DNA from: an uncultured bacterium
GTDB taxonomy: Bacteria > Bacteroidota > Bacteroidia > Chitinophagales > Chitinophagaceae
Direction: 5' to 3'
Assembly: GCA_903834825.1 (NCBI GenBank)
Contig: CAILKQ010000033.1
Span: forward strand, 1-41,980
Length of the DNA: 41,980 bases
The position numbers and the translations under genes were made by a program. A model generated the notes under the pieces. The model saw only the letters and a program-made list of their open reading frames with translations. It had not been told where the DNA came from and did no database searches. Shown here piece after piece: positions 1 to 41,980 of this stretch; within the stretch, counting starts at the first letter, position 1, and each line of letters begins with the position of its first letter.

Positions 1-2
1 AG

Positions 3-413
3 GAAATCAAGGTTTGGGGAAACTGTGGCATGTGTAAGAAAGTCATTGAGACTGCTGCATTGAAAGCCGGTGCCTCCACTGCAAGCTGGAGCGAGGAAAC
101 CAAAATACTCAATGTTTCGTACAAGTCTAAAAAGACAGATGCCAAGTCCATTCAGGAGGCCGTTGCTGCTTCTGGTTATGATACGCAGGATGTAACTGCA
201 CCAACGGAGGTATACAATAAGCTCCACGGTTGCTGCCAATATGAAAGAAAAGCCACTTCAGTTGTGGCCAAAGACGGCGCAAAAAAAGAATGTTGTGACA
301 TGGAAAAATGTGACCACAAAATGGACTGTTGCAAGGACGGAAAATGTGAAAAAGACAAGGCTTGCTGCAAAGATGGAAAATGTGAGCAAGGCAAGGAATG
401 TTGTAAGAAATAA
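3..413 (+). CDS. Heavy-metal-associated (HMA) domain protein with Cys-rich C-terminal tail; 5' truncated at the window edge
   Basis: Frame stays open to the window start and reads EIKVWGNCGMCKKVIE..., an HMA-like motif with C-G-M-C. C-terminus is CCDMEKCDHKMDCCKDGKCEKDKACCKDGKCEQGKECCKK. Confidence 0.8.
   Translation, partial: EIKVWGNCGMCKKVIETAALKAGASTASWSEETKILNVSYKSKKTDAKSIQEAVAASGYDTQDVTAPTEVYNKLHGCCQYERKATSVVAKDGAKKECCDMEKCDHKMDCCKDGKCEKDKACCKDGKCEQGKECCKK
324..410 (+). repeat. 36-bp in-frame tandem repeat (2 full units plus a partial) encoding (D/A)CCKDGKCE(K/Q)(D/G)K
   Basis: Units 324-359 and 360-395 align codon by codon; 396-410 (ECCKK) is a partial third unit. Confidence 0.8.
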
Positions 414-423
414 CCAATCATCA

Positions 424-451
424 AAGGGCCCTCAGTTTTCGGAGGGCCCTT
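424..451 (+). terminator. Rho-independent terminator after the HMA gene
   Basis: Perfect 10-bp stem AAGGGCCCTC-agttttcg-GAGGGCCCTT followed by ATTTC, 11 nt after the stop codon. Confidence 0.75.
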
Positions 452-512
452 ATTTCAACCCCCAAAATACAGCTGATTTTTAGGTACCCTTTCATAAAAA
501 AAATCAGAAATC

Positions 513-3500
513 ATGTTGAATGCAATCATCCGCTTTTCCATCAGGAACAAGCTCATCATAGGATTATTTACGCTAGGATGGATCATTTGGGGCTCCATAG
601 AGTTGTTCAAACTTCCTGTTGATGCACTCCCAGACATCACCTCTAATCAGGTTCAGGTCATTACAGTTTCACCTACCCTGGGTTCTCTTGAGGTAGAACG
701 ATTGATTACTTTCCCCATTGAGCAGGCATCGTCCAACATACCGGACATCAAGGAGATAAGGTCTATTTCAAGATTTGGTCTCTCCGTTGTGACGGTTGTA
801 TTTGATGATGACAAAGACATTTATTGGGCCAGGCAACAGGTGAGTGAGCGGATGCTGCTGGTCAGGGATGAGATTCCCAAAGAAGCGGGAACCCCCGAGC
901 TGGCGCCTGTCACCACAGGGCTGGGTGAAATTTACCAGTATATCGTTCGCCCCCAAAAAGGCTATGAAGATAAATTTGACCTCACTGAATTGCGCACCAT
1001 CCAGGACTGGATCATCCGGAGGCAATTGTTGGGTACTCCTGGTGTTGCTGATGTGAGCAGCTTTGGTGGAAAACTCAAGCAATACGAAGTAGCCATCGAT
1101 CCTGTGAAATTAAAAGGGGCAGGGGTAACATTTGACCAGGTATTCAATGCCATTCAGAACAACAACCAGAATTCAGGCGCTGCCTATATTGAAAAAGGGC
1201 CTTCACTTTTGTTTGTCAGGTCAGAGGGCCTCGTCAAATCAATTGAGGAAATCCAAAATATCTATGTGGCAAAATCTGCTGCAGGTACACCCATATACAT
1301 CAGGGATATTGCAGAAGCAAGGATTGGAAGCCCCGTCCGGTATGGAGCCCTTACCTACATGGACGAAGGCGAAGTTTCAGGGGCCGTGGTGCTCATGTTG
1401 AAAGGGGCAAATGCGGCAAAAGTGATTGGTCATATTGAGGACCGCATGAAACAAATTGAAAAGACCTTGCCAGAAGGGGTTGAAATCAATACTTTTCTCG
1501 ATCGCACCAAATTGGTCAACCGCACTTTAGGAACGGTGAAGACCAATTTGCTCGAAGGTGCGATGATTGTTTTGTTGATCCTGGTTTTTTTCCTTGGTAA
1601 CCTGAGGGCCGGGCTGATTGTGGCTTCAGTAATCCCACTGTCGATGCTGTTTGCCGTAGGCATGATGAATCTTTTTGGGGTGACTGGAAACCTGATGAGT
1701 TTGGGCGCACTTGATTTTGGATTGATTGTAGATGGTGCAGTGATTATTGTGGAGGCAGTGCTCCACCGGCTGCATTCCAACAAGCACATGGGCTTGCACC
1801 TTCGCCAGGGCCAGATGGACCAAACCGTTGAACAATCCGCAGGAAGAATGATGGGGGCTGCAGTGTTTGGACAAATCATCATCCTGATCGTTTATATCCC
1901 CATCCTAAGCCTCACTGGTATAGAGGGCAAGATGTTCAAACCCATGGCGCAAACCGTTGCTTTTGCGCTTGTAGGCGCCTTTATTCTCTCCCTCACCTAT
2001 GTGCCCATGATGACAAGCCTTGTATTGAGTAAAAAACTCAACCATCATGATAATATTTCGGATCGGATGATGTTGAAACTTCAGGGAGGATTCCAAAAAG
2101 TCCTGTCGCGGTTGTTGCAACATCCCAAGAAGGTCATTCTTGCCGCGCTGGCATTATTGGTCTTGTCTTTTTTTGTTGCCAGCACGCTTGGGGGAGAATT
2201 TATTCCAGAACTGGAAGAGGGCGACTTTGCCATTGAAGCAAGGCTGATGACAGGAAGCTCATTGGAAGAGACCATTGATGCCACCACCAAGGCCGTTCAT
2301 GAATTGAAAAAGTTTCCTGAAGTGCAGAAAGTGGTCACCAGGATTGGTGCCAGTGAAATACCCACTGATCCGATGCCCATTGAAATGACCGATATCATTG
2401 TCAACCTGAAGCCCAAAAACGAATGGACCAGTGCAACAACTTATGATGAACTGGCCAACAAAATGAGTGCAGCCATAGGCAAAGTACCAGGTCTCACCGG
2501 TGGCTTTCAATACCCCGTTCAGATGCGTTTCAATGAACTGATCGCGGGTGCAAAACAGGATGTGGTATGCAAGATTTTTGGCGAAGACCTGGATACCCTT
2601 GCTTTTTATGCCGCACAATACGAAGAGGTCATTCACAAGGTAGAGGGTGCCAAAGATGTGTATACTGAAAGAGTGAACGGATTGCCACAGATTGTTATCA
2701 AATACAAGCCTGCGGCAATCGCTGCCTACGGGCTCAGTATTGCTGCCGTAAACCGGGTGCTCAAGGCTTCTTTTGCAGGTGAAGCTGCCGGTCAGGTCTA
2801 TGAAAATGAAAGGCGTTTTGACCTTGTCTTGCGCTTGAAAGAAAACAGGCGAAATGATTTGACAGACATCAAAACACTCACGATCACCAATCCTGATGGA
2901 ATTGCTGTCCCCCTTGATCAGGTAGCAGCAATTGGCATTGAGGAAGGTCCGAACCAGGTTCAGCGGGAAGATGCCAAGCGAAGAATAACAGTGGCATTCA
3001 ACGTCAGGGACAGGGATGTGGAATCTGTTGTTAAGGAAGTCCAATCCAAGGCAGAGAAAACCATTGCATTGCCCGCAGGATATTATGTGAAATATGGTGG
3101 GCAGTTTGAAAACCTGGTAGAGGCGAAAGAGCGCTTGATGATCGCTGTTCCGATTGCCTTGTTGTTGATCCTGCTGATCCTTTATTTTTCTTTTGGCTCC
3201 CTTCGCTACGGATTGTTGATCTATACGGCCATTCCGCTTTCAGCCATCGGAGGCATTTTGTTGCTGTGGATGCGTGACATGCCCTTCAGCATCTCAGCAG
3301 GAGTAGGGTTCATCGCGCTTTTTGGCGTCGCCGTTTTGAATGGCATTGTATTGATCAATGAGTTCAACAGATTAAAGAATGAAACCCAATTGGATATGCG
3401 TGACTTGGTTTTAAAAGGAACAACCACAAGGCTCAGGCCTGTATTGATGACTGCTGCTGTTGCGTCATTGGGATTTCTGCCCATGGCATTGAGTACAAGC

Positions 3501-4901
3501 TCTGGAGCAGAGGTCCAGCGGCCATTGGCTACAGTGGTGATTGGCGGATTGATTTCAGCCACCTTGCTTACATTATTTGTTTTGCCCGTGCTCTATGTTT
3601 GGGTTGAAAAAAGAAAAGGCTCCATCAAGGAGCCAGCCCTTTCTTTGCTCCTTGGATTCTTGTCTCTAACGGCAAGCAGCCAGACAATTGGATTGGCATT
3701 GAATGGGCATGTTCCCAATGCAGGACCTTCAGCTTCTTTGCCACTTGACTCCATCATCACAATGGCAGACAGGAATGCACTATCCCTCAAAATGGCTCAA
3801 AAACAGGTTGAATATTATGCTGGGTTAAAGAAAAAATCAGCCGAGATTCCCAAAACTTCTTTTGGCGCAGAATATGGTAACATCAACAGTGCAGCAAATG
3901 ACACCCGATTTTTTCTGAACCAGCAGTTCCAATTGCCAAAGGTCTATGCAAGACAAAAAGAAGCATACCAAAGGTCAGAGGGGCTGCAGGAAGCCAGGAG
4001 ATTTCTTGAAAAAGCGGAGCTTCATCATACCATCAGGCAACTCTGTTTCAGGATCATGGACCTTGACCGAAGGGATGAAATTTTATACAGGTTTCTGAGG
4101 GTTTTTTCCGAGTGGCAGGAAAAAGCAGCCGTTCAGCAAAAAGCTGGTGACATCAATGCCGCAACTTTGAATGCCATTGCGTTGCAATCCAAGCAATATC
4201 TCTTCCAGAAAAAACAGCTGGAAGCAGACCGGTATGCATTGATACAGGAGTTGAATGGGATGATCATGTCGGGTAACAATTTTACACCATCATTAGACAA
4301 TGCGGTCGATAAAAATATCCCTGCACTCATCGCCTCATTTGAATCCCATCCTTCCATCCAAATGGCTGAAGCAGCGGTCAAGGAACAGGTTGCACAAACA
4401 GCATTGGAGAAGAACAGGCTTGCCCCCGATTTCAACCTGGGCTACAGCAATCTTTCTATTACAGGATGGCAAACACCAGACGGGATTTCGCAAAAGTATT
4501 ATGCACCTTCCTATCGGTTTGGCATTGTTCAGGCGGGGGTTTCCATTCCTGTTTTCAATGGTGCTGCCAAGGCCAAAATCAATGCCGCCAAAATCAAAGA
4601 AGAGATTGCTGCCATGCAAAAGCAACAGCAGCTTGAAAACCTGAACAGAAGATTGGCAGATGTGGTTTCACGGTTCAATGCAGCCAAAGAAGCCTATGAA
4701 TACTATGTTTCAGAGGGGTTGCGGTTGTCGGCGGACAACTGGAACCAGGCCAAAAAAAGACTGGAGCTTGGCGATATCTCCTATGCAGAATACAGCCTCT
4801 TGCAGTCGCAGCATTTACAAGTATTGATCGCTCACGCTGAGACCATTCATCAATTGCAAATGGCATCTGCATCGTTTCAATTTCTAACAGAAAAAAAATA
4901 A
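513..4901 (+). CDS. CusA/CzcA-family heavy-metal efflux RND transporter fused to a C-terminal TolC/CusC-like outer-membrane factor
   Basis: 1462 aa. RND part (about 1-1035) contains the heavy-metal RND motif DFGLIVDGAVIIVEA. The C-terminal ~430 aa are a coiled-coil-rich OEP-like domain (ALSLKMAQKQVEYYAG..., RLELGDISYAEYSLLQSQ). Confidence 0.9.
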   Translation: MLNAIIRFSIRNKLIIGLFTLGWIIWGSIELFKLPVDALPDITSNQVQVITVSPTLGSLEVERLITFPIEQASSNIPDIKEIRSISRFGLSVVTVVFDDDKDIYWARQQVSERMLLVRDEIPKEAGTPELAPVTTGLGEIYQYIVRPQKGYEDKFDLTELRTIQDWIIRRQLLGTPGVADVSSFGGKLKQYEVAIDPVKLKGAGVTFDQVFNAIQNNNQNSGAAYIEKGPSLLFVRSEGLVKSIEEIQNIYVAKSAAGTPIYIRDIAEARIGSPVRYGALTYMDEGEVSGAVVLMLKGANAAKVIGHIEDRMKQIEKTLPEGVEINTFLDRTKLVNRTLGTVKTNLLEGAMIVLLILVFFLGNLRAGLIVASVIPLSMLFAVGMMNLFGVTGNLMSLGALDFGLIVDGAVIIVEAVLHRLHSNKHMGLHLRQGQMDQTVEQSAGRMMGAAVFGQIIILIVYIPILSLTGIEGKMFKPMAQTVAFALVGAFILSLTYVPMMTSLVLSKKLNHHDNISDRMMLKLQGGFQKVLSRLLQHPKKVILAALALLVLSFFVASTLGGEFIPELEEGDFAIEARLMTGSSLEETIDATTKAVHELKKFPEVQKVVTRIGASEIPTDPMPIEMTDIIVNLKPKNEWTSATTYDELANKMSAAIGKVPGLTGGFQYPVQMRFNELIAGAKQDVVCKIFGEDLDTLAFYAAQYEEVIHKVEGAKDVYTERVNGLPQIVIKYKPAAIAAYGLSIAAVNRVLKASFAGEAAGQVYENERRFDLVLRLKENRRNDLTDIKTLTITNPDGIAVPLDQVAAIGIEEGPNQVQREDAKRRITVAFNVRDRDVESVVKEVQSKAEKTIALPAGYYVKYGGQFENLVEAKERLMIAVPIALLLILLILYFSFGSLRYGLLIYTAIPLSAIGGILLLWMRDMPFSISAGVGFIALFGVAVLNGIVLINEFNRLKNETQLDMRDLVLKGTTTRLRPVLMTAAVASLGFLPMALSTSSGAEVQRPLATVVIGGLISATLLTLFVLPVLYVWVEKRKGSIKEPALSLLLGFLSLTASSQTIGLALNGHVPNAGPSASLPLDSIITMADRNALSLKMAQKQVEYYAGLKKKSAEIPKTSFGAEYGNINSAANDTRFFLNQQFQLPKVYARQKEAYQRSEGLQEARRFLEKAELHHTIRQLCFRIMDLDRRDEILYRFLRVFSEWQEKAAVQQKAGDINAATLNAIALQSKQYLFQKKQLEADRYALIQELNGMIMSGNNFTPSLDNAVDKNIPALIASFESHPSIQMAEAAVKEQVAQTALEKNRLAPDFNLGYSNLSITGWQTPDGISQKYYAPSYRFGIVQAGVSIPVFNGAAKAKINAAKIKEEIAAMQKQQQLENLNRRLADVVSRFNAAKEAYEYYVSEGLRLSADNWNQAKKRLELGDISYAEYSLLQSQHLQVLIAHAETIHQLQMASASFQFLTEKK

Positions 4902-4904
4902 TTC

Positions 4905-6041
4905 ATGAGATATTCAATGTATTTATTCACCCTCGTTTGCTTGTTCATCCAAAGTTGTTCAGGAAGTAAAACCGTGCCTGCCGAAGAAGCAGCTGTTGAA
5001 GAAACCAATGAAATCAACCTTACCCAAGACCAATTGAAGGCACTTGGTCTTCAATATGGAGATCCTGTTAAAACCCGCATGAGCAGCATCATTACGGTGC
5101 AGGGTAAAATTGACCTTCCCCCACAGAACCTCATCTCTGTCAACTTTCCATTGGGTGGATACCTGAGGAGTACAAAACTCATTCCCGGCATGCACGTATC
5201 AAAAGGTGAGGTGATCGCTATCATGGAAGATCAGGCCATTGTTGAGCTGCAACAGGACTATCTTTCTGCTGCTGCACGGCATGAATTGGCAGGACTTGAA
5301 CTCGAAAGGCAAAAAGCTCTGGGCGAGGCAAGTGCAGGAACTTCAAGGGCCCTGCAGCAGGCCCAGGCAGAGCAAAAGCTACAGGCTGTAGCGGTAAGGT
5401 CTTTGCAGGAAAAACTGAAGTTGATTGGCATTGATGCAAACGCATTGAATGAATCCAACATCTCTGGTCAGGTGTCTATTCGGTCAACCATCAATGGATA
5501 TGTGTCCAAGGTCAATGTGAATACGGGCAAATATGTGCAGCCCACTGAAACCATGTTTGAGTTGATTGATCCTGAAGATATTCATGTGGCCCTTACCCTT
5601 TTTGAAAAGGATCTTCCTTATGTACAGAAAGGAAACCAGGTCAGTATTCATTTCATGGATGATCCGGAGAAGACCTATGCTGCAGAAGTGATCCTGGTCA
5701 ACAAGGGCCTTGATGATGATAGGACGGCCACTGCACATTGTCATTTTAAAGTGCACCCCAAAAACCTTTTACCGGGTATGTTTGTGGAAGGTGAATTGTC
5801 TGTAACCAGCAAGATGGTGGATGCTATTCCTGATGAGGCTGTAGTAAGACTTGGCAACAAGCAATATATTTTTGTCAGGAAATCCGACAATGTGGTTGAA
5901 ATGAAACCAGTGGTTACCGGACTTTCCAAAGATGGAAGAACAGCATTGACCAGCGGCAATGAAGGCCTCCCTGCCGGATCCATTGTGTTGAACAATGCCT
6001 ACAAATTGATGGGGATTCTTAAAAACAGCGGGGAGGAATAG
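4905..6041 (+). CDS. Efflux RND transporter periplasmic adaptor subunit (CusB-like)
   Basis: 378 aa lipoprotein-like N-terminus (LFIQSCSG) with barrel-sandwich and hairpin features (INGYVSKVNVNTGKYVQPTETMFELIDPEDIHV); begins 4 nt after the pump stop codon. Confidence 0.88.
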   Translation: MRYSMYLFTLVCLFIQSCSGSKTVPAEEAAVEETNEINLTQDQLKALGLQYGDPVKTRMSSIITVQGKIDLPPQNLISVNFPLGGYLRSTKLIPGMHVSKGEVIAIMEDQAIVELQQDYLSAAARHELAGLELERQKALGEASAGTSRALQQAQAEQKLQAVAVRSLQEKLKLIGIDANALNESNISGQVSIRSTINGYVSKVNVNTGKYVQPTETMFELIDPEDIHVALTLFEKDLPYVQKGNQVSIHFMDDPEKTYAAEVILVNKGLDDDRTATAHCHFKVHPKNLLPGMFVEGELSVTSKMVDAIPDEAVVRLGNKQYIFVRKSDNVVEMKPVVTGLSKDGRTALTSGNEGLPAGSIVLNNAYKLMGILKNSGEE

Positions 6042-6043
6042 TT

Positions 6044-6361
6044 CTAGTCTTTGTAGTCTTCCCTCACAGGACTGAATACATCAATCAATACACAGTCTGT
6101 ATGGGCTGTGGCAGAGTGGGGCGTGTTGGAGGGAATGACCTTCACCACACCAGGCTCAAGCATTATCGTTTCATCACCGATTTGCATTTCCATTTTCCCT
6201 TCCAGCATTAGGGTGATTTGTTCATGGGGATGATGGTGTGCAGGAAGTTTGCTGCCTGCCTGGATGGTCACCCATCCTAATGTTGTGCTGTCGCCATGAA
6301 CATATTGGCCGATAATACCTTCTGTGATCAATTTCTTTTTTACTTCGCTGATCTTTGGCAT
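6044..6361 (-). CDS. Small cupin-domain protein
   Basis: Cupin motif GSKLPAHHHPHEQITLMLEGKMEMQIGDE...PGVVKVIPSNTPHSA. Confidence 0.85.
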   Translation of the reverse strand: MPKISEVKKKLITEGIIGQYVHGDSTTLGWVTIQAGSKLPAHHHPHEQITLMLEGKMEMQIGDETIMLEPGVVKVIPSNTPHSATAHTDCVLIDVFSPVREDYKD

Positions 6362-6373
6362 GCTGTTGATTTT

Positions 6374-7567
6374 TTATTGTTCAAAATAGGCAACGGATCC
6401 ACCGACCCAGTCTTTGTCTTTGTTGTACCGAACACCTATCATTTTCCCTTTGCTGAGCCTGCCCAGGTTGGTGGCCAGGATAGGTCTTTCCTTTCCTTCT
6501 TCCCAGATATACATCAGCCTGATTTCTGCCTTTGCAGGTTCATTGGGCGTTTGGATGCAGGAAGCATACTTTACTTTTCGTTGGAGAATCCAGTGTTCAG
6601 GTTGCTGGATGGCCCCAATGTCTTCTTTGGTTACATCAATGACCACGCCTTGTCCGGCAAATGAAAACAAGGGCTTCAGAACAAAATTGTGGAGATCTTC
6701 GGGAATGCTTTCCATCTCATTGAGGAAAAAAGTTTCCGGGATGAATGGGTGGCGAAGAAAAGGCAGGGTGAATTTTGAAATCCTGTAAAACCAGTGGGGG
6801 TGAGGCACCCACTCTACATCAAGGTCTGACTTAAGGTCCACAACCGGCCCAAGGGAATCCTTTACAGCATTCATTTCATCTGCAATGATCCTGTTGTAGA
6901 TTCTTTTGATCCTTGTTTTAACCCCATTGTTGTCATAGTACAATGCTCTTCCTTCCTTTATCAATGCTGTGATGCAAACAGGTGAAATACCCAGGTAGTC
7001 TTCTGTACAATAAAAATCAATCCTTGTTTTTTGTTGATGGGGTTTTATTTCAAGCAGAATCACTTCTTCCGGCATGTGTTCACCAAGGATTACCCGTTTG
7101 AGCAATGCTATATAGCTTGATTTGTTCAATCCGTTGAAGTAGTGGGAAAATCCATCAGGAATCTTGAAATGTCTTTCCAATACCTCAGGATAATAGGCCT
7201 GCATGCCAAACAGGGTGGGGAAGCCCTGCATCTCAATGAGTGCTGGGGAAAAACCACCCGTTTCGTTTTCGCAGATGCCAAAATCAAATGCAATAAAATG
7301 GGATATCTTGTTTTGCCCTTGAACCATCTCTTCGGCAGGAATGGCCCTTTGGGTGATTGCATTGAAATCAGGATGGATGATGAAATCGATGATCGATTCA
7401 CAGGTTTGGATCATCTCTTGCCCAAGCTTTCGGTCAATGAATACAGGGGTCTCTGCAATCCGAAAATCAATGGCACCAGGGTGTACACTGTTCAGATCCA
7501 GGAGAAAATTTTCATATTTCTCCTGGCTGAATGATGCGTTGAATTGTTCCCTGATTGATTGGATCAT
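6374..7567 (-). CDS. ATP-grasp-like ligase, family uncertain; start shortened from the track ORF (7642) to avoid overlap with the upstream gene
   Basis: C-terminal FVLKPLFSFAGQGVVIDVTKEDI...WILQRKV...AEIRLMYIWEEGKERPILATNLGRLSKGK resembles ATP-grasp nucleotide- and metal-binding segments. An internal ATG at 7567 lies just after the upstream stop at 7590. Confidence 0.65.
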   Translation of the reverse strand: MIQSIREQFNASFSQEKYENFLLDLNSVHPGAIDFRIAETPVFIDRKLGQEMIQTCESIIDFIIHPDFNAITQRAIPAEEMVQGQNKISHFIAFDFGICENETGGFSPALIEMQGFPTLFGMQAYYPEVLERHFKIPDGFSHYFNGLNKSSYIALLKRVILGEHMPEEVILLEIKPHQQKTRIDFYCTEDYLGISPVCITALIKEGRALYYDNNGVKTRIKRIYNRIIADEMNAVKDSLGPVVDLKSDLDVEWVPHPHWFYRISKFTLPFLRHPFIPETFFLNEMESIPEDLHNFVLKPLFSFAGQGVVIDVTKEDIGAIQQPEHWILQRKVKYASCIQTPNEPAKAEIRLMYIWEEGKERPILATNLGRLSKGKMIGVRYNKDKDWVGGSVAYFEQ

Positions 7568-7589
7568 CTCCTGTGTTGTATGAAAGGGT

Positions 7590-8414
7590 TTAAGGGTTGT
7601 TGATCTTGGCAATGGCCTGCACAATAAAATTGGGCAAGACATGGCTGTTGGTCATGCTGATTTTTTCAGGATCATTGAGTTGCTCAATCATGGACTCCCA
7701 TTTTTCCTGGCCATGGTTTTCAATCACAGTTTTTTTCTTGTCATCCCGCTTCAAATACATGCTCATTCCCTGGGCATCGGCCTCAGGATGAAACTGTGTT
7801 CCCACCATATAGGCATTAAACCGAATGGCCATGATGGCCCTTTCCAGGGCTACATGGGGCCTCTCTTTCTCAATGCAAAGCAATTCAGCACCAATATCCT
7901 GCATCCGATCCAGTTGGGGCTGGATGACCTGGAAGTCGCGGCTGTCCACAACATAAAAGGGATTGCTAAGTCCTTTGAAAACTGGTTCATCTAATCCAGC
8001 TTCCAATCTGTGCAAGGGGAAGACACCAAATGCAGTAGACTTGCGTTTGGTTACATGGCCCAATCCAAAATAACGGCAGGCCAGTTGGTAAGAGTGGCAG
8101 ATGAAAAATGCATATTTTTTGTTGATGTTGTTGGCCGTATTGTTCCATGCAACCAGATCTGAGAGCCATTTGAAATAGGCATTGTCCCAAACCATTCCTT
8201 CACTTTCCAATGGACTTCCCGGCCCGCCGGAAGACAGGTAGATGTCAAATTCCAAAGAGGGCAATTCCTGCTTGCAGCGTACCTCAAATTCCTCCCATTC
8301 AAGTGCTTGGTTATAGTCTATGTTCATGCGCACCAACATTTCCCTGATGCACCGCATTCCCTCATTCTGTTGGCCATCGTAAAGGTCCAATATGGCAATT
8401 TTGATCTTCTTCAT
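7590..8414 (-). CDS. Class I glutamine amidotransferase-like protein
   Basis: SSGGPGSP, a nucleophile-elbow-like AFFICHSYQLA and a downstream GTQFHPEAD (Cys-His-Glu arrangement). Confidence 0.82.
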   Translation of the reverse strand: MKKIKIAILDLYDGQQNEGMRCIREMLVRMNIDYNQALEWEEFEVRCKQELPSLEFDIYLSSGGPGSPLESEGMVWDNAYFKWLSDLVAWNNTANNINKKYAFFICHSYQLACRYFGLGHVTKRKSTAFGVFPLHRLEAGLDEPVFKGLSNPFYVVDSRDFQVIQPQLDRMQDIGAELLCIEKERPHVALERAIMAIRFNAYMVGTQFHPEADAQGMSMYLKRDDKKKTVIENHGQEKWESMIEQLNDPEKISMTNSHVLPNFIVQAIAKINNP

Positions 8415-8432
8415 TTCGCCAGCAAAGGTACA

Positions 8433-9539
8433 TCAAAGGCTGCCAAGAAACTTGGATTCGATATAGGCAGCAACTGCTTGAAAACTCTTGGTTTGTTCGT
8501 AGATTTCCAGCTGCCTGTCTGCTCCGGTTCCCTTCTCCAAAATGGTGGTGATGCTTTTCAGGGCCTCCCTGCAGCCCAGCTTATCTACCACATCATCAAT
8601 GAAATCAAGGAGCTCAAGAATCAATGCCCTGGTATTAACTTCCTGCTCTTTTCCAAAATCAATGAGCTTATCATCAATGCCATAACGGGAGGCCCGCCAT
8701 TTGTTTTCATTCACCAAGGCTCTGGGATAGATCATGAAGTTCAGGTTGGCGGCCCTGAGTTTGAACAGCTTGGCACAAATGCACTGGAAAAGGGCTGCGA
8801 AGCCCACCGTTTCATCAACGGTGAGGGGCACATCACAGACCCTGAATTCAACTGTTCCATAAAATGGATGCACCCGAAGATCCCACCAGATTTTCTTGGC
8901 GTTATCGATACAGTTGGTTTTGATGAGCAGGTTCACATAATTCTCGTAAGCGCTGTAGCTGTCAAAATAATCCGGAATACCGGTACGGGGGAACTTATCA
9001 AATACCTTGGTTCTGTATGATTTGAAACCGGTCACCCTTCCTTCCCAAAAAGGGGAGTTGGCGCTCAGGGCAAACACATGGGGCAGGAAATACCTTGCAG
9101 AGTTGGCGATGTGAATGGCCATTTCCTTGGTAGGCATGCCAACATGGACATGCAGCCCAAAAATCAGGTTGGATCTTGCGGCATCCTGCATCTCATTGAC
9201 AATTTCCTGGTAACGGATATGGTCTGTGATCAGCTGTTGGCGCCAGGTGCTGAAAGGGTGTGTTCCTGCCGCACCAAGACTGAATCCCAGGGAATCAGCA
9301 ATGCCATGGATGGTTTTTCTGAGGTTGTAGATATCATGCCTGGCTTCTTCAATGTTGTTGCAAACATCGGTTCCCACTTCAACCACTGCCTGGTGCATTT
9401 CGGCCTTGACTTTTTCGCTGATGATTTTTTGTCCTTCCGCAACGATTTTCTGCTCATGGCTGATCAGCGCTTTGGTTGTAGGGTCAATGACCATGTATTC
9501 TTCCTCGATGCCGACCGTAAACTGTTTATAGTTGATCAT
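8433..9539 (-). CDS. Carboxylate-amine ligase, glutamate-cysteine ligase type 2 (GCS2/YbdK-like) family
   Basis: N-terminal FTVGIEEEYMVID, then AGTHPFSTWRQQ, GLHVHVGM and HPFYGTVEFRVCD motifs. Confidence 0.9.
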   Translation of the reverse strand: MINYKQFTVGIEEEYMVIDPTTKALISHEQKIVAEGQKIISEKVKAEMHQAVVEVGTDVCNNIEEARHDIYNLRKTIHGIADSLGFSLGAAGTHPFSTWRQQLITDHIRYQEIVNEMQDAARSNLIFGLHVHVGMPTKEMAIHIANSARYFLPHVFALSANSPFWEGRVTGFKSYRTKVFDKFPRTGIPDYFDSYSAYENYVNLLIKTNCIDNAKKIWWDLRVHPFYGTVEFRVCDVPLTVDETVGFAALFQCICAKLFKLRAANLNFMIYPRALVNENKWRASRYGIDDKLIDFGKEQEVNTRALILELLDFIDDVVDKLGCREALKSITTILEKGTGADRQLEIYEQTKSFQAVAAYIESKFLGSL

Positions 9540-9552
9540 CTTGAATGGTGTT

Positions 9553-10512
9553 TTATTTGGTTAGCGGTTTGCCTGCAGCGCTTTTTTTGATGTACTCTCC
9601 CCAAGCCAGGTTATCTGCCCCTTCTTTAAGGTTTTCTGCAACCTCAATCGCATAATTGGCTGAAGTCTCAACGACCCAGTCAAAATTTTCCTGTCCAACA
9701 CTTTTCAGGTCTGCATCTGGTGCAGGGTTGCAAAAATCAATCGCATAGGGTATACCATCCCTGATGGCCAATTCAACGGTGTTGAAATCATAGCCAAGAT
9801 GGTTGTTGATGTTCAGCACAATATCTTCCATGGTCTTCAGCATTTTTGCTGATGGGTTGAAGTTGGCAACATAGCGCAGATGATGGGGGTTGCGTGGTTC
9901 GTAAGGCATGATGCGGACATGCTTTCTGCCGATGCAATAACAGCGGTAATATTCCTCAAACACAATCTCTTCCTGCAAGAGCATGACCAGTTGACCAGTT
10001 TCAGCATGTCTTTCAAAAAACTCATTCATGTCGTTCAGGCGGTAAACGTTTTTCCACCCTCCCCCGGCAAAAGGTTTCATGTACGCCGGGAACCCAACAT
10101 AATCAAAGATGCCCTTCCAATCCAGCGGGTAGGCCAAGTTGGAAAATGACTCGGCTGAAGTGTCGTCTGGAAGTTCCCTTGAAGGCAGGATAACCGTCTT
10201 GGGTACGGGCACCCCAATTTTGGTGGCCAAAGCATTGTTGAAGAACTTTTCATCGGCACTCCACCAGAAAGGATTGTTGATGACAGCCGTACCAGAGATG
10301 GCTGCATTTTTGAGGAATGCCCTGTAAAACGGTACATCCTGGGATATCCTGTCGATGATAACAGCATATCCTGAAGGGTCGCCCTGAATGACTTTGTCAA
10401 TTTTTACCGGTGCTGCTGAAATGTCTTTGATATTCTTTTCATTGATTCTTTTTACCAATGCTTCGGGGAATGATCTTTCCTTGCCATGCAAGACACCAAT
10501 TATTTTCGCCAT
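9553..10512 (-). CDS. ATP-grasp domain protein (RimK/GshB-like)
   Basis: FPAYMKPFAGGGWKNVYRLND...MLLQEEIVFEEYYRCYCIG...NTVELAIRDGIPYAIDFCNPAPD. Confidence 0.85.
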   Translation of the reverse strand: MAKIIGVLHGKERSFPEALVKRINEKNIKDISAAPVKIDKVIQGDPSGYAVIIDRISQDVPFYRAFLKNAAISGTAVINNPFWWSADEKFFNNALATKIGVPVPKTVILPSRELPDDTSAESFSNLAYPLDWKGIFDYVGFPAYMKPFAGGGWKNVYRLNDMNEFFERHAETGQLVMLLQEEIVFEEYYRCYCIGRKHVRIMPYEPRNPHHLRYVANFNPSAKMLKTMEDIVLNINNHLGYDFNTVELAIRDGIPYAIDFCNPAPDADLKSVGQENFDWVVETSANYAIEVAENLKEGADNLAWGEYIKKSAAGKPLTK

Positions 10513-10596
10513 GTTGTTTACTTGTTGACCTAAGATAATGAATTTTATTTATGCTGCTCTGTTTGTGATTCAAGTCCAATAACAGATTCCTTTGCC

Positions 10597-10604
10597 TATT
10601 TTTG
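10597..10604 (+). promoter_or_regulatory. Candidate Bacteroidota -7 element (TATTTTTG) for the esterase gene
   Basis: Matches TAnnTTTG. It overlaps the TTG start proposed by the ORF track, which argues for the downstream ATG at 10632. Confidence 0.4.
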
Positions 10605-10631
10605 TCGCCACTCAAAAAGTGGTTTTACACA

Positions 10632-11417
10632 ATGGGCGATGTTTTCAGTTTCCAGGTTCAATCCAGTTTTCTTTCCAGGCAAGTGAAAGTGGATGTCTAT
10701 GAAAAAAAAGCCGCTTGCCCTTCTTCGCTTGTTGCACTGCTGCTGATCAACGACGGCCAAGATCTACCATCAATGGGCTTTGCTGATATGCTCGAAAAGC
10801 ATGTCCATTCATTCTGCAGGCTAATCTGCGTTGGGATTCATGCGGGCCCGGATAGAAAACAGGAGTATGGCGTGGCAGGCATTCCAGATTTTATGCAAAG
10901 GGGAGCATGCGCCGGAGCCTATGCAACATTCATACTGAAAGAGTTGATGCCCTTGCTTCACCAAAAAACAAATGCAGTCAAGTTCGATAAAAAATACATT
11001 GCTGGATTTTCCCTGGGCGGACTGATGGCTTTTGACATGGCCATTGATCATCCGCTGGAGTTCAGTGCTGTTGGCGTTTTCAGCGGATCCTTCTGGTGGC
11101 GGTCTAAATCTTTGGAAGATGGCTATGTGGAAGAGCGCGACAGGATCATGCACGCCAAGGTAAGGAAGGCTGCCTATCATGAAAACAGGAAGTTTTTTTT
11201 ACAGGTGGGAGCCTTGGATGAAAAAGAGGACAGGAATAAAAATGGCATCATCGATTCCATTGATGATACCCTGGGAATCATCGGAGAACTGGAGGCAATT
11301 GGATACCGAAAAGGGCAAGACATTCATTATCTCGAGATGCCTGATGGTCGACACGATACCGCAACCTGGGGCAGGGCTATGCCTGGATTTTTGGGTTGGT
11401 TGAGCGACCTGAAATGA
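10632..11417 (+). CDS. Alpha/beta hydrolase-fold esterase
   Basis: Nucleophile elbow IAGFSLGGLMAFD, FSGSFWW and C-terminal GRHDTATWGRAMPGFL. Track ORF starts at TTG 10602; the in-frame ATG at 10632 is preferred. Confidence 0.82.
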   Translation: MGDVFSFQVQSSFLSRQVKVDVYEKKAACPSSLVALLLINDGQDLPSMGFADMLEKHVHSFCRLICVGIHAGPDRKQEYGVAGIPDFMQRGACAGAYATFILKELMPLLHQKTNAVKFDKKYIAGFSLGGLMAFDMAIDHPLEFSAVGVFSGSFWWRSKSLEDGYVEERDRIMHAKVRKAAYHENRKFFLQVGALDEKEDRNKNGIIDSIDDTLGIIGELEAIGYRKGQDIHYLEMPDGRHDTATWGRAMPGFLGWLSDLK

Positions 11418-11446
11418 AAAAGGCATTCCAAAAGATTGGAATGCCT
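11411..11446 (-). terminator. Rho-independent terminator for the DUF2911 gene
   Basis: Perfect 11-bp stem AGGCATTCCAA-AAGA-TTGGAATGCCT (11421-11446); on the minus strand it is followed by TTTTTCATTTC. Confidence 0.8.
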
Positions 11447-11469
11447 CGAATAATATGGACTGTGATTGT

Positions 11470-11976
11470 CTATTTTACTTTGAATGCAACTTCTGCATTT
11501 TCCCAACGGATGGAAACCTTGTTCCCTGAAACTTCAAAAGCCAGCTTTTCATTGAAAGAGGAAGATTTGTCAACCTTCACTTTTACCCTCAAAACATCTT
11601 CATCCTGCTTGTAGCTGAATGAGCCCCATTGCTTTGGATTTTTATTGAAGATGATGGTCCATTCGTTTGCTTCAGGAATGGTGAACAAGGAATATTTGCC
11701 TTTGGCCAGTGATTGCCCTTCTATTTTGACGTCTGCATCAATTTCAAAAGTAGTGGCATCGTTGGCGCCTGTTCTCCAAACTTTTCCAAAAGGAACCAGC
11801 TCTCCCCAAATCTTTCTGCCTTTCACAGAAGGTGCGCCATAATTGATGGTAACCGTTGCATCGCCAGCTTTTCCTGTAGCTGTTACAGCAGGGCTTGGTT
11901 TTGCATTTTGGGCCAGTACTGAAATACTGAAGGAAGAAAACAGGAGGAACATTGTGCTAAAGAGTAGATGTTTCAT
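11470..11976 (-). CDS. DUF2911 domain-containing secreted protein
   Basis: Signal peptide, then VTINYGAPSVKGRKIWGELVPFGKVWRTGANDATTFEID, typical of DUF2911. Confidence 0.88.
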   Translation of the reverse strand: MKHLLFSTMFLLFSSFSISVLAQNAKPSPAVTATGKAGDATVTINYGAPSVKGRKIWGELVPFGKVWRTGANDATTFEIDADVKIEGQSLAKGKYSLFTIPEANEWTIIFNKNPKQWGSFSYKQDEDVLRVKVKVDKSSSFNEKLAFEVSGNKVSIRWENAEVAFKVK

Positions 11977-12013
11977 GTGTTTTTTTTTAATAACGTTTTG
12001 AAATTGGATTGGT

Positions 12014-12733
12014 TTAGTTGATCAACTGACGTCTGTACAGTTGAATGGTATTTTCGAGACCCAAATATAGTGCATCGCAAACAAGTGCATGCCCAATGCT
12101 TACTTCATCGATAAAAGAAATCTCCTGGACCAGGTAATGAAGATTGTCAAGGTCGAGGTCATGCCCGGCATTGATTCCCATGCCCAATGCCTTTGCTGTT
12201 TCGGCTGCTGTAACATAAGGGGCGATGGCGGATGCCCTGTTGGTTTTGAAATGATGGGCATAGGATTCAGTATAGAGCTCAATCCTGTCTGTGCCAGTGA
12301 GTGCCGCACCTGTTACCATGGCTGGATCAGGATCACAGAAAATACTGGTCCTGATGCCGGCTGATTTGAAAATCCCGATCATTTCAGTAAGGTAATCCCT
12401 GTGCTTAACAGTATCCCATCCATGGTCTGAGGTCAACTGGCCTTCCGCATCCGGAACCAGGGTAACCTGGTCTGGCTTTACCTCAAGTACCAGCTGAACA
12501 AATTTCTCCTCTCTGCAATTCCCTTCAATGTTCAACTCTGTGGTGAGCACCTTTTTTAACTCCCTCACATCCGCGTAGCGGACATGTCTTTCGTCCGGTC
12601 TCGGATGAACGGTGATACCCTCTGCTCCAAACTGCTCGGCATCCAAAGCAACCTTGATCAGGTCTGGGTTGTTTCCGCCCCTGCTGTTCCTGATGGTGGC
12701 TATTTTGTTGATATTGACGGAGAGGCGGGGCAT
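12014..12733 (-). CDS. pdxJ: Pyridoxine 5'-phosphate synthase
   Basis: [56 protein letters not shown]...[10 protein letters not shown]. Start trimmed from 12799 to MPRL. Confidence 0.95.
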
Positions 12734-12749
12734 ATGGGGTTGAAGTGGT

Positions 12750-14072
12750 TTAGTACCTATATTGCTCTCCTTTAAACGGTCCGCTCTTGGCAATACCAAG
12801 GTAGTCAGCTTGTTCGGTAGTCAGTTCATCCAAGACCACACCAATTTTGGAAAGGTGCAACATGGCAACTTTTTCGTCCAGGTGTTTGGGCAAAACGTAC
12901 ACATTTTTATCGTACTGGGCATTGTTCGTCCAGAGTTCGATCTGTGCCAGGGTTTGGTTGGTGAATGAATTGCTCATCACAAAGCTGGGATGACCTGTTC
13001 CGCAACCGAGGTTGACGAGGCGTCCTTCAGCCAACAGAATGATGTCTTTTCCATCCACATTGTAAATGTCTACCTGTGGTTTGATGGTATCTTTTGTTTC
13101 ACCATAGTTGGTATTCAACCAGGCTACATCAATTTCAATGTCAAAATGTCCAATGTTACAAACAATGACCTTGTCTTTCATGGCCTTGAAATGGGCACCT
13201 GTGATCAGGTCGCGACAACCGGAAGCGGTAACAACAATGTCCGCCTCTTTGACAGCATCAATCATTCTCTTTACCTCAAAGCCATCCATTGCAGCCTGCA
13301 AAGCACAAATTGGATCAATTTCTGTTACAATTACACGGCATCCGGCTCCGAGAAGAGAAGCAGCAGATCCCTTGCCTACATCACCATAACCTCCAACAAC
13401 GGCTACCTTACCCGCCATCATCACGTCAGTTGCCCTTCTGATGGCATCCACCAATGATTCCTTACAGCCGTATTTGTTGTCAAACTTAGATTTGGTAACA
13501 GAGTCATTGACGTTGATGGCGGGCATGGGCAAAGTGCCTTTTGCTACGCGTTCATACAACCTGTGAACACCTGTAGTGGTTTCTTCAGAGATTCCTTTAA
13601 CATGAGGAATCAAATCAGGAAACTGGTCCAATACCATATTGGTGAGGTCTCCACCATCGTCCAGGATCATGTTCAAGGGTTTGTCGCTGCTTCCGAAAAA
13701 CAGGGTTTGTTCGATACACCAGTCTGCTTCCTCGATGCTTTGTCCTTTCCAGGCAAAAACGCCAATGCCTGCAGCAGCAATTGCAGCGGCAGCATGGTCT
13801 TGGGTAGAGAAGATGTTGCAAGAGCTCCATTTCACCTCTGCGCCCAGGGCAACCAGGGTTTCAATCAATACGGCAGTTTGAATGGTCATGTGCAGACAAC
13901 CTGCAACCCTTGCGCCTTTCAACGGCTGGGATGCACCATATTCTTCACGAAGGGCCATCAAACCGGGCATTTCTGCCTCAGCGAGCCTGATTTCTTTTCT
14001 TCCCCATTCTGCGAGGGTAATATCCGTAACCTTGTACGGCAATGCAAAGTCGAGTTGTGCGATAGTAGACAT
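12750..14072 (-). CDS. ahcY: Adenosylhomocysteinase
   Basis: Full-length S-adenosylhomocysteine hydrolase: [35 protein letters not shown] and C-terminal [10 protein letters not shown]. Confidence 0.97.
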
Positions 14073-14089
14073 GTCTTGTAAATTTTGCG

Positions 14090-14097
14090 CAAAGCTA
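14090..14097 (-). promoter_or_regulatory. Candidate -7 element (TAGCTTTG) for ahcY
   Basis: Matches TAnnTTTG on the minus strand, about 18 nt upstream of the ahcY ATG. No clear -33 TTG. Confidence 0.35.
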
Positions 14098-14122
14098 ACT
14101 TTTATTGGCTAAAAACCCCTCA

Positions 14123-14638
14123 TCAGAGTGAATTTTTCGTAAGGTCAAGCATCATGATATAATCATCCAGAACATGACCATGTTCTATGACTGTGACAAT
14201 GTCCTGTTCAATGGTAAAACCAACGTGCTGGTAGAACCCAACGGCTGGATTTCTCTTGTGAACATTGAGCTCAAGTTCCTTGCATCCAAGGGGCATGTTT
14301 TCAGTTGCGATGAACTGTAACATGGCCTTTCCGATGCCCTTGCCGTGCATGGCTGGTTGGAGATAGAGTTTGTGCACCCTGAACCTTTCAGGCTGGTTGG
14401 CCAGCTTCATGGAGTAGGAGGCATAGCCGACGGCTTCTTCATTCCATTCAACCAAAATAAAATGGTGGCCTGAAATTTCGATTTGTTCGGCAAGGGCTTC
14501 TGAGCTGTACCAGGTGTTAAGCAAGAATTCAATTTGAGCCATGGGAACAACCGAGGGATAGACTTGGTACCAAATCTCTTCGCTCAGTCTTCTAATTACT
14601 GGAATTGACTCAAGCGATACTTTAGTTATCTTCAACAT
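14123..14638 (-). CDS. GNAT-family N-acetyltransferase
   Basis: RVHKLYLQPAMHGKGIGKAMLQFIA...LNVHKRNPAVGFYQHVGFTIEQD. Confidence 0.9.
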   Translation of the reverse strand: MLKITKVSLESIPVIRRLSEEIWYQVYPSVVPMAQIEFLLNTWYSSEALAEQIEISGHHFILVEWNEEAVGYASYSMKLANQPERFRVHKLYLQPAMHGKGIGKAMLQFIATENMPLGCKELELNVHKRNPAVGFYQHVGFTIEQDIVTVIEHGHVLDDYIMMLDLTKNSL

Positions 14639-15356
14639 TATATTGATTTGTATTTTTTTGAACTGATAATTTAAGGTGTTCTTTGATCGCTTTTTTGGAT
14701 AGGATGATGCCTGTTACCAATGATACCATAGCCCCGAGGAACAACAGCAAGCTGGCATTGTCGCTTCCTGTTGTATGGCTTTCTTGAAGGAACAGGAAAA
14801 AATCATAGCTGCCATGAAAGACAATTGCCCAAAAAACACCAAAAAACAATAAAAAACGCTGTTTTTGGGCAGAAAAACGTGCTTTTCCCATGAAATAGCC
14901 CATAATAATGGCAAAACTGGCGTGTGCGGGTACTGCAAGAAAGAGCCGCATGATACCAGTCATCAGGCCAAATTGGCTGACATAAGAGATGTTTTCAACA
15001 GTAGCAAATCCCATCCCCACCATTACCGCATAGACGATTCCATCAAAGGGCTCATCAAACTCCTTTTTCCGGTAGGCATACCAGAGCAGCATCAAAAACT
15101 TGCAGATTTCTTCGGGCAGGGCCACAAAAAAATAGGCATTTATAGCGATTCCAGCAGTAGTTTTGAAGAAAGCAGGGAAATTTGATGTTATTTGGCTTGC
15201 TGAGATTTCCAGCCCTAAAGCTGGCAAAACGCTGAGCATTCCAAGCAGGAAGCTGATGATGAGGTATCTTCGGGGCTCTCTGTTGTACTGATCCTTGAAA
15301 ATGATATAGGCTGAAATTGCCACTCCAGGGGCAATGGCCAAAATGAGCCAGTTCAT
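14622..15356 (-). CDS. PrsW-family intramembrane metalloprotease-like protein
   Basis: Multi-TM protein with FFVALPEEICKFLMLLWYAYRKKEFDEPFDGIVYAVMVGMGFATVENISY and HASFAIIMGYFMGKA. Confidence 0.88.
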   Translation of the reverse strand: MNWLILAIAPGVAISAYIIFKDQYNREPRRYLIISFLLGMLSVLPALGLEISASQITSNFPAFFKTTAGIAINAYFFVALPEEICKFLMLLWYAYRKKEFDEPFDGIVYAVMVGMGFATVENISYVSQFGLMTGIMRLFLAVPAHASFAIIMGYFMGKARFSAQKQRFLLFFGVFWAIVFHGSYDFFLFLQESHTTGSDNASLLLFLGAMVSLVTGIILSKKAIKEHLKLSVQKNTNQYNVEDN

Positions 15357-15513
15357 GAAATGATTTTGATGAAGTTAAAAACTTATTGCTTTCAGAACCG
15401 GAATGTTCTATAATTTAGTTTAGGGAATGCTGATCAGAGTGGCGTGGGGAAGGAGAATTGCTCGATTAAATATGCAATATAAATTTATTTAAATAATTAT
15501 ATATCAATTTATT

Positions 15514-18303
15514 ATGAGGGTTATTTATAAAATTACTTTATCAATAATTTTTCTCTTTCACCTTTCCATTTCAATGTATGGCCAACGGTTCGGGGCCAAC
15601 CCTTCATCGGTGAAATGGAAAAAAATCAGGGGAACTGCTGCCGATATTGTCTTTCCGAATGGATCGGATGCTGATGCATTGCGCGTCAATGCAATTACCC
15701 GGTTATTGGATAAACAGGATTCCGGTAGGTTGGGGAATGCCCGTTTGAGGATACCCATTGTGTTACAAACACTGCCCACCGTTTCAAATGCCTATGTTGG
15801 ATTAGGTCCTTGGAGGAGTGAGTTCTTTTTGTTTCCTCCACAAAATGCCCTAAACCTAGGCTCAACCAGTTGGCTTGATAATTTGAGCGTGCATGAATTC
15901 AGGCACGTGCACCAGTATGCCAATTTCCGGAAGGGTCTTTCAAAATTTGCCTACCTGATTGCAGGCCAGGAAGGACAGGCATTGGCCAATTCTGCATCTG
16001 TTCCTGACTGGTTTTTTGAGGGCGATGCTGTGTATACCGAAACAAAATACCTCAGCCAAGGACGGGGCAGGCTTCCCGGTTTTTATGATCCATTCCGCAG
16101 TCTTTGGACGGCCAACAAGCAATATGGTTATCAGAAGCTGAGAAGTGGCTCAATGAAAGACCTGGTCCCCAACCATTATGCATTGGGTTATCTGTTGGTT
16201 GCCTATGGATATGGCAGACAGGGGGATGGCTTTTGGGCCAGGGTTACGGACGATGCAGCCAGGTTCAAGGGGCTGTTTTATCCACTCCAGTCTGCCATCA
16301 AAAAGCAGACTGGCCTCCAATTCAATGCGTTTGTACGCCGTGCTATAGATTCTTTTCGGTTGAATATTCCAGTTGAGGTTAGTCAATATAATGTGCAGAT
16401 GATCAATAAGTTAGATACAAAAAAAGTAGTCGATCATCATTTCCCCATTTTTCTAGGAGGAGATTCTGTCCTTGCCCTGCGCAGGGCATATAACCAATTG
16501 CCTCATTGGGTGATTTTCAGCAAGGGTAAAGCATCAAGATTGAACGTCAAGAATATTGGCGCGGATGATTATTATACCTATAAAGGGGGCAATGTTGTTT
16601 ATGCTGCGTATTCACCTGATCCCAGGTGGCAATGGAAAGAAAGCAGTGATATCATCCTGTACAATATTTACGACCGATCGGAGCAGCGGGTTACCAAGGG
16701 CAAAAGGTATTTTTCTCCGGATCTTTCCAATGATGGGCAGCAGTTGATTGCAGTGGATGTTGCACCGGGGGGTAAAACCAGCCTCGATTTGATCAATCGG
16801 GAAACGGGTGAAAGGATGAAAAGATTTGAAAATAGTTCTGGTATTTACTTTAGCTATCCTGTTTTTAATCATTCAGATTCAATTGTTTATGTTATTGGAA
16901 GAAAAGACAATGGGGTATCAGCCTTGTTGCGATTGGATATAACCAGCGGCTCCTTTTCAGAAGTTTTGCCATACACCAATGCACCGATGTCTTTTCTTCG
17001 AAACAGGGGTAATAAGCTGGTGTTTACGGTTTCTCAGGGGCAGACCAACCAGTTTTGGGAGCATGATATGGTGTCTGGTAAAACCGGCGTCTTGGCAGTT
17101 GGAATTACCGGAGCCTATGCTGGAGACATCCATGAAGAGGGCAAAAAAATTGTTTACAGCAGTCCTTCAGCGGAAGGTGAGCAGGTGTTTAGTGCTGATT
17201 ATCGCTTTACCGAGGCCCATATCAATCCTTTGAAACCCGAAAGTGAAATGGATTTGATGACTGGCGTCAACGTTTCCAATGATCCAATAACCGATTACAA
17301 AAAGGCTGAAGGGCTGTTCCGAATCCATTCCTGGAGGCCTTTTTATGAACAGCCCGAATGGAGCTTTACGCTCTATGGGCAGAACCTGCTCAATACAATG
17401 GTTTCCTCCTACGAATACCTTTACAATGAAAATGAGGGATCTCACCGGGTGGGGGTAAACTTGGCCTATGGGGGGCTCTATCCATGGATTACAGGAGGAA
17501 CCAATTATACCATCGACAGAACCTACAAGGACAGCAGTCGGTTGATTCGCTGGAATGAATGGACAGGAAATGTTGGTTTGAGGTTACCCCTGAATTTCAC
17601 TGCTGGAAAGGTGTACAAGCAGCTCGACCTTTCTACAAGAGTACATGCCGTATCAGTTGACTATGATAATAAAAATACTGTTTCACTCAAGGACAGGTTC
17701 ATTCCCTATCTGCAGCACCAAATCAGTTGGTCCATGCAAACCCAACAGGCTGTCCAGCATATTTATCCAAAATTTGCTTTTGTAACCCGATTGCAAAGCA
17801 GGATGGCCATTGGCAATACCAGTGCCAACCAGTTGTATTGGGGCTCACAACTGTATTTACCAGGGGTTGGTCGCAACCATTCACTGGTATTGGGTTTCAA
17901 TTACCAGATGCGGGACACGCTAAGACAGTATTCATTTTCTAATGGCTTTGCCATGGCCAGGGGATATGAAGCCATCGATTATCCCCGCATGTGGCGAACA
18001 TCCTTCAATTACCATATGCCATTGCTCTATCCCGATCTCGGCGTTGGCAACATTGTCTATTTTTTGAGGGTCAGGAGCAATTTCTTTTATGACGACATGC
18101 ACCTGAAGAGTTTGAGAACAGGAAAGGTCATCAACTTCAGGAGTACAGGAACGGAGATTTACTTTGATACCAAATGGTGGAACCAGCAGAATGTGACCTT
18201 CGGACTGCGCTACAGCAGGTTATTGGATACAAAACTGTTTGTAAAACCTCCGAATCCAAACCGCTGGGAATTCATCATGCCCATCAATTTGCTTTCCAAC
18301 TAA
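15514..18303 (+). CDS. Secreted multidomain protein: peptidase MA-like (gluzincin) N-terminus, beta-propeller-like middle, outer-membrane-barrel-like (possible Omp85/surface antigen) C-terminus
   Basis: Signal peptide; LSVHEFRHVHQYA (HExxH) with downstream VPDWFFEGDAVYTE; repeated propeller-like strands; C-terminal alternating strands with FAMARGYEAIDYPRMW...VRSNFFYDD. Confidence 0.65.
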   Translation: MRVIYKITLSIIFLFHLSISMYGQRFGANPSSVKWKKIRGTAADIVFPNGSDADALRVNAITRLLDKQDSGRLGNARLRIPIVLQTLPTVSNAYVGLGPWRSEFFLFPPQNALNLGSTSWLDNLSVHEFRHVHQYANFRKGLSKFAYLIAGQEGQALANSASVPDWFFEGDAVYTETKYLSQGRGRLPGFYDPFRSLWTANKQYGYQKLRSGSMKDLVPNHYALGYLLVAYGYGRQGDGFWARVTDDAARFKGLFYPLQSAIKKQTGLQFNAFVRRAIDSFRLNIPVEVSQYNVQMINKLDTKKVVDHHFPIFLGGDSVLALRRAYNQLPHWVIFSKGKASRLNVKNIGADDYYTYKGGNVVYAAYSPDPRWQWKESSDIILYNIYDRSEQRVTKGKRYFSPDLSNDGQQLIAVDVAPGGKTSLDLINRETGERMKRFENSSGIYFSYPVFNHSDSIVYVIGRKDNGVSALLRLDITSGSFSEVLPYTNAPMSFLRNRGNKLVFTVSQGQTNQFWEHDMVSGKTGVLAVGITGAYAGDIHEEGKKIVYSSPSAEGEQVFSADYRFTEAHINPLKPESEMDLMTGVNVSNDPITDYKKAEGLFRIHSWRPFYEQPEWSFTLYGQNLLNTMVSSYEYLYNENEGSHRVGVNLAYGGLYPWITGGTNYTIDRTYKDSSRLIRWNEWTGNVGLRLPLNFTAGKVYKQLDLSTRVHAVSVDYDNKNTVSLKDRFIPYLQHQISWSMQTQQAVQHIYPKFAFVTRLQSRMAIGNTSANQLYWGSQLYLPGVGRNHSLVLGFNYQMRDTLRQYSFSNGFAMARGYEAIDYPRMWRTSFNYHMPLLYPDLGVGNIVYFLRVRSNFFYDDMHLKSLRTGKVINFRSTGTEIYFDTKWWNQQNVTFGLRYSRLLDTKLFVKPPNPNRWEFIMPINLLSN

Positions 18304-20747
18304 AACTCAACAATGAAGCCAAAACTCGGGGTGGAGAAGGCATCACTGTTTTCCAATAGCAAGGGTATGGCATTGCTGCCATCCATCCGGATTGGATTTC
18401 CATCAGTGGTTGCGAATCCTGCGGTGCCATTTCTTTTGAAAGTGTATTGTGCAGCACCCGGGGTTTTGGCCACATACCAGTTGGTGACATCAAGGTAAAG
18501 GTCGAGGGTAAAGCGATTGAAATTCCATTTTTTATCGATCCTCACGTCGCTGGCATGGAAGGCATCCAACCTGAGAGAATTGTAGTTCTTGTTGTCAAGT
18601 ATACCTGTTCCCTGAGTGAGGTAATTCAAGCGGGAAGCGGTCATGTCAAAAGGGGTATTAGGAGCGGCACCCTGGTACCTGAATTTCAGGCCAAGTTCCC
18701 AGTTCCTTTTGAACTTATACCCCCAAGTAAGGCTGACCAAATGGCGGTTGTCCCAGCTGGCAGGGATGTATTCTGCCTTTTGGTTGGTAAACGTTGAGTG
18801 GTAGAAAGTATAGCTCAGGATACCAAAGAAACGCTTGGTCAATTTCTTTTGTGCCAGGAATTCAATGCCATAGGCCTTTCCTTTTCCAGCCTGGCTGATG
18901 GGCTCATTGCCGATGCTGCCAAACTCTGTCCCCTTGTTGGCGAGGCTTACACCATCCAATAAACTGATGGGATAATTTGAATATCCTTTGTAAAATCCTT
19001 CCAGCGTGAACCGGAGGGAACTGCTGGGCAGGTGTTCAATGCCAGCAACATAATGGTTGCTGCTGATGTATTTACCAGGATTTGAATTGACGGCTAGCAT
19101 TGGATTGCTATAGGCAAGTTGGGTGTAGGCAGGAAGCTTGTGGTATCGGCCAATGCTGGCATTCAGGTTGGTCTTGCTTGTGGCTGCATAGCTGAAGGAA
19201 AGGCGAGGGGAGAATTGTTTGAAAGGGTTGGCCTCGCTGTTGCCCAGGGAATTTCCATCGATGCGGGTTCCCAGGCTGATGGCCATTCTTTCGTTCATGA
19301 TTCTTTTGCTCAGCTGCACAAATGCACCATATTTAAGAAAGTCTACCTTGTTCACGCTGTTGACGATCACTGCTGGTTGGATGATGGCTCCGGCAGTATT
19401 TTTGACTGCTTTTCTGTAAACATTGAAATAACTATTATCAAAATCAACATACTGTGCTGATGCACCGTAGCTTAGTTTGAGTCCATTGACGGTTGTACTG
19501 GCATCAAAACGGAGCTTGTTTTCCGTTTCAGTACTGTTGGTCATCAGGGTTCTCGTGGCGTCACTGGGGTTGTCGTTGTCTTCGTATTTATCCGCCTGGT
19601 TGTTCAGGGAATTCCTGCTCAATGCCAGGTTCCAGAATCCATTTGCGGTGAGTTTTTTAAGGCTGGCCCCAACGGTATAGTTCCATTGGTTGATCATGGG
19701 GTTGGAGTTGATGACATACAATTTTTCGTCGCTGGCTTCTTTTGGAGCTGCAAATTTAAATTCATCGATAGCGCCTATGCCCATGAAGCTGAGGGTTGTC
19801 TTTTCGTTAATCCTTGTGGTTGTTTTGAATTGATAATCCCAGTAATTGGGCCTGATGGGAAGGTCAATGGCTTCAAACAACAGCTGAAGGTAACTCCTTC
19901 GGATGGAGGCCAGGTAAGTCGTTTTTTTAGACAAAGGCCCATCCAGGGTAATGGCCAGCTCGGTGGCACTGAGGATGACATTTCCCTGGGTTTTGTAACT
20001 GTTGCCGGATTTTTGCTTGAATTGAAGTACACTGCTGAGGGCATTGTCATACCGGGCATCAAACGCACTGGTATTCATCTTTACCTCTTCGATAAAGTTG
20101 GCATTGAGAATGCCTTGAGGCCCACCTCCACTTCCTTGTGTACCAAAATGATTGATGACAGGGATTTCAATGCCGTCCAGGTAGTATACATTTTCACTGG
20201 GTGCACCACCTCGGATGATGATATCGTTCCTGAAACCGCCACCGCCAACGCCTCCGCCAACACCAGGAAGGGACTGGATTACCTTGCTGATATCAAAGTT
20301 CCCACCGGGGTTTCTCTTGATTTCTTCGGTGGTCATGCGTTGAACACTCAGTGGGGATTCGAGACTGGTGGCTTTGGCGGAATTTCTTCTGTTCGTAATG
20401 ACAATCTCATCCAGCTTTTTTGCAGCCATCTCCAATTCAACGGAAATCGTGGTTTCATTCCCGGAGGTTAAAACCACATTGTTGATGGTTTTGGCATTGT
20501 AGTTGAGGATGCTAAAACTGATATTGTACGAGCCAGGGGTGATATTGGTGATCCTGAAAAAACCGGTGGTATCAGTGGTTGTCCCTTTACTGGTGGATTC
20601 CAATTTTACGGATATTCCAGGAATGGGCTTCAGGGTATTTTTATCGATAACATATCCACTGATGCGTGCCTGTGGGGTATTTTGTGCTTTTAATGCATCA
20701 ATGAAAAAAAATAAAAGGGAAAGAACAAAGAAGAGTTTGAATTTCAT
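18300..20747 (-). CDS. TonB-dependent receptor with N-terminal carboxypeptidase-like regulatory domain
   Basis: Signal peptide, ISGYVIDKNTLKPIPGISVKLESTSKGTTTDTTGFF, plug motif NDIIIRGGAPSENVYYLDGIEIP and an extended barrel. Confidence 0.93.
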   Translation of the reverse strand: MKFKLFFVLSLLFFFIDALKAQNTPQARISGYVIDKNTLKPIPGISVKLESTSKGTTTDTTGFFRITNITPGSYNISFSILNYNAKTINNVVLTSGNETTISVELEMAAKKLDEIVITNRRNSAKATSLESPLSVQRMTTEEIKRNPGGNFDISKVIQSLPGVGGGVGGGGFRNDIIIRGGAPSENVYYLDGIEIPVINHFGTQGSGGGPQGILNANFIEEVKMNTSAFDARYDNALSSVLQFKQKSGNSYKTQGNVILSATELAITLDGPLSKKTTYLASIRRSYLQLLFEAIDLPIRPNYWDYQFKTTTRINEKTTLSFMGIGAIDEFKFAAPKEASDEKLYVINSNPMINQWNYTVGASLKKLTANGFWNLALSRNSLNNQADKYEDNDNPSDATRTLMTNSTETENKLRFDASTTVNGLKLSYGASAQYVDFDNSYFNVYRKAVKNTAGAIIQPAVIVNSVNKVDFLKYGAFVQLSKRIMNERMAISLGTRIDGNSLGNSEANPFKQFSPRLSFSYAATSKTNLNASIGRYHKLPAYTQLAYSNPMLAVNSNPGKYISSNHYVAGIEHLPSSSLRFTLEGFYKGYSNYPISLLDGVSLANKGTEFGSIGNEPISQAGKGKAYGIEFLAQKKLTKRFFGILSYTFYHSTFTNQKAEYIPASWDNRHLVSLTWGYKFKRNWELGLKFRYQGAAPNTPFDMTASRLNYLTQGTGILDNKNYNSLRLDAFHASDVRIDKKWNFNRFTLDLYLDVTNWYVAKTPGAAQYTFKRNGTAGFATTDGNPIRMDGSNAIPLLLENSDAFSTPSFGFIVEF

Positions 20748-20773
20748 GTAAGTTGTTAATGGTCTAAAAACAA

Positions 20774-20796
20774 AACCATCTTTTGGAAAGATGGTT
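20774..20796 (-). promoter_or_regulatory. Terminator-like hairpin in the 5' leader of the TonB-dependent receptor
   Basis: Perfect 10-bp inverted repeat AACCATCTTT-tgg-AAAGATGGTT; minus strand continues TTGTTTTTAG, about 27 nt before the ATG. Confidence 0.5.
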
Positions 20797-20806
20797 CAGT
20801 TTTTGG

Positions 20807-20830
20807 TTGATATTTTTAACAAAATATCAA
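20807..20830. repeat. Perfect inverted repeat TTGATATTTT-taac-AAAATATCAA in the TonB receptor promoter/leader
   Basis: Exact 10-bp arms; overlaps a minus-strand TATTTTTG (-7-like) at 20828-20835. Confidence 0.6.
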
Positions 20831-20954
20831 AAATATGACGCTCTTAAAAATTGGTTGAACTAGGGATGTACTCAAATAACATTGAATAGAAACTACATTC
20901 CCCCCTTTTCCCCATATGTTATTGCTTAATCATAGCATAAATCGAAGAATTTAT

Positions 20955-20985
20955 TTTGAATCAATCAATTTGATATCTATATTTG
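20955..20985 (+). promoter_or_regulatory. Bacteroidota-type promoter for tRNA-Val(TAC)
   Basis: TTTG (20955-20958), 19-nt spacer, TATATTTG (20978-20985); tRNA begins at 20996. Confidence 0.7.
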
Positions 20986-20995
20986 CAACCCATTT

Positions 20996-21070
20996 GGGAG
21001 TTTAGCTCAGCTGGTTTAGAGCATCTGCCTTACAAGCAGAGGGTCGGCGGTTCGATCCCGTCAACTCCCA
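20996..21070 (+). tRNA. tRNA-Val (anticodon TAC)
   Basis: Cloverleaf: acceptor GGGAGTT/AACTCCC; anticodon stem TCTGC/GCAGA with loop CTTACAA; T-arm GGCGGTTCGATCCCGTC. CCA not encoded. Confidence 0.95.
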
Positions 21071-21080
21071 CAGGAATAAT

Positions 21081-21111
21081 AAAAAAGGGTTACACATTGT
21101 AACCCTTTTTT
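21081..21111. terminator. Bidirectional rho-independent terminator between tRNA-Val(TAC) and the DUF1080 gene
   Basis: Perfect 14-bp stem AAAAAAGGGTTACA-cat-TGTAACCCTTTTTT. Confidence 0.85.
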
Positions 21112-21113
21112 GT

Positions 21114-21827
21114 TTAGTTGACTTTGACTTCTTTGAGATAGATGTCTTTATATTCCACTTTCATTTTCGCCATCACATGCACCTGAAGTCCTATCAGGCC
21201 CGTGAACTTTCGTTTGACCAGATCCTCATCAGTTGTTTCACTCATCAATACACCATTGATATAATGCATGAGATGGTTGCCTTTGGCAATGATGTGGATT
21301 TCGTTCCAATCGTCCACCTTTATTTTTGCTTTCAACTCATCTGATTTACCAACAGATCCGGTGATGGTAGGCTTCTGTCCATCCTTCAACACGGATTGTT
21401 CACCCCGCATGGCCAGAAATCCACGACCACGTTCTTCGTAGTTCTGTCCTGTGTAGCGGTTGGCGCCATCAATATCAGCCTGGTATCCTTTCAAGGCAAA
21501 TGGCAGATTGTCTAAGGCCTCGCTGCGGTATTGCACGCCACTGTTGCCTTCCGGACTGATGCGGTAGGATGCCTTGAATTCAAAATTTTCAGGAATAGTT
21601 CCACGGTAGATCATGAAAGTATTGGTCTTAAGCGGTTTCTCTTTGGTTACTTCACCGACAAAGCACCCGTTCTCAATGCGCCAATGGGAAGTATCTGCCT
21701 CCCAGTTTTTCATGTTCTTTCCATTGAAAATTTTCTTGAAACCATCTTTTTGCTGTGCTTCTGAGACAAAAGTTGAACCCATGAAACAGAGCAGAAAAAG
21801 AATATTGAGGCGATTGTATTTAATCAT
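21114..21827 (-). CDS. DUF1080 (3-keto-disaccharide hydrolase-like) secreted protein
   Basis: Signal peptide; GFKKIFNGKNMKNWEADTSHWRIENGCFVGE...NSGVQYRSEAL...DDWNEIHIIAKGNHLMHYINGVLMSETTDED. Confidence 0.92.
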   Translation of the reverse strand: MIKYNRLNILFLLCFMGSTFVSEAQQKDGFKKIFNGKNMKNWEADTSHWRIENGCFVGEVTKEKPLKTNTFMIYRGTIPENFEFKASYRISPEGNSGVQYRSEALDNLPFALKGYQADIDGANRYTGQNYEERGRGFLAMRGEQSVLKDGQKPTITGSVGKSDELKAKIKVDDWNEIHIIAKGNHLMHYINGVLMSETTDEDLVKRKFTGLIGLQVHVMAKMKVEYKDIYLKEVKVN

Positions 21828-21869
21828 GAAAGAAGATTGATGCTTGATTGTTATTGGTTATTGCAGACA

Positions 21870-23021
21870 CTAACAGGTTTTCCAACTGCGGGTAGCAGCA
21901 GAATCCAGGACGGCTTGACAAACTTTCTGGGTTTCGAGGGCTTCCTTGAAAGTAGGGGAGCAAGGCTCGCCAGTTTCAAGGCTCTTCAGGAAATCAGCCA
22001 CTTGGTGTACAAAAGAATGTTCGTATCCAATGCCAAGACCCGGTACCCACCATTTGTTCATGTAGGGTTGTTCGCCATCGGTTACATGGATCGAGCGCCA
22101 TCCCCTGAGGTTGGACTCATCACCATTGTCAAAAAATTCCAGGCGGTTCAAATCATGAAGATCCCAACGGATGGAGGCATTGGCGCCATTGATTTCAAAC
22201 GTATACAGCGCCTTGTGTCCTCTTGCATAGCGCGTAGATTCGAAAAGGCCCAGGGATCCATTGTTGAACTTGCAGAAGAAAGAACAGGCGTCGTCAATGT
22301 GCACTTGCTCTACTTTTCCTGTCAACTGGTGCATGCGTTCCTTGACAAAAGTTTCCGTCATGCCTGATACTTCCTTGATGCCACCATTGAGCCAGATGGC
22401 CGTGTCTACGCAATGGGAGAGTAGATCACCGACCACACCAGAGCCTGCTACAGCGGCATCCATGCGCCAAAGGGCTTCTCCACCCTGGGGCAGGTTTTCA
22501 TTGATGGTCCAGTCTTGCAGGAAATTGGCGCGGTAATGATAGATTCTACCCAGTTTCCCGGATTCAATGATGTTCTTGGCCAAGGTAACAGCAGGGATTC
22601 TCCTGTAATTGTACCAGACCGTATTTTTAACACCTGCTGCCTCAATGGCATCCACCATCACCTGGGATTCTTCAAGGTTCCTGGCCAATGGTTTTTCACA
22701 AAGGATCATCTTGCCGGCCTTCGCGGCTGCGATGGCAATTTCAGCATGGGTGTCATTGGGTGTGCAGATATCCACTGCATCGATATCATTCCTTTCGATC
22801 AGCTTTCTCCAATCGGTTTCTGTGCTCTCATATCCCCACTGTTCAGCAAATGCTTTCAGTTTGGTTTCGTTGCGAAAACAAACTGCTTTGAGTACAGGAG
22901 TGAATTCCAGGTCAGGAAAAAAATTGCGGATGCGGTTGTATCCATTAGAGTGGGTTCTTCCCATGAATCCTCCACCGATCAACCCAATATTGAGTGTCTT
23001 TTTTGTTGCCATTGTATACAA
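21870..23021 (-). CDS. Gfo/Idh/MocA-family oxidoreductase
   Basis: [19 protein letters not shown] Rossmann motif; [42 protein letters not shown]. Confidence 0.95.
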
Positions 23022-23046
23022 TTTTTCGTTAGTATTTTATATGTTG

Positions 23047-24081
23047 TTAAGCGCCTGTCCAACCATGGTGGTTCCTTACTTTGATCAAGGCAGCAAGGAT
23101 ATCGTTCCAGGTTTTTTGTTGCATCATGACTTCGTTGGGGAACATGCAGCCATCCCAACAAATGTGTTGAAACGCTTTGGTGAGTTCGCCATTTTCATCG
23201 CGCAGCCAAAAACCTGCATGCTTCGCAATATCGAGCTTTCCATTGGGATCAAGTGCCTGGCAATGTCTTCCAGTTTTGTCGTGAGATCCTGTGCCATGAA
23301 CGGTTCCATCGTTTTGTGCCACATGGAAATCAATGGTCCATGGGCGCAGTGCGCTGGTCAATTTTTTAAGTCCTTCATCCAAAACGGCACCATCGCTCCA
23401 ATCAAAATTTTCAGGAAGGATGCGATCTTGAGGGGCATTGTAGCCGAGCAGGTAGAGCAAGGTATGGGCCATGTCTGCCTGGAACCCAATGTTCGGGCGA
23501 TCAACAGCTTCCAGGGTATCTACCATTGCTTTCCAGCTGTGCATGCCACCCCAACAGATTTCCCCTTCAGCAGCCAGTCGCTCACCATAATCAGCAGCAA
23601 CATCACAGGCCTCCCGAAAAGTTTCTGCAATCAGTTTGGTATTGCCTGCAGGATCCAATGCCCAGGCTTCCGGTTTGCTGGCAGAGTCGATGCGGATGAT
23701 GCCATATGGGCGTACACCAGCGTTGCGGAGTTTTTTGCCAAATTCGCAGGAGCGTTTGACCATATCAACAAATACGGCGCGGTCTTCTTTGCTGCCCATG
23801 GCAGGGCCACCCCAGATGGGAGCCACCAAAGAACCGATGTTGAGGTTGAGTGCGCCTACTTTGTCAGCCAATCTTTTAATCCCATCTTCTGATTCATCGA
23901 TGTTGAAATGGGGTTCAAAAAGGCCGATATCGATGCCGTCAAATTTCACTCCATCCACTTCTGCATTGGCGGTGAAGTCGATCAATGTGTCCAGTGAAAT
24001 AGGGGGTTCTGAATCCGGGCCTTTTCCTACGATGCCAGGCCACGTAGCGTTGTGGAGTTTGGGATAATTGTTTTCAGACAT
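23047..24081 (-). CDS. Sugar phosphate isomerase/epimerase-type TIM barrel protein
   Basis: AP-endonuclease-2-like fold features ([18 protein letters not shown]..., [49 protein letters not shown]). Confidence 0.85.
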
Positions 24082-24105
24082 ATGGTTGCATTTTTGTTTG
24101 AAGAA

Positions 24106-24957
24106 TTAAAGATTGTGTTTTGCCGCTTGAGCTTTGATAAAGGAAAGCCCATTGATGGCCATGTCCCAGGGGCCTGAGTATTCTCTCCATACATTGATGG
24201 CATTGGCAAAATCCGGATCGTTGCGTGAGAAGGCTTCGATGGTCAGCCATCCGTTGTACTTTATGGCGGCAAGGGCAGCAAAGGTTTCATACCAATGTAC
24301 ATGTCCATCTCCTGGCGTTCCCCGATCATTTTCGCTGATGTGTACATGTTCCAAAACCGGAGCAATGGTAGACAGTGCTTCACTAGCCTTCTTCTCTTCA
24401 ATGTTGGCATGATGGGTATCATACATCGCTTTCACATGAGGATGCTTGGCCTTATCAACAAGGTGTTTGAGCTGCACCATTGTGTTGCAGAGATAACATT
24501 CGAAGCGGTTCAATGCTTCCAGGGCAAGGGTGATACCTGCCTGGGCTGCATGTTCACCAGCCTGGTGCAAGACTTCTGCACACCAGTTGTATTCATCTTC
24601 CTGTGGAGGTTTTTTCGAAAAATGGCCATGGGCAGAATGAAAGGGCCCGCAAAGGATGGTAGATTGCATGTCGTGTGCACGATCGATGCCCCATTTGATG
24701 CGGTCCAGTGCCTTGGCACGAACAGTGGCGGAAGGGTCTACCGGATTGTGCGCTGCATCCACTACAAATACACTGGTGGTTTCCAATCCAATGTTTTGTG
24801 CATGATTGCCAAATCGCTTATAGGCTGCATCATCCGGCGCACCGACAAAACATTCCACACCATCGTAGCCAATGGATTTCAAGCGATCAATGATGGGAAA
24901 TTGTTCGTCCGAGACCACGGCAGACCAAACCAATGTATTGAATCCAATTTTATACAT
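24106..24957 (-). CDS. Sugar phosphate isomerase/epimerase-type TIM barrel protein (hydroxypyruvate isomerase-like)
   Basis: LKSIGYDGVECFVG, GITLALEALNRFECYLCNT, HVKAMYDTHHANIEE, HVHISENDRGTPGDGHVHW. Confidence 0.9.
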   Translation of the reverse strand: MYKIGFNTLVWSAVVSDEQFPIIDRLKSIGYDGVECFVGAPDDAAYKRFGNHAQNIGLETTSVFVVDAAHNPVDPSATVRAKALDRIKWGIDRAHDMQSTILCGPFHSAHGHFSKKPPQEDEYNWCAEVLHQAGEHAAQAGITLALEALNRFECYLCNTMVQLKHLVDKAKHPHVKAMYDTHHANIEEKKASEALSTIAPVLEHVHISENDRGTPGDGHVHWYETFAALAAIKYNGWLTIEAFSRNDPDFANAINVWREYSGPWDMAINGLSFIKAQAAKHNL

Positions 24958-24963
24958 GCTGTT

Positions 24964-25860
24964 TTATTTTCTGTAGGGTACATTGATCTGCATAGGACCT
25001 TTCCATTTTTTGGGAACAGGTTTTCCTGCAGCCCAATGAATGGCATTGATGACCATGTGTTGAAAAGGTTCCTGATCAAAATCTTCCGGATGGCCAAGCG
25101 TGGTAAAAAAGATGCGTGCACCAAAGCTGTTGGTGCCTGTCCATGCCACTGGATTGTCGTACGCATTCTTGTTGTTGGGGTTGATGGAATGCCCCATCAT
25201 CAAGGCTTTTGAGCCGTTAGATGGATATTTGGGCAAAACTTGATAAAGCCATGAACGGGCATGGAATGTTTTGCCCACGCCAGTAAGGATTGGGTCGTTG
25301 GATACCGAATCAATCATGGTGACATCCGTAGATGATTCGTGTCCATAATGGGTATGCTTGTTGACGCCGCCCCAGCCGGGAGGACTGTTGAAAGCAAACT
25401 CTCCAAAGGCATTCCATTTCTCCAAAGGATGTCCTTTGGGATAATTGAATGCATGGGTAGTGGTACGAAAACCAACCATCGGTTTTTTGGTTTTCAGGTA
25501 GTCCTCTATCAACTGCACTTGATCAGCAGGAAGCTTACGCCAACGCAGATAGAATACAGCCAGGTCTGCCTCTTTGAGGGCTTCCAATCCTGGTATGTTT
25601 TCCTCTGCATTGTGGTTGGGATATGCCTTCAACACGATGGTGCGGAAACCATAATTTTTTTCCAATTCTGCTGCAACAATGGGCAGGGTGGCCTCACCGC
25701 TGTATTCATGATCGCCAGTAACGAAAACGATCAACGGTTTTTTGGTTTTCCCCTTTTGTTTTTGGCTGAATCCTGTTGCCAAGCTGAGCATGAAGCAACA
25801 AAAAAAAGTAAATGATTTTAGCATGGTATTATTCATGATGATGGTGTTCATTTTTTTCAA
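24964..25860 (-). CDS. ThuA domain-containing secreted protein
   Basis: Signal peptide; LIVFVTGDHEYSGEATLPIVAAELEK..., PMVGFRTTTHAFNYP, ARIFFTTLGHPEDFDQEPFQHMVINAIHWAAGKPVP. Confidence 0.92.
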   Translation of the reverse strand: MKKMNTIIMNNTMLKSFTFFCCFMLSLATGFSQKQKGKTKKPLIVFVTGDHEYSGEATLPIVAAELEKNYGFRTIVLKAYPNHNAEENIPGLEALKEADLAVFYLRWRKLPADQVQLIEDYLKTKKPMVGFRTTTHAFNYPKGHPLEKWNAFGEFAFNSPPGWGGVNKHTHYGHESSTDVTMIDSVSNDPILTGVGKTFHARSWLYQVLPKYPSNGSKALMMGHSINPNNKNAYDNPVAWTGTNSFGARIFFTTLGHPEDFDQEPFQHMVINAIHWAAGKPVPKKWKGPMQINVPYRK

Positions 25861-25881
25861 GGCAATGAAAAATCATGTTTT

Positions 25882-28800
25882 TTATTTCTCCATTGGATGA
25901 AGTTTCAAGAGTTCTTCAGGAGTGTAAAAACCAGATTTGTCTTTGATGGCTGCGCGAACGTCTTTGACTTTTTCTGCAGTAATGGCCGGAGCCTTGTTGC
26001 CAAATGTGTTGCGGACATAGGTCAATACCGCAGCCATTTCATTGTCATTCAGCATGCCTTCATATTGTGTCATGGGAACCTGGCCGGGGTATTGCGTTCC
26101 ATTCACTTCAATGGGGCCATAGAGTCCTTTCATGACCAGTTTGATCAAACGGTCTTCATTTCCTGTAACCCATTTTGACCCACTGAGTGGAGGGAAACCG
26201 GCTGCTTCCAGTCCTTTGCCATCTTTTTGGTGGCAGGTATTGCAGTAACCATCGCGCATATAAATTGCTTTGCCTTTTGCCAAAACTTCAGGATTTATAC
26301 CAGCCGCAGTTGGTGCCTTATCAGCAACATCTTGTTTTTTTCTGATGACTCCATGGTCATTGATATGGGCCTCGGCTGTGGCATACGGTTTGGCCATCCA
26401 GGAGTCCAATGGTTTTTTTCCTGCCTCAAGGATGATGGGCAATCCCTTATCCTTGCTCAACCAAGATGCCGCAACAATTGACTCAATGCGCACACGGGCA
26501 CTGTCATCTTTTGCAGCAGCCATCAGGAGGGCAGCTTTGTCTGGCAGTTCGTTGCCTGCAAAACGTGCCACTTCCACTGCAGCGGCCCGGATGCGATAGT
26601 CCTTTGCTTTGAGCAGTTGGCGCAGCAATGCTTGATCCACCTTGTTTTGTCCCCAGCTGACCCAGAGTGCTTCCAGCAAAAGCTTTTCGTATTGGGGTGA
26701 TTTTTTATCCAGTTTGCTGATCCATTTTTTTAGTTCCGGAACTACCGCCGTTGCTGGATATTCCCTGAGTTCACGGCGTGTTCTGTAGCGTGTGCGGTAT
26801 TCGGGCAAGGTCAAATTCTCCAGCAGTTCAGGGATGGTGGCACCATCCACTTTTGCAGGGGTTACCAGTGGCCTTGAAGGGTAGGTTACACGATAAATGC
26901 GGCCATGGGTATGGTCGCGCAAAGGGTCCCTGATATTGTGCTGCATATGACCAATCAACACATTGTGCCAGTCTGCAATGTACAAGGAGCCGTCAGGAGC
27001 AAATTCAAGATCTACCGGGCGATAATTGACGTCGCTGGAACGGACAAGGTCTTGCCTGTGTTGGGTGGAATACCCTGCACCTGCATCCATCATTTTATGT
27101 TGCTTGGTGCCAAGGAATCCAATGGTATTGTTGATGAGCATATCGCCCTGTACTTCATCAGGGAAATGCCTGCTTGAAACAAATTCCAGTCCTGAAGTTG
27201 GCCTTACACGGTGCTTCTCTTCAATGATCGATGCTGGCGTTGGCGTGGCTTCACCGTAGCGGGACTTCACTGTTCCTGGTGTCATCCAGGTAACATCAGG
27301 ACCTGATGTTTCAGCATAAAATACCTGTCCCCAATCATCAAAGGCGATGCCCCAAGGATTGGGAATGGACAACTGTGCAATGCGATCAAGTTTTTTCTTT
27401 TTGGTATCATAACGGAAAAATCCACCATTGGTGCCGCGTACCGGACCATAAGAAGTTTCAATATCGTTGGCCAGAAATACCCCTTGCCCCATGTAAACGG
27501 AACCAGATGCATCTGTGGTATAAGCATGGTGTGCATGATGGGTGTCATGGTCATCAAATCCACTCAAAAGGATTTCCCTGCTATCGCACTTGTCATCACC
27601 ATTGGTATCCTTCAACAACATGAAATTGGTTCCCTGGGAAAGATAAACCCCTTCTGGTGCCAGTTCAAAGCCCAATGGCAGCTGCAATCCATCTGCAAAT
27701 GTGGTTTGCTTATCTGCTTTTCCATCGTTGTTCGTGTCTTCCAGGATGATAAGCTTATCATTGGGTTTGGGATCTCCCGGCTTCCAATGAGGATAGGTGG
27801 GCATCACCGCTACCCAAAGCCTTCCCTTGTTGTCAAAGGAAATCTGCACGGGGTTGGCGAGATCAGTAAATTCTACTTCCGATGCAAACAAATCTATTTT
27901 GTATCCGGGCGCAACCGTGAATTTATCCAGGGCTTCCTGCCCATATAAATACCGCATTGCAGTATTGGGGTCTCTGGGTTTATAGTTGGTTTGAACCTGT
28001 GGAAGAATGGAAGTTTTTGCATCTGCAGCTGCCATATCCATTTTTAGTCCATTGGCGGCCATCCAGATGGCGGTATCCCTGATCAGGATCATTTCCCTTA
28101 TTTTCTTTTGTTCGGCGGGATAGTTGTCTGACCCAAATGGGTTATACCTTCTTCCAAAAACATGTACACCATTGGGTATTTTGTAGTCGTTATGCCACAT
28201 CCAGTTTTTCTCCATGACCGCAGCATATACCGCTGCTTTGTTGGATGTATTGGTTTTGCTATTTTTCCCAAACACCTCATTGGCCAGGAAAGGACCAAAT
28301 TTTGCATAACCAGCATTGGTCAGTTGGGTACCATCAATGGTCAATTCCGTGGCAGGATCATCCAACCAAATCTTGCTGGGCGAGAAGGCATCTACAAAAT
28401 GAACTTTGTTTTTTGCAGCAACTTCTTTCATGGCCTGGGTATAGAGCGAAAGATTGGCATTCTCTGATTTTCCATTGGGCAGGTCATATTTTCCTGAAAG
28501 GTTTTCAAATGCTATCGGTGAAACCAATGCCAGCTGAGGGGCAGCATTTCCATTGTATTGCTGAGACAAGGTATGCTTGATGAATGCATCCAGCTCCGCT
28601 TTGTAGTTGGCCAAGCCGGCCGCACCCTGGAATGATTCATTGTAGCCAAAAAAGGCGATGATGATGTCGGCCTTGTGTTTGGTCAACCATTGATCAGGGT
28701 ACTCTACAAATCCTTCCATACCTGCTGGTTTGGCCAGTTCGGTTTGAAATTTTTCTGCACCGGGAAATGCCCATGGGGTTTTTCTTCCGGAATGAGGACG

Positions 28801-29061
28801 GAATCCAGGCGTATTTCCTCCGTCACACATGTTGCGGACATAGAGCATGTTGTCTGGATAGCGAAGCTGCAGCTCGGTTTCAAAATGATCAAATTCTATC
28901 ATCCTGGAACCCAGGTTATTACCGATGAGCATGATACGGGAACCCTTGCTGATGCTGAGTTTGGTCGAACCAGGCATCATGAAGGAAAATATCCCAATCA
29001 TGGCTGCAATGAGGCCAATTGCTGCAAAGTTGAATGTTTGCTTGATGCTGTTTTTTTTCAT
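25882..29061 (-). CDS. PVC-type heme-binding CxxCH protein: N-terminal SGNH-like domain, beta-propeller dehydrogenase-like domain, HEAT-like repeats, C-terminal cytochrome c
   Basis: 1059 aa. SGNH-like blocks IMLIGNNLGSRM and IIIAFFGYNES; propeller KIDLFASEVEFTDLANPVQISFDNKGRLWVAVMPTYPHW; GKAIYMRDGYCNTCHQKDGKG heme site. Confidence 0.9.
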   Translation of the reverse strand: MKKNSIKQTFNFAAIGLIAAMIGIFSFMMPGSTKLSISKGSRIMLIGNNLGSRMIEFDHFETELQLRYPDNMLYVRNMCDGGNTPGFRPHSGRKTPWAFPGAEKFQTELAKPAGMEGFVEYPDQWLTKHKADIIIAFFGYNESFQGAAGLANYKAELDAFIKHTLSQQYNGNAAPQLALVSPIAFENLSGKYDLPNGKSENANLSLYTQAMKEVAAKNKVHFVDAFSPSKIWLDDPATELTIDGTQLTNAGYAKFGPFLANEVFGKNSKTNTSNKAAVYAAVMEKNWMWHNDYKIPNGVHVFGRRYNPFGSDNYPAEQKKIREMILIRDTAIWMAANGLKMDMAAADAKTSILPQVQTNYKPRDPNTAMRYLYGQEALDKFTVAPGYKIDLFASEVEFTDLANPVQISFDNKGRLWVAVMPTYPHWKPGDPKPNDKLIILEDTNNDGKADKQTTFADGLQLPLGFELAPEGVYLSQGTNFMLLKDTNGDDKCDSREILLSGFDDHDTHHAHHAYTTDASGSVYMGQGVFLANDIETSYGPVRGTNGGFFRYDTKKKKLDRIAQLSIPNPWGIAFDDWGQVFYAETSGPDVTWMTPGTVKSRYGEATPTPASIIEEKHRVRPTSGLEFVSSRHFPDEVQGDMLINNTIGFLGTKQHKMMDAGAGYSTQHRQDLVRSSDVNYRPVDLEFAPDGSLYIADWHNVLIGHMQHNIRDPLRDHTHGRIYRVTYPSRPLVTPAKVDGATIPELLENLTLPEYRTRYRTRRELREYPATAVVPELKKWISKLDKKSPQYEKLLLEALWVSWGQNKVDQALLRQLLKAKDYRIRAAAVEVARFAGNELPDKAALLMAAAKDDSARVRIESIVAASWLSKDKGLPIILEAGKKPLDSWMAKPYATAEAHINDHGVIRKKQDVADKAPTAAGINPEVLAKGKAIYMRDGYCNTCHQKDGKGLEAAGFPPLSGSKWVTGNEDRLIKLVMKGLYGPIEVNGTQYPGQVPMTQYEGMLNDNEMAAVLTYVRNTFGNKAPAITAEKVKDVRAAIKDKSGFYTPEELLKLHPMEK

Positions 29062-29073
29062 GTTAGAATTGAT

Positions 29074-30288
29074 TTATAAAGCCATGTCAGGATTGTTGGG
29101 GCCAAAATGTTTCAGGATGACGATGGGGTCAGTGGTAGATGTATTGACTATTTTGACACCTTCCATCGCTGCTTTTTCACTGATGAAGAATTCATCGTTG
29201 GTCAGCTGGCCATAGCGGATCAGGGCAGGGGTTTCAATTTCCCAAACACCAAATGTTCCGCGTCCCTGCATGACGATGATACCGTATGCTGCACTGTCTT
29301 TTATGGTTACCGTTTGTCCGGGGAAAACAGTCAGTTCCTTGGCGCCAAAAGCTTCAGATTTGTAGCAGATCCAATTTTCAACATACCCATTGGCTTTCAT
29401 TTCCTCCAGGTTATGCACAGGCTTCGGTGCCATGAAACGGTTGGCCATGGTATTGGGATCAACATTGAGTTCCCAATCCAATACTTCCATCAGGGCATCA
29501 TAATCACCAATGCTTTCTTTGGGCGTGCCATTCCAGAGCAATTCTTCTGGTATGATGGCCTCATTCACAAGCGACTGGTACATGGCAAAAACATCCGATG
29601 CTTTCTGTGGCTCATAGGTGCACATGCTACCTGGGGCATGCAATAATCCAGGAGGAACATCCCATCCAGTGCCAGGTTCCAATTTATAGGCCTGTGAATA
29701 GTTGGTGATCTTGTTATCACCCTTGGTGAAATTGAGCAGACAATCTTTGATTACTTCTTTGGGCGTACCTGGCGCGATGCCAATAAATGTATAGGGGAAA
29801 TCACCTCCATGGTTGTTCAGTTGGGGAGGGAAATAATAAGCCTCGGGTTTTCCTTTTTGACCAATTAATGCAGCTTTTTCATCGTTGTGGTGCACATGAT
29901 GGGGGAGTGGCCCCATGTTGTCAAAAAACTTGGAATACATGGGCCAGCTTTGGTATTCATTCCACAGCCTGTCTCCAATGAGCTCGCCTTTCAATTCATC
30001 CACTGCATCTTTCAGGAGGATCTGTTGGGTAGAGTGTCCATCTTGGTATACAATTGGACTAAGGCCTTCATTTTCACCTGTCAAAGGGCCGTTTTTGGCT
30101 GGAGTGGTAGAAGAAAGCCAGCGTTCATCAATGCCTCCTCTTTCTCCTCCCAGGATATAGTAGTCATCCGGATGTAATTTTATCCTTCTTCCGGGCACAC
30201 AAAAAGACCTGGGTACCCATGTTGGGGCTAATCGCAGAATTCCTTTGCCTTGTTCCAGTGCTTTTTTTGCAATGCTTTGTTGTTCCAT
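29074..30288 (-). CDS. Cupin-fold protein resembling class I mannose-6-phosphate isomerase
   Basis: 404 aa with GPLPHHVHHNDEKA, KPEAYYFPPQ, GWDVPPGLLHAPGS and TVFPGQTVTIKDSAAYGIIVMQGRG. Confidence 0.6.
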   Translation of the reverse strand: MEQQSIAKKALEQGKGILRLAPTWVPRSFCVPGRRIKLHPDDYYILGGERGGIDERWLSSTTPAKNGPLTGENEGLSPIVYQDGHSTQQILLKDAVDELKGELIGDRLWNEYQSWPMYSKFFDNMGPLPHHVHHNDEKAALIGQKGKPEAYYFPPQLNNHGGDFPYTFIGIAPGTPKEVIKDCLLNFTKGDNKITNYSQAYKLEPGTGWDVPPGLLHAPGSMCTYEPQKASDVFAMYQSLVNEAIIPEELLWNGTPKESIGDYDALMEVLDWELNVDPNTMANRFMAPKPVHNLEEMKANGYVENWICYKSEAFGAKELTVFPGQTVTIKDSAAYGIIVMQGRGTFGVWEIETPALIRYGQLTNDEFFISEKAAMEGVKIVNTSTTDPIVILKHFGPNNPDMAL

Positions 30289-30312
30289 ATCGGCTTATGT
30301 TGGGTTAAATAA

Positions 30313-31359
30313 TCAATTAAAAATTGTATTGATGTTTTGATTTCCTTGAATGGCTTTAAATGAAAGATTGTATTGGATGCGTTTACCTGGAGCGATGAAA
30401 ATCAAGGTTTCATTTTCCCTGGCTTTGGATTGGCCAATGGGTGGATGAGAACCAGGCTCAAGGCCTGTAACATACTCACCTTTCCCCCAATGCTGCCAAT
30501 TGGTCATCCATGGTAATTCTTGTTTGTTGAATTGGATGGCCACAGCCAATTCAAGTGTCGGATTATGGATGCCACAAATGCATTGTCCTTCCCCTGTGGC
30601 TTCAATGTCAACAATGGCCACTTCCTCGCCATTGCCACTGTGGTTGATCAGGGTATCCGGACAGGTTTTGAAGGCTTCTCCTTTGGGGAAATCATTTCCA
30701 TCACGGGCAAGCATTTTGCCCTTCCATTTCAGTTGGCTGCCCTTGTCAGCAAGGGGCCATCCGAAATTGCAATGGTAGAGAATCATGTGAGGCGCTGGCG
30801 TATTTCCCCTGTTGGAAACCTCGTCATGAATATTGAATCCGGCGACTCCAAGTGTGGCAGAAATGGTTCTTCTGAGTTCAAGCGCCGGTCCGAAAATTTT
30901 AGATTCCCTGATGATGCCAGTGATGCTCATGTTCATGTTTCCATTTTCGGGATCTGGCTGTATGATAGAGACAATTTCTGCTGGGATATTGCTGATGTTG
31001 CCATGTACTCCTCTTTCACCAAATGCATCTTTTTCTGGCCCGCCTACATGGGATAAGCCGCAGGTGTTCACCAGGCCGCCCCCGAAGGTCCTGAGCCAGT
31101 CCAAGCCCTTGTCTGACAACGGTTGTGGTGGTGTGAAACCAGCGTGGTTCAGCCAGGCCAGGTTGTGTTGATTATAGGCAGCATCGGCGATGTCCATTGC
31201 CCTGTCCAACAATACTTTGAAGCGAAGACCGGCTCCTGTATTGATCCAGGCAATGCGCATACCCCTGCTGATGCCATTGTCAAGCACAGCGGTTTCTATC
31301 CCTCCAACCTGTGCAACATTGCCGACTTTATCGCTCCATATTTCTTGTTGCCCCAACAT
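30313..31359 (-). CDS. DUF4432 / aldose-1-epimerase-like family protein
   Basis: VLLDRAMDIADAAYN, GGGLVNTCGLSHVGGPEKD, MILYHCNFGWPLADKGSQL, WQHWGKGEYVTGLEPGSHPP. Confidence 0.85.
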   Translation of the reverse strand: MLGQQEIWSDKVGNVAQVGGIETAVLDNGISRGMRIAWINTGAGLRFKVLLDRAMDIADAAYNQHNLAWLNHAGFTPPQPLSDKGLDWLRTFGGGLVNTCGLSHVGGPEKDAFGERGVHGNISNIPAEIVSIIQPDPENGNMNMSITGIIRESKIFGPALELRRTISATLGVAGFNIHDEVSNRGNTPAPHMILYHCNFGWPLADKGSQLKWKGKMLARDGNDFPKGEAFKTCPDTLINHSGNGEEVAIVDIEATGEGQCICGIHNPTLELAVAIQFNKQELPWMTNWQHWGKGEYVTGLEPGSHPPIGQSKARENETLIFIAPGKRIQYNLSFKAIQGNQNINTIFN

Positions 31360-31365
31360 CCGTTT

Positions 31366-34056
31366 CTATTTTGAAGATGCGTAAACGGGATGAGCAGGGT
31401 TTCCTCCAGATTTAAGGAATGTTATCAAATCCTTGAGTTCATCAGGGTTTAAGCCGTTGATCATTCCGGGTAACATGGGAGAAATATCCGAAACCCTGGT
31501 CCTTACTACATCTTTTTTCAGAATGGCCTTGATGGTCTGTGTATCGAATGGATTTTGTGAGATATAGTATTTAAGATTGTCCTGACGAATCAATCTTCCC
31601 AATACTGAACCCCCGGTTCTAAGGAAAAATACGGTTGAGCCATACTGATCTGAAATCGTTTTACTGGGTGAAATAATGGCTTCAAGCATGTCTTTGGTGG
31701 AGAAGCGATTTCCCAACTGGGTGAGATCAGGTCCTGCTATGCCACCTTCACCGCTTATCTGGTGACAGGTGCGACAGAGGGAAGCAGCGAACATGGCTTT
31801 GCCTTGTTCAAAACTTCTGTTGCCGGTTGCACTGTCTACAATGGCCAATGCATTTTCAATTTTCCAGCTACGGCCCGGACCTTTTGGCCTTATGGAGCCG
31901 AGGTCCAATCCTTTTCTGGCAAGGTTTACGATAGAATCACCTGAAATCTTATTGTACAATGCAAAGCTTTCTTTGGGAAGATTTTCCAATGCGTTTTTAC
32001 GCGCCTTATCAATAAATCCAACATAACAAACACCTCCTTTGTAACCAAAGGCAGTATAGTACCATTGAAAATAGTTGTTCCTCAACTCAGTAGTCCATCC
32101 GTTCTTGGCTTGGCTCAAAACATTCGCATACCAGGTCTGTGTAAGCGGAGGCATTTTAGACAACATGCCTGCAATGTCCATTCCATATTGTGGGTTGCGA
32201 AGGATCAGGTCTGATGATGCAGAAATTGTTTTCTGTGCACCCATGTCATCTTTCGCAGCGGTCAATAGGGCCATTGTTTTTTCAACAGCCTGCGGTGCAT
32301 CAACATATACCAACAGCTTGCTGAGTTCCTTGTTCAGGTCATTGGTGGCAGCCGGGAAGATAGGATTCAACAACTTGGCCACTGCCTCTTTTTCAGCAGC
32401 ATCTGGGATTCCCATCCGCGTAAATACAAGCTCAATGGCACGCATCAAATCCAGTTGCTGGGATGCCGTGAGCAAGGATATGTTTACACTGGTAAGTGCT
32501 GTCAACAGTGGTTTCTTGGCTTTCGCATCGCCACGCCTTGCCAGACCAATCGATGCGTTGGTGAGAATCACCGGATCTTTTTCATTGATTGTTTTGTCAG
32601 CCCATTCGCTGAGCGGTTGCGCTTCAATGGCTATGCGCGCAGCATAGCGAATGAAACGATCCTTGTCCTTCAAATATGGCCAGGCCTCATTCAGGGCACC
32701 TGCTGTGGGTTTACCATGGTATCCCTCCAACTTTTTTCTGGTTTTTTGTGCTTCATTCAATTCAACTTTCGCCGCTGCCGCATTCTTTGTCTCAGATCCT
32801 GCATAATAAACACGGTACATATCAGATTCAAGCCTTCTGCCTCCGGTAAGGAAATACATTGCACCATCTGGTCCTACAACTCCATCAGTCAATGGAAGCG
32901 GGGATCCAGAGATAAATTCTTCACCTGTTGCTGTGTATGATGCACCGTTTGATTTAGGATAGATTGCATAGATGATACCGAAACTCCAGTCGAAGGCGAA
33001 CAAGGCATTGCGGTATTTTTCAGGAAACTTTGCATTGGCTCCTGAAACAAAATTGGTGGGTGATCCCTGTCCAACATTGACGGCGGCAGGAAGGTTGTCG
33101 GGATAATTGGCATTCCATTTGTTTGTACCAGGCCTCCAGCCATATTCACCTCCGCTGGTTACATGGAGAATCCTGGTAGGGCGGTACCATGGTGTTCCAA
33201 AATCCCACTCCATGTCGGAGTCATAGGTAAACATTTCTCCTGCATTGTTGAAGGCAAGGTCAAAAGGATTGCGGAAGCCTGAAGCATACATGTTCCATTT
33301 GCTACCGGTTGAATCAACCTGTGCCACCCATCCACCATGGGATTCGACGGTATTGTCATGACCATTGGGGTCCTTGATCAAAGGAAACAGGTTATCAAAT
33401 TTTCCGTCCGGAATATTTTGATAGGAGTCCAGTTTTGGAATTTTCGTAAAGTTGCCGGAAACAACAAACAATGATTGTTTGTCTGGTGCTAATACTATGC
33501 TGTGTGGCCCGTGTTCTCCTTCACCGTCCAGCAATTTGAGCAAGGTTATTTTGTCAAACTGGTCGTCACCGTCGGTATCCTGGAGTCGATAGAGCCCACT
33601 GGTTTTTTTAAATTTGGGATTGCCTCGATGGTTGATCATCACATATAAACTGTTGAAAGCATAGAGGAGACCATGCGCATAACCCATGGAAACTTTTCCA
33701 GTTGTTGTGTCAGTCATGAATGCAGGATCTTTCAAGACTTCCAGTTTTTCAATGGTTGTTTTGTTGATGGTATCTCCTATGGCAGGTACCATCAAGCGAT
33801 AAAGGTATCCATACTGGTCAGATGCAATGATTCTGCCCTTGTTGTCAAAGGTCATAGAAACCCAGGAGCCATCACCATGATCGGAAGGGCCATAAAGTCT
33901 TTCTGCTTTGAATCCCTGGGGCAGTTTCAGGTTCGCAACTTTGGGGTCATCAGCGCTGAAAAACGCGTCTTCTTCTCGTATTGAAAAAGATATGACCAGG
34001 GCAAGGGGCAGCACAATGAACAATAGCCTTAACATTAGCACTACATTTTTTTTCAT
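31366..34056 (-). CDS. Secreted PQQ/glucose-dehydrogenase-like beta-propeller protein with C-terminal cytochrome c
   Basis: LPQGFKAERLYGPSDHGDGSWVSMTFDNKGRIIASDQYGYLYRL, WNMYASGFRNPFDLAFN, C-terminal GKAMFAASLCRTCHQISGEGGIAGPDLTQLG. Confidence 0.9.
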   Translation of the reverse strand: MKKNVVLMLRLLFIVLPLALVISFSIREEDAFFSADDPKVANLKLPQGFKAERLYGPSDHGDGSWVSMTFDNKGRIIASDQYGYLYRLMVPAIGDTINKTTIEKLEVLKDPAFMTDTTTGKVSMGYAHGLLYAFNSLYVMINHRGNPKFKKTSGLYRLQDTDGDDQFDKITLLKLLDGEGEHGPHSIVLAPDKQSLFVVSGNFTKIPKLDSYQNIPDGKFDNLFPLIKDPNGHDNTVESHGGWVAQVDSTGSKWNMYASGFRNPFDLAFNNAGEMFTYDSDMEWDFGTPWYRPTRILHVTSGGEYGWRPGTNKWNANYPDNLPAAVNVGQGSPTNFVSGANAKFPEKYRNALFAFDWSFGIIYAIYPKSNGASYTATGEEFISGSPLPLTDGVVGPDGAMYFLTGGRRLESDMYRVYYAGSETKNAAAAKVELNEAQKTRKKLEGYHGKPTAGALNEAWPYLKDKDRFIRYAARIAIEAQPLSEWADKTINEKDPVILTNASIGLARRGDAKAKKPLLTALTSVNISLLTASQQLDLMRAIELVFTRMGIPDAAEKEAVAKLLNPIFPAATNDLNKELSKLLVYVDAPQAVEKTMALLTAAKDDMGAQKTISASSDLILRNPQYGMDIAGMLSKMPPLTQTWYANVLSQAKNGWTTELRNNYFQWYYTAFGYKGGVCYVGFIDKARKNALENLPKESFALYNKISGDSIVNLARKGLDLGSIRPKGPGRSWKIENALAIVDSATGNRSFEQGKAMFAASLCRTCHQISGEGGIAGPDLTQLGNRFSTKDMLEAIISPSKTISDQYGSTVFFLRTGGSVLGRLIRQDNLKYYISQNPFDTQTIKAILKKDVVRTRVSDISPMLPGMINGLNPDELKDLITFLKSGGNPAHPVYASSK

Positions 34057-34252
34057 GATGGCAATTTTAATAAAGCAAATTCAGTATCCTTGTTTGAACC
34101 AATCATTGGTAAGTTTACTTAAATTGCCTAAGATTTTAATGTACCGTAAAATAGGCCTTACCCCTCAATAAAAAAAATATATCGGGCAAAGTTTATGCAC
34201 GGTCTCTTGTTGGTAAACCCTAAAAGCCATACAAGTACTTAAGTCAGCTATT

Positions 34253-36808
34253 ATGATCAATTCACCTAAGCATTCCATGTACAATAAACGGCTCTTCTGG
34301 GTAGGCTTGTCTTTGTCATCTATTTGCATTTTTGCAGTGTTCAATACCATACAGATTGCAGGATCAGGGTTAGATCTAACCGGGTCCCTGGCATGGAGGT
34401 TGCTTGGTCGTCTGCATCCGATTGCTGTTCATTTACCCATTGGAGTAATTCTTTTTGCCGCGTTTCTGGAAATATTGATCATTTTCAAAAAGCATGCCGC
34501 ATACCGGCAGGCCATTCAATTGAGTTTGTTGATTGGCCTTGTTGCAGGGGTATTTTCAGCAATTTCTGGTTTGATGTTGTCTGCAGAAGGTGACCATGCC
34601 AGTTTGTTGTTGCTCAGGCACCAATGGGTGGCCATGGGTGTTTTATGTTTGAGTGGTTTGGCCTGGTTTAAACATGCAGAACTATTGGGAAACCCAACAA
34701 AACGGAGCCTTGCAGGATTCCGTATCCTCCTATTTGGCAATGTTTTGCTGCTGTTGCTGGCCACCTATTTTGGAGCATCCCTGACCCATGGAACAAATTA
34801 TTGGTCAAGCGAAGTTTCAAAAAAAACAACCAAAACCTTGTTGACGAAAAAAACCACTTCTCTGGCTCAAGAACCGGAACCTGAGCTTGAACCAGATCCA
34901 GTATTCGTTCTTGAAAATGAACAGTTATTTACCAACATTGAAACACCCTCCATGGAGGACCAGGCAGACCTGCAGCTACAGGTAAGGACCATCCTTGCAC
35001 ACAACTGCTATGACTGCCATGGACCGAAAAAGGTAAAGGGAGATCTCCGCTTGGATCATATAGACCTGATCATGAAAGGAGGCGAGAGTGGTCCTGTTGT
35101 TGTTCCTGGCAATGCCAATGCCAGTGAGATGTACAAGCGGATCAGCTTGCCTGAGGGCCATGAAGACATCATGCCTTCAAAAGGCAAGAAACTCACTGAA
35201 CAGGAAATCAGGGTTATTGCCCTGTGGATCAATACAGGTGCCAACTGGCCAGACAGTCAGCAGGTAAAAAAAGCATTCAGGAATGCAGCCCTTGCGCCAA
35301 GAAATCCTGTATTGCCTCTTGATGCTGCAGCATATGGCAATCCCATTGATAAATGGACGAACAGTTACCTCAAGGCAAAGAAATTATCCTGGCCCAGCCA
35401 GACCGATGACCGTACTTTTATCCGAAGGGTTTATCTGGATTTGATTGGATTACTGCCAACACCCAAAGAGATGGAAAACTTTTTGTCGGATAAAAAAACT
35501 GACAAAAGGGAGCAATTGGTAAGACAGCTGCTTGACCGGGAGGATGACTATGCTGCCCATTGGTTGAGTTTCTGGAATGATGCCTTGCGCAATGATTATA
35601 CAGGTACCGGATACATCACGGGGGGAAGGTTTAACATCACCAATTGGCTGTATGCTGCTATCAAAACAAATAAACCCTTTCCTCAGTTTGTAAAAGAATT
35701 GGTCAACCCCGAAAAGGAGTCCAAAGGCTTTATTGAAGGCATCAAGTGGAGGGGAGAAATCAATGCCAGTCAGCGCACCGAGATGCAGGCAGCGCAGAAT
35801 GTTGCACAGGTATTTTTAGGGTTGAACCTTAAATGTGCATCCTGCCATAACAGCTTCATCAGCGATTGGAAGCTGACCGATGCCTATGGATTTGCCAATA
35901 TTTTTGCAGACAGTTCACTGGAGATCAACCGTTGCGACAAGCCCACTGGAAAATTTACCCGCCCGCAGATGTTGTGGAAAGATTTGGGCAAGATCGACAG
36001 CATGGAATCAAGGAAAGTGAAAATGGCGCAGTTGGCCGAAATCATGGTCAAGCCTGAAAATGGAAGGTTGTACCGCACCATCGTCAACCGCATTTGGAAG
36101 CAAATGTTGGGCAGGGGTTTGGTTGAGCCTGCAGACCAGATGGACAACCAGCCTTGGAGCCAAGACTTGTTGGATTGGATGGCATTTGATTTTCAAAAAA
36201 AAGGTGGCGATATCAAATCCTTGATCTATTCAATTGCCACCTCAAAAACATACCAGACGAAATCCGTTGGCCTGAAAGACCCTAATGATATTGTATTACA
36301 AAATTATTCGTTCAGGGGCTCTCTTAGAAAACGCATTACTGCAGAGCAATTTTCTGATATTGTTGGCGCCATCATTGATCCAATTTTTCCTGATTCTATC
36401 ATGAAATTCAAGCCAAAATATTCACCATCCTTTGTTCCTCCTGGTGGTTATTTTGCCCGGGCTGCCTTTGTAGCCAACAATTCATTCCTGATTGCCCTTG
36501 GAAGACCCAACAGGGAAAATGTTACCACCGGACGAGAGTCTCAGGCCAACCTGCTTCAGGCCCTGGAACTGACCAATGGGGAACGGTTCAATGCCATGTT
36601 AAAACGTGGAGCAATCAAGTGGCAAAGCCGCTACCCTGATGGCGATTCAATGCTCTCTGCTTTTTATTCGCTCTCATTAGGGCGCAAGCCCAACAGCAGG
36701 GAAAAGGCTGTGGCCATGAAAATCTTGGGCAATGCACCTTCTCCAGAGGACATCCAGGATTTTTTCTGGGCAGCTTTGTTGTTGCCAGAAATTCAGATCA
36801 TCGATTAA
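34253..36808 (+). CDS. Membrane-anchored DUF2231-like / planctomycete-type cytochrome C / DUF1549 / DUF1553 protein
   Basis: N-terminal TM region RLHPIAVHLPIGVILFAAFLEI; CYDCHGPKKVKGDLRLD; RTFIRRVYLDLIGLLPTPKE (DUF1549); CASCHNSF; YRTIVNRIWKQMLGRGLVEPADQMD (DUF1553). Confidence 0.92.
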   Translation: MINSPKHSMYNKRLFWVGLSLSSICIFAVFNTIQIAGSGLDLTGSLAWRLLGRLHPIAVHLPIGVILFAAFLEILIIFKKHAAYRQAIQLSLLIGLVAGVFSAISGLMLSAEGDHASLLLLRHQWVAMGVLCLSGLAWFKHAELLGNPTKRSLAGFRILLFGNVLLLLLATYFGASLTHGTNYWSSEVSKKTTKTLLTKKTTSLAQEPEPELEPDPVFVLENEQLFTNIETPSMEDQADLQLQVRTILAHNCYDCHGPKKVKGDLRLDHIDLIMKGGESGPVVVPGNANASEMYKRISLPEGHEDIMPSKGKKLTEQEIRVIALWINTGANWPDSQQVKKAFRNAALAPRNPVLPLDAAAYGNPIDKWTNSYLKAKKLSWPSQTDDRTFIRRVYLDLIGLLPTPKEMENFLSDKKTDKREQLVRQLLDREDDYAAHWLSFWNDALRNDYTGTGYITGGRFNITNWLYAAIKTNKPFPQFVKELVNPEKESKGFIEGIKWRGEINASQRTEMQAAQNVAQVFLGLNLKCASCHNSFISDWKLTDAYGFANIFADSSLEINRCDKPTGKFTRPQMLWKDLGKIDSMESRKVKMAQLAEIMVKPENGRLYRTIVNRIWKQMLGRGLVEPADQMDNQPWSQDLLDWMAFDFQKKGGDIKSLIYSIATSKTYQTKSVGLKDPNDIVLQNYSFRGSLRKRITAEQFSDIVGAIIDPIFPDSIMKFKPKYSPSFVPPGGYFARAAFVANNSFLIALGRPNRENVTTGRESQANLLQALELTNGERFNAMLKRGAIKWQSRYPDGDSMLSAFYSLSLGRKPNSREKAVAMKILGNAPSPEDIQDFFWAALLLPEIQIID

Positions 36809-36825
36809 TCTTAACTTCACTTTCC

Positions 36826-38250
36826 ATGAGCAAATTCTCGGATAGAAGGAAATTTTTAAAGACCACCAGCGCTGCAACAATCGCAGCCCTGGGCGCAACC
36901 ATGCCCTTGTCCGGTCTCTTGAGCAGCATGAAGCCTTTCGGCAAACAGTCATCAGCCGATACGGTCATCTTGCTTTGGATGGGCGGTGGCATGGCCCACA
37001 CGGAAACATTTGACCCCAAGCGGTTCACTGCATACTCAAAAGGGATTAAATCCAATGATGTACTTAGCACGTTCCCATCTGTGCCTACTGTCTTGGATGG
37101 GGTTCATTTTTCTGAAGGATTGGAGTCTGTCGGAAGCATCATGGATAGGGGAACCGTCATACGTTCTTATGTGGCAGCAGACATGGGTCATATTCTTCAT
37201 TCCCGTCATCAATACCATTGGCATACCTGTTACAGGCCTCCACAATCTGTATCAGCTCCTCATATTGGATCTTGGGTTGCCAGGGAGTTGGGGCCCATCA
37301 ACTCCGCCATTCCAGCTTTCATTGATATCGGACAGCGCTTTACTGTCGGAGAAGGAGAAGAATTAAAGGCTTTTCATACAGCGGGTTTTTTGGGGAATGA
37401 ATTTGGACCTTTCATGATTCCAGATCCAACAGCAGGATTGGAATCGGTTCGTCCGCCCGTTGGCATGTCTGAATCCCGGTTTGAGAAAAGGAATCAATTG
37501 TACAAAGAATTGATGAACCAAGGGGCCATGGGCGAGTATGGATCTGATTATCACAAGGAATCCATGAAGCGCTCCATGGAACAGGCATATCGCCTGCTGA
37601 AATCTCCAGAGGCCGCAGCTTTTGACCTGAACAAGGAGCCCAAGTCCAGCTATGATATCTACAATACGGGAAAATTTGGGTTGGGTTGCTTGATGGCCAA
37701 ACGGCTTACGCAAAAAGGGGCAAGGTTCATCAGTGTAACAACAGAATATGAGCCATTCATGAACTGGGATACCCACGAAAATGGTCATACACGCTTGGCT
37801 GACATGAAAAAGAGGATTGATGCCCCCATCGCTCAACTCGTCAAAGACCTGGAGCAGTCAGGACATCTCGACAGGACCATGATTATACTGGCAACTGAGT
37901 TCAGCAGGGACATGATGGTCGAAGGCAGGCCTGAGTTGAAAGTGCAGGAGCAAGTGAAGCAACCCGATATCATCAATGACATGAAGTTCTACGGTATGCA
38001 CCGTCATTTTACCGATGGATGCTCCATGCTCATGTTTGGTGGAGGCATCAAAAAAGGCAATGTATTTGGCCAGACAGCTGATGAAAGGCCCTGCAAGTCC
38101 ATCAAAGATCCCATTGTTATTGATCAGGTTCACCAGTCCATTTATCATGCACTGGGTATTCACCCTGAGACCAATTATGTGGTAGAGGGAAGGCCTTTTT
38201 ATACCACGCCTGACGGTAAGGGCAAAGCTGTAAAGGAATTGTTTGGCTGA
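36826..38250 (+). CDS. DUF1501 domain-containing protein with Tat-like signal
   Basis: N-terminus SDRRKFLKTTSAATIAALGATMPLSGL; ADTVILLWMGGGMAHTETFDPK; paired 18 nt after the DUF1549/1553 gene. Confidence 0.93.
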   Translation: MSKFSDRRKFLKTTSAATIAALGATMPLSGLLSSMKPFGKQSSADTVILLWMGGGMAHTETFDPKRFTAYSKGIKSNDVLSTFPSVPTVLDGVHFSEGLESVGSIMDRGTVIRSYVAADMGHILHSRHQYHWHTCYRPPQSVSAPHIGSWVARELGPINSAIPAFIDIGQRFTVGEGEELKAFHTAGFLGNEFGPFMIPDPTAGLESVRPPVGMSESRFEKRNQLYKELMNQGAMGEYGSDYHKESMKRSMEQAYRLLKSPEAAAFDLNKEPKSSYDIYNTGKFGLGCLMAKRLTQKGARFISVTTEYEPFMNWDTHENGHTRLADMKKRIDAPIAQLVKDLEQSGHLDRTMIILATEFSRDMMVEGRPELKVQEQVKQPDIINDMKFYGMHRHFTDGCSMLMFGGGIKKGNVFGQTADERPCKSIKDPIVIDQVHQSIYHALGIHPETNYVVEGRPFYTTPDGKGKAVKELFG

Positions 38251-38306
38251 TTCAGATGCATGGAAATTCAGGGTGCTGTCCCGAATGATGATACCGGATT
38301 TTCCCT

Positions 38307-38314
38307 TAACTTTG
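38307..38314 (+). promoter_or_regulatory. Candidate -7 element (TAACTTTG) for tRNA-Val(GAC)
   Basis: Matches TAnnTTTG, 10 nt upstream of the mature tRNA 5' end; -33 not clear. Confidence 0.5.
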
Positions 38315-38324
38315 CCACCCGTCA

Positions 38325-38402
38325 GGAACATTAGCTCAGTTGGTTTAGAGCATTACTTTGACAGAGTAGGGGTCACTGGTTCGAGCCCAGTATGTTCCAC
38401 CA
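38325..38402 (+). tRNA. tRNA-Val (anticodon GAC), 3' CCA encoded
   Basis: Cloverleaf: acceptor GGAACAT/ATGTTCC; anticodon stem TTACT/AGTAG with loop TTGACAG; T-arm ACTGGTTCGAGCCCAGT; ends A-CCA. Confidence 0.94.
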
Positions 38403-38429
38403 CTTTACCTTTGAAACGGCACCCGCAGC

Positions 38430-38717
38430 ATGTCATCCAATCCCAGTTATAAGGAACAATTTGAAACCGAAGTGCTTGACAGCACTGGTTATGCATTGAT
38501 TGTATGGAATGACGAAGTGAATACTTTTGACCATGTTATCAAAACCTTGATGGAAGTGTGCAATCACGAACGTGAGCAGGCCGAACAATGTGCCATGTTC
38601 ATCCACTACAAAGGGAAATATGGTGTGAAACACGGCTCCTACGAAGAATTGAAACCCATGTGCGAAGCCATTACCGACAGGGGCATTGGTGCTACAGTGG
38701 AGGAGTTGAAGGGATAG
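38430..38717 (+). CDS. clpS: ATP-dependent Clp protease adaptor ClpS
   Basis: 95 aa: ALIVWNDEVNTFDHVIKTLMEVCNHEREQAEQCAMFIHYKGKYGVKHGSYEEL, typical ClpS core. Confidence 0.95.
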   Translation: MSSNPSYKEQFETEVLDSTGYALIVWNDEVNTFDHVIKTLMEVCNHEREQAEQCAMFIHYKGKYGVKHGSYEELKPMCEAITDRGIGATVEELKG

Positions 38718-38724
38718 CTTTTCT

Positions 38725-40107
38725 TTAATTCAATTTTTCTTTGAATTGCACACTCATTGCTGGATGCAGGACTGCTTGGTTCATGACCAAAGACCGGATG
38801 AATTCATTGGAGGCTGCAGGTTCCAGCAATTTTAACAGCTTATCTTTCTTTAGTTTCAGTGCTTCTTTTGGAACATATCCCAATGCAAGAAAATCGTTTC
38901 TCCCAATCATGATGCAAGTCAATTCAGTGTTTTCCCTTCCCTCACCAAATACGGCAAGTGTAGGGGAGTAATGGATCATTTCACTGATGGCAGATTTAAC
39001 CTTGGTGTTGTAAGAAGTAATATCTTCTGTATGTTCACAAATGCCTTCACAAAATGTTTGTTCAACCCCCACACAGGCTACCTGCTCTTTTTGCAGAAAA
39101 CACATTTTGGGGCAAAGCTTGTGTTCTCTGGCAAGTTTGTTCAGCAGCCTTTGGCCATCAACCTGCAGGGGAAATGATGTATGCGGTTGTAAGTTTTTTT
39201 TCTTCTTGACAATTCCCAGCCGGATAATTCCTTTCATGTCTTCGTAACTGCAGATTCCAAAACGGTTTTCAGGTTTTTTCTGTGACCTGTTGAAAGCCGG
39301 CCATAATCTTTTGATTTCAATGCTTTCGAAAACACCCATCATCAGTTCATTCCCACATTCCCGAAAACTGATCTTGCTGACCATCCTGATGAGATCTTGT
39401 TTTTTCTTGCTTACGTCATTGTTTGAAAAATGACTGGTGACCCGCTTTTTCAAGCGTTTTGCTTTTCCAACGTAAATGATTTTTCCTTTGTTATCGTGAA
39501 AATAATATACACCCGGAGTGTTGGGCATGCTTTCAAGATCACTGCTGGAAAGATTCATGGGCAGGTAACTGTCGCCACTTCCTTTCCTGAGCATATTTTC
39601 AATATGGTTCTGTTTGTCATGCTCGAGCAGTTTGTGAAAAAGGATGGTTGTTGCCTCTGCATCTCCCATGGCCCGGTGCCTGTCTTCTATGCGGATATCG
39701 AGCGAACGGCAAAGGTTACCTAAGCTATAACTCAGGTGGCCTTCAAATATTTTTCTGCTCAACCTTACAGTACACAGCTTCCTGGACTGCAATTTGAATC
39801 CATGCTGTGAAAGCTGGTGTGCAACAAACGAAAAATCAAAGTTTACGTTGTGGGCAACGAAAATCTTGTCTTGCAGCAGCTCGTATATGTCTTTTGCAAC
39901 CTTGCCAAACACGGGAGCCTTGCTAACCATACCATCAGTGATTCCTGTGAGTTTTTCAATGAAAATGGGAATGGGTTGCATAGGGTTCACCAAGGTGGTG
40001 TACTTGTGCATAATGTTCTTCCCATCGCTGATAAGGATTGCAATCTCAGTGATGCTTCCTGTTCCTGCGTTGCCTCCTGTTGTTTCTATGTCTACAATTG
40101 CGTACAT
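38725..40107 (-). CDS. DnaQ-like 3'-5' exonuclease domain fused to GIY-YIG (UvrC-type) nuclease domain
   Basis: YAIVDIETTGG...HNVNFDFSFVAHQL...HRAMGDAEAT (DEDD exonuclease); PGVYYFHDNKGKIIYVGKAKRLKKRVTSHF (GIY-YIG). Start moved from 40140 to MYAIVD. Confidence 0.93.
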   Translation of the reverse strand: MYAIVDIETTGGNAGTGSITEIAILISDGKNIMHKYTTLVNPMQPIPIFIEKLTGITDGMVSKAPVFGKVAKDIYELLQDKIFVAHNVNFDFSFVAHQLSQHGFKLQSRKLCTVRLSRKIFEGHLSYSLGNLCRSLDIRIEDRHRAMGDAEATTILFHKLLEHDKQNHIENMLRKGSGDSYLPMNLSSSDLESMPNTPGVYYFHDNKGKIIYVGKAKRLKKRVTSHFSNNDVSKKKQDLIRMVSKISFRECGNELMMGVFESIEIKRLWPAFNRSQKKPENRFGICSYEDMKGIIRLGIVKKKKNLQPHTSFPLQVDGQRLLNKLAREHKLCPKMCFLQKEQVACVGVEQTFCEGICEHTEDITSYNTKVKSAISEMIHYSPTLAVFGEGRENTELTCIMIGRNDFLALGYVPKEALKLKKDKLLKLLEPAASNEFIRSLVMNQAVLHPAMSVQFKEKLN

Positions 40108-40227
40108 GCCTTGCCCACGAATATTTTTCGAAATTAACAAGATAATTCCGAAGGCTCAGCTGAATTTCAAACAACAATCACCCTTGGAGGACATGCAAAT
40201 CAGGAAGGTTTTTTAAAATTTTAACAT

Positions 40228-40235
40228 TATATTTG
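40228..40235 (+). promoter_or_regulatory. Candidate -7 element (TATATTTG) upstream of the 39-aa small ORF
   Basis: Exact TAnnTTTG match in the intergenic region; -33 not clear. Confidence 0.4.
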
Positions 40236-40321
40236 GGAAAAGTGGTAACTTGATGTTGTGTGTTTTCGTCAAATAAAGGGTATCACTTTCCATGATACAG
40301 CAATTTCAATTGAAATCACCA

Positions 40322-40441
40322 ATGAAAAAGAAAATCATGAACATCTTCTCATCCAGTCCTGGTGGCAGCAGCTTAAAAATATTTTTAGTGGTGCTGGCCA
40401 TTTATGCTTTGATTGCACTGTTTACTTATCTGGTTTGGTAA
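40322..40441 (+). CDS. Candidate 39-aa single-pass membrane microprotein (below the ORF-track cutoff)
   Basis: Reads MKKKIMNIFSSSPGGSSLKIFLVVLAIYALIALFTYLVW*; basic N-terminus then one hydrophobic helix. Confidence 0.45.
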   Translation: MKKKIMNIFSSSPGGSSLKIFLVVLAIYALIALFTYLVW

Positions 40442-40454
40442 ATATCACCAGATA
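40427..40454 (+). terminator. Possible hairpin/terminator overlapping the 3' end of the small ORF
   Basis: 8-bp inverted repeat TATCTGGT/ACCAGATA, followed about 8 nt later by a short T run (GTAAAATCTTTTT). Confidence 0.35.
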
Positions 40455-40606
40455 GTAAAATCTTTTTACTGCTTCCCAGCAACGCGCTTGGTTGGTAGTA
40501 TCTTTTGTGTTGACCATGGTCGCCCTTAGCTTGGTTTTAATGCAATATCCCTCACGCAAGGTCTAACTTTCTTGTTACCTTTGTGGACCTTAAACGTTCG
40601 CAATTC

Positions 40607-41980
40607 ATGGACATCTCCAAAACATTTGATTTTAGATCAGCAGAGCAAAAATGGTACCAGCACTGGCTCAACCAAAAATACTTTGAAAGTACCCCGGATG
40701 ATAGGGAACCGTATACGGTTGTTATTCCTCCACCCAATGTAACAGGTATTCTCCACATGGGGCATTGCCTGAACAATACTATTCAGGACATTCTGGTCAG
40801 GCGTGCCCGCATGATGGGCAAGAATGCCTGCTGGGTTCCTGGTACTGATCATGCATCCATTGCTACAGAAGCCAAGGTGGTGCACATGTTGCGCGAAAGG
40901 GGAATCCAAAAGTCGAGTCTCAGCCGTGAGGCATTTCTTGAATATGCTTGGGAGTGGAAGGAAAAATATGGTGGCATCATCCTGCAGCAATTGAAAAAAC
41001 TGGGATGTTCCCTCGATTGGAACAGAACCAGTTTTACCATGGATCCTGCTTATTATCAATCTGTGATCCATGTATTCAACGACCTGTACAGCAAAGGATA
41101 TATCTACCGCGGCAAACGCATGATCAACTGGGATCCGCGGGCAAAGACGGCTTTGAGTGATGAAGAGGTAATATTCAAAGAGGTGCAGGGGAAGCTTTAT
41201 TTTCTACAATACCAATTGGCTGACAAGGAAGGAAACCCCCTGCCGCTTGAAAATGGAGGAATCACCATTGCAACTGTTCGTCCCGAAACCATCCTGGGAG
41301 ATGCTGCGATTGCTGTGAATCCATCTGATGAGCGCTTTAAGCACCTGATAGGCACTGAAGCCATCGTTCCACTGATCAACAGGAGAATCCCCATCATCGG
41401 GGATGATTATGTGGCCACAGATTTTGGTTCTGGGGCATTAAAAATAACGCCTGCGCATGACATGAATGATAACCAAATCGGTATAAAGCATGGCCTTGCT
41501 GTTTATGATATCCTGAATGAAGATGGAACCATGAGCGTTGATGCCCAGCTGTACGTAGGCCTGGATCGGTTTGAGGCAAGAAAACAGATTGTTGAGGCAT
41601 TAAAATTGGCCGGACATGTTGTGAAGATTGAAGAATATACCCATCAGGTGGGCTTCTCTGAACGCACGGATGTTGTTGTGGAACCAAGGTTGTCATTGCA
41701 GTGGTGGGTAGACATGAAAAAAATATCCTCTCCAGCACTCATCGCTGTGCAGGACGGTGAGATCAATTTTCATCCTGCCAAATTCAAGAACCTCTATCGG
41801 CATTGGATGGAAAATATCAAGGATTGGTGCATTTCCCGTCAGCTTTGGTGGGGGCATCAGATCCCGGCATGGTATGATGCAGAAGGGCGTTTTATCGTTG
41901 CCATGGATGAAGCGGATGCCAAGCAAAAATTTTCAGCCACTTACGGCATAGACAATCCACAACTCAAGCAGGATGAGGAT
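40607..41980 (+). CDS. valS: Valyl-tRNA synthetase, 3' truncated by the window end
   Basis: 458 codons with no stop: MDISKTFDFRSAEQKWYQHWLNQKYFESTPDDREPYTVVIPPPNVTGILHMGHCLNNTIQDILVRRARMMG...; HMGH signature. Not in the ORF track because no stop occurs in the window. Confidence 0.96.
   Translation, partial: MDISKTFDFRSAEQKWYQHWLNQKYFESTPDDREPYTVVIPPPNVTGILHMGHCLNNTIQDILVRRARMMGKNACWVPGTDHASIATEAKVVHMLRERGIQKSSLSREAFLEYAWEWKEKYGGIILQQLKKLGCSLDWNRTSFTMDPAYYQSVIHVFNDLYSKGYIYRGKRMINWDPRAKTALSDEEVIFKEVQGKLYFLQYQLADKEGNPLPLENGGITIATVRPETILGDAAIAVNPSDERFKHLIGTEAIVPLINRRIPIIGDDYVATDFGSGALKITPAHDMNDNQIGIKHGLAVYDILNEDGTMSVDAQLYVGLDRFEARKQIVEALKLAGHVVKIEEYTHQVGFSERTDVVVEPRLSLQWWVDMKKISSPALIAVQDGEINFHPAKFKNLYRHWMENIKDWCISRQLWWGHQIPAWYDAEGRFIVAMDEADAKQKFSATYGIDNPQLKQDED

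Follow-up and report, generated by a model that had tools for sequence, protein, structure and literature searches.

The DNA window analyzed here, a stretch of 41,980 nucleotides from an uncultured member of the Chitinophagaceae (Bacteroidota), contains a tight minus-strand run of five genes and a sixth gene that diverges from it. All six ORFs described in the initial annotation were recovered by an ORF check of the window, as were the intergenic gaps of 12-22 nt that separate the five genes. The run begins with GRASP1 (9553..10512, minus strand; 319 aa), a predicted RimK/LysX/Ddl-like ATP-grasp amide ligase, and continues with GCS2 (8433..9539, minus strand; 368 aa), a YbdK-type carboxylate-amine ligase, GAT (7590..8414, minus strand; 274 aa), a class I glutamine-amidotransferase-like protein, P2 (6374..7567, minus strand; 397 aa), a predicted circularly permuted ATP-grasp ligase with the glutathione-synthetase/GspS/YgiC fold, and a small Cupin_2 protein (6044..6361, minus strand; 105 aa; PF07883, E 1.3e-14). 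The successive gaps are 13 nt (GRASP1-GCS2), 18 nt (GCS2-GAT), 22 nt (GAT-P2, given a P2 start at ATG 7567) and 12 nt (P2-cupin). The P2 start at ATG 7567 is near-invariant among 63 homologues; with the mechanically called start at 7642, the P2 ORF would run into GAT.

The divergent gene, EST (10632..11417, plus strand; 261 aa from ATG 10632), encodes an esterase (PF00756, E 2e-18) with a GFSLG nucleophile motif. Its start is most likely ATG 10632 rather than TTG 10602, since three relatives keep the ATG but not the TTG. The esterase was confirmed to diverge from the five-gene run, and its link to the cluster is supported by the presence of a divergent esterase beside GRASP1 in other genera (loci L037, L047, L107, L109, L110 and L111). 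The divergent promoter region between GRASP1 and EST spans positions 10513..10631. The consensus of the -7 promoter element in Bacteroidota is TAnnTTTG, and TATTTTTG at 10597-10604 on the plus strand, which is invariant in four aligned Chitinophagaceae sequences, fits such an element for EST; no -33 element was found at the right spacing from it. Promoter and terminator scans of the window yielded little above the shuffled expectation, and two tRNAs were the only Rfam matches in the window.

GCS2 is confidently assigned by domain matches, namely PF04107 (E 2e-61, 208 bits), TIGR02050 (301 bits, cut-off 176) and PRK13515 (520 bits, cut-off 371), the last of which places it in the YbdK-type family; its nearest PDB entry is YbdK (1r8g, E 4.5e-48), and the GIEEE, EMHQ, FGLHVHVG and EFR motifs are kept in an alignment of 24 sequences. 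The scores against the GshA-type models are all below the cut-offs (TIGR02048, 65 of the required 249 bits; EgtA, 15 of 371; plant GCL, 28 of 463). GAT is likewise a class I amidotransferase by domain match (PF00117, E 8.9e-9, 35.7 bits, cut-off 22.8), with a Cys106-His209-Glu211 triad that is intact and invariant in 26 of 26 homologues.

Neither of the two proteins that the initial annotation described as ATP-grasp enzymes has a Pfam hit, and both assignments are now supported by the fold. GRASP1 scores below the cut-offs of two curated RimK/LysX-family models (TIGR00768, E 4.5e-6, 26 bits with a cut-off of 143; TIGR02144, 22.5 bits with a cut-off of 276). A Foldseek search with its AlphaFold model (pLDDT 85.8) matched ArgX (3vpc, E 1.7e-14) as well as LysX, Ddl, PsnB and RimK, so that the predicted structure confirms an ArgX/LysX/Ddl/RimK-like ATP-grasp fold. 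The GRASP1 of the window is 52-98% identical to its relatives in a 22-sequence alignment, and 8 of these 22 proteins carry Lys-rich tails that, judging from their composition, could bind polyanions. A hutH gene, a possible pointer to a histidine product, adjoins GRASP1 in one family only; no GRASP1 was found in viral contigs.

P2 has no match in Pfam or NCBIfam at E <= 1, and the sole sequence-profile hit in the PDB is YgiC (E 0.012). Its AlphaFold model (pLDDT 94.7, pTM 0.92) matches best the yeast glutathione synthase bound to gamma-Glu-Cys (1m0w, E 4.9e-14) and also matches YgiC (7uk8, E 3.1e-12), GspS (2io7, E 2.8e-11) and Cp1B (9cjn, E 1.3e-9); homoglutathione synthetase and YjfC are matched as well, and each of the 26 PDB entries matched at E <= 0.001 is a circularly permuted ATP-grasp protein of the GSS/GspS/YgiC type, confirming at the level of the predicted fold that P2 belongs to this type. 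Seven residues (D95, E112, Q114, K298, P299, E348 and R350) are invariant among 63 P2 sequences. Compared with glutathione synthetase and YgiC, the active site of P2 has Gln in place of Asn (E112-x-Q114) and the glycine-rich KP loop lacks the Glu (KPLFSFA, as against KPIFSRE in YgiC). Direct comparison of P2 with GRASP1 (hhalign) or with a CP_ATPgrasp_2 protein gave no significant homology, and no P2 gene was found on plasmids.

The distribution of these genes was surveyed in 396 Bacteroidota genomes, with Fisher tests that treat related genomes as independent. Among the 114 genomes that encode P2, GRASP1 is present in 110 (Fisher 5e-68), GCS2 in 109 (2e-69) and GAT in 69 (2e-30); all four genes occur in 64 genomes and none of them in 246, and the gene set is common to about a quarter of the sampled genomes. 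Adjacency, defined as location within 10 kb on the same contig, was found for GRASP1-GCS2 in 73 of 113 genomes, GCS2-P2 in 63 of 109, GRASP1-P2 in 61 of 110 and P2-GAT in 50 of 69, with the three ligases clustered in 59 genomes and all four genes in 37. Both co-occurrence and adjacency are far beyond chance. The neighborhood is kept across many Bacteroidota families, which excludes conservation in close relatives only and lends phylum-wide support to the claim of the initial annotation that the genes form a functional module. The cupin, included in that module, is not supported as a part of it: its position beside P2 is confined to the genus of the window and one further genus (loci L002-L005 and L037), and it was therefore rejected as a pathway member and is regarded as peripheral. 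The ligases lie scattered in about 40% of the genomes and could therefore serve in more than one pathway. In all six genomes read that lack P2 and encode GRASP1 and GAT, another circularly permuted ATP-grasp protein is encoded between the two.

Taken as a whole, we give about an even chance to the interpretation that the cluster encodes a non-ribosomal pathway for a small peptide or peptide-amine, probably gamma-glutamyl, with sequential ATP-dependent synthesis and built-in turnover. Under this scheme, three ligases of different build would form amide bonds in turn through a shared acyl-phosphate chemistry that converts ATP to ADP. GCS2 would make the first amide, most likely a gamma-glutamyl one. 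P2 would activate the free carboxylate of the GCS2 product and attach either an amine or an amino acid to it; a further unit would be supplied or attached by GRASP1. GAT would act as a cysteine hydrolase that cuts the (gamma-glutamyl) amide, and EST would take off an ester or thioester group; with GAT and EST as hydrolases, the operon would hold both synthesis and turnover. The scheme is built on predicted folds, conserved catalytic residues, the operon-like layout, co-occurrence and adjacency, from which the substrates, the order of the steps, the product and the roles of the hydrolases are deduced. Counting against it are the departures of P2 from the glutathione-synthetase/YgiC active site, the lack of GAT in part of the P2 genomes and the genomes with scattered ligases. 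To our knowledge, no product has been assigned to this combination of genes. Like the initial annotation, we infer a gamma-glutamyl product and its trimming or recycling; both gain support from the replacement of GAT by an M29 peptidase, which occupies the GAT slot at four loci (L054, L055, L061 and L073), and from the recurrence of amidohydrolases and peptidases, with M42 or Amidohydro_3 neighbors at other loci. The esterase family PF00756 is the most common Pfam family among the operon-mates (10 of 86).

The same observations bear on the possibility that GAT supplies ammonia from glutamine and that one of the ligases makes a primary amide, as in the classic amidotransferase-synthetase pairs. 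The intact triad and the PF00117 membership of GAT are compatible with such a role, but a metallopeptidase in its place would not yield ammonia from glutamine, so that peptide hydrolysis is favored over ammonia supply, and the absence of GAT from 45 of the 114 P2 genomes indicates that the core does not depend on it; we regard this possibility as improbable. A similarly low probability is assigned to the tagging or modification of a protein or polymer with peptide units, after the manner of RimK, LysX-LysW or pupylation, instead of the synthesis of a soluble metabolite. This would fit the Lys-rich tails and the proximity of GRASP1 to the graspetide ligase PsnB and to LysX/ArgX, Ddl and RimK, a group in which several enzymes use protein or peptide carriers. 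Against it, the narrow gaps leave no space inside the operon of the window for a carrier or a graspetide precursor gene, no carrier-like family is among the most common Pfam families of the operon-mates, and the relatives of P2 and GCS2 use small molecules. Somewhat less improbable, though still unlikely, is a sub-case of the small-peptide pathway in which P2 acts as a polyamine ligase and yields a gamma-glutamyl-peptide polyamine conjugate, of the kind made by GspS, YgiC and YjfC, that EST and GAT re-hydrolyze. YgiC and YjfC are described as peptide-spermidine ligases (Pederick 2023, as cited in PMC12568646), and the fold matches of P2 to these enzymes and to GspS, together with its profile hit to YgiC, point in this direction; the differences from YgiC in the loop and at the Asn position, and the lack of polyamine synthesis genes among the most common operon-mate families, argue against it.

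The glutathione question calls for separate consideration. Canonical GshB (TIGR01380, cut-off 299 bits) is over the cut-off in none of the 50 genomes tested and has no match at all in the genome from which the window comes; given this and the GshA-type scores of GCS2, a strict glutathione reading was rejected, and from the sequence comparisons an ordinary glutathione pathway appears less likely. A non-orthologous route to glutathione or homoglutathione, in which GCS2 makes gamma-Glu-Cys, P2 adds glycine or beta-alanine, and GRASP1 and GAT are accessory, appears attractive in that an E. coli member of the YbdK family, to which GCS2 belongs, is cited as having gamma-glutamyl:cysteine ligase activity (Lehmann 2004, as cited in PMC2588565) and that the top structural match of P2 is a glutathione synthase with gamma-Glu-Cys. 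We nevertheless consider such a route to have little probability: GCS2 falls well short of the EgtA model and of that for plant/cyanobacterial GshA, the active-site Asn is changed in P2, and the near-constant presence of GRASP1 with P2 implies that the system comprises more than two enzymes. Furthermore, BshC (bacillithiol) is present in 50 of 50 genomes tested, P2-positive and P2-negative alike, so a thiol is probably present already, and the cluster was rejected as a stand-in for bacillithiol. Strong glutathione-synthetase-like hits were found in none of 30 P2-positive and in 8 of 20 P2-negative genomes; the neighborhoods of these hits combine a GSH-S ATP-grasp with FGase and MATCAP/DUF1704 and represent a different system, not a glutathione pathway, so this apparent mutual exclusion was not taken as a clue to the product.

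Among known systems, the synthesis of glutathione, homoglutathione and glutathionylspermidine (GshA-GshB, GSS, GspS) resembles the small-peptide pathway proposed here in that a ligase of the GCS2 superfamily is followed by one or more ATP-grasp enzymes with acyl-phosphate chemistry, and P2 has the predicted fold of GSS and GspS. Unlike these two-ligase systems, the cluster has three ligases, one of which, P2, is missed by sequence models, and adds an amidotransferase-like protein and an esterase. With YgiC/YjfC and fungal Cp1B, P2 shares the predicted circularly permuted ATP-grasp fold, and the carboxylates D141 and E163 of the Cp1B site (PMC12568646) likely correspond, by spacing, to the invariant D95 and E112; however, the identity in structural alignments is at most 16%, and P2 goes together with GCS2 and another ATP-grasp enzyme. 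The cluster belongs to the known class of multi-amidoligase neighborhoods in which, according to parts of the work of Iyer, Aravind and colleagues (2008-2015), ATP-grasp and COOH-NH2 (GCS2-like) ligases are linked with peptidases.

If the proposed pathway is correct, about 110 of the 396 sampled species of a major bacterial phylum share one biosynthetic route, and such wide sharing would suggest a physiological role (a cofactor, an osmolyte, a redox or detoxification compound, or a nitrogen or amine store) and not a strain-specific natural product. Only tentatively do we propose the stronger claim that much of the Bacteroidota shares, as a general metabolite, a new gamma-glutamyl peptide or peptide-amine of low molecular weight, made by three unrelated or distantly related ligases, including a new circularly permuted ATP-grasp family, and served by dedicated recycling hydrolases. 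In a comparison that leaves aside the survey of Iyer et al. (2009), the new elements are the phylum-wide co-occurrence, the alternative circularly permuted ligase, and P2 with its fold, which defines an ATP-grasp family overlooked by sequence libraries.

Across Bacteroidota, the ligase genes of this cluster constitute a phylum-wide module. In a sample of 396 genomes spread evenly over this phylum and drawn from it exclusively, P2, a ligase outside all Pfam families, was found in 114 genomes, the ATP-grasp ligase GRASP1 in 134, the carboxylate-amine ligase GCS2 in 129 and the amidotransferase-like GAT in 86. P2 co-occurs with GRASP1 in 110 of its 114 genomes (Fisher 5e-68) and with GCS2 in 109 (2e-69), genomes being treated as independent in both tests. 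Gene presence is patchy within families and even within a single genus, where G072 and G388 carry the four genes and G166 lacks all of them; therefore the pattern is not explained by shared ancestry alone. Adjacency, defined as location on one contig within ≤10 kb, was observed for GRASP1-GCS2 in 73/113 genomes, GCS2-P2 in 63/109, GRASP1-P2 in 61/110 and P2-GAT in 50/69, against a chance expectation of ~0.5% per genome (20 kb in ~4 Mb). Clusters of the three ligases occur in 59 genomes, 37 genomes have all four genes together, and GRASP1-GCS2-GAT-P2 is the most common order. The linkage which the initial annotation proposed to check holds far beyond close relatives. Neighborhoods of linked ATP-grasp and GCS2-like amidoligases with hydrolases are a recognized kind (PMC2588565, PMC4431377); a literature search, with the survey of Iyer et al. 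2009 outside its reach, yielded no paper that assigns a product to this ligase combination.

In the window, the annotated arrangement was recovered in full: a minus-strand run of GRASP1 (9553-10512), GCS2 (8433-9539), GAT (7590-8414), P2 (6374-7567) and a small cupin (6044-6361), with successive gaps of 13, 18, 22 and 12 nt, and an esterase gene (10632-11417, plus strand) diverging from GRASP1. The start of P2 was set at ATG 7567 on homologue support and that of the esterase at ATG 10632, because this codon and the upstream TATTTTTG are kept in three relatives in which the TTG start of the mechanical ORF is not conserved. The genome itself (G000) is a Chitinophagaceae MAG of 205 contigs and 2.6 Mb; L002-L006, near-identical loci, belong either to Chitinophagaceae MAGs or to an uncultured bacterium.

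P2 has no match in Pfam or NCBIfam, and its only sequence-profile match is YgiC (E 0.012). When predicted models were used as queries for structure comparison, that of P2 (pLDDT 94.7, pTM 0.92) matched yeast, human and plant (homo)glutathione synthetases, GspS, YgiC, YjfC and the fungal Cp1B, all 26 matches with E <= 0.001 being of the circularly permuted ATP-grasp type, and that of GRASP1 (pLDDT 85.8), which has only sub-threshold matches to RimK/LysX profiles, matched ArgX, LysX, Ddl, RimK and the graspetide ligase PsnB (E 1e-14 to 1e-12). The predicted folds thus uphold the earlier ATP-grasp calls for both proteins. Asp95, Glu112, Lys298-Pro299 and Gly305/Gly307 are kept in 63/63 P2 sequences; with positions equated by motif and spacing rather than superposition, P2 has Gln114 where its relatives have Asn and, unlike them, lacks Glu in the KP loop. 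Cp1B requires R139, D141, E163 and N165 (PMC12568646), and YgiC and YjfC are peptide-spermidine ligases according to Pederick 2023, as reported in PMC12568646. By profile search (520 bits against PRK13515, cut-off 371), GCS2 is a YbdK-type carboxylate-amine ligase; GAT is amidotransferase-like (class I), and its residues Cys106, His209 and Glu211 are invariant among 26 homologues. A Lys-rich C-terminal tail of 17-109 residues, mostly Lys/Ala-rich and histone-H1-like, is present in 8 of the 22 aligned GRASP1 homologues (L048, L053, L054, L062, L064, L065, L070 and L074) and missing from the GRASP1 of the window.

Four loci, L054, L055, L061 and L073, have an M29 metallopeptidase instead of GAT separating GCS2 from P2. 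Conversely, 16 genomes have GRASP1 and GAT without P2; in 15 of these, the two genes are spaced 2.2-2.7 kb start to start, leaving space for one gene, which is a circularly permuted ATP-grasp (PF14403/PF04174) in all six loci read (L097-L100, L127, L134). Around GRASP1, then, two kinds of part recur and are exchangeable: a circularly permuted ligase, and a GATase or peptidase. The 86 operon-mates scanned belong most often to the Pfam families Esterase PF00756 (10), Amidohydro_3 (7) and M29 (4). A second PF00756 esterase immediately precedes GRASP1 in 12 loci, and the divergent esterase is retained in other genera even where GAT-P2 is located elsewhere (L107, L109, L110, L111). The cupin, initially counted as a pathway member, is limited to the genus of the window and one other, and this assignment was not borne out.

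Glutathione-type GCS2 enzymes use glutamate as substrate and activate its gamma-carboxylate. Glutathione synthetase and GspS act on a gamma-glutamyl peptide, whose C-terminal carboxylate they activate, and the joining of amino acids is the reaction of LysX/Ddl-type enzymes. The acyl-phosphate chemistry shared by the three ligases suggests formation of several amide bonds in succession. Given the known chemistry of these families, in the simplest scheme GCS2 would make gamma-glutamyl-X, P2 would extend it by an amino acid or amine and GRASP1 would contribute a further unit, with GAT (or M29) and the esterase providing peptide-cleaving and ester- or thioester-cleaving steps, respectively. What the analysis shows directly is the predicted folds and motifs, the layout of the operon and the co-occurrence of its genes; substrates, step order and product are inferred.

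If GAT instead supplied ammonia, a ligase would make a primary amide; this reading is weakened by the absence of GAT from 45 of the 114 P2 genomes and its replacement by the M29 peptidase in some loci. The tests run speak against a canonical glutathione pathway: GshB was above the cut-off in 0/50 genomes, with no match at all in the genome of the window, and GCS2 did not reach the GshA/EgtA profile models. That P2 makes glutathione after all, as some of its structural matches do, is improbable. BshC, a bacillithiol synthesis enzyme, is present in 50/50 genomes. Genomes without P2 often have another cluster (L117-L124), encoding glutathione-synthetase-type ATP-grasp(s), N-formylglutamate amidohydrolase-like and MATCAP (DUF1704) proteins; strong matches to its ligase occur in 8/20 genomes lacking P2 vs 0/30 possessing it.

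One genus has an in-frame fusion of P2 to the end of a sodium:solute symporter (SSF, PF00474), seen as a single 867-aa ORF in L069:7637-10237; in L130:3002-5636 and L131:3273-5950, the SSF part is frame-broken yet continues into P2 without a stop. This gene fusion is a clue that the transported solute might be the substrate or product of P2. In one family, a bona fide histidine ammonia-lyase gene (hutH; ~680 bits, cut-off 539) follows GRASP1 in the same orientation (L101:5703-8182, L103:10301-12783, L104:5404-8290), with a gap of 2 nt or <10 nt in L101 and L103.

Elsewhere in the window, a 1462-aa ORF (513-4901) combines an RND metal efflux pump (ACR_tran) with an outer-membrane efflux (OEP/TolC) domain and is directly followed by a periplasmic adaptor (4905-6041); members of this efflux family also adjoin the cluster in L037 and L040. 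The 929-aa protein at 15514-18303 has no Pfam match at E <= 1e-5. The region 21114-36808, probably a sugar-oxidation island, is a run of GFO/IDH/MocA oxidoreductase, 3-keto-disaccharide hydrolase and DUF7133-cytochrome c genes that also holds, in this Chitinophagaceae genome, Planctomycete-type PSCyt1/PSCyt2/PSD1 genes. Finally, a 471-aa ORF (38725-40140) fuses an Exonuclease (RNase_T) domain to a GIY-YIG nuclease domain.
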